DNA of 64,000 bases from contig OX442420.1 of NCBI GenBank assembly GCA_949361645.1, positions 5,439,882 through 5,503,881 on the forward strand, read 5' to 3'. Source of the stretch: Spongilla lacustris. Taxonomy: Eukaryota > Porifera > Demospongiae > Spongillida > Spongillidae. A model generated the notes under the pieces. It had not been told where the DNA came from and ran no database searches. It saw only the letters and a program-made list of their open reading frames with translations. Both the position numbers and the translations under genes were made by a program. Of this stretch, positions 1 through 64,000 are shown one piece after another. Position 1 is the stretch's first letter. The number at the start of each line of letters is the position of its first letter.

Positions 1-3000
1 ATACATAAGGCGTACAGAGATGACTCTTAACCACACAGACGTAAGGTGTACAGGTGACCCCCTAACGACACATACATAAGGTATATAGAGATGACTCTTA
101 ACCACACAGATGTAAGGTGTACAGGTGACCCCTTAACGACACATACATAAGGTGTACAGAGATGTCTCTTAACGACAGAGACGTACGGTGTACAGGCGAC
201 CCCCTAACGACACATACATAACGTATACAGAGATGACTCTTAACGACAGAGACGTACGGTGTACAGGTGACCCCTTAACAGCACATACATAAGGTATACC
301 GAGATGACTCTTAACCACACAGATGTAAGGTGTACAGGTGACCCCTTAACGACACATACATAAGGTGTACAGAGATGTCTCTTAACCACACAGATGTAAG
401 GTGTACAGGTGACCCCTTAACGACATATACATAAGGTGTACAGAGATGACTCTTAACCACACAGATGTAAGGTGCACAGGTGACTCTTTAACGACACATA
501 CAGAGATGAATCTTAACCACACAAACGTAAGGTGTACAGGTGACCCCTTAACGACACATACATAAGGTGTACAGAGATGTCTCTTAACGACAGAGACGTA
601 CGGTGCACAGGCGACCCCTTAACGACACATACATAAGGTATACAGAGATGACTCTTAATGACAGAGACGTACGGTGTACAGGTGACCCCATAACGACACA
701 TACATAAGGTATACAGAGATGACTCTTAACCACACAGATGTAAGGTGCACAGGTGACCCCTTAACGACACATACAGAGATGAATCTTAACCACACAGACG
801 TAAGGTGTACAGGTGACCCCTTAACGACACATACATAAGGTCTACAGAGATGTCTCTTAACGACAGAGACGTACGGTGTACAGGCGACCCCTTAACGACA
901 CATACATAAGGTATACAGAGATGACTCTTAACCACACAGATGTACGGTGTACAGGTGACCCCTTAATGATACATACGTAAGGTGTACAGAGATGACTCTT
1001 AACCACACAGACGTAAGGTGTACAGGTGACCCCTTAACGACACATACATAAGGTGTACAGAGATGACTCTTAACCACACAGACGTAAGGTGTACAGGTGA
1101 CCCCTTAACGACACATACATAAGGTGTACAGAGATGTCTCTTAACCACACAGATGTAAGGTGTACAGGTGACCCCCTAACGACACATACATAAGGTATAT
1201 AGAGATGACTCTTAACCACACAGATGTAAGGTGTACAGGTGACCCCTTAACGACACATACATAAGGTGTACAGAGATGACTCTTAACCACACAGATGTAA
1301 GGTGCACAGGTGACTCTTTAACGACACATACAGAGATGAATCTTAACCACACAGACGTACGGTGTACAGGTGACCCCTTAACGACACATACATAAGGTGT
1401 ACAGAGATGACTCTTAACCACACAGACGTACGGTGTACAGGTGACCCCTTAATGACACATACATAAGGCGTACAGAGATGACTCTTAACCACACAGACGT
1501 AAGGTGTACAGGTGACCCCCTAACGACACATACATAAGGTATATAGAGATGACTCTTAACCACACAGATGTAAGGTGTACAGGTGACCCCTTAACGACAC
1601 ATACATAAGGTGTACAGAGATGTCTCTTAACGACAGAGACGTACGGTGTACAGGCGACCCCCTAACGACACATACATAACGTATACAGAGATGACTCTTA
1701 ACGACAGAGACGTACGGTGTACAGGTGACCCCTTAACAGCACATACATAAGGTATACCGAGATGACTCTTAACCACACAGATGTAAGGTGTACAGGTGAC
1801 CCCTTAACGACACATACATAAGGTGTACAGAGATGTCTCTTAACCACACAGATGTAAGGTGTACAGGTGACCCCTTAACGACATATACATAAGGTGTACA
1901 GAGATGACTCTTAACCACACAGATGTAAGGTGCACAGGTGACTCTTTAACGACACATACAGAGATGAATCTTAACCACACAAACGTAAGGTGTACAGGTG
2001 ACCCCTTAACGACACATACATAAGGTGTACAGAGATGTCTCTTAACGACAGAGACGTACGGTGCACAGGCGACCCCTTAACGACACATACATAAGGTATA
2101 CAGAGATGACTCTTAATGACAGAGACGTACGGTGTACAGGTGACCCCATAACGACACATACATAAGGTATACAGAGATGACTCTTAACCACACAGATGTA
2201 AGGTGCACAGGTGACCCCTTAACGACACATACAGAGATGAATCTTAACCACACAGACGTAAGGTGTACAGGTGACCCCTTAATGACACATACATAAGGCG
2301 TACAGAGATGACTCTTAACCACACAGACGTAAGGTGTACAGGTGACCCCCTAACGACACATACATAAGGTATATAGAGATGACTCTTAACCACACAGATG
2401 TAAGGTGTACAGGTGACCCCTTAACGACACATACATAAGGTGTACAGAGATGTCTCTTAACGACAGAGATGTACGGTGTACAGGCGACCCCCTAACGACA
2501 CATACATAACGTATACAGAGATGACTCTTAACGACAGAGACGTACGGTGTACAGGTGACCCCTTAACAGCACATACATAAGGTATACCGAGATGACTCTT
2601 AACCACACAGATGTAAGGTGTACAGGTGACCCCTTAACGACACATACATAAGGTGTACAGAGATGTCTCTTAACCACAGAGATGTAAGGTGTACAGGTGA
2701 CCCCTTAACGACATATACATAAGGTGTACAGAGATGACTCTTAACCACACAGATGTAAGGTGCACAGGTGACTCTTTAACGACACATACAGAGATGAATC
2801 TTAACCACACAAACGTAAGGTGTACAGGTGACCCCTTAACGACACATACATAAGGTGTACAGAGATGTCTCTTAACGACAGAGACGTACGGTGCACAGGC
2901 GACCCCTTAACGACACATACATAAGGTATACAGAGATGACTCTTAATGACAGAGACGTACGGTGTACAGGTGACCCCATAACGACACATACATAAGGTAT

Positions 3001-4220
3001 ACAGAGATGACTCTTAACCACACAGATGTAAGGTGCACAGGTGACCCCTTAACGACACATACAGAGATGAATCTTAACCACACAGACGTAAGGTGTACAG
3101 GTGACCCCTTAACGACACATACATAAGGTCTACAGAGATGTCTCTTAACGACAGAGACGTACGGTGTACAGGCGACCCCTTAACGACACATACATAAGGT
3201 ATACAGAGATGACTCTTAACCACACAGATGTACGGTGTACAGGTGACCCCTTAATGATACATACGTAAGGTGTACAGAGATGACTCTTAACCACACAGAC
3301 GTAAGGTGTACAGGTGACCCCTTAACGACACATACATAAGGTGTACAGAGATGACTCTTAACCACACAGACGTAAGGTGTACAGGTGACCCCTTAACGAC
3401 ACATACATAAGGTGTACAGAGATGTCTCTTAACCACACAGATGTAAGGTGTACAGGTGACCCCTTAACGACATATACATAAGGTGTACAGAGATGACTCT
3501 TAACCACACAGATGTAAGGTGCACAGGTGACTCTTTAACGACACATACAGAGATGAATCTTAACCACACAAACGTAAGGTGTACAGGTGACCCCTTAACG
3601 ACACATACATAAGGTGTACAGAGATGTCTCTTAACGACAGAGACGTACGGTGCACAGGCGACCCCTTAACGACACATACATAAGGTATACAGAGATGACT
3701 CTTAATGACAGAGACGTACGGTGTACAGGTGACCCCATAACGACACATACATAAGGTATACAGAGATGACTCTTAACCACACAGATGTAAGGTGCACAGG
3801 TGACCCCTTAACGACACATACAGAGATGAATCTTAACCACACAGACGTAAGGTGTACAGGTGACCCCTTAACGACACATACATAAGGTCTACAGAGATGT
3901 CTCTTAACGACAGAGACGTACGGTGTACAGGCGACCCCTTAACGACACATACATAAGGTATACAGAGATGACTCTTAACCACACAGATGTACGGTGTACA
4001 GGTGACCCCTTAATGATACATACGTAAGGTGTACAGAGATGACTCTTAACCACACAGACGTAAGGTGTACAGGTGACCCCTTAACGACACATACATAAGG
4101 TGTACAGAGATGACTCTTAACCACACAGACGTAAGGTGTACAGGTGACCCCTTAACGACACATACATAAGGTGTACAGAGATGACCCTTAATGACACAGA
4201 AGTATGATATATACTGCAGA
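1..4220. repeat. 71-bp satellite array with higher-order structure
   Basis: The region is a head-to-tail array with a 71-bp period. Each unit is itself a diverged pair of ~35/36-bp halves, one containing AAGGTGTACAGAGATGACTC and the other AAGGTGTACAGGTGACCCC. Diagnostic variants recur in blocks: the unit with AAGGCGTACAG at about 7 reappears at 1465 and 2295 (offsets 1458 and 830), and another variant set recurs at 513, 1971, 2801 and 3560. The last two offsets, 830 and 759, differ by exactly one 71-bp unit, as expected for unequal crossing over. The array runs off the left edge of the window and decays around 4190-4220. The short open frames inside it are by-products of the repeat. Confidence 0.95.
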
Positions 4221-4249
4221 GGTGACCTTAAATTACATAAAAAAGCATG

Positions 4250-4316
4250 AATTTCACAATATGGTTCATTTGTCATGAGCCATGGTCTCACTTGTTGTGA
4301 GTATACAGTGCGGATC
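4250..4316 (-). repeat. Displaced copy of the 3' end of the DUF7869-type gene
   Basis: This stretch nearly matches 5624-5690, which covers the last codons of the second zinc finger, the stop codon and the start of the 3' flank of the gene at 5645-8305. Both contain CATTTGTCATGAGCCATGG followed by GTGAGTATACAGTGCGGAT. It is a short duplicated terminus lying directly against the satellite array. It may mark the breakpoint of a rearranged second element copy. Confidence 0.8.
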
Positions 4317-4851
4317 CTTAGATACAAGTACATCTACAAGTAGTACATGCAGATCTCGGTCACCATCACAATCATCCAGTTCACCACATACCTCACATCA
4401 TTCAACACGTGTGCATTCCTCTTCACTCAATCGCTCAAATCATACAACACGTTCCTATTCACCTGGATCACCCCGCCACTCAACTCATCCAATACGTTCT
4501 TCACCATGTCACTCTACTTAGCAAACACGTTCAAGTCATTCAACACATCCATCTTCATGTTTTTCCTCACCATGCTCATCATCCCATTCCTCATACTCAT
4601 ACTTGCATCATTCCTATCAGCCAGAGCCACTGCCTGTAATGGTGAGGCCACCAGTAGCTGCAATAGTCCAGTTTCCACCAAGGATTCAGCTCCAGTCACC
4701 ATCACAGTCATGGTCCCAGGCACCATTACCATGGACAGCTGGACCTATGCCAGACACACTTGGGCAGGACAAGGACCATTCTGTTACCATTAATATGCGT
4801 ACTAGAACTCTTTCAAAACATTTACATGTTCATGTGCTTGTACCCATGTGA
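4317..4851 (+). pseudogene. Ser/Thr/Arg-rich then Pro/Gln-rich coding remnant with one internal stop
   Basis: One reading frame runs from the duplicated terminus at about 4316 to a TGA at 4849-4851 and is broken only by a TAG at 4519-4521. The first part is low-complexity (SRSPSQSSSS and repeated HST, RSS and SPC motifs, RS-like). The second part is Pro/Gln-rich (QPEPLPVMVRPP, then QLQSPSQSWSQ) and ends in a more ordinary tail with KHLHVHVLVPM. I recognise no family. The codon before the break reads Thr and the one after reads Gln, so a CAG-to-TAG change is plausible. It could be an exon remnant of a transposon or host gene; composition is the only evidence for coding. Confidence 0.4.
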
Positions 4852-5644
4852 TCACTTCTTTGTTATGATAATCAAGCTTCGCTAAGGTGTAACTTCTTGT
4901 GTAAATGTAACGTTTGTCAGAATGTTACCTCAATAGATTGTGAGGACAAGCTGACAAACGAGTTCTTAAAAGAACTTTTGATTCAACATGATACACAGTT
5001 GCACTGTACATAGATTATCTGAGCAACAACCGACTTTTCTTCACGAGTGCACCAGAGCTACATGTACATGTATATCTGAGCAACAATCGACTGCAAACGA
5101 CTTTTCTTCACAAGTGCACCAGAGCTACACGTACATGTATATCTGAGCAACAATCGACTTTTAACTTCACGGGTGCACCAGAGTTATCACTTTGCAACAA
5201 CCAACGTTTCTTCACGAGTGCACCAGAGCTACATGTACATGTACATGTATATCTGAGCAACAATCGACTTCTTCATGGGTGCACCAAACATCTCTCTAGT
5301 AATCTGAGCAATAACTAACTTATATTTGCAGAGGTGCATGCATCATGTTCTGTGTCTATTCAGGCAACTAAATTGCTAAGGTAACTCACAACCTGAGAGC
5401 TTCTCTAGCTTTAAGTGCTCTTAATGCTGGTATTAGACCTCCATTGATGTCAAGGAGTATGAACGTCCAGTTGCTGTTGTTGAACATCAGTTGGATCTAT
5501 CTCCAAGATGTCTGGGTTCCTTGGGTAATTGTAGGACTTGCCAGGTACATGTAGCTTTGGGTGAAGGAAAATGGCCTCACTTCTACAAATGAAATTGAAA
5601 TGGTAATAATACCATGAAATGCATCTCACAATATGGATCATTTG
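4852..5644. repeat. Degenerate ~45-68-bp tandem repeat within otherwise plain DNA
   Basis: From about 5016 to 5320 there are five diverged copies of a unit containing TTCACGAGTGCACCAGAGC, TACATGTACATGTATATCTG and AGCAACAATCGACTT, spaced 45-68 bp apart. The sides (4852-5015 and 5321-5644) show no gene I can support. The left end of the DUF7869-type element should lie somewhere in or before this interval, but I could not find a match to its right terminus (GGGACAGTTTCC). Confidence 0.7.
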
Positions 5645-8305
5645 TCATGAGCCATGGTCTCTCTTCTTGTGAGTATACAGTGCGGATGAGCTGCCGTACT
5701 TATTGCCACACACAAAACAGGAAAATGGCCTGTCAATTTCACATTTTTTCCTACGCCTGCGCTTGGATGGATCCTGGCTTCCTACGTCAACACTGGCACT
5801 GTCGACCTTAGTGGCACCACTGTGTTCATCACCTGGAACAGCAGGCTGCTTGTGAGTCATCTTTTTGTGCAGGGACAGGGCCGAGCCACTGCCATACTTA
5901 TTGCCACATACAGTGCACTGGTAGGCAAGGATCAGTTCAGACCTGGGTCTGCGTTTCCTCCTGCCAGAAACACAGCTATTGGCTTCGTCTTGCACTTCAC
6001 TGTATGTGTCTTCTGCAGACTCATGACCCTCAACAGTACATGTAGGTGAGTGAGGAAAGGCAGTTGAAGGTCCAGGTTGGTCGTTTTCTGGTAGGAATGA
6101 AGCGTTGCCACATGGATAGGAAGAGGTGGCCTCTGAGTTTGGTGGAGGTTTTGGACATACTTTGTCCCTTTTTTTGGGGTCACGAACATATTCCCTCACC
6201 CTTTCGTACAGGTACAGTGACCGCATCAGGGACAAACCACTGGGGTTAATAACAGGTGGCATCGATTGGCTCTGATAAGCCTCCTGTATGTCCTTTATGG
6301 CCACTCCAGCCCTCAGCATGCTCATCTCGGTGGGGTTTGTGTCCGATGGTAACATTTTCATTTTCATGACACCAGGGTGTTCTCGGTCAAACTCAAATGT
6401 GTGGTAGCGGCCTAGGCCAGCCAAAGGAGTAAACCACTGGCCCAAGAAGGTGTTCCAGTCATAGTACTGCCAGTTCTGGTACAGCTGTGGCACACAAGTG
6501 ACATTCTGGCCACAGTGTCGGACACAGTCAGCTAGGTCATCCATGTCATCTACATGGTCCTGCCGTCGGTAGTACTTCTTGAACAGGCCAAAGTAGGAAT
6601 CGGGTCTGAACTTTGTGTGCCCAGGTAGCATGAAGTTCAGCTGTATGGCGTTATGTTGCCCAGTGATCACCCGCCAGGCCAGGTACCACATCATGGTGGT
6701 GTTCTTGTTCTGGCCCACACAGTTGTCGGCCTGAAGTGTTACACGCCTCTCTCCCAGTCCATGTAGGTGGAAGAATGCGTGCACCAGGCTGACCACCACC
6801 ACAGCACCCTTGCCGGCCTGCTCAGCCTCGTCAATTAAGAAGAACACCTGGCGGCACAGCGGCTCACAACACACACCAAACACCTGGACCTTGCGAGGTG
6901 TCCTGAAATAAAAAGTGCCCCTTTGTTGTGAGCTGTAGGGCAGTGACACCTGCTGGCAGTAGTCAAAGGAGTACTGCATCTGCATGTCCAGGTGGGCGTG
7001 TGAGGTGAAGGGAGCCATCAGAGCCCTGGATTCCAAGTGACCCAGGATCTGGTCACGTTCCTTCTGTCCCTTACTTCCCCATTCCTTCTCAGCCTCCTCA
7101 ATGTTTGCATTGTAGGCGTCACGGAATGCCTTGGCCTTAATGAGGTGTTGGTTGTATTTGTCATTTATTGTTTTGCGCTGCTCATCAGAAAGGCTGTGCC
7201 TCAAAGTGACCAACATCTGGTCACACTTGTCACACAGATCACTGCGTGCAGGTTGGATTTTGATGTTGAAGCAGTACCTGCGCCAGAGTCTAATAAATGA
7301 CACGTACTTCACCACACGTGCAGCAGGAGGTGTAGGAGGAGCCGGAGGAACGTTGAGCAAGGTGTACTGCCGCTTCAGCCGAGTGGTCAATTTGTAAGGG
7401 CAAGGTTGCTGTGGTGCTGGTGTGGTCTTTGATGTAGACTCCATGGCTTTGCAATACTCGGCGTACACAGACTTTAGTGTTTTGCCACTCTCCAGAACGT
7501 AGTCTCTGATCGTCCCTTGCAATCAACCAGGGTCAGGGAGGGCATTTGTGGCAGCATAATTCTCAATAAATCTGACCACCATCCTTTTGTCCTCGCGAGA
7601 GAGGGCATTGTGAGGAGCCCTGCCACAGTTGCCATGGGGATGGGGCTCAACATCAGAGTCAGAGCACACCTGCTGCTGCCAACGCTTCAATGTACGGTAA
7701 CTTGTGCCAATGACGGCACAGAAAGCATCCCTGCAGACAGGACTGGACCAGTCAAGGCGATATTGGAATGTATTTCGAGAACCAGATTTGTTCCGAGTCA
7801 CAGCAAGCATTCCATAAACAACTGCCTTTCTGGTTTTCTTGTCCAATCTGGATAATGTGAGTGCTCGTCTTTTGGGCAAGTCACCGTACTTCAATAAGCA
7901 GCCGTCTTTGCAGCACCCTCCTTTAGTGAGGTAGGCATTCAGCATGCGACGTGGACGACACTGTCCCCGTGCTATTCTAGCTGGTACACCACCTGGGCCC
8001 TTGCTGACATCATCACCATCGCCATCACAGTCGCTTCCGCTATCACCATCACAGTCGCTTCCATCACAGTCCTTATCGCTATCACTTCCACCATCATCAC
8101 TTTCACCATCACCGTCATCTCCGTCACTTTCACCATCACCGTTCATTCCACCTTCACATACATCGCTATAAATGCCGTCGGAATCACCACTTCTATATTC
8201 ACCGTCGCCATTGGCACCACCCTCCTCATCCACGTCCAAATTATCGTACCATTCGAACTCGTCCGCTGAATGATACACGACGAGCTCGTCGTCAGTTGTC
8301 GCCAT
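5645..8305 (-). pseudogene. DUF7869-type transposon protein with two C2H2 fingers, interrupted by one TGA
   Basis: A single 887-codon frame runs from ATG 8305-8303 to the stop at 5645, interrupted only by TGA at 7525-7523 between ALPDPG and LQGTIRD. The N-terminal part has a long Asp/Gly/Ser acidic tract and a basic HTH-like stretch with TSYRTLKRWQQQV. After the TGA (numbering from the Leu that follows it) come CDKCDQM near 97-103, HLDMQMQYS near 177, ADNCVGQNKN at 265-274, and GHTKFRPDSYFG at 301-312. This is the layout I associate with the DUF7869 family found in animal transposons; D179, D266 and D308 are candidate acidic residues (inference). Two C2H2 fingers follow (CTVCGNKYG and CFVCGNKYG, each with H-x4-H). 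The start was chosen because two other loci preserve the same ATG context. The rest of the frame is open, so the stop is recent or could be read through. Confidence 0.8.
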
Positions 8306-8876
8306 ATCGTTTAAATCTACACAGAAGATAACGAATAACAACTGTAAATACTACTTATACATTATCTCTGCTAATAGGCAAGACCTCACCGATAAATGCT
8401 TTGTAGGTGTGGCTAGGTTAACAAAGTCCCAACCCACAGGAAATAGTTGAATATTCATGTACTTCGGTGAATGGAAACGGTTCGCGCACATACAACGGCG
8501 CGATTCGAGCGGGAAACTTGTACCAACTTTGCGCCGCTGTATCTCAGTAACGGATGACATAAAAATTAACGAACAGAACAAATCGATAGGTATAGGACCC
8601 CTCTACCTACAAACGGAATTTGAAGCGATTTTATTACTCCTACAGAAAGTTATGGCGGGTTTGAACCCGCTGGGGTATCGAACGTTGCAGTACTGATACG
8701 GAGCAAGTGCAAGACTCCAAAATGTATTTTACGATAGACAAATGCTATAGTATGAAGTGTTGAAAATAAGAAGTTGATACCTTTAACCGTTCGGAAGATA
8801 TAGCGATTCAAACGAGAAGCATTTTTATAACATTTTATATATATAAACGAAGGGCCATTTTCGTGGAAACTGTCCC
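8306..8876 (-). promoter_or_regulatory. 5' flank and terminus of the DUF7869-type element
   Basis: This segment lies between the gene's ATG and a terminus reading GGGACAGTTTCCACG inward from 8876. It contains CGTTATCTTCTGTGTAGAT just upstream of the ATG, the block TAACGGATGACATAAAAATT, and TATAGGACC. All of these recur, mirrored, at 8908-9449 and 36990-37540 and in the foldback MITEs. It therefore serves both as the gene's likely promoter region and as the transposon's subterminal region. Confidence 0.75.
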
Positions 8877-8907
8877 ATATATTATTATTATATATATAAT
8901 TATATAT

Positions 8908-9449
8908 GGAACGTTCTATGCGATTTTGATGCTTGTGAATTTATATATATAGCATCCAATTCAAAGCGCTATATCTTCCACACGGTTTACGCTCTTGACT
9001 TCCTATTTTCAACACTTCATACTACACCATTTCTCTATGCTAAAATACATTTTGGAGTCTTGCACTTGCTCCGTGACACGTTCGATACCCCACCGGGTTC
9101 AAACCCACCATAACATACTGTAGGAGTAATCAATTCGCTTCAAATTCGGTTTGTATGTAGAGAGGTCCTATACCTATCGATTTGTTCTGTTCGTTAATTT
9201 TTATGTCATCCGTTACGGAGATACAGCGGCGCAAAGTTGGTACAAGTTTCCCGCTCGAATCGCGCCGTTGTACGTGCGTGAACCGCTTCCATACCAAAGT
9301 GTACATGAATATGCAACTACTTCCTGTGGGCTGAGACTTTGATAACTTATAGCCACACCTATACTGCGCTAGCTAGCCGGGTAAGTATTTAATCTATCGT
9401 CCCTGTCACAGTTGATATTCGTTATCTTCTGTGTAGATAAACGATATGC
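8908..9449 (+). repeat. Left subterminal block of the outer element, mirror of 8306-8876
   Basis: Reading rightwards, the block carries GCTATATCTTCC, TTGGAGTCTTGCACTTGCTC, GGGTTCAAACCCACC, CCTATACCTATCGATTTG, and ends in CGTTATCTTCTGTGTAGAT before the ATG relic at 9450. It is the inverted counterpart of the DUF7869-type gene's 5' flank, so the two elements abut head to head at about 8876-8908. Sequence diverges mainly in the outermost ~70 bp. Confidence 0.85.
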
Positions 9450-9640
9450 ATGGCGACGTCCACTGAAGACAAGCTCGTAAGAGTTTCAATCGGCGGACGA
9501 GTTCGAGCGGTACGGATACGTCGATCGATATCCAAGATACATTCGACGAGGATGGGGAGATCGAGAACGGTAGAGACGGCGGTCATACCACTGACGATGG
9601 TGGTTGTAGGGAATAAGCAGCCGCTATATCACTAAAAGAG
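9450..9640 (+). pseudogene. 5' relic of a DUF7869-type gene (left arm)
   Basis: The ATG GCG AC start and the run GGACGAGTTCGAGCGGTACG align with the first ~25 codons of the gene starting at 8305 (ATGGCGACAACTGACGACGA, then GGACGAGTTCGAATGGTACG). Two small frameshifts have destroyed the acidic reading frame, and homology ends within about 130 bp. From about 9640 the sequence passes into the macro-repeat. The mirrored copy is at 36830-36989. Confidence 0.75.
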
Positions 9641-12640
9641 CCACCGGCCCCGCCCCCCACATATGGGCCCTCACTACTACACTGCAAGTCCAGACAGCAG
9701 CCCCGCATAACCAACAGATGCCATGCAAAGCCACCAACCCGCACTACCTATGGAACCACCCGCCCATATCAGACCCTACACAGGAGCCACCAACTAACCA
9801 TTGGGGTCAGCCTCCACAATACCAGTGGAGACACTGCTAACCTCTTGCTGCAAATGGAGTTGGCAGCCCTCACATATACATGTACCAAGGGAAGCCACAC
9901 ATTCCCCCTCCCAGCACTACCAAGCCCTCACTGCAAATGGCCTTACATCTACATGTAAGCAGAACCCCATTGGTCCAGTCCCCCTCCCCACCCCCACTAA
10001 TGATTGTTCGCTGCATCACTACTGCCTCGCGAACTTACAAATAATACGTCCACACTGCAAGTAGTGAAGCCTCCAGCTCTCATATAGATGGGGCTTTCAG
10101 ACCCTGCACTGGCAGCAGGGGTGCCCACACACGCAGGGGTCAATAGGTATGATGCCAGTGGAGATGCCAGCTGTCACACTACAAGCAATTAAGCTGCAGT
10201 CCCCAAATTTCAGGGGAAGCCATGAACTGCATGTACATGCACTGAACGTACACCTGCCCCTCTCCAAACACTGACCATTAGCCCTCACTGCACATGCCCC
10301 ACACACTGGGACCAGCCCCCACGGCCTTCCTGCACACTACCTGTTCTTCATAGCATGTAGAGTCAACGGCCCAGGGACCAATGGTGTCAGCTCCCTCATT
10401 GCAAGCAGACAGTAATGCAAGTGAACTTAAAAGCCCTCACTGCATTCTCCAGTTAGCACCAGTGGAGCCATATTCCAGATGGAGTTATCAGACTGCCAGC
10501 AGGGAAGCCACCAGCTACTAAACTTCCCGGGGTCATTGGGGGACCCCATAATAATGCATGCTGGTGCATGGAGTCACACTGCAAGTGGAAATGGCACCCC
10601 TCCACAATTTCAGGAGCCATGAACTGGATGGCCCCACTATCTATGGAACCATTTACCCTCACTTAGCAGCCCCCACATACGGTGCCCCTTCTCCCACTAC
10701 CTATCCTTCACTGCAGGTTTCAGCAGCCTTCTCAGCCTTCTCACTTCAAGTGCACCATACCAGTGACCATTCACTGCAAGTTCAAGGGGCCAATGGTCAC
10801 ACATCAGAACCACCATTCCCCATTGATCGCTGCAAGTGAACTCAACAGCTGCACGATGCAAGTGAATTTACATTTAATGCCTCCACACTGCAAGTAGTGG
10901 AGCCACCAGCTCTCTTACAGATGGGGTTACCAGACCCTGCATTGTCAGCAGGGGTGCCCACACATGCTGGGGTCAATAGGTATGAGGCCAGTGGAAATGC
11001 CAACCCTCGCATCACAAGCCATGAACTACATGTACTGTGCGTACACCTGCCCCTCTCCAAACACTACCAATGGAACCTATAGGCCTACCGCACACTACCT
11101 CTCCTTCACTGCACGCTGAGTCAACGTATGCCCCAGGGACAGTATCATTGGGACCATTAATGCAAATGAACTTAATAGCCCCACACTTCAGGTCCAGTTA
11201 GCACCAGCAGTTATCGGACTGTCAGCAAGGGAGCAACCAGCTGCCAAACACCCCAGGGTCATTGGGGCCCCCAGAATAATCATGCTGGTGGAAACTCACA
11301 ACAGCGCAATTGCAATTGGCACCCCCACAATATTAGGGGAGCCATGAACTGGAGCCCCCCCCCCCGCTATCCATGGAACCATGAGCCCTCACTTAGCAGG
11401 AGTATCTCCCACTACATGTACCTATCCTTCACTGCATATTTCATCAGCCAAGATTACCAGCCATTATCACTACAAGTGCCGCACCATACCAATGAACATT
11501 TACCGCAGGTTCAAGGGGCCATGGCCATTTTCACACATTAGAACCACCATCCCCCATAACTGCAAGTGAACTTAACAGCCGCACAAGACAAGTGAACTTA
11601 CATTTAATACTAACACACTACTAATAGTAGAGCCACCAGCTCTCGCACAGATGGGGTTACCAGAACTGCCGCACTGCCCTTATAAGCTGGGGCAATAGGT
11701 ATGTGCCAGTGGAGATGCCATGCAGCCATCGCACTACAAGTACTCCCCAAATTTCAGAGGAAGACATGAACTACATGCACTGAACGTACACCCGCTCCTC
11801 TCCAAACACTGACCATTAGCCCTCACTGCAAGTACCCCACACACTGGGACCAGCCCCAACGGCCCTCCAGCCCACTACCTGTCCTTCACTGCACGTAGAG
11901 TCAACAGCCCAGACCAATGGAGTCAGCTCCCTCATTGCAAGCAGACAGTAATGCAAGTGAATTTAAAAGCCCACACTGCATTCCAGTTAGCACCAGTGGA
12001 GCCATATTCCAGATGGAGTTATCAGACTGCCAGCAGGGAAGCCATCAGCTGCTAAACTCCCTGGGGTCATTGGGGGGGCCCCACAATAATGGATGCTGGT
12101 GCATGGAGACGTCAGCTGCCTCAAACCGCAAGTGGAAATGGCACCCCCCCCCCCACAATTTCAGGAGCCATGAACTGGAGCCACACATGCCCCTATACTA
12201 TCTATGGAACCATTCACCCTCACTTAGCAGCCCTCACATACGGTGCCCTATCTCCCACTACCTATCCTTCGCTGCAAGTTTCAGCAGCCTTTTCAGCCTT
12301 CTCACTACAAGTGCACCATACCAGTGACCATTCACTGCAAGTTCAAGGGGCCAATGGTCACACATCAGAACCATCATGGATCCCCCATGATCACTGCAAG
12401 TGAACTCGACAGCCGCACGATGCAAGTAAATTTACATTTAATGCCTCCACACTGCAAGTAGTGGAGCCACCAGCTCTCTTACAGATGGGGTTACCAGACC
12501 CTGCATTGCCACAGGGGTGCCCACACAAGCTGGGGTCGGTAGGTACGATGCCAGTGGAGATGCCAACCCTCGCACCACAAGCCATGAACTACATGTACTG
12601 TGGGTCTCCAAACACTACCAATGGAACCATTCGTGGAGCT
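9640..12640. repeat. ~0.75-0.8-kb tandem macro-repeats, left arm
   Basis: Diagnostic blocks such as GTTAGCACCAGTGGAGCC, CAGACTGCCAGCAGGGAAGCC and CACTGCAAGT recur at about 10456, 11197 and 11987 (spacing 741 and 790). GTAGTGGAGCCACCAGCTCTC recurs at about 10896 and 12457. The copies are diverged and carry small indels, and no open frame is conserved among them. The right arm holds the mirrored set at 33990-36830. Confidence 0.8.
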
Positions 12641-12843
12641 ACCAGCCCGCTTTGGACAAATGGGAACACCACCACTGAAGCAGCCTATACGTTTTTGTGT
12701 TGTAGATCTGAACTAAATGTGTTTGTGCATGTACCGAGGCATGTACAGAGTAATTTTATCTGAAGCCATCTGTTAGTGGTGAATATAGTTACCAGCCCTA
12801 TCGGTACTGATTGCGGTAGGTCTGCACCCGTGGTTGGTTTATA

Positions 12844-13164
12844 TACACAAGCAGAGGGCTTTTTGAAAAGAACAAACCTACAACATACAGCTGGGAACTA
12901 CATGTAGTGCTTTACATTGTTGAGGTACAAGTAGCAAAACATGTAAGTGCCATTTAGAATGTGTGGCATGGTGAAGACATCAGAATTAATGACCACACAA
13001 GTGGAGTTAGTGGTCATGAATTCCTATGCTTCACCGTGCCAAATTGTAGCTGTGACTGCGCATGCAATTTATGTGACATTCTAAGTGGCACTTACATGTA
13101 TCTCAACATTGTAAAGCACTACCCAGTAAGCTTTATTCTTTTCAAAAAGCCCTCCGCTTGTGTA
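12844..13164. mobile_element. 321-bp Tc1/mariner-like MITE, left arm only
   Basis: The termini are inverted repeats: TACACAAGCAGAGGGCTTTT at the left and AAAAGCCCTCCGCTTGTGTA at the right. It is flanked by TA at 12842-12843 and 13165-13166. The mirrored site in the right arm (around 33828) reads GGTTTATA directly against the mariner-type terminus, so it is an empty site and confirms a TA target duplication. The element holds no coding region. It inserted within 2 bp of the terminus of the 20.7-kb element after the two arms had separated. Confidence 0.9.
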
Positions 13165-13166
13165 TA

Positions 13167-13799
13167 CAGGGTGATCCAAAAGTCGCGCAAAATGTTTGAA
13201 TTGCAATAACTTCAGAACTGAACATTGTAAAATTATGCTGTTTGAAGTAAAAATCATGCCAATGACTAACTTAAAGCTATTTATATGTAGTTATTAAAAG
13301 TTATTATTAAGTTTATTTAATACATGCCAATGCATTGATCAACAAGCAACAACCCCCAGAGAGTGTGTAAAAATTAATTTTTATAGCTATTAAATATTAC
13401 TTATCACGTGATCTACCTTATTTAAGGTTTTTGCGGGAAAACCCCCGCTCAAAGTCAAGCTATAGCATATAAATCACCAATATCGCGGTAAATCTATGCA
13501 AAGGAGCATCCAATAATCGTGCCAATAAACAGTTTACCATCTTGCCTGGTGCCTAACGAAGCCAAATGTTTAAAACGGAATTTATTAATTTCCGTTAACT
13601 GGACTTGTGAAAAGCAGAGTTTGAATTATTAGACCCGTAGAGGAAGTCATACTCTAATTGTGGAACTAACAATTGCATTGATTCGTGTTTTGGAAGCAGA
13701 GTTTAAAGCTGTTGAAGTTAGGCAGCGCTTACGCATGCGCGATATCCATATAAAATAATGTTAGGTCCGAGAACGACAGTTCCTCACGTGAACATAATT
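13167..13799. repeat. Terminal ~630 bp of the left mariner-type inverted repeat
   Basis: The block starts CAGGGTGATCCAAAAGTCGC, continues with AT-rich sequence, and includes CACGTGATCTACC, AAAACCCCCGCTC and a TATA-like ATATAAAATAA near 13750. By eye it is almost identical to the inverted copy at about 33195-33827. A CACGTGAACATAATT/AATTATCGCATTCACGTG dyad spans roughly 13788-13822. No gene is supported here. Confidence 0.8.
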
Positions 13800-14477
13800 G
13801 AATAATTATCGCATTCACGTGATACATTGCCACAACACAGCCCCACCCTCCTAAACTTTGCATCTCTGCAACATCATATTGCGGGCACTTTGCATTCACC
13901 TATCCGAATAGTCATCGTGGCCCATGCAGATGCAGGAGCAAATATTGTAAAGCCCAGCGTTTTTACCATCAATGACCCCAAGCCGTTAAATAAGTTGTTT
14001 CCCAGGCAGTGCTTCAGTGCTTTAAAAACACAGCATCTTTATAGAACCCAAATCATGCCATACCGCGCCGTTTGTAACAGCAGTAACGGTTTTAATAACA
14101 AACCAAACTCGGTGGGCATCATTTCAATTCGATCCATCGATCCGGCAAGTACGCGCGTACAGCACTGCAGCTACACGGGTGCATGTAACCACGTAGAGCA
14201 GAACGTGATTCATCAAAGACGCTATGGTATACGCGAATTGGTAAGCATCGGTTCAGAATGTAAGCCTACGTACTACGCACGGCGCATTCGTTTCCTGTAC
14301 GTTACAGACAGTATTCAGAGAAAACAGCGTCGTTTCGAGCAGAACCAACCCAACAACATGCAACTCGCTGAAACAGCTCGCACTGTAACGTCCCACCACG
14401 CTAAGGTACGTGTGCCTCAGGGGAGCAAGAACCAAAGAAGACTTCCAATGGTGCACATATTATTAATTAAGAGATGA
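13800..14477 (+). other. Unrecognised conserved block with an unstable open frame (left copy)
   Basis: An open frame of ~216 codons has no ATG at its start (it opens at TTG 13827) and matches no family I know. The mirrored copy at 32524-33190 is nearly identical in DNA but lacks 7 bp near 14270, so the reading frame and C-terminus differ. A third, degenerate copy of the last ~270 bp lies at 20131-20400. DNA conservation without frame conservation argues for a structural or regulatory segment of the element rather than a gene. Confidence 0.6.
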
Positions 14478-14589
14478 CCCAATGACATTAAAGGGGGTTC
14501 CAATGGTTCACCCATTAGAGGGGTCCCAATGGTCTGGACATCAAAGGAAATAAGAGGGTCTCTATCTCTTAGGTAGGACAGTGTCCATT

Positions 14590-17500
14590 GTCACAGAATG
14601 TGCATAGGGTGACTGCAGATGGAGCGAATGTGCTTGGTTAGAAAAATTCTTAGCTGATACCTCACTAGTGAGAAATGCGTGGGGAACACCCCTGGTGTAT
14701 TTTTGTAAATTCTGGGACACTATCAAGTGTCACAGAATGCGTAGGTTGACTGCAGATGGAGCGAATGTGCTTCCACTGCATGCCATGTTGAGCCATGTAC
14801 AGGAAGGTTGGGGGTGGTTAGAAAAATGTTTAGCTGAGTCCCCACTAGTGAGACATGTGTGGGGAACACCCCTGGTGTATTTTTGTAATTTCTGGGACAC
14901 TATCAAGTGTCACAGAATGCGTAAGATGACTGCAGATGTGCTTCCACTGCATGCCTTGTTGACACATTAACAGGAAGGGTAGGGGTGGTAAGAAAAATGT
15001 TAAGCTGAGTCCCCACTAGTGAAACATGTGTGATTAACACCCCTGGTGTATGTTTGTAATTTCTGGGACTCTATCAAGTGTCACAGAATGCATAGGTTGA
15101 CTGCAGATGGAGCGAATGTGCTTCCACTGCATGCCATGTTGACACATGTATAGGGAGGGTAGGGGTGAATAGAAAAATGTTTAGCTGAGTCCCCACTAGT
15201 GAAACATGTGTGTGGTACACAAATGTTGAGTTGGTGTAATTTCTGGGACACTGTCAAGTGTCACAGAATGCATTGGGTGACTGCAGATGTGCTTACACTG
15301 CATGCCTTGTGGACACATTTACAGGAAGGGTAGTGGTTGTTTGAAAAATGTTTAGCTGAGTCCACACTAGTGAGACATGTGTGGGGAAGACCCCTGGTGT
15401 ATATTTGTAAATTCTGGGACACTATCAAGTGTCACAGAATGCATAGAGTGACTGAAGAATGGATCGAATGTGTGTCCAGTGCATACCTTGTTAAGCTATG
15501 TACAGGAAGGGTAGGGGTGGTTAGAAAAATGTTTAGCTGAGTCCCCACTAGTGAGACATGTGTGGGGAAGACCGCTGGTGTGTGTTTGTAATTTATGGGA
15601 CTCTATCAAGTGTCGCAAAATGTGTAGGTTGACTTCAGATGGAGCGAATGTGCTTCCACTGCATGCCATGTTGAGCCATGTACAGGAAGGTTAGGGGTGG
15701 TTAGAAACATGTTTAGCTGAGTCCGAACTAGTGAGACATGTGTGGGGAACAACCCTGGTGTATTTTTGTAATTTCTGGGACACTATCAAGTGTCACAGAA
15801 TGCATAAGGTGACTGCAGATGTTCTTCCACTGCATGCCATGTTGACACATTTACAGGAAGGGTAGGGGTGGTTAGAAAAATGTTAAGCTGAGTCCCCATT
15901 AGTGAGACATGTGTGATGAACACCCCTGGTGTATGTTTGTAATTTCTGGGACACTATCAAGTGTCACAGAATGCATAGAGTGACTGTAGAATGGAGCAAA
16001 TGTGTGTCCAGTACATACCTTGTTAAGCCATGTACAGGAAGGGTAGGGGTGGTTAGAAAAATGTTTAGCTGAGGCCCCACTAGTGAGACATGTGTGGGGA
16101 AGACCCCTGGTGTGTTATTGTAATTTCTGGGACTCTATCAAGTGTAACAGAATGCATAGGATGACTTTAGATGGAGTGAATGCACTTCCACTGCATGCCT
16201 TGTTGACACATGTATAGGGAGGGTAGGGGTAGTTAGAAAAATGTTTAGCTGAGTCCCCACTAGTGAGACATGTGTGTGGTACACCACTGTTGAGTTGGTG
16301 TAATTTCTGGGACACTGTCAAGTGCCACAGAATGCATAGAGTGACTGTAGAATTGAGCAAATGTGTTTCCACTGCATGCCTTGTTGAGCCATGTACAGGA
16401 AGGGTAGGGGTGGTTAGAAAAGTGTTTAGCTGAGTCCCCACTAGTGAGACATGTGTGGGGAACACCCCTGGTGTATTTTTGTAATTTCTGGGAAACTATC
16501 AAGTGTCACAGAATGCAGATGTGCTTCCACTGCATGCCTTGTTGACACATGTATATGGAGTGTAGGGGTGGTTAGAAAAATGTTTTGTTGAGTCCCCACT
16601 AGTAAGACAAGTGTGTGATATACCACTGTTGAGTTGGTGTACTTTCTGGGACACTGTGAAGTGTCACAGAATGCATTGGGTGACTGCAGTATGGAGTGAA
16701 TGTGCTTCCACTGCATGCCTTGTTGTCACATGTACAGGAAGGGTAGGTGTGGTTTGAAAAATGTTTAGCTGAGTCCTCACTAGTGAGACATGTCTTGGGA
16801 GCACCCCTGGTGTATATTTGTAATTTCTGGGACTCTATCAACTGTCACAGAATGCATAGGATAACTGCAGATGGAGTGAATGTGTTTCCACTGCATGCCT
16901 TGTTGATACATGTACAGGAAGGGTAGGGGTAGTAAGAAAAATGTTTAGCTGAGTCCTTAATGTGTGGGGAACACCCCTTGTGTATATTTGTAATTTTTGG
17001 GACTCTATCAAGTGTCACAGAATGCATAGGGTGACTGCAAATGCTCTTCCACTGCATGCCTTGTTGACACATGTATGGGAAGGGTAGGGGTGGTTAGAAA
17101 AATGTTTAGTTGAGTCCCCACTAGTAAGACAAGTGTGTGATACACCACTGTTGAGTTGGTGTACTTTCTGGGACACTGTCAAGGCATTGGGTGACTGCAG
17201 AATGGAGCAAATATGTTTCCACTGCATGCCTTGTTGAGCCATGTACAGGAAGGGTAGGGGTGGTAAGAAAAATGTTTAGCTGAGTCCTTAATGTGTGGGG
17301 AACACCCCTTGTGTATTTTTGTAATTTCTGGGACTCTATCAAGTTTCACAGAATGCATAAGGTGACTGCAGATGTGCTTCCACTGCATACCTTGTTGACA
17401 CATTTACAGGAAGGGTAGGGGTGGTTAGAAAAATGTTTACCTGAGTCCCCACTAATGAGACATGTGTGGGGAACACGACTGATGTATGTTTGTAATTTCT

Positions 17501-20130
17501 GGGACTCTACCAAGTGTCACAGAATGCATTGGGTGACTGCAGAATTGAGCAAATGTGTTTCCACTGCATGCCTTGTTGACACATGTATGGGAAGGGTAGG
17601 GGTGGTTAGAAAAATGTTTAGTTGAGTCCCCACTAGTAAAACAAGTGTGTGATACACCACTGTTGAGTTGGTGTACTTTCTGGGACACTGTCAAGGCATT
17701 GGGTGACTGCAGAATGGAGCAAATGTGTTTCCACTGCATGCCTTGTTGAGCCATGTATAGGGTTATTTGAAAAATTTTTAGCTGAGTCCCCACTAGTGAG
17801 ACATGTGTGGGGAAGACCCCTGGTGTGTTTTTTGTAATTTCTGGGACTTTATCAAGTGTCACAGAATGCATAGGGTGACTGCAGATGGAGCGAATATGCT
17901 TCCACTACAGACCTTGTTGACACATGTATAGGAAGGTAGGGGTTGCTTGAAAAATGCTTAACTGAGTCCTCACTAGTGAGACATGTGTTTGGTACACCCC
18001 TGTTGAGTTGGTGTAATTTCTGGGTCACTATCAAGTGTCACAGAATGCATTGGGTGACTGCAGAATGGAGTGAATGTGTTTCCACTGCATGCCTTGTTGA
18101 CACATTATCAGGAAGGGTATGGGTGGTAAGAAAAATGTTTAGCTGTGACCTTAATGTGTGGGGAACAGCCCTTGTGTATTGTTTGTAATTTTTGGGACTC
18201 TATCAAGTGTCACAGAATGCATAGGGTGACAACAGATGTGCTTCCACTGCATGCCTTGTTGACACATTTACAGCAAGGGTAGGGGTGGTTAGAAAAATGT
18301 TTAGCTGAGTCCCCACTAATGAGACATGTGTGGGTAACACCATTGATGTATGTTTGTAATTTCTGGGACTCTATCAAGTGTCACAGAATGCATAGGTTGA
18401 CTGCAGAATTGAGCAAATGTGCTTCCACTGCATGCCATGTTGAAACATGTATAGGGAGGGTAGGGGTGAATAGAAAAAATGATTAGCTGAGTCCCCACTA
18501 GTGAAACTTGTGTGTGGTACACCAATGTTGAGTTGGGGACACTGTCAAGTGTCACAGAATGCATTGGGTGACTGCTGAATAGAGCAAATGTGTTTCCAAT
18601 GCATGCCTTGTTGAGCCATGTACAGGAAGGGTAGGGGTGGTTAGAAAAATGTTTAGCTGAGTCCCCACTAGTGAGACATGTGTGGGGAACACCCCTGGTG
18701 TATTTTTTGTAATTTCTGGGACACTATCACAGAATGCATAGGGTGATTGCAGATGGAGCGAATGTGCTTCCACTACAGACCTTGTTGACACATGTACAGG
18801 AATGTTAGGGGTGGTTAAAAAAATGTTTAGTTGAGTCCCCACTAGTAAGACAAGTGAGTGATACAACACTGTTGAGTTGGTGTACTTTCTGGGACAATGT
18901 CAAGGCATTGGGGTGACTGCAGAATGGAGCAAATGTGTTTCCACTGTATGCCTTGTTGAGCCATGTATAGGAAGGGTAGGGGTTGTTTGAAATATGGGAA
19001 AGTTTACGAGAAAAGGGACCTAGCGTGTATTATAAAAAAGTATAATAAAAATGCATTACGTTTGATTTGCTATAACTTCCGAACAGTTAACGCTATCAAC
19101 TTCCTATTTTCAACACTTCATACTGCACCATTTCTCTATGGTAAAATTCATTTTGGAGTCTTGCACTGGCTCCATGTCAGTATTGCAAGGTTCGATACCC
19201 CACTGGGTTCAAACCCGCCATAACTTTCGGTAGAAGTAATCAATTCCCTTCAAATTCGGTTTGTAGGTAGAGAGGTCCTATACCTATCGATTTGTTCTGT
19301 TCGTTAATTTTTATGCCATCCGTTACGGAGATACAGTTGAACAAACTACGTGCCCATTTTCGCGCCAATGATTTGGGTAAATTGCGTTCCGCTCAATGTA
19401 TGGGGAGGCGGGGATTATAACATTGGCGCGAATCAAGCGGGAAAACGTGCACGTAGTTTGTTCAACTGTATCTCCGTAACGGATGGCATAAAAATTAACG
19501 AACAGAACAAATCGATAGGTATAGGACCTCTCTACGTACAAACCGAATTTGAAGCGAATTGATTACTCCTACCGAAAGTTATGGCGGGTTTGAACCCAGT
19601 GGGGTATCGAACGTTGCAATACTGACACGGAGCAAATGCAAGACTCCAAAATGTATTTTACCATACAGAAATGGTGCAGTATGAAGTGCTGAAAATAGGA
19701 AGTTGATAGCGTTAACTGTTCGGAGGTTATAGCAAATCAAACCTAATGCATTTTTATTATACTTTTTTATAATACACGCTAGGTCCCTTTTCTCCCATAT
19801 GTTTAGCTGAGTCCCCACTAGTGAGACATGTGTGGGGAAGACCCCTGGTGTGTTTTTGATATTTCTGGGACTTTACCAAGTGTCACAGAATGCATAGGGT
19901 GACTGCAGATGGAGCGAATGTGCTTCCACTACAGACCTTGTTGACACATGTATAGGAATGGTAGGGGTTGTTAGAAAGATGCTTAACTGAGTCCTCACTA
20001 GTGAGACATGTGTTTGCTACACCCCTGTTGAGTTGGTGTAATTTCTGGGTCACTATCAAGTGTCATAGAATGCATTGGGTGACTGCAGAATAGAGTGAAT
20101 GTGTTTCCACTGCATGCTTTGTTGACACAT
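14590..20130. repeat. ~175-bp satellite array, left arm
   Basis: Tandem units of 170-182 bp each contain TTAGCTGAGTCCCCACTAGT, GAGACATGTGTGGGGAACA, TTTCTGGGACACTATCAAGT, GTCACAGAATGCATAGG and CTTCCACTGCATGCCTTGTT. There are nearly 30 units, interrupted by the foldback MITE at 18996-19796. Variants (TGTGTGGTACACC, internal deletions near the GGCATTGGGTGACTGC block) recur in non-adjacent units, a sign of unequal exchange. The 60-140-residue frames here are repeat artefacts. Confidence 0.92.
18996..19796. mobile_element. Foldback MITE of the DUF7869-linked family, copy 1
   Basis: An 801-bp palindromic element starts GGGAAAGTTTACGAGAAAAG and ends with its complement less ~9 bp. It interrupts a 175-bp satellite unit, which resumes with GTTTAGCTGAGTCC. 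ATAT borders both ends. Each half carries the subterminal block also seen upstream of the DUF7869-type gene (TAACGGATGGCATAAAAATT, CCTATACCTATCGATTTG, GGGTTCAAACCCGCC). The centre is a dyad around CATTGGCGCGAATCAAGC. No matching insertion is present in the right arm. Confidence 0.88.
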
Positions 20131-20400
20131 CTACATAAAGGGAAAAGTACAGAACCAGTTCAGCACTGTAGCTACACGGGTGCATGTAACCACATAGAGC
20201 AGAACATTATTGATCATAGACGGTATGTTGTACATGAATAAGTAATCATCAGTTCAGAATGTAAGCCCCGCGCATTTGTTTCCTGTTACAGACAGAAAAT
20301 AGCATCACTTCGAGCAGAACCAGCCCAACAACATGCAACTCGCTGAAACAGCTCGCACTGTAACGTCCCACCACGCTAAGGTATGTGTGCCTCAGGGGAG
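20131..20400 (+). repeat. Degenerate partial copy of the 14150-14430 block
   Basis: Segments such as GCTACACGGGTGCATGTAACC, GAGCAGAACCAGCCCAACAA and CATGCAACTCGCTGAAACAG match 14170-14430 with substitutions and small deletions. As at 14440-14570, it is followed directly by 26-bp GTCCCAATGGT repeats. The order block plus 26-bp units is therefore duplicated within the element. Confidence 0.8.
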
Positions 20401-22222
20401 CTAGGGCCTAATAGGGGTCCCAATGGTGTACACATAAGAGGGGTCCCAATGGTGCACACATAAGAGGGGTCCCAATGGTGTACACATAAGAGAGGTCCTG
20501 TTCGCGCACACATTAAAAGTTTTAATGGTGTACACAAAAGGGGGGTCCCAATGGTGCACACATAAGAGGGGTCCCAATGGTGTACACATAAGAGGGGTCC
20601 CAATGGTGTACACATATGAGGGGTCCCAATGGTGTACACATAAGAGGGGTCCCAATGGTGCACACATAAGAGGGGTCCCAATGGTGTACACATAAGAGGG
20701 GTCCCAATGGTGTACACATAAGAGGGGTCCCAATGGTGTACACATAAGAGGGGTCCCAATGGTGCACACATAAGAGGGGTCCCAATGGTGTACACATAAG
20801 AGAGGTCCTGTTCGCGCACACATTAAAAGTTTTAATGGTGTACACAAAAGGGGGGTCCCAATGGTGTACACATAAGAGGGGTCCCAATGGTGTACACATA
20901 AGAGGGGTCCCAATGGTGTACACATAAGAGGGGTCCCAATGGTGTACACAAAAGGGGGGTCCCAATGGTGTACACATAAGAGGGGTCCCAATGGTGTACA
21001 CATAAGAGGGGTCCCAATGGTGTACACATAAGAGAGGTCCCAATGGTGTACATATAAGAGGGGTCCCAATGGTGTACACATAAGAGGGGTCCCAATGGTG
21101 TACACATAAGAGGGGTCCCAATGGTGTACACATAAGAGGGGTCCCAATGGTGTACACATAAGAGAGGTCCCAATGGTGTACACATAAGAGGGGTCCCAAT
21201 GGTGTACACATAAGAGGGGTCCCAATGATGCACACATAAGAGGGGTCCCAATGGTGTACACATAAGAGGGGTCCCAATGGTGTACACATAAGAGAGGTCC
21301 CAATGGTGTACATATAAGAGGGGTCCCAATGGTGTACACATAAGAGGGGTCCCAATGGTGTACACATAAGAGGGGTCCCAATGGTGTACACATAAGAGGG
21401 GTCCCAATGGTGTACACATAAGAGGGGTCCCAATGGTGTACACATAAGAGGGGTCCCAGTGGTGCACACATAAGAGGGGTCCCAATGGTGTACACATAAG
21501 AGAGGTCCTGTTCGCGCACACATTAAAAGTTTTAATGGTGTACACAAAAGGGGGGTCCCAATGGTGCACACATAAGAGGGGTCCCAATGGTGTACACATA
21601 AGAGGGGTCCCAATGGTGTACACATATGAGGGGTCCCAATGGTGTACACATATGAGGGGTCCCAATGGTGCACACATAAGAGGGGTCCCAATGGTGTACA
21701 CATAAGAGGGGTCCCAATGGTGTACACATAAGAGAGGTCCTGTTCGCGCACACATTAAAAGTTTTAATGGTGTACACAAAAGGGGGGTCCCAATGGTACA
21801 CATAAGAGGGGTCCCAATGTTGTACACATATAAGGGGTCCCAATGGTGTACACATAAGAGGGGTCCCAATGGTGCACACATAAGAGGGGTCCCAATGGTG
21901 CACACATAAGAGGGGTCCCAATGGTGTACACATAAGAGGGGTCCCAATGGTGCACACATAAGAGGGGTCCCAATGGTGCACACATAAGAGGGGTCCCAAT
22001 TGTGCACATATAAGAGGGGTCCCAATGGTGTACACATAAGAGAGGTCCCAATGGTCCACACATAAGAGGGGTCCCAATGGTGCACACATAAGAGAGGTCC
22101 CAATGGTGGACACATAAGAGAGGTCCTGTTCACGCACACATTAAAAGTTTTAATGGTGTACACAAAAGGGGGGTCCCACTGTTGTGTGGTCCCTATAGTG
22201 TAAACATTAGAGGGGTCCCAAT
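20401..22222. repeat. 26-bp tandem repeat array with periodic variant units
   Basis: About 70 copies of a 26-bp unit containing GGGGTCCCAATGGTGTACAC and ATAAGA. A variant segment (GTCCTGTTCGCGCACACATT then AAAAGTTTTAATGG) interrupts it at about 20495, 20805, 21505, 21737 and 22123. Because 26 is not a multiple of 3 and the unit lacks minus-strand stops, all three minus frames stay open for up to 483 codons. The resulting peptides (repeats of CVHHWDPSYVYTIGTPLMC) have nothing else to recommend them as proteins. Confidence 0.95.
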
Positions 22223-23031
22223 GGTGATATACATGTACATTGTAGGTCACTCTGCAAACTAAATGAGGGATATCTTTACCCATTCTTACTACCAGCTATG
22301 CAGAGAGCTTCCTCTCCATTTGGTCACGTGTCTCTAAATTGCTGCTAAATTGATAGGTAAAAATTTTTGCCTTACACCTAAAAGTATGTCCCACTGCCTT
22401 TTCTTTCACTACCAGTAAGGCATTTAGATGCCTCACTTGGGACTTCTCATACAATTGCACCATTGGTACCCCTCTTATTTGTAATGACTTTGTTATCTTG
22501 TAATTTGGCGGTGGAAAAAGTATAAGGTGAGTATGGAGGCAGAGTAGCAGAACAGATTGGAGACAGAGAGATGTGGGAGATGTGTGAAAAATGAATGCAT
22601 CAATGAATGAAGATATTCCTTCCTGTATATTTATACATGAATGGTTTACATGTGTGTGTATGTGTGTGTGTTTGTGTTTTCTTAAGACTAGTATCTTGTT
22701 TCTACTCAGTCTATGTTACTTGCAAGCTAAAGAGGCAAACATTGAGACTTTGGAGAGGTAAATTAAAAAAGAAACAAGACTTCTAGTAAAGGTATGTCTC
22801 CTCAAGTACATAAGTATGTGTCTGCATGTCTTTATGTTCTCCACACTAGGACCATGCTTCTTTGGATGAAGTAACAACTGGAGATACCGATCAATCCTTT
22901 CCTACTGCATAATGGAAATTTGTTTTAGTGACATGACTATCTGTTTTTGTTTTGTGTAGTGTATTTATTGCAAATATCAATTTTTAGAAGCTTGATGTGG
23001 TAATATGTATCGTGTGACAAGAAAGCATAGG

Positions 23032-23108
<77 letters not shown>

Positions 23109-24080
23109 CTATTTCACTATTAATCAACTAAACTCATGGTCCAGAAAACAGAACTGCCAACCTCTGTTTTGGAAGCTGAGAGACCTCTTTTAAATTGCCT
23201 AAAATAGGTACTTTTCTCTCTATCACTGAGGCAGATGACACAGTGGAACCTTTCTGTAACTGAGACTTCTGTGCAACAGCGGAATTACTCCCCACTGCTT
23301 GTGCAACCATAGGACCTTTATCTGTGCATGTTGGACAGAGGAACCTTTCTTTCTGCTTTCATGAATATGTGTGAGATAGGATGGGTAGGAGGATTGTGGG
23401 AGGTTGCAGGTGTCATAATCAATGCAAATTATTCATAGAGGTCATGGGGAGGTGTTTTAAGCCCCTCCTCTTACTGCACTACTAGACATCAAAGGAATAC
23501 ACATTCTGTTTGCTTTCTCATGCTCCTATTGGCCTGCAGGTACATGTGATACCGTTCATAAGGTCAGATACTCCCAAGAAAAAGGCTCTTCTACACCACA
23601 CACATGCACTCCCAAAGGATACATGTAACAGCCAGCAACTTCATTCATTCACACTCCTATCCCATCCTCACCATACATCTATCTGCCACCTTTCTACAAC
23701 TTTATCTCCCTGTCTCCCATCTCCCTATGCTAAGAAACTACATTTAGGTCTGGTGAGTTATTCTATGCTCCCATGCACGTGACCACACAAGTGTGTGTGC
23801 AGTTAAACCTAACCATGTTCTCACAATTACACAAATAAATAAGATACTGTTAAAAATAGACTGAATTTTAAAATCACAGTCTTACATATTTACATGTACA
23901 TATGCAAACACACACAATAATACATTGACACTAATACAGATAACATATAAGATAATATGGTACCTATGTTAATATCCTCCATCAGATTGAATACATTTTG
24001 ATGTAGGACTGAAAAGCAATAAACCTCAATATCATGTGCCTGTGAGAAAGTACAGGAAATAAGGATCAATTAGCTGTAGT
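22223..24080. other. Central spacer left of the transposase; (GT)n only
   Basis: This is non-palindromic sequence inside the 20.7-kb element. It contains a (GT)n tract at 23034-23106 and otherwise ordinary AT-rich DNA. I found no convincing coding frame, RNA gene or transposon terminus. The longest frames lack family features. Confidence 0.6.
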
Positions 24081-24087
24081 GCATTTT

Positions 24088-24196
24088 GGCGGGAACCAAT
24101 AGAAACACTCCACTGTGATTGGGCGGGAACCAATAGAATCACTTCAGCACTGTGATTGGCGGGAACCAATAGAATTGCTCCACTGCACTATAAAAG
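24088..24196 (+). promoter_or_regulatory. Transposase promoter: three CCAAT repeats and a TATA box
   Basis: The motif GGCGGGAACCAATAG occurs three times, at 24088-24102, 24122-24136 and 24158-24172 (spacing 34 and 36 bp). A TATAAAAG box lies at 24189-24196, 45 bp upstream of the ATG at 24241. Repeated CCAAT boxes followed by TATA are a standard RNA polymerase II core layout. The TATA position favours 24241 over the earlier in-frame ATG at 24115. Confidence 0.75.
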
Positions 24197-24240
24197 CACT
24201 GCAGGGAAAAAAACTACATACTGAAGTCATTTTGTACAGC

Positions 24241-25314
24241 ATGTCTGGAGCAAAGCTTACAAAGGATCAGAGAGTGACTATTGTGATGCTTTATGCAGAA
24301 ACGAGAAATGCAAGTGAAACAGTTAGACAGTTCAAGGTGAAGTATCCTGGACATGGTACTCTAAGCCCATCCACTGTGCTAAGGACAGTGAAACGATTCT
24401 ATGACACTGGTGGCACAGATGATCGTAAACGTTCAGGGAGGAGGAGAAGTGGAAGAAGTCCAGTCAACATACAGGCTATAGATAGGAAAATCAATGATGA
24501 CCCTGAGTTATCATTGAGGCGAATATCATGTGCCACAGATATACCATATAGCACAGTACGAACAATTGTCAGAAAAGACTTGAAGATGAAAGCGTACAGG
24601 AGCAGAATGGTTCAGGAACTGAAACAAGGAGACCACGAGAAAAGAGTGGAATGGGCAGAGGAATGGTTGGAGAAGGTCGAGTACAACAATGAATATGAGG
24701 AGAATATTTTGTGGATGGATGAGGCAATATTTAAATTAAATGGTAAAGTAAACATCCATAATGCAATCACATGGGCCAAAACCAATCCTCAAAAAACAGT
24801 TGACAGGGCATATAAAAAGGAAGGCATCATGGTCTGGTGTGGACTCCTTAATGATGAAATCATAGGACCCTACTTTTTTGAACAGGGCACAGTGACAGGA
24901 AAGTCATATCTAGGAATGTTAAAACGCCTTTGGCCATATCTCCAATCATCTCTTGATGAGGACAAAATTGAGGAAATAATATTTCAACAAGATGGAGCAC
25001 CATCTCACTATTTTCATGAAGTCACTGAATGGCTAAACAACACCTTCGAGGACAGATGGATGGGCCGTGGAGGGCCAATTCCATGGCCTGCAAGAAGTCC
25101 GGATTTGACACCTTTGGATTTTTGGCTTTGGGGTTACCTGAAAGGAATTGTGTACGCACAGAGCCCCAAAACTATCCCAGACCTCAAACAAGCCATATCA
25201 GATGCCATCAGTGATATACCGAACCAAATGGTTAAAAATGCTACTAAATGTGTAACTAAAAGAGCACAAAAGATTGTTGAAGTTTTAGGACTACATATAG
25301 AAAACTACTTTTAG
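24241..25314 (+). CDS. DD41D Tc1/mariner-type transposase, intact
   Basis: The 357-residue protein would bind the element's inverted repeats and catalyse cut-and-paste at TA sites. Residues 1-60 form a helix-turn-helix of the DUF4817 style (KDQRVTIVMLYAE, then STVLRTVKRFYDTGG). A basic linker RKRSGRRRSGRSP precedes a second HTH (SLRRISCATDIPYSTVRTI, 91-109). The catalytic core shows WMDEAIF with D160, FQQDGAPSH with D251, and WPARSPDLTPLDFW with D293. D251 and D293 are separated by 41 residues, giving DD41D, a spacing reported for the rosa-like mariner group. The frame has no stop, frameshift or intron. The ATG at 24241 lies 45 bp after a TATA box. It sits in the unpaired centre of the large inverted-repeat element. 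Its own compact inverted repeats were not seen, so it may serve the large element's CAGGGTG termini. Confidence 0.9.
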   Translation: MSGAKLTKDQRVTIVMLYAETRNASETVRQFKVKYPGHGTLSPSTVLRTVKRFYDTGGTDDRKRSGRRRSGRSPVNIQAIDRKINDDPELSLRRISCATDIPYSTVRTIVRKDLKMKAYRSRMVQELKQGDHEKRVEWAEEWLEKVEYNNEYEENILWMDEAIFKLNGKVNIHNAITWAKTNPQKTVDRAYKKEGIMVWCGLLNDEIIGPYFFEQGTVTGKSYLGMLKRLWPYLQSSLDEDKIEEIIFQQDGAPSHYFHEVTEWLNNTFEDRWMGRGGPIPWPARSPDLTPLDFWLWGYLKGIVYAQSPKTIPDLKQAISDAISDIPNQMVKNATKCVTKRAQKIVEVLGLHIENYF

Positions 25315-26180
25315 AACTTATTTGTGCAAGCTATTATGTCAATAGTGTAATCCAAGTGCATATTATTGTAACTGCGAGTTAATTTGTATTAACAGTACAG
25401 TGATCCATAGACACTTGCCATTCAAACTTGCACAACCATAACCCTCTCTCCCAGAACAAGTTACAGTAGCTCCCTCTGTCAATGTGCATTGCCCTATTGT
25501 GGGTGGAGCTCATTATAACTACATAGGATTCCACAAATGCACATAACTCCCTTCATATTTGCCTTTGTTATCATGTTATTACTAAAAACTGTACATACAG
25601 GTCTTTACACACAAAAACACATAATGGGAGTCATGTGACCTTGACAATTCTTTATCATGTAGTACACTTGAAGATGGAGGTAACACTGGGGACAGTGCAT
25701 GGTCCAGGGCATAAAGACAAGTGCATAGAGACGTACTTGAGGCAGCACAACTCTACTCTGCAGGTACATTATGTACACCACATACCACTGATTCCTGAAA
25801 TAGATGGGGTAGCATAAGGCTCAAGCACTCAGTACTAGTGTAAAAAATGAGCACTAATGCACAAACACTTTAGAACCTTCACTGTAAGTTAGACACAGAC
25901 ACCATTATCCACAATTTAGACAGTTAGACCCCTCTGTACAAAGCTGACAATTTATACCAGTCATGGTGAGAGACAACCCATTCATACAAGAGAGGCAGAG
26001 AGACCTTTATCCACACAGCAACACCTATGTAATAATGAGATAAAGAGATTTCTCTCAACCAGTCTGCACACTATCATCTTGAGACACACAAGCCACTTTT
26101 AGCAGTCAGAAAGAGAGATAAATATCTATCAGCAACAGTCTGAAACACCCCACTGTTCCTGTGACGGAGAACCAGACAGA
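25315..26180. other. Central spacer right of the transposase
   Basis: AT-rich DNA from the transposase stop to the start of the right 175-bp array. No polyadenylation-type hexamer stands out, and I see no second gene. Repeated short phrases such as GACCTTTATCCACACAG occur near 26005 but form no clear repeat. The right inverted arm begins at about 26180. Confidence 0.5.
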
Positions 26181-26189
26181 ATCCACAAA

Positions 26190-29100
26190 CACACCACTGG
26201 TGTTCAACACCCATGTTTGACTACTGGGGACCGAGCCAGTAGGGACTCAGCTAAACAGTTTTCAAACCACCCATACCCTTTCTATAGATCTGTCAACAAG
26301 GCATGCAGTGGAAGCACATTCGAACCATTCTGCAGTCACCTTTTGCATTCTGTGACACTTGACAGTGTCCCAGAAATTACACCAACTCAACAGTGGTGTA
26401 CCACACACATGTCTCACTAGTGGGGACTCAGCTAAACATTTTTCTATTCACCCCTACCCTCCCTATACATGTGTCAACATGGCATGCAGTGGAAGCACAT
26501 TCACACCATCTGCAGTCACCCTATGCATTCTGTGACACTTGATAGAGTCCCAGAAATTACAAAAAATACACAAGGGGTGTTCCCCACACATTAAGGACTC
26601 AGCTAAACATTTTTCTTACCACCCCTACCCTTCGTGTACATGGCTCAACAAGGCATACAGTAGAAACATATTTGCTCCATTCTGCAGTCACCCAATGCCT
26701 TGACATTGCCCCAGAAAGTACATCAACTCAACAGTGGTGTATCACACACTTGTCTTACAAGTGGGGACTCAACTAAACATTTTTCTAACCACCCCTACCC
26801 TCCCCATACATGTGTCAACAAGGCATGCAGTGGAAGCGCATTCACTCCATCTGAAGTCACCCTATGCATTCTGAGACTCTTGATAGTGTCCCACAAATTA
26901 CAAACATACACCAGTGGTGTTCCCAAAACATGTCTAACTAGTGGGGACTCAGCTATACATTTTTCAAACCACACCTACCCTTCCTGTACATGTGACAACA
27001 AGGCATGCAGTGGAAGCACATTCACTCCATACTGCTTCACCCAATGCATTCTGTGACACTTCACAGTGTCCCAGAAATTACCCCAACTCAACAGTGTTGT
27101 TTCACACACTTGTCTTACTAGTGGGTACTCAACTAAACATTTTTCCAACCACCCCTACCCTCCCTATACATATGTCAACAAGGCATGCAGTGGAAGCACA
27201 TTCACTTCATCTGCAATCACCCTATGCATTCTGTGACACTTGATAAAGTCCCAGAAATTACAAAAATACACAACGGCTGTTCCCCACACATTAAGGACTC
27301 AGCCAAACATTTCTCTCACCACCCATACCCTTCCTGTACATGTCTCAACAAGGCATGCAGTGGAAACACATTCACTCAATTCTGCAGTCACCCAATGCAT
27401 TCTGTGACACTTGATAGTGACCCACAAATTACACCAACTCAACAGGGGTGTACCAAACACATGTCTCACTAGTGAGGACTCAGTTAAGCATTTTTCAAAC
27501 AACCCATACCATTCCTATACAAGTGTCAACAAGGCATGCACTGGACACACATTCGCTCTATCCTGCAGTCACTCTATGCATTCTGTGACACTTGATAGTG
27601 TCCCAGAATTTACAAAAACACACCAGAGGTCTTCCCCACACATGTCTCACTAGTGGGGACTCAGCTAAATATTTTTCTAACTACCCCTACCCTTCCTGTA
27701 AATGTGTCAACAAGACATGCAGTGGGAGCACATTTGCCATCACCCTATGCATTCTGTGACACTTGATAGAGTCCCAAAAATTACAAAAATACACCAGGGG
27801 TGTTCCCCACAGATTAAGGACTCAGCTAAACATTCTTCATACCACCCCTACCCTTCCAGTACATGGCTCAACAAGGCATGCAGTAGAAACATATTTGCTC
27901 CATTCTGCAGTCACCCAATGCCTTGACACTGTCCAAAAAAGTACACCAACTCAACAGTGGTGTATCACACACTTGTCTTACTAGTGGGGACTAAACTAAA
28001 CATTTTTCTAACCACCCCTACCCTCCCTATACATGTGTCAACAAGGCATGCTGTGGAAGAACATCTGCAGTCACCTTATGCATTCTGTGACACTTGATAG
28101 TGTCCCAGAAATTACAAAAATACACCAGGGGTGTTCCGCACACATGTCTCACTAGTGGCGACTCAGCTAAAGACTTTTCTAACCACCCCTACCCTTCCAG
28201 TACATGGCTCAACAAGGCATGCAGTGGAAACACATTTGCTCAATTCTGCAGTCACCATATGCATTCTGTGACACTTGATAGTGTCCCAAAAATTACACCA
28301 ACTCAACAGTGGTGTACCACACACATGTCTCACTAGTGGGGACTCAGCTAAATACTTTTCTAACCACCCCTACCCTCCCTATACATGTGTCAACAAGCCA
28401 TGCAGTGGAAGTGCAATCACTCCATCTGCAGTCATCCTATGCATTCTGTGACACTTGATAGAGTCCCAGAAATTACAAATATACACCAGGGGTCTTCCCC
28501 ACACATGTCTCACTAGTGGAGACTTAGCTAAACATTTTTATAACCACCCCTACCCTTCCTGTACATGGCTCAACAAGGCATGCAGTAGAAACATATTTTC
28601 TCCATTCTGCAGTCACCCAATGCCTTGACAGTGTCCCAGAAAGTACACCAACTCAACAGTGGTGTATCACACACTTGTCTTACTAGTGGGGACTCAACTA
28701 AACAATTTTCTAACCACCCCTACCCTCCCTATACATGTGTCAATAAAGCATGCTGTGGAAGAACATCTGCAGTCACCTTATGCATTCTGTGACACTTGAT
28801 AGTGTCCCAGAAATTACAAACATACACCAGGGGTCTTCCCCACAAATGTCTCACTAGTGGGGACTCAGCTAAACATTTTTCTAACCACCCCTACCCTTCC
28901 TGTACATGGCTTAACAAGGTATGTACTGGACACACATTTGCTCCATTCTACAGTCACTCTATGCATTCTGTGACACTTGATAGTGTCCCAGAAATTACAA
29001 AAATACACCAGGGGTGTTCATCACACATATCTCACTAATGGGGACTCAGCTAAACATTTTTCTAACCACCCCTACCCTTCCTGTACATGGCTCAACAAGG

Positions 29101-32100
29101 CATGCAGTGGAAACATATTTGCTCCATTCTGCAGTCACCCAATGCCTTGACAGTGTCCCAGAAAGTACACCAACTCAACAGTGGTGTATCACACACTTGT
29201 CTTACTAGTGGGGACTCAACTAAACATTTTTCTAACCACCCCTACCCTTCCCATACATGTGTCAACAAGGCATGCAGTGGAAGAGCATTTGCAGTCACCC
29301 TATGCATTCTGTGACACTTGATAGAGTCCCAGAAATTACAAAAATACACTAGGGGTGTTCCCCACACATTAAGGACTAAGCTAAACATTTTTCTTACCAC
29401 CCCTACCCTTCCTGTACATGTATCAACAAGGCATGCAGTGGAAACACATTCACTCCATCTGCAGTCATCCTATGCATTCTGTTACACTTGATAGAGTCCC
29501 AGAAATTACAAATATACACCAGGGGTCTTCCCCACACATGTCTCACTAGTGGGGACTCAGCTAAACATTTTTCTAACCACCCCTACCCTTCCTGTACATG
29601 GCTCAACAAGGCATGCAGTAGAAACATATTTGCTCCATTCTGCAGTCACCCAATGCCTTGACATTGTCCCAGAAAGTACACCAACTCAACAGTGGTGTAT
29701 CACACACTTGTCTTACTAGTGGGGACTCAAATAAACAATTTTCTAACCACCTATACATGTGTCAACAAAGCATGCTGTGGAAGAACATCTGCAGTCACCT
29801 TATGCATTCTGTGACACTTCACAGTGTTCCAGAAGTTACAAAAATACACCAGGGGTGTTCCCCACACATGTCTCACTAGTGGGGACTCAGCTAAACATTT
29901 TTCTAACCACCCCTACCCTTCCTGTACATGGCTTAACAAGGTATGTACTGGACACACATTTGCTCCATTCTACAGTCACTCTATGCATTCTGTGACACTT
30001 GATAGTGTCCCAGAAATTACAAACATACACCAGGGGTCTTCCCAACACATGTCTCACTAGTGGGGACTCAGCTAAACATTTTTCTAACCACCCCTACCCT
30101 TCCTGTACATGGCTTAACAAGGTATGTACTGGACACACATTTGCTCCATTCTACAGTCACTCTATGCATTCTGTGACACTTGATAGTGTCCCAGAAATTA
30201 CAAAAATACACCAGGGGTGTTCATCACACATATCTCACAAATGGGGACTCAGCTTAACATTTTTCTAACCACCCCTGCCCTTCCTGTAAATGTGTCAACA
30301 TGGCATGCAGTGGAAGAACATCTGCAGTCACCTTATGCATTCTGTGACACTTGATAGTGTCCCAGAAATTACAAAAATACACCAGGGGTATTCCCCACAC
30401 ATGTCTCACTAGTTCGGACTCAGCTAAACATTTTTCTAACCACCCCTAACCTTCCTGTACATCGCTCAACATGGCATGCAGTGGAAGCACATTCGCTCCA
30501 TCTGAAGTCAACCTACGCATTTTGCGACACTTGATAGAGTCCCATAAATTACAAACATACACCAGCGGTCTTCCCCACGCATGTTTCACTAGTGGGGACT
30601 CAGCTAAACATTTTTCTAACCACCCCTACTTTTCCTGTACATGGCTCAACAAGGCATGCAGTGGAAACATATTTGCTCCATTCTGCAGTCACCCAATGCC
30701 TTGACAGTGTCCCAGAAAGTACACCAACTCAACAGTGGTGTATCACACACTTGTCTTACTAGTGGGGACTCAACTAAACATTTTTCTAACCACCCCTACC
30801 CTTCCCATACATGTGTCAACAAGGCATGCAGTGGAAGAGCATTTGCAGTCACCCTATGCATTCTGTGACACTTGATAGAGTCCCAGAAATTACAAAAATA
30901 CACAAGGGGTGTTCCCCACACATTAAGGACTAAACTAAACATTTTTCTTACCACCCCTACCCTTCCTGTACATGTATCAACAAGGCATGCAGTGGAAACA
31001 CATTCACTCCATGTGCAGTCATCCTATGCATTCTGTTACACTTGATAGAGTCCCAGAAATTACAAATATACACCAGGGGTCTTCCCCACACATGTCTCAC
31101 TAGTGGGGACTCAGCTAAACATTCATCTAACCACCCCTACCCTTCCTGTACATGGCTCAACAAGGCATGCAGTAGAAACATATTTGCTCCATTCTGCAGT
31201 CACCCAATGCCTTGACATTGTCCCAGAAAGTACACCAACTCAACAGTGGTGTATCACACACTTGTCTTACTAGTGGGGACTCAGCTAAACATGTTTCTAA
31301 CCACCCCTAACCTTCCTGTACATGGCTCAACATGGCATGCAGTGGAAGCACATTCGCTCCATCTGAAGTCAACCTACGCATTTTGCGACACTTGATAGAG
31401 TCCCATAAATTACAAACACACACCAGCGGTCTTCCCCACACATGTCTCACTAGTGGGGACTCAGCTAAACATTTTTCTAACCACCCCTACCCTTCCTGTA
31501 CATGGCTTAACAAGGTATGCACTGGACACACATTCGATCCATTCTTCAGTCACTCTATGCATTCTGTGACACTTGATAGTGTCCCAGAATTTACAAATAT
31601 ACACCAGGGGTCTTCCCCACACATGTCTCACTAGTGTGGACTCAGCTAAACATTTTTCAACCAACCACTACCCTTCCTGTAAATGTGTCCACAAGGCATG
31701 CAGTGTAAGCACATCTGCAGTCACCCAATGCATTCTGTGACACTTGACAGTGTCCCAGAAATTACACCAACTCAACATTTGTGTACCACACACATGTTTC
31801 ACTAGTGGGGACTCAGCTAAACATTTTTCTATTCACCCCTACCCTCCCTATACATGTGTCAACATGGCATGCAGTGGAAGCACATTCGCTCCATCTGCAG
31901 TCAACCTATGCATTCTGTGACACTTGATAGAGTCCCAGAAATTACAAACATACACCAGGGGTGTTAATCACACATGTTTTACTAGTGGGGACTCAGCTTA
32001 ACATTTTTCTTACCACCCCTACCCTTCCTGTAAATGTGTCAACAAGGCATGCAGTGGAAGCACATCTGCAGTCACCTTACGCATTCTGTGACACTTGATA

Positions 32101-32400
32101 GTGTCCCAGAAATTACAAAAATACACCAGGGGTGTTCCCCATACATGTCTCACTAGTGGGGACTCAGCTAAACATTTTTCTAACCACCCCTAACCTTCTT
32201 GTACATGGCTCAACATGGCATGCAGTGGAAGCACATTCGCTCCATCTGCAGTCAACCTACGCATTCTGTGACACTTGATAGTGTCCCAGAATTTACAAAA
32301 ATACACCAGGGGTGTTCCCCACGCATTTCTCACTAGTGAGGTATCAGCTAAGAATTTTTCTAACCAAGCACATTCGCTCCATCTGCAGTCACCCTATGCA
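26190..32400. repeat. ~175-bp satellite array, right arm (inverted)
   Basis: This is the same satellite as at 14590-20130 in opposite orientation, with units such as AACAAGGCATGCAGTGGAAG, TGCATTCTGTGACACTTGAT, CAGAAATTACA and ACTAGTGGGGACTCAGCTAA. It has about 35 units, more than the left arm, so copy number has drifted since the arms formed. Open frames of 60-118 codons here carry only repeat-derived residues. Confidence 0.92.
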
Positions 32401-33827
32401 CATTCTGTGACAATGGACACTGTCCTACCTAAGAGATAGAGACCCTCTTATTTCCTTTGATGTCCAGACCATTGGGACCCCTCTAATGGGTGAACCATTG
32501 GAACCCCCTTTAATGTCATTGGGTCATCTCTTAATTAATAATATGTGCACCATTGGAAGTCTTCTTTGGTTCTTGCTCCCCTGAGGCACACGTACCTTAG
32601 CGTGGTGGGACGTTACAGTGCGAGCTGTTTCAGCGAGTTGCATGTTGTTGGGTTGGTTCTGCTCGAAACGACGCTGTTTTCTCTGAATACTGTCTGTAAC
32701 GTACAGGAAACGAATGCGCCGTGCGTAGGCTTACATTCTGAACCGATGCTTACCAATTCGCGTATACCATAGCGTCTTTGATGAATCACGTTCTGCTCTA
32801 CGTGGTTACATGCACCCGTGTAGCTGCAGTGCTGTACGCGCGTACTTGCCGGATCGATGGATCGAATTGAAATGATGCCCACCGAGTTTGGTTTGTTATT
32901 AAAACCGTTACTGCTGTTACAAACGGCGCGGTATGGCATGATTTGGGTTCTATAAAGATGCTGTGTTTTTAAAGCACTGAAGCACTGCCTGGGAAACAAC
33001 TTATTTAACGGCTTGGGGTCATTGATGGTAAAAACGCTGGGCTTTCCAATATTTGCTCCTGCATCTGCATGGGCCACGATGACTATTCGGATAGGTGAAT
33101 GCAAAGTGCCCGCAATATGATGTTGCAAAGATGCAAAGTTTAGGAGGGTGGGGCTGTGTTGTGGCAATGTATCACGTGAATGCGATAATTATTCAATTAT
33201 GTTCACGTGAGGAACTGTCGTTCTCGGACCTAACATTATTTTATATGGATATCGCGCATGCGTAAGCGCTGCCTAACTTCAACAGCTTTAAACTCTGCTT
33301 CCAAAACACGAATCAATGCAATTGTTAGTTCCACAATTAGAGTATGACTTCCTCTACGGGTCTAATAATTCAAACTCTGCTTTTCACAAGTCCAGTTAAC
33401 GGAAATTAATAAATTCCGTTTTAAACATTTGGCTTCGTTAGGCACCAGGCAAGATGGTAAACTGTTTATTGGCACGATTATTGGATGCTCCTTTGCATAG
33501 ATTTACCGCGATATTGGTGATTTATATGCTATAGCTTGACTTTGAGCGGGGGTTTTCCCGCAAAAACCTTAAATAAGGTAGATCACGTGATAAGTAATAT
33601 TTAATAGCTATAAAAATTAATTTTTACACACTCTCTGGGGGTTGTTGCTTGTTGATCAATGCATTGGCATGTATTAAATAAACTTAATAATAACTTTTAA
33701 TAACTACATATAAATAGCTTTAAGTTAGTCATTGGCATGATTTTTACTTCAAACAGCATAATTTTACAATGTTCAGTTCTGAAGTTATTGCAATTCAAAC
33801 ATTTTGCGCGACTTTTGGATCACCCTG
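32401..33827 (-). repeat. Right counterpart of 13167-14590, mariner-type terminal block
   Basis: It contains the mirrored 26-bp-like units (32450-32520), the unrecognised conserved block (32524-33190, open frame 32613-33167 minus) and the terminal ~630 bp ending in CAGGGTG at 33827. Compared with the left copy I noticed one amino-acid-changing substitution (AATATTGGAAAG against AATATTGTAAAG) and a 7-bp deletion near 32727. Otherwise the two look nearly identical by eye. Confidence 0.85.
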
Positions 33828-36800
33828 TATAAACCAACCACGGGTGCAGTCCCACCGCAATCAGTACCGATAGGGCTGGTAACTATATTCACCACTAACA
33901 GGATGGCTTCATGTCCACCCCAGATAAAATTACTCTGTACATGCCTCGGTATACAACACAAAATGTGTTCAAAATGTATAGACATGTACACTCTACAAAC
34001 GGAGGCTGCTACAGTGGTGGTGTTCCCATTTGTCCAATGCGGGCTGGTAGCTCCACTAGTAGTCGATGGTTCCCCTGACAGTGTAAGTCCTCTTGTAGTG
34101 TGGGGGTTAATGGTTTCACAGGTAGGGGGTTTGGTTTCACAGGTAGTGGTTCCATGTGCAGTGAGGAGCTGGTGATTGTACTGTGTGGGGCTAGGATAGG
34201 GGGCCATTGTGGCTGGCCCCAGTGTTTGGGGCCTGCACCATGTAAGTTCACATGCAGTGAGAGCTAATGGCTCCATTGCATGTACACATGATGGGGTCTA
34301 GTATTGTGAGGACCGGTAATGTGGCTCCCCTGCTGGAAGTCTGAGTACTCCATACGTAAGGGGGGTGGGTGGGTGGGAGGGCTGGTTGAGTGTGGTTCCA
34401 CTGGTATTGTGTGTTTGCAGTGAGAGGGCTAGTGAGTGGGGGATAGCCTTGCACGTTCGCTCCTGGACCTCGGATACAACTTGTAGTAGAAGATAGGTAG
34501 TGAGAGACAGGGCTGTGGGGGCTAGCCCCGTATGTGAGGGGTGCTAAGTGAGGGCTAATGGTTCCATGGGTAGTGGGGGCATGTGTGACTCCAGCTGATG
34601 GCTCCCCTAATATTGTTGGGGGTGCCGAATTTGTATTGCAGTACGGTGTGAGAGCTGGAGTCTCCATCAGCATGCATTATTGTGGGGCCCCCCCCCAATG
34701 ACCCTTCAGGGGGTTTTAGCAGCTGGTGGTTCCCTCGCTGACTATCTGATACTCCATCTCTGTAATTGCTCCACTGGTGCTAACTGGACTTGTAGTGTGG
34801 GGTTATTACGTTCACTTGCATTAATAGTTCTGCTCGCTTGCAGTGATGGTGCTGACCCCTGCATGGGCCATTAACTCAACACGCAGTGAAAGACAGATTG
34901 TGGGCAGGAGTGCCGTGGGGGTGGGTCCCAGTGTGTGGGGTAGTTGCAGTGATGGCTAATGGTTCTACTGGTAGTGATTGGAGTAGGGTGGGTGTACGCA
35001 CAGTACATGTAGTTCATGGTTTCCTCTGAAATTTGGGGAGTACTTGTAGTGCGATTGCAGGCATCTCCATTGGCACATACCTATTGACCCCAGCTTATGT
35101 GGGCAGTGTAGTTCTGGTAACCCCATCTGTGAGAGAGCTGGTGGCTCTACTATTAGCTGTGTGTAGTTATTAAATGTAAGTTCACTTGTCTTGTGCGGCT
35201 GTTAAGTTCACTTGCAGTTATGGGGGATGGTGGTTCTAATGTGTGAGAATGGCTCCAATGGTCTCATTGGCCCCTTGAACCTGTTCATTGGTATGGTGCA
35301 CTTGTAGTGATATGGCTGGTAATTTTGGCTGATGAAACATGCAGTGAAGGATAGGTACATGTAGTGGGAGACACTCCTGCTAAGTGAGGGCTCATGGTTC
35401 CATGGATAGTGGGGGGGCTCCAGTTCATGGCTCCCCTAATATTGTGGGGGTGCCAATTGCAATTGCGCTGTTGTGAGTTTCCACCAGCATGATTATTCTG
35501 GGGGCCCCAATGACCCTGGGGTGTTTGGCAGCTGGTTGCTCCCTTGCTGACAGTCCGATAACTGCTGGTGCTAACTGGACCTGAAGTGTAGGGCTATTAA
35601 GTTCATTTGCATTAATGGTCCCAATGATACTGTCCCTGGGGCATACGTTGACTCAGCGTGCAGTGAAGGACAGGTAGTGTGCAGGAGGCCTATAGGTTCC
35701 ATTGGTAGTGTTTGGAGAGGGGCAGGTGTACGCACAGTACATGTAGTTCATGGGGGGCAACCAGTTCATGGCTCCTGAAATTGTGGAGGGGTGCCATTTC
35801 CACTTGCAGTGTGACTCTATGCATCAGCATGCCTTATTGTGGGGTCCCCCAATGACCCCGGGAAGTTTAGTAGCTGGTGGCTTCCCTGCTGGCAGTCTGA
35901 TAACTCCATCTGGAATATGGCTCCACTGGTGCTAACTGGAGAATGCAGTGAGGGCTTTTAAGTTCACTTGCATTACTGTCTGCTTGCAATGAGGGAGCTG
36001 ACACCATTGGTCCCTGGGCCGTTAACTCTACATGCTATGAAGAACAGGTAGTGGGCAGGAAGGCCGTGGGGGCTGGTCCCAGTGTGTGGGGCACGTGCAG
36101 TGAGGGCTAATGGTCAGTGTTTGGAGAGGGGCAGGTGTACGTTCAGTGCATGTACATGCAGTTCATGGCTTCCCCTGAAATTTGGGGACTGCAGCTTAAT
36201 TGCTTGTAGTGTGACAGCTGGGATCTCCACTGGCATCATACCTATTGACCCCTGCGTGTGTGGGCACCCCTGCTGCCAGTGCAGGGTCTGAAAGCCCCAT
36301 CTATATGAGAGCTGGAGGCTTCACTACTTGCAGTGTGGACGTATTATTTGTAAGTTCGCGAGGCAGTAGTGATGGGGTCTGGTGGTTTTGCTGTGTGGGG
36401 ATGGCTCCATTGGCCTCTTGAACTTGCAGCGAACAATCATTAGTGGGGGTGGGGAGGGGGACTGGACCAATGGGGTTCTGCTTACATGTAGATGTAAGGC
36501 CATTTGCAGTGAGGGCTTGGTAGTGCTGGGAGGGGGCATGTGTGGCTTCCCTTGGTACATGTACATGTGAGGGCTGCCAACTCCATTTGCAGCAAGAGGT
36601 TAGCAGTGTCTCCACTGGTATTGTGGAGGGCTGACCCCATTAGTTAGTTGGTGGCTGACCCCATTGGTTAGTTGGTGGCTCCTGTGTAGGGTCTGATATG
36701 GGCGGGTGGTTCCATAGGTAGTGCGGGTTGGTGGCTTTGCATGGCATCTGTTGGTTATGCGGGGCTGCTGTCTGGACTTGCAGTGTAGTAGTGAGGGCCC

Positions 36801-36830
36801 ATATGTGGGGGGCGGGGCCGGTGGCTCTTT
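33828..36830. repeat. ~0.75-kb macro-repeats, right arm (inverted)
   Basis: Mirror image of 9640-12842. Blocks such as GGCTCCACTGGTGCTAACTGG, GGCTTCCCTGCTGGCAGTCTG and ACTTGCAGTG mark the units. Divergence and indels relative to the left arm are larger here than in the 13.2-14.5 kb segment. No conserved coding frame is visible. Confidence 0.8.
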
Positions 36831-36989
36831 TAGTGATTTAGCGGCTGCAACCACCATCGTCAGCGGTATGACCGCCGTCTCTACCGTTCTCGATCTCCTC
36901 GTCCTCGTCGAATGTATCTTGAATATCGATCGACGAACTCGTCCGCCGATTGAAACTCTTACGAGCTTGTCTTCAGTGGACGTCGCCAT
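36830..36989 (-). pseudogene. 5' relic of a DUF7869-type gene (right arm)
   Basis: Mirror of 9450-9640: ATG at 36989, then the same short stretch related to the first codons of the DUF7869-type gene, with a 13-15-bp deletion relative to the left relic. Homology to the gene stops within about 130 bp. The relic is non-functional. Confidence 0.72.
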
Positions 36990-37540
36990 GCATATCGTTT
37001 ATCTACACAGAAGATAACGAATATCAACTGTGACAGGGACGATAGATTAAATACTTACCCGGCTAGCTAGCGCAGTATAGGTGTGGCTATAAGTTATCAA
37101 AGTCTCAGCCCACAGGAAGTAGTTGCATATTCATGTACACTTTGGTATGGAAGCGGTTCACGCACGTACAACGGCGCGATTCGAGCGGGAAACTTGTACC
37201 AACTTTGCGCCGCTGTATCTCCGTAACGGATGACATAAAAATTAACGAACAGAACAAATCGATAGGTATAGGACCTCTCTACTTACAAACCGAATTTGAA
37301 GCGAATTGATTACTCCTACAGTAAGTTATGGTGGGTTTGAACCCGGTGGGGTATCGAACGTTGCAATACTGTCACGGAGCAAGTGCAAGACTCCAAAATG
37401 TATTTTAGCATAGAGAAATGGTGTAGTATGAAGTGCTGAAAATAGGAAGTCAAGAGCGTAAACCGTTTGAAAGATATTGCGCTTTGGATTGGATGCTATA
37501 TAAATAAATTCACAAGCATCAAAATCGCATAGAATGTTCC
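36990..37540 (-). repeat. Right subterminal block of the outer element
   Basis: Mirror of 8908-9449, containing CGTTATCTTCTGTGTAGAT complement, TAACGGATGACATAAAAATT, TATAGGACC and the terminal GAATGTTCC at 37532-37540. It is followed by a (TA) run and then by a foldback MITE of the same family. Confidence 0.85.
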
Positions 37541-37553
37541 ATATATATATATA

Positions 37554-38364
37554 GGGAAAGTTTACGAGAAAAGGGACCTAGCGTGTATTATAAAAAAGTA
37601 TAATAAAAATGCATTAGGTTTGATTTGCTATAACCTCCGAACAGTTAACGCTATCAACTTCCTATTTTCAGCACTTCATACTGCACCATTTCTGTATGGT
37701 AAAATACATTTTGGAGTCTTGCATTTGCTCCGTGTCAGTATTGCAACGTTCGATACCCCACTGGGTTCAAACCCGCCATAACTTTCGGTAGGAGTAATCA
37801 ATTCGCTTCAAATTCGGTTTGTACGTAGAGAGGTCCTATACCTATCGATTTGTTCTGTTCGTTAATTTTTATGCCATCCGTTACGGAGATACAGTTGAAC
37901 AAACTACGTGCACGTTTTCCCGCTTGATTCGCGCCAATGTTATAATCCCCGCCTCCCCATACATTGAGCGGAACGCAATTTACCCAAATCATTGGCGCGA
38001 AAATGGGCACGTAGTTTGTTCAACTGTATCTCCGTAACGGATGGCATAAAAATTAACGAACAGAACAAATCGATAGGTATAGGACCTCTCTACCTACAAA
38101 CCGAATTTGAAGGGAATTGATTACTTCTACCGAAAGTTATGGCGGGTTTGAACCCAGTGGGGTATCGAACCTTGCAATACTGACATGGAGCCAGTGCAAG
38201 ACTCCAAAATGAATTTTACCATAGAGAAATGGTGCAGTATGAAGTGTTGAAAATAGGAAGTTGATAGCGTTAACTGTTCGGAAGTTATAGCAAATCAAAC
38301 GTAATGCATTTTTATTATACTTTTTTATAATACACGCTAGGTCCCTTTTCTCGTAAACTTTCCC
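37554..38364. mobile_element. Foldback MITE of the DUF7869-linked family, copy 2
   Basis: An 811-bp palindrome starts GGGAAAGTTTACGAGAAAAG and ends with the exact complement (CTTTCCC at 38358-38364), in an ATATATA context. It is nearly identical to copy 1 at 18996-19796, which supports recent activity. It inserted into the AT run at the right end of the outer element and lies 127 bp from the Ras stop codon. Each half is ~400 bp and there is no coding region. Confidence 0.9.
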
Positions 38365-38490
38365 ATATATATAATCGCTGCAGTGGCATAGATTTATGAT
38401 GAATGATTTGCGCGGCACAGAACGAAAAATTAGACACAACTGAACGCATACACATACATTTAACAAATTGTGAAGTGATATATATATATG

Positions 38491-40197
38491 TTACAAAAAA
38501 TTGCACATCTTTTTCTTCTTTAACTTCTTGGGTCTTTCATTTTTGGGTTGAACCTAACATGTATGTGGAAAAAAGAATATATTTCATGCACATATATTTA
38601 TGCATATATTTATACATGTACCAGGCCCGGCAGCAAGGTTGACCAGAATTAATGCAATATCTCAAAACAGGGCAATCCAGCTACGAATGATCACGCATTG
38701 CGTATGACAAGTGTGTATCTTATCTCGGCCGTGCTTGAAAGAATAAAATGTAATTACGATGTATAATTTGCATTATTTTACTAACCTGTAAATAATCAGT
38801 ACTACTCAAAAAACATTTTATAACATTACTGAATTACGCCGCGTGATTTATATACTATGATCATTATCATTGATTATAGTATCTACATGCAGTGATGACT
38901 GTGATGTACACTGTATAACTTAACAGTTTAATTGCCCCCATGTTAAAAACAATGAGGCTGAAGGCATGCATGTCAGGTGCGGAGGTATATAAATCATACC
39001 TGTACGATTAATATGTACTGTGTACTTACGTAATAAAATTTAATTTAAAGTTAAGTTATCGTATCTGTATAAGTTATCGTATCTGTATAATAAGAAAATA
39101 AAAATTAAATTATAATTCTTCGAAACATGCAGCTTAGCATACACGCACGTACCTGTTTCCGGATGTGCCTCACGAGTGAATAAAATGCTTCTTGCACGCC
39201 CTGCTTTGTCTTCGCAGATGTTTCTACGTACAGCATATTGTGAGACTTCGCATAGGCGGCCGCAGTACTTCGCTCGACCTTGCGTCGCGGCAGATCGATC
39301 TTGTTTGCAACCACTATAAGTGTACATTAATATTATAGAATACAACAACAAGGATTAAAATTGATATTACTATGTACACGTAATTATTATACAAAACTAC
39401 AGTAATAATATCAGTACAAATTGGTATAGCGTGCAATAAACATCGTATCGCCGAATACACACGCGCTTCATTACAAACGCGCATACTTACATATCATTGG
39501 AACGTCATCCGAGTCTTTCGCTCTCAACACCTATACACAGGAAGCCATACAAAAGAATGTTAACTGGGTGCACGTGCACTGCACCCGGGAAGTACCTGCT
39601 TTCTCAATGAATCGATCTCTTCGAACGACTTAACACTATCCACGGAGAACACGCACAGAAACCCCTGTCCCGTTCTCATGTACTGCGGCCTCATAGCGCT
39701 ATACTCCTCCTGACCAGCAGTATCCAGAACGTCTAATACGCAAGACTCTTCGTCAACGATCGCGTGTTTCCTGTACGAGTCTTCGATGGTAGGCTCGTAT
39801 TCGTCCACAAATTGGTCTTGGATGAGCCGTATAGTAAGCGCGCTCTTGCCCACACCTCCTTCTGCATGTCCGAATACGAAGAGGTGCGCACGCGGACGGC
39901 GCATGGAGGGGGGGGGGGGGGGGGGGGAGGATGCGTGCATATATATTATGGCATATACATATACATGTACATGTAATACGCTACTTGCCATTACAAACGC
40001 TCAGTTACGTTGCATTTTAACTTATTGACGCGCATAGCATGCAAGCGCAGCAATACGACCTGTGCCATTTATAAATTTATATATACAGTGAAGACTGATC
40101 GTGTCAGACTTGCCACGCCACTTCTCCAGCATGCCATGCACGTGCAACATAAAAATCACCGCGTACCTCCTACAAGCACCAGCTTATAGCTTGACAT
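38491..40197 (-). CDS. Ras small GTPase, complete five-exon gene
   Basis: The exons are 40197-40167, 39861-39596, 39530-39491, 39313-39153 and 38553-38491; all introns are GT-AG, phases fit, and the product is 186 residues. It is a membrane-anchored GTP-binding switch. Numbering matches human Ras: P-loop GEGGVGKS (10-17), switch [14 protein letters not shown] (30-42), [11 protein letters not shown] (57-67), ANKID (115-119) and TSAK (144-147). The tail is polybasic (KKLKKKK) and ends in the CAAX box CNFL. The terminal Leu suggests geranylgeranylation (known rule, not tested). Residue 11 is Glu where classical Ras has Ala; G12, G13 and Q61 are intact. The first exon encodes only [11 protein letters not shown] frame opening at a downstream ATG near 39902 is an artefact of reading back into intron 1 past a poly-C run. 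The body is closest to H/K/N-Ras. Confidence 0.95.
39907..39928. repeat. Poly-G/C run in Ras intron 1
   Basis: A run of about 20 G on the plus strand (C on the coding strand) lies ~45 bp upstream of the exon 2 acceptor at 39861. It is a likely site of length error. A poly-T run at 40200-40216 abuts the 5' side of the start codon. Confidence 0.9.
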
Positions 40198-41136
40198 CTT
40201 TTTTTTTTTTTTTTTTGGCAGTCCTGCTACAAAATTGCACTTTTAAAATCCAACCATTCCTCTCAACTATTTATACCGCGGCTATAATGTATATCGCGCA
40301 ATGATATCATTTGCTACGTAATTATAGGAAGATTTCCCGATTCATATATGGTTTGGGACGGCTTATACATTTTTAATTGGTATCTGCATCACCTCAAGCT
40401 CTTAACACATTCCGACCCACATATCTTTAATTTTCTTACTTCTGAAAACTCATTCTTAGCCTATGAACACTGCATGTTATATGTTGGTGGGAGTGGTAAT
40501 AGTGAACATTACATGCATGTATGATAAAATTCAGACATCCACATAGTGTAGGACCATCAAAGTCAGATGCTAATACTACTTTCATTCTCAGGCCCTGGCT
40601 GATTGCTTGCCATGTAGGCACTGCATGGCTGGTACATGTAAATGTACACGTAATCCATCTGCGACGCCAGACGGGCGCGGACAGATGCGATACTCGATCT
40701 GTGCGGAAGCAAACCGTCAAAAGGGAAGGCTTCCACATCAAAAGCAAATCAATTTCCTGTTTTTTTTTTTTTCGGCGTTCCGTTCGTTCCGTTAAATGAA
40801 TCCCAACATATACATTGTGTTTAATTAGGTAATGCAAGGACTTGCGTTTCCATGGTAACAAAGTTGCACTCCAAATAGCAGTACAATGCTACAACTATCA
40901 ACAGTAATATAACATTCATTCACGTGATCACTCCAGTGCAATACTCATGTGTCACACACTGCTAAGGTATCTCGTTCCTAGGTGATGTTTGGTGATACTG
41001 TGGAGTGCATTCCCTTCAGAACAGAATATGCTGGTGAAGTGAGTGCGAAGTTGTGTGTTAACACGCCCTGCCATATCAACAGTATGAGTGTATGAGTGTT
41101 CCAACATGAAATACATGTACTAGTAGTATGGCTTCA
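40198..41136. other. Ras upstream region, no gene recognised
   Basis: This contains the poly-T run next to the Ras start codon, another T run near 40760-40772, and otherwise unremarkable sequence. No TATA box or coding frame stands out. It presumably contains the Ras promoter and 5' UTR. Confidence 0.5.
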
Positions 41137-41386
41137 ATTGTACCCCCTTCCTCCTCCCTTGCACCCACTTCCTCCTCCCTTGTTCCCCTTCCTCCCCCTT
41201 GTTCCCCTTCCTCCCCCTTGTTCCCCTTCCTCCCCCTTGTTCCTTTTCCTCCCCCTTGTTCCCCTTCCTCCCTCCTTTTTCCCCTTCCTCCCCCTTGTTC
41301 CCCTTCCTCCCCCTTGTTCCCCTTCCTCCCCCTTGTTCCCCTTCCTCCCCCCTTGTTCCCCTTCCTCCTCCCTTGTACCCTGTACC
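41137..41386. repeat. 19-bp pyrimidine-rich minisatellite
   Basis: Tandem copies of TTCCCCTTCCTCCCCCTTG with a 19-bp period and single-base variants, about 13 copies. The strand is pure pyrimidine except for one G per unit. Glycine/glutamate-rich minus frames are repeat artefacts. Confidence 0.92.
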
Positions 41387-42131
41387 CTTCTATACGACCA
41401 GCACCAACTCTGCACTGACTAATCCTGACATCATAGTGCCAATCTTTTAAGGATTCCAGTAAAAAGTACAACCACAAAGCACGTAGCTAAGGATAACTGC
41501 CCTAACAGTACACTGACTAATTCCTAGAAGTACAATGTATGTACTGATTAGTTACAGAGGTAATATAATAGCTGACTGTAAACGGACTAACTCCAGAGGC
41601 CAGGTACCACGACTGTCTAGCACCAGACATATACATGAATATTGAATACACTGTGTGAGGTATGTACTCACTTTTCATGTGAGAGTAGCATACTGACACT
41701 TGCACACTCCCTGGTGCCATGATACTACATGTACATGTACAACTCCACACATGGAGGTCACGTATTTTAAAAATCTTAAGAATCAAATGATCCATTCACT
41801 ACACTATCTCACTTAATTGCATTCCTGTTACCAAGGTGACACATACAGTAACCAGTGCCCTTACGTGCGCCCACACTGCATCATACATGTCCTTATAAGG
41901 CAAACCTAGCAGACAGGCTAATCACATTGCTCATATGCACATTATTTGTCCAGGGATAGGTCTAAATGATCCTAGATCATATTTTCTTAGAAGGTTGAAG
42001 AAACCTTTTAAATGTATTTCTCAGCACAACCTTTTAAAATTGACCATATTGTTGATTGCCCATACTGTAATAGTGGTTAAAAATGGCTGCAGCGATTGCA
42101 TCGCACACATGCACACACATTTACTCAACCT

Positions 42132-42415
42132 TCCGACTCCAACTCCTCTCACCACACCCCCTCCCTCCTCTCACCACACCCCCTCCCTCCTCTCACCACA
42201 CCCCCTCCCTCTCACCACACCCTTCCCCTCCTCTCACCACACCCCCTCCCTCCTCTCACCACACCCCTCCCCTCCTCTCACCACACCCCTCCCTCCTCTC
42301 ACCACCCCCCCTCCCTCCTCTCACCACACCCCCTCCCTCCTCTCACCACACCCCTCCCCTCCTCTCACCACACCCCCTCCCTCCTCTCACCACACCCTTC
42401 CCCTCTCACCAATAC
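42132..42415. repeat. ~22-bp C-rich minisatellite
   Basis: Tandem copies of CTCACCACACCCCCTCCCTC plus CT, with 20-23-bp length variants, about 13 copies. It lies 116 bp beyond the stop codon of the ankyrin/RING gene, whose coding strand points towards it, so it may fall in the 3' UTR. Confidence 0.9.
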
Positions 42416-42530
42416 TTCTTACATTTCTTGTGTCAAATACTAATAAAATTTGAACTGTGGAAGATACATGAAACATGGACATGCAGTGCACAATGTATAA
42501 AAATCTGTACAGAAACTGCAGTATGTTTGA

Positions 42531-56387
<13,857 letters not shown>

Positions 56388-56635
56388 GGGGAAGAAATTA
56401 AATATAGCCTATAGTCTAGTTATTGGTTAAGTTTTAAGTTATCTCGTAGTAAGGCACAATTCAGATAATTGGCTAATACGGTATGCCATTTGAATGGTGG
56501 TGTAAAATTTACTTTTACAGCTCAAAATTGTACTTTTTGTGACCAGAGATAATATTGTTTGGTTACAAGTAATTTACGTGGGGCAATGAACAGCAATTGT
56601 TCTTTCACAATGGAGAGCAACTTCTGGACCTTACT
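56388..56635 (-). promoter_or_regulatory. Short 5' flank of the ankyrin/RING gene
   Basis: Only 248 bp separate the gene's ATG (56387-56385) from the hAT-type insertion. No TATA box is evident. Any more distal promoter sequence would lie beyond the insertion. Confidence 0.45.
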
Positions 56636-57478
56636 CAGTGATGCCGCGGCCAGCACGGACCGTCCGTGACCGTATTCATTTGACGGTTTTTGACGGCCGA
56701 CCGTGACCGTGACCGGGAAGCTTACCGATCACGTGATTAAACCGTGAAAAATAATTGGCCGTCAAATTTATTTACTGGCCGTCCGTGGCCGTCAGAACTT
56801 TTGACGGTCCATTAAGTATTCACGTCACTAGCGTCACGTGCACGTGCAGTGGATTTTTTCCCTGCGTGGCAAATGTCGTCTTTCCAAGAACCTTTGAGGA
56901 TAAGCCACCTGATAGCGCGGTGAAGTCTGCAGCAAACCCGACTGTCACCAACACGTGGCTATGGAACCATTTTATTATTTACATTGTCCCCCTCGCCATG
57001 ACATAGTCTCGTCCCCAGCCTGATATGTATTCATCCGCTGCTGCCGAATGTGGGTCTGGGGACGCGACTTGCCATGATTATGCGTTATCGCGTGGATTCC
57101 ACGTGCGAGCGAGTTTTCTCCCAGTTGAGATTCATTGTGAAGATGGAGGATGGATTCATGCAGCCAGGATTGAATCTGTTCTCTTTCTCAGCTGCAATAA
57201 AGCCTTTAGTTAATTGAATCTGATCTTTCACACTTGTTTTGCTATGCCCATGCATACCGTTCATGAACCATTTCTATTGATACGTGCATGCCAAACTTCT
57301 ATAGCATAAATAATGACCGTCCGTGACCGTATTAAAATTTTGACGGTTGACGGCCAGCCGTGTACGTGACCGTATTGAAATCATACGGTCCATCTTTGAC
57401 CGTGAACGTGACCGTCTATATCCAAACGGCCAGCCGTGAACGTGACCGGATTGTCAAAAGCTGGCCGCGGCATCACTG
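56636..57478. mobile_element. hAT-type non-autonomous element, 843 bp, with 8-bp target duplication
   Basis: The ends are CAGTGATGCCGCGGCCAGC and its exact complement. The element is flanked by the perfect 8-bp repeat ACCTTACT at 56628-56635 and 57479-57486. CAGTG termini plus an 8-bp duplication are the hAT signature. Subterminal regions are packed with GACCGT and GACGG motifs in both orientations, as hAT transposase binding regions often are. Internal frames of 62-83 codons show no domain, so it is probably non-autonomous. Confidence 0.93.
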
Positions 57479-57486
57479 ACCTTACT

Positions 57487-58830
57487 TTTGTCTTACTCAT
57501 AGTTTGTCTTAATTGGTGCTGTTAGATTATAGTATACTCTTCCGTATTGAAATCCCATTCCCAACCCCAGAACCAGCCTCATCTCAGTCACCATTACATC
57601 TCAGCCACCTGTACTAGCCTCATCTCAGCTGCCTATACCATGCAGCCTCATAACTTGTTCAGTTGCATAGCATCATGCCAAATACATGTACTAAATACTG
57701 CATGAGTGTAAATTTGCTGAAATCTCTGTGCTTGAATTGGTATATGAACGCCTTGATTTCTTATCCCTATAGCTAGGCAAGCGACCACTCAACCTGCATC
57801 GCTCCTGACCTTTGTTTATGTCATAAAGTGGTAAAAAAAAATGTGGCTGGTTCTAATTGTTGTAAATATGCTTCCTGATCTGTCTTGTTGACGTTGTAAC
57901 TCGCTGACGTAAATCCTATTGTCGCTGTCTTTGCTACACACGATCAAAGTACCTCCTCTCAGTTACCGCCTCCATCACACGGACGTATAAAAACGATGCG
58001 CGGCTATTCGAGTAACATTGTAGGTCGTGCGCGCTGGTAATTTTATTTAGTGCGATGGTATGGGGTACGAAAGATCAAATTACATTAAAGTTATGACTTG
58101 ACAAAAGCATGATGCGTGGGTCACAACATGCAGAGATCATTTATATATCATGGTTGCTATACATCAGATGCAAATGTACTGTGGTTAAGCATGCATGATT
58201 ATCTGTTGCATGGAATGCACTATTTTATCACATTCATAGGCCAGTGAATGTTTTAAGGCAAACATTATGAACTCCTGCAGGCAACATCATGCAGAGCTCA
58301 TTCAAAACATCTGTATAGTATACAGGAGTAACAAGAGAGACAATAGAGATAGGTCAAAAGTGCAGACACCCTATAGACCATATATATTCACAGCATGGTC
58401 TAGCCAGAGAATCAATTCCTGAACTGCTTTCACATTGATCAGCTGAATTAAGTCAGGATGAGGTGGATATACATGCATGCATGTGGTACACGTGAAGTCC
58501 ACTACATGATCCATTATATCACACCCATTTAAAGTTCATAGGTCCGTGTATGTTTGAAGGCAAGCATTATGAACTCTTGCAGGCAACATCATGCAGAGCT
58601 CATTCAAAACATTGCAGCTCATAGTAAACAACATTGCAGTATATACATGCATGTACATGTAATGTATTCATGGTAACTACATAGGGCATGAGTCTGGATC
58701 ATCACACAGCTACATGCCAGTATATAGCACTGAACAACACAGTCAGTTCATTGCATATCACTCTCTACTATCTATGGATACATTCAGTGTGCTTAGGTAC
58801 TTTTGCATTTCAGTTAATAGTTCTTTCCTG
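57487..58830. repeat. Intergenic DNA with an ~80-bp direct repeat
   Basis: About 58225-58310 and 58536-58613 share GGCAACATCATGCAGAGCTC, ATTATGAACTC and TCATTCAAAACAT, with a 310-bp offset. A TATA-like CGTATAAAAACG occurs at about 57985 on the plus strand with no gene visible downstream. Nothing else is recognised. Confidence 0.6.
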
Positions 58831-59131
58831 CTAATGTATATAGGAACACGGAACTTCTAATCCTTTTCCATGTTGTGGTCTCCCTCGCACCCTGCAGCTG
58901 ATAGCGCCACCGTGATACATGAAATTAACCAGAATTGCTGTTAATTCACGTGGTACACGACCAACAATTACACCTCTCGTCTTGATGCAGACGGCACGGT
59001 GATCGTGTAAATTTTCAAGCTCCCTGCATACCTCTAGATATTCTCCGATCATAGGGGTCCATGCACATAGCGCTGTAAACGTGATGTCCTCGTATGACAC
59101 TTTCCATGTACACTCGATCGCCGCATGCCAT
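58831..59131 (-). pseudogene. HIRAN-like small protein gene with one frameshift
   Basis: Two overlapping frames together give a ~100-residue HIRAN-like protein. The first starts at ATG 59131 and reads ESVIRGHHVYSAM. The second, shifted by one base near 59080, reads WTPMIGEYLEVCRELENLHD, then AVCIKTRGVIVGRVPREL, GGAISCRV and GLEVPC. The total of 301 bp is one base more than a whole number of codons, so a single inserted base explains the break. HIRAN domains bind DNA 3' ends in HLTF-type proteins; this stand-alone form recurs in invertebrate genomes (recollection, not verified). It could be a decayed gene or a sequencing indel. Confidence 0.6.
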
Positions 59132-59284
59132 GATAGTTAACTTCAAACGTGGATCAATGTCGTGAAGTTTTTATGTATATGCGTTCATTGTACGAGGCTG
59201 CGGATGGATGACATCACAATTAATTATGCCGCCAAGTATAGACATTTTTGCTTTTAATTGCTGTCTGCACACACACGCATGCAT

Positions 59285-59287
<3 letters not shown>

Positions 59288-59372
<85 letters not shown>
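59288..59372. repeat. (CA)n microsatellite
   Basis: About 42 CA units between the HIRAN-like remnant and the stop codon of the 289-residue ORF. It begins only 11 bp beyond that stop codon. Confidence 0.95.
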
Positions 59373-59382
59373 CTCCATGGTA

Positions 59383-60252
59383 TCATTGAGTTCGGTGCGC
59401 GCTTTTTTTATTAGACCTTGGAAGCTCTGAGAAAAGCATGGAAAGTTCTTCGTAAAACTTGTCGCTTACTCCGAATCTATCTAGCAAATACAAAACCCTT
59501 AGATTTGCCTCGGTGCTGTCGGAGTTGTCGATATCAGTGGTTCCTGATAACAGAGGCATAGTTAGAAGTTTTCCAGTGGTGGTATGACACCTAAGTAAGT
59601 CAGGAGTAATCCCGTATGATGGCAAGAATTCCAACGCTCTACTTGTGCAACTAACTACATCTTGTACTTTCCTTCGAGCGTGCCTGTTGCTTACATCATC
59701 TAATTTACCTCCTTTGATACAATACTGTGAATCAAGCGTTTCGTGTACTTCAGTCAGCTCCTGCCTCACTAACATTAGCTGATCCTGCAAATCTTCTATC
59801 ATAGCATCGGCTTCGGCCAATAAGTCGATCGCTACGTTTCGTTCTTCAACAAGCATGGTAGCAGGAAACAACTGACTCACCTTAACTTTATGAATTGTAA
59901 CGATTGTGGAGCCAAGTAGCACATCGATCCTCTTTGCACCCCTCGTTTTTCTAAGTTTAGAGGCAACACTCATCAGCGATCTGCGATACAATTGTGTCTC
60001 TAAATGTGTTGCGTCTGGGTCGAAAGACATGATATCGTCCTCAATACGTTCATTTAATAACGCCACGAGGCTTGTATCGGTGCTCCGTGAATTTGCCCAG
60101 TCTTCTAGCAGACGATTTGGTATCGATATACCATCAAGTTCAGTGGACCCCACAATAGTCACAACTAGTGTCTCCAACGGAGGTAGCACATCTTTCGAAA
60201 GCGTATAGCTTCTTCGGCTGGTAGCTGGTTGCATGTTCTCTTCCAATTCCAT
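59383..60252 (-). CDS. Unrecognised 289-residue ORF, possibly truncated
   Basis: A single open frame from ATG 60252 to TGA at 59385-59383. I do not recognise the family. Residues ~135-175 (EERNVAIDLLAEADAMIEDL, then VRQELTEVHETLD) look like a coiled coil. The C-terminal part, RVLYLLDRFGVSDKFYEELS then FSELPRS, has the feel of a conserved motif, but the last few residues (NKKSAHRTQ) run out next to a (CA)n tract. The protein may have been cut short there. It lies 252 bp upstream of and on the same strand as the HIRAN-like remnant, and both could belong to one element or be exons of one gene. Codon use and length favour real coding. Confidence 0.55.
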   Translation of the reverse strand: MELEENMQPATSRRSYTLSKDVLPPLETLVVTIVGSTELDGISIPNRLLEDWANSRSTDTSLVALLNERIEDDIMSFDPDATHLETQLYRRSLMSVASKLRKTRGAKRIDVLLGSTIVTIHKVKVSQLFPATMLVEERNVAIDLLAEADAMIEDLQDQLMLVRQELTEVHETLDSQYCIKGGKLDDVSNRHARRKVQDVVSCTSRALEFLPSYGITPDLLRCHTTTGKLLTMPLLSGTTDIDNSDSTEANLRVLYLLDRFGVSDKFYEELSMLFSELPRSNKKSAHRTQ

Positions 60253-61526
60253 GTAGATATATGGTTGTCTTCACAAAGCGAAAACTAGATTAAACGCGAG
60301 GATACAAATACCATGTACGAGGTACACTCGATTTTGGATGTATAGCATGTAACGACCAGTGTACTGTACAATAATTAACCATAACGTTTAATAATTTCAT
60401 GCTGCACAACCTACAAAAGTGCATTTTGAATCATCTGTGTATGTGGCAAAATTAACACCATAGTAGAAGTATATGGCCAGATGATTTGGCTTTTAGGATC
60501 TGCCTTGGAAACTTGAGTAGCGGGTCTACACGGCGTGCTATAAGGGAGAAACGCTTGATAAATGCACCATCCTCCATTCAATGTATGTATTTCATAAAAC
60601 CCAGTTTCGAATTAGCTGTGTGCACATTTTGGCAGAACAAAATAATACAAGAAGATGCATTCAGAGTACCTCTATCACTATTAGGCCTGGAAATATAGTT
60701 ACGGGTCTCCAGCAAAGAATTGTACTCATTTGAATGCAAATCTCCATAGACGTTCCATACTTCATTATTTTATGACGCGCGTCGCGGGTTTCAATTATTC
60801 ATGTCCGCTATTTCTGGCCATGAGCTACAGTGTCTCTTATAAGCCTGACGGTTTTACAGCTCCTGTGTAGAGCATTGATGTGCAAGGTTCAAGGTGTTCA
60901 GTTGTTAAATGTTCATGCTGTTTCACTGATGGACACTCCACTAAACGCACCACAGCTAAAGGCAGCACCACAACGGATCCACACATATAGCACCCGAGTG
61001 TCAAACCTGTAGGAAGAATATTAAGTATATGGCACATATCAGTGCAATAATGTGAGACAGCAACTCGTCTGCCACAAATGGTTGGCTACAACATGCTTTC
61101 AACCAATTACAATTCACTGTTGGTTATCGTTTATTAATACGATTGTATTTTTTTGTAATGAGACCCTGACATTAATATTTCTGCAGGCCCACATACCTAC
61201 AAGGACAGAAAGTTGCAGAACATAGTGCCATGGGCAAGAAAATTAAATCGCATGTTGGGAGAACTGACAGCTGGAGCTGCATGAATCCATATACATGCCA
61301 GGTTCAACGGGCGCACGCGTATAGCGTTACGTACCATTCATGCATGGCCCCCATTCAGTACATGCAAGACAATGTTCTGCATGCAATTGGTACTTATTGT
61401 GAAGGAGCGTCTGCTCCACAATATGTCGCAGCGAACCTCCTCTCAACTGGACCCAATCGAATCCAGCAATGACCATATATCTGCATATCAGTATAACTTC
61501 TGTACCGGGATACAGACACGCGTGTG
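60253..61526. other. Intergenic region, no gene recognised
   Basis: Short open frames (60-80 codons) carry no family motif, and I see no splice-linked exons or RNA genes. The sequence upstream of 60252 should include the promoter of the 289-residue ORF. Confidence 0.5.
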
Positions 61527-61735
<209 letters not shown>

Positions 61736-62467
61736 ATGTGCTGGCACTATATTCGCGGGAGGCACAAGCGCCAAGCGGTGCTAATTATATAAGGTTTTTT
61801 TTTGTACATGTACTGACAACTGTGCATCGGGAATGCATTTGTGCAATTAATTGTATGTGTTTATGTATTATATGCCTGTACTTGTGTGTGTTACTATTGT
61901 ATGAAGTGTTGCTTCACATGCACTCTGCTTGCATGCATAAACATGCTTTTCTGGTCTGTTGCACCCCAGTTTGCCCTTCAACACAAAGACCCTGCATGCA
62001 TGCTGCTCTTCCACCCCATCTGATGGCAATAACATATCATATATGATCATGAGCACCATGCACAAGTACGCAGCCAGTACAAAAAAAGAGACACAAGTAA
62101 CATGTCGTCTCATCTCCATGGAAACAGTTCTAAACAGACTTTTAACCAGCTCTTGAACTGTCGTCTCATCTCCATGGAATAGTTCCAAACAGTTAAACAG
62201 CCCTTGATATTGATTGTATAACTAATTGATCAGACTACATGTATATGCCTCCACCACTCCCAAAGCACACTCCACTCCCTCCCATCATGTTATGGGCCCA
62301 TGCTAGTACCACCAAAACCCCCATATTGCAAGGTCTAGACTACACCAGTGGAAGTTTACATAGCACACAATGAACAAATCAACCTTGTCCTTCTAATGAA
62401 ATAATCAAATTTCTTGGGTAGTTGTAATATATGGACCTACTGTATATTGGACCTCTATACTGTATAT
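61736..62467. repeat. Intergenic DNA with a two-copy ~55-bp tandem repeat
   Basis: TCGTCTCATCTCCATGGAA followed by a related AGTTC-AAACAG stretch occurs twice between 62103 and 62205. Otherwise nothing is recognised up to the truncated MITE. Confidence 0.6.
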
Positions 62468-62999
62468 GGGATCATTTCCGAGAAAAGGGACCTAGCGCAA
62501 ATTATTTAAAATGTTATAAAAATGGCATTACATGTACGTTTGAATTGCTATAACTTTCGAACAGTTAAAGCTATCCTATCAACTTCCTATTTTCGGCACT
62601 TCATATACTACCCCATTTCTCTGTATGGTAAAGCACATTTTGGGGGTCTTGAACATGCTCCATGTCAGTATATCATAACTTTCGGTAGGAATACTCAAAT
62701 CGTTCCAAATTCGGTTTGTACATAATGATCGAGGTCTCTTAGCATTTTTCTGTTCGCTAATTTTTATGTCATCCGTCAAAGAGATACAGTTGAACAAACT
62801 ACTTGCACGTTTTCCCGCTTGATTCGCGCCAATGATATACCCATACCAGAGATAATATATAATTTATAATATTATCTCTGCCCACACTTACATGTATATA
62901 CATTCAGCGGGACTCGATTTGCCCAATCATGCATTGGCGGGAATCGAGCGCGAAAACGTGCACGTAGTTTGTTCAACTGTATCTCCGTAACGGATACCG
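62468..62999. mobile_element. Foldback MITE of the DUF7869-linked family, truncated copy 3
   Basis: The left half begins GGGATCATTTCCGAGAAAAG and carries the family's subterminal blocks with many substitutions. Past the centre, the mirrored half proceeds through GTTTGTTCAACTGTATCTCC and breaks off after AACGGATA at about 62999. It is clearly older than copies 1 and 2. Confidence 0.82.
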
Positions 63000-63248
63000 G
63001 CAGAACGCAACAACTTATAAATAGGTACACACGCCTACAGAGCGTACGTATTCCGTGCAGAGGGGTCGATTCAGGTCATTGGAGACAGGTCGGCACTGCT
63101 TCCAGACCATTATTCCATTGCAGTTGGAGACACTGTTCATTATACAGCGATACTTCAAGTTTCATTTTCCAATACTTAGCGACGCGCTGACTTTAGGCCG
63201 CAAATTGAATTCGATCACGTGCAACATTGCCAATCGAGCCGAAAAGGC
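63000..63248. other. Unassigned sequence up to the assembly gap
   Basis: No gene recognised. The frames running into the N block are not interpretable. Confidence 0.5.
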
Positions 63249-63448
63249 NNNNNNNNNNNNNNNNNNNNNNNNNNNNNNNNNNNNNNNNNNNNNNNNNNNN
63301 NNNNNNNNNNNNNNNNNNNNNNNNNNNNNNNNNNNNNNNNNNNNNNNNNNNNNNNNNNNNNNNNNNNNNNNNNNNNNNNNNNNNNNNNNNNNNNNNNNNN
63401 NNNNNNNNNNNNNNNNNNNNNNNNNNNNNNNNNNNNNNNNNNNNNNNN
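63249..63448. other. Assembly gap, 200 N
   Basis: Exactly 200 N, a round number that suggests a placeholder rather than a measured gap size. Confidence 0.98.
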
Positions 63449-63564
63449 ATACTGTCCCAATCATGTCCCAGAGTAGGGGAAACACTTCACTGTCTATTGT
63501 TTGAGTCAGGTGATAGAAATTTTACGTTACACAAAAGTCATTTGGCATTCCCCTCCCCCTCCCC

Positions 63565-63604
<40 letters not shown>

Positions 63605-64000
63605 CTACATACTATACTACCATCACACTACTCCCCCTTAACCTACAATGGGGTGAGTAAGTTGGGTGTGTGCTCCAACACCAGATACTGTCCCAGATTG
63701 TGACATTCACTGTGCATGGTTTTATATAAAAGATTTTTGGGATATACCCTTACCTTGAAGTTAACATTCATCAGATGAATTTAAGAGTTGTTGTATGTTC
63801 CCAGCTAAAGATGTGCCAAGTATTGCACACTTGTTAGTGTGCTTTTTAAAAGTTTTCATATTGAATAATATAACCATGTCAAATAAAATCAGTATGTAAA
63901 TCACAAGAAGGCATAAGAATCCAACTACATGTATCAGGATACTGAGTTTCACAATGCACACACTCATGAATATAGCTTCTAATGACAGCAGCATAGGAAA
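63449..64000. other. Right edge, no gene recognised
   Basis: Contains a short (CA)n tract at about 63567-63600 and plain AT-rich DNA. The phrase ATACTGTCCCA occurs at 63449 and 63685 as a short direct repeat. No coding evidence. Confidence 0.5.

Follow-up and report, generated by a model that had tools for sequence, protein, structure and literature searches.

Tc1/mariner is the best-understood transposase superfamily, with solved relatives such as Mos1 and Sleeping Beauty, and its enzymes are usually found on elements of 1–2 kb. Giant eukaryotic transposons, such as Maverick and Teratorn, carry many genes. Why foldback elements possess kilobases of internally repetitive inverted arms is an old puzzle.

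The DD41D elements of the aphid LTIR/Lsra clade were described with terminal inverted repeats (TIRs) of ~460 bp and lengths of 1.3–2.4 kb (PMC5490172), and bee DD41D elements with complete ORFs are 1.0–2.3 kb long (PMC8472432). Long TIRs that are internally repetitive and variable in length surround the transposase gene of Galileo, a foldback-like member of the P superfamily in Drosophila (PMC3573991, PMC3688188). The TIRs of Tetris, a foldback element of Drosophila virilis, contain a satellite-like tandem repeat termed TIR-220 (PMC4079207), and the Tm1 Mutator/Foldback elements of root-knot nematodes bear composite TIRs in which the number of tandem units varies (PMC3169594). Here, we analyze a locus of the sponge Spongilla lacustris that is very probably a giant foldback-type Tc1/mariner (DD41D) transposon, which is mobile as one unit and inserts at TA.

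Structure of the element

The window, namely the whole stretch of 64,000 nucleotides that was analyzed, contains one mobile unit of 20,661 bp at positions 13167–33827, as was originally predicted. CAGGGTGATCCAAAAGT is found at 13167–13183 (forward strand) and, pointing inward from the opposite end, at 33811–33827 (reverse strand), with no further match in the window at up to three mismatches (chance 0.14). Both ends abut a TA (13165–13166 on the left and 33828–33829 on the right), which is present as a single TA in the exact empty sites (see below) and thus represents the target duplication.

The left arm starts with an outer (flanking) domain at 13167–14634 (forward), which begins with CAGGGTGATCCAAAAGTCGCGCAAAATGTTT and is judged to be non-coding; ~1.3 kb of this domain can be aligned between the two subfamilies described below, and a few degenerate 26-mers, recognized by eye, follow. 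A satellite array with units of ~171–181 bp occupies 14635–18996 (forward). Its counterpart in the opposite orientation is located at 26238–32366 (reverse) and is followed by the right outer domain at 32367–33827 (reverse), which terminates in the inverted CAGGGTGATCCAAAAGT. Between the two arrays lie a 26-bp minisatellite, TAAGAGGGGTCCCAATGGTGTACACA, at 20409–22126 (forward; 66.5 copies, 1.7 kb), the length of which varies among the copies of the element, and a unique centre at 23089–26233 (forward), delimited by its colinearity with other copies. The arms align with each other over 13160–18996 and 33834–28001 at 87% identity. The original prediction of inverted repeats of ~7 kb, with a ~175-bp satellite making up most of the length of the element, holds for the inverted arrangement and approximately for the period, but the left and right arms are ~5.8 and ~7.6 kb long, respectively (the satellite of the latter extending to 26238), and the two arrays, with ~25 and ~35 units in the two arms, together make up about half of the element.

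Copies and target sites

We searched a single genome assembly with the terminal 31-mer and found 159 matches at up to three mismatches, while the reversed control gave none. The 137 mapped ends among them were used for pairing, and 104 of these formed 52 inward pairs with spans of 5.0–25.9 kb and none shorter than 5 kb, leaving 33 ends unpaired; shuffling (1000 times) gave a mean of 0.77 and a maximum of 5 inward pairs. The copies belong to two subfamilies, G and C, and 12 elements (11 of G and one of C, C1ct) were read whole, nine of which are large (eight of G, spanning 14.7–25.9 kb, and C1ct). All of the 30 G-type ends examined, taken from 58 exact ones, are flanked by TA, as are 18 of the 20 C-type ends examined, the other two lacking it.

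The empty site of the window element, with a single TA, is present in the same genome at four loci with 100% identity over 198 of 198 bp and at four further loci with 99% identity, among 41 matches in all. It reads CTTGTGTATATAAACC and not GGTTTATATAAACC as had been expected. A diverged paralogous empty site, a copy of the same target repeat with no insertion, adjoins the element at 12761–12962 (reverse; 81% over 203 columns). Altogether, the boundaries of the window copy are exact, the element has inserted at many different places, as the original prediction of further copies with the same boundaries demanded, and it duplicates TA as is characteristic of the Tc1/mariner superfamily.

The transposase and the element centre

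The centre contains an intact ORF at 24241–25314 (forward), which starts with an ATG and encodes 357 amino acids followed by a stop codon. Three residues, D160, D251, and D293, are invariant in an alignment of 31 sequences, and, judged by the 41-residue spacing between the latter two, the protein is a DD41D transposase. A profile search matched Mos1 across its full length with an E-value of 2.7e-25, and the best Foldseek matches were Mos1 complexes; the protein is therefore regarded as a DDE/D transposase homologous to those of Mos1 and Sleeping Beauty, that is, of Tc1/mariner type. The best named match was from Anolis at 35% identity, a protein of Ephydatia muelleri (P0058) was found lower among the matches (43% over 42% of the query), and the matches included no sequence named as rosa or VS.

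Of the 11 G elements read whole, the eight large ones carry this Mos1-like gene in their centre, and all 357 codons are open in four of the eight gene copies. The mean dN/dS among the four open copies was 0.35 over six pairs (range 0.12–0.86), with few substitutions underlying these values. The stretch at 24086–24199 (forward), in which approximately three 34-bp repeats with GGCGGGAACCAAT precede a TATAAAA, is a putative promoter of the gene. Its motifs were counted in eight copies; the CCAAT/TATA promoter originally proposed together with the intact transposase is a consensus reading only. Apart from the transposase, and with tandem repeats set aside, the 12 copies read whole contain no ATG-started ORF of at least 150 amino acids, which sets the element apart from the multi-gene giant transposons.

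The other seven gene-bearing G copies have a centre colinear with that of the window copy, at 93–98% identity, although the alignment was split in two in C3ab_500 and C6b and covered only part of C3c. No short inverted repeats bounding the gene were found, and we reject a compact mariner nested in a larger element on the basis of this and of the colinear centre. A compact DD41D element elsewhere in the genome, which had been named in advance as an observation against the prediction, was checked for among the mapped copies: the seven other G centres are colinear, no such short repeats bound the gene, and no pair is below 5 kb.

It could still be argued that a compact mariner came by chance to lie within a non-autonomous satellite foldback element of another origin, its transposase being a passenger, as small copies of 5.0, 6.4, and 7.6 kb lack the gene and the C-type copy read whole contains arrays but no working gene. 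We regard this as very improbable. The TA duplication fits Tc1/mariner, all eight large G copies read whole possess the gene within a colinear centre, no short inverted repeats flank it, and the centre of the C-type copy appears to retain what is left of a sibling gene, namely its first codons and a promoter-like stretch (by eye, in one copy). Judging from that single copy read whole, the C subfamily looks non-autonomous. We propose that the transposase encoded by the element recognizes the common terminal sequence (the CAGGGTGATCC ends) and cuts and pastes the whole element, and that the C-type copies would have been moved in trans.

Two subfamilies and their tandem arrays

The division into subfamilies with different arrays, the near-confinement of these arrays to the element, and the identity of the arms anchored at the termini are observations that go beyond the original prediction. 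G and C share the ends and the ~1.3-kb outer domain, but the arrays comprise the ~180-bp satellite in G and a 27-bp minisatellite in C. As searched with exact words only, 86 of the 100 satellite matches listed (of 293) and 77 of the 81 minisatellite matches lay inward of a mapped end by no more than 26 kb, either within a mapped element or close inside an end mapped singly. Thus, both arrays are nearly confined to this element family, and the description of ordinary genomic satellite DNA, with long arrays independent of one transposon, does not apply to them. As in foldback elements, the long TIRs combine a flanking domain with tandem arrays and vary in length both within and between copies.

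We considered whether the outer domain is coding, since it contains TTG-started ORFs of 216 and 184 amino acids. This was rejected, as the ORFs have no Pfam match and the differences between G and C are evenly distributed over codon positions (46/136, 41/135, and 38/135, with 20 gap positions; element positions 855–1280).

The possibility that the array units are copies of the element end received no support from comparisons with shuffled sequences. No match between the terminal 60 bp and any of the three array units was better than those of shuffles: the score of the end against the 180-bp unit was reached by 79 of 300 shuffles, and those of the end against the 26-mer and of the C-type end against the 27-mer by 300 of 300 each. 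For the outer domain against the 180-bp unit, 294 of 300 shuffles reached the score. Marginal values were obtained for the outer domain against the 26-mer (16 of 300), the C-type outer domain against the 27-mer (9), and the 26-mer against the 27-mer (8), and none of the 300 shuffles reached the score of the centre against the 180-bp unit, but that match sits at the array edge.

The same comparisons bear on what the arms may be for. In Galileo, the tandem repeats contain transposase-binding sites (PMC3688188), and the arms of the sponge element might likewise be retained as arrays of multiple binding sites, which would be consistent with the lack of pairs under 5 kb among the 52 inward pairs (137 mapped ends). 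Such a role is possible, if on the unlikely side. It finds no sequence support here because the terminal motif does not occur above chance in the array units; furthermore, G and C have common ends but different arrays, and three copies with reduced arrays are also flanked by TA. In the account that we prefer, the arrays would expand and shrink via slippage or unequal exchange and would be tolerated, as the sequence recognized is located close to the ends.

Identity between the two arms of a copy

In the window copy, 13167–15724 (forward) of the left arm is nearly identical to 31277–33827 (reverse; 2,551 bp) of the right arm, the two differing by 12 events across 2,558 alignment columns. Eight of the nine large elements read whole share this feature, their arms being nearly identical from the terminus inward to an element-specific break at 1.9–5.6 kb.

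Near identity over kilobases would also be produced if the inverted arms were mere reflections made by the assembler, and C1ct indeed has a perfect palindrome that extends 2,453 bp into both flanks, perhaps as an assembly artefact. For the element in general, however, this explanation is hardly credible. The arms differ deeper in, both in unit number and in sequence, as the original prediction had pointed out; the flanks of ten C-type copies agree at only 71–100 of 300 palindromic positions; the 25-bp flanks of 11 G copies differ between the two sides (by eye); and the exact empty sites and the 52 inward pairs are not in line with reflections.

We then compared the arms in windows of 200 bp in the eight large G elements. 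Before the break, 169 of 182 windows showed the own arm to be at least as close as any of 14 other arms. After the break, this was the case in 25 of 174 windows (in the window copy, 12 of 22 still favored the own arm over the closest other one), a count that sets one arm against 14 candidates, so that only the means can be compared fairly there: 0.932 identity to the own arm and 0.931 to other arms. Past the break, the own arms are thus no closer to each other than to those of other copies. The nearest relative of an arm end was the other arm of the same copy in eight of 11 G elements (C3c by a near tie) and four of five C elements, the exceptions being C6a, C5c, and two C5 sisters. Each type was compared among itself (ten G elements whole and one by its ends), and C19, with a shared end of only 845 bp, was left out.

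Near the termini, the arms within most copies read whole are therefore more alike than those of different copies. The C5 sisters have different flanks, show 0–2 differences per 200 bp over 3.8 kb per arm, are otherwise separated by one ~45-bp gap, and have one break common to both copies. Arm copying at each transposition is ruled out as obligatory because this pair shares its break.

Alternatively, the identity may have arisen with no copying between arms, simply because the copies are young or had parents with identical arms. All copies are young, with G-type outer domains 1–2% apart, and the sister pair has its break in common, both of which would fit. Youth alone is nevertheless an improbable explanation, as the own arm is the nearest relative in the majority of elements and its excess ends at a copy-specific break, beyond which the distance to the own arm is no smaller than that to other arms. 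We rather propose that one arm end is occasionally rewritten by copying from the other that extends to the very terminus, the candidate routes being arm-to-arm gene conversion and foldback-templated repair of a broken end. Identity anchored at the terminus and ending at an element-specific break is new.

More tentatively, and with considerable doubt, the arms may serve as mutual templates for repair, an end broken in an abortive cut or while excised, or otherwise eroded, being rebuilt from the other arm to the exact terminus. If so, selection would favor long arms for preserving the function of both ends. Foldback architectures, which have evolved in a number of unrelated superfamilies, would then act as end-healing devices, with the breeding of satellite DNA as a by-product.

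Comparison with known transposons

This young family comprises dozens of paired copies, some with open genes, and has exact empty sites, and the history of its arms can be read base by base. Its units of 15–25 kb carry an enzyme family typical of 1–2-kb elements and suggest how satellite DNA may be bred within transposons and spread by them. The role of the arms becomes testable in a system with solved relatives. The element had been predicted to be of a new type, and its novelty should be read with the fact that the foldback architecture itself is already known in Mutator and P elements; for Tc1/mariner, full-text literature searches found none among the matches listed.

Tm1 resembles the window element in that the unit number differs between the two TIRs of one element, but it is Phantom/Mutator-like and has a 9-bp target-site duplication (TSD), units of 13–15 bp, and TIR pairs with an average identity of 93% (PMC3169594). 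Tetris shares the tandem satellite-like repeat within TIRs; its authors placed it in Mutator, with a TSD of 8–10 bp, and no autonomous copy of it was found (PMC4079207). In Tetris, the repeat and the flanking domain have a 37-bp stretch in common, while the 180-bp unit here matches the outer domain no better than shuffles do. Maverick, Teratorn, and other giant eukaryotic transposons also exceed 15 kb, Teratorn with long inverted repeats, and a term search of the main text of the review on them gave no occurrence of Tc1 or mariner (PMC6431247).

Galileo is like the window element in its long, repetitive, length-variable TIRs around a transposase gene, albeit with a transposase of another superfamily. 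Its TIRs in D. mojavensis are at most ~1.26 kb long, and the 210-bp repeats of one subfamily number no more than three (PMC3573991), in contrast to the dozens of satellite units (~25 and ~35) in the arms of the window copy. Finally, rosa, VS, and LTIR/Lsra possess the same DD41D triad as the window element, but the DD41D relatives described in aphids and bees are 1.0–2.4 kb long, whereas the large G copies reach 14.7–25.9 kb and hold satellite arrays in multi-kilobase arms.

Layout of the element and its neighbourhood

The window lies at C6:5439882-5503881 in a genome assembly of 248.6 Mb and 51 contigs. Two inward-pointing CAGGGTGATCCAAAAGT ends had been predicted at window positions 13167 and 33827, and both were found there; no other end at up to three mismatches occurs in the window (0.14 expected), and the element measures 20,661 bp between the two. 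An outer domain of ~1.47 kb at the left end, which has an inverted counterpart at the right end, is followed inward by satellite repeats with a unit length of 171-181 bp (14635-18996) and a 26-bp minisatellite (20409-22126); next come a unique centre and the right satellite array (26238-32366), inverted relative to the left one. The transposase ORF (ATG at 24241) is the sole ATG-started ORF of at least 150 aa outside the tandem repeats. One set of TTG-started ORFs (216 and 184 aa) was detected in the two outer domains of this copy and was judged non-coding from the comparison of the two subfamilies described below.

The element is flanked at ~2-2.5 kb on either side by a 2.2-kb inverted pair (8497-10635 and 35753-37935; 90% identical). 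Two adjoining ORFs of 625 and 272 aa lie on the minus strand at 5645-8341, the former matching DUF7869 above the cut-off and C2H2 fingers weakly; this pair is perhaps another mobile or multicopy gene. A MITE-like repeat occurs at 8750-8882, 18992-19129, 19673-19794, 37547-37687 and 38231-38370, two copies being inside the giant element, and was also found as the target of a C-type insertion on contig C5. Positions 1-4204 are occupied by a large tandem array of 71/415-bp units.

A large family of mobile units

The element belongs to a large family, in which two subfamilies share the termini: the G type, including the window copy, carries the ~180-bp satellite, and the C type a 27-bp minisatellite. 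The terminal 31-mer has 58 exact occurrences genome-wide and its one-base variant, typical of the C type, 76; with near matches, 159 were found at up to three mismatches (0 for the reversed control). The search for other loci bearing both ends, suggested with the original prediction, yielded 52 inward pairs from 104 of the 137 ends listed, leaving 33 without a partner, against a mean of 0.77 pairs (maximum 5) in 1000 random placements. Among these listed ends, the 24 G-type pairs span 5.0-25.9 kb (median 16.7) and the 28 C-type pairs 11.5-17.5 kb (median 16.2), and none of the 52 is shorter than 5 kb. Two giant G copies are separated by 224 bp at C3:2913564-2950475. In the 25-kb G copy at C6:9159714-9184710, other tandem repeats with periods of 20-474 bp sit between element positions 8075 and 14050, in a region where ~7.9 kb interrupts the centre.

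The target of the window insertion is a member of another repeat family, and a 198-base empty site was built by joining the two flanks at a single TA. The matches to this site occupy at least 41 places genome-wide, a lower bound as scoring covered 40 of the 652 first-look candidates, and the best of them cover all 198 bases at 100% (four places) or 99% (four places) within the same genome; a diverged copy lies ~200 bp from the element at the same locus. The exact empty sites fix both element boundaries and demonstrate the TA duplication. The predicted TA flanks were borne out across the family, as TA borders 30/30 G-type and 18/20 C-type ends examined. The element is one mobile unit.

The transposase

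The predicted DD41D transposase was corroborated: D160, D251 and D293 are invariant in the homologue alignment, giving the DD41D signature, and a profile of 31 homologues matched Mos1 over its length (E 2.7e-25) and also the catalytic domain of Sleeping Beauty. In Pfam, DUF4817 was above the cut-off and a Tc3-type HTH below it. The AlphaFold2 model had a mean pLDDT of 87.8 with Mos1 complexes as the top structural matches.

The gene is present in 8 of the 11 G-type elements read whole, being absent from the copies of 5.0, 6.4 and 7.6 kb, and the frame is open across all 357 codons in 4 of the 8. The mean dN/dS over six pairs of open copies was 0.35 (range 0.12-0.86, with few substitutions), which suggests, albeit does not prove, purifying selection on the transposase. 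Across the seven other gene-bearing copies, the centre aligns colinearly at 93-98%. The alignment is continuous for C1a, C3ab_22706, C5 and C9, falls into two blocks for C3ab_500 and C6b, and covers only part of the centre for C3c. A compact element nested in the giant one was rejected as the source of the gene, because short inverted repeats bounding it were looked for and none was found. The gene is preceded by about three 34-bp repeats with GGCGGGAACCAAT, plus TATAAAA; at least one GGCGGGAA and TATA were found in 7 of the 8 copies, and neither in C3ab_500. We take TTGGCGGGAA in these repeats (24086-24185) to resemble an E2F site; if it is one, this putative site would suggest S-phase expression.

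Arrays of the two subfamilies

The end is common to both types, as is ~1.3 kb of alignable, non-coding outer domain, inward of which stands the 180-bp satellite in G and a 27/54-bp minisatellite in C. The layout, not the array sequence, is conserved between them. The C-type interior is represented by one copy read whole (C1ct) and a second whose centre was read in part. By eye, the C1ct centre comprises a promoter-like stretch, ~20 codons resembling the transposase start and then array; the C type thus looks non-autonomous.

The arrays hardly occur outside the elements. For a 30-base satellite word with 293 exact matches genome-wide, 86 of the 100 matches listed are no more than 26 kb inward of a mapped end, and the other 14 belong to three C1 loci (C1:17348457-17359820, C1:15758954-15761967 and C1:2384018), one with the same inverted layout. 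For a 53-base minisatellite word, the corresponding number is 77/81, the remaining four being together at C17:2981697-2984224. The words lacking a nearby listed end may mark elements that have diverged or been broken, or arrays that have escaped.

Probable copying between the arms

In the outer 1.4 kb, the two arms of an element are mutually closest in 8/11 G-type (C3c being a near tie) and 4/5 C-type elements. This near identity starts at the terminus and extends inward to a break, located 2,558 bp from the terminus in the window copy, 1,893 bp in C1a, 1,927 bp in C3ab_500, 3,811 bp in C3ab_22706, 2,918 bp in C5, 2,324 bp in C6b, 2,826 bp in C9 and 5,560 bp in C1ct; C3c (1,554 bp, 12 differences) showed no excess of own-arm identity. 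The own arm and 14 other arms were compared in 200-bp windows across the eight large G elements. Before the break, the own arm equalled or exceeded the best of these 14 in 169/182 windows (mean identity 0.997 versus 0.967); past it, this held in 25/174 (0.932 versus 0.931), where the means decide, as the best-of-14 test favours other arms. The window copy departs from this in part: its own arm still won 12/22 windows beyond the break. Judged from these identities, the arms have probably been copied from one another, beginning at the terminus. As the own-arm excess ends at the break, the deep arrays are common to copies, and rewriting of the terminal parts has probably taken place within lineages.

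Two C5 sister copies with different flanks have one break in common (~2.8 kb), which counts against a tight link of arm copying to transposition. At C1ct (C1:8147040-8164011), the perfect inverted symmetry does not end with the element: both flanks share it for 2,453 bp, after which it stops abruptly mid-contig. This symmetry is either an inverted flank duplication by copying past the terminus, as expected if a break on one side were repaired with the other arm as template, or an assembly artefact (reflection).

We propose that the encoded enzyme would cut and paste the whole unit via sequence near the ends, and that C-type copies may borrow it. The array length probably shifts through ordinary tandem-repeat processes, and one arm would at times be rewritten from the other, either by simple gene conversion that stops where homology ends or by eroded-end repair on the folded-back element.

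Comparison with known elements

By signature, the closest enzyme group is DD41D, whose clades, to one of which the element may belong, include rosa (TIR ~30 bp, ~1.3 kb; PMC5490172), the aphid LTIR clade (TIR ~460 bp, 2.3-2.4 kb; PMC5490172) and, in bees, VS (1.0-2.3 kb; PMC8472432). In architecture, the closest are the foldback elements Tetris (PMC4079207), Galileo (PMC3688188, PMC3573991) and Tm1 (PMC3169594), which resemble the element in this respect but were assigned by their authors to Mutator or P, whereas the element here is Tc1/mariner. The comparison of the ends with the array units gave no sequence support for a binding-site role of the arrays as in Galileo. A term search found neither Tc1 nor mariner in the main text of a giant-transposon review (PMC6431247), and no foldback-type or satellite-armed Tc1/mariner was named in the titles or abstract starts among the literature matches listed, which cover subscription journals thinly and leave such absence unproven. 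What appears to be new here is the satellite-armed foldback architecture on a DD41D Tc1/mariner, with unusual size and copy number, in a family in which the history of arm copying is legible.
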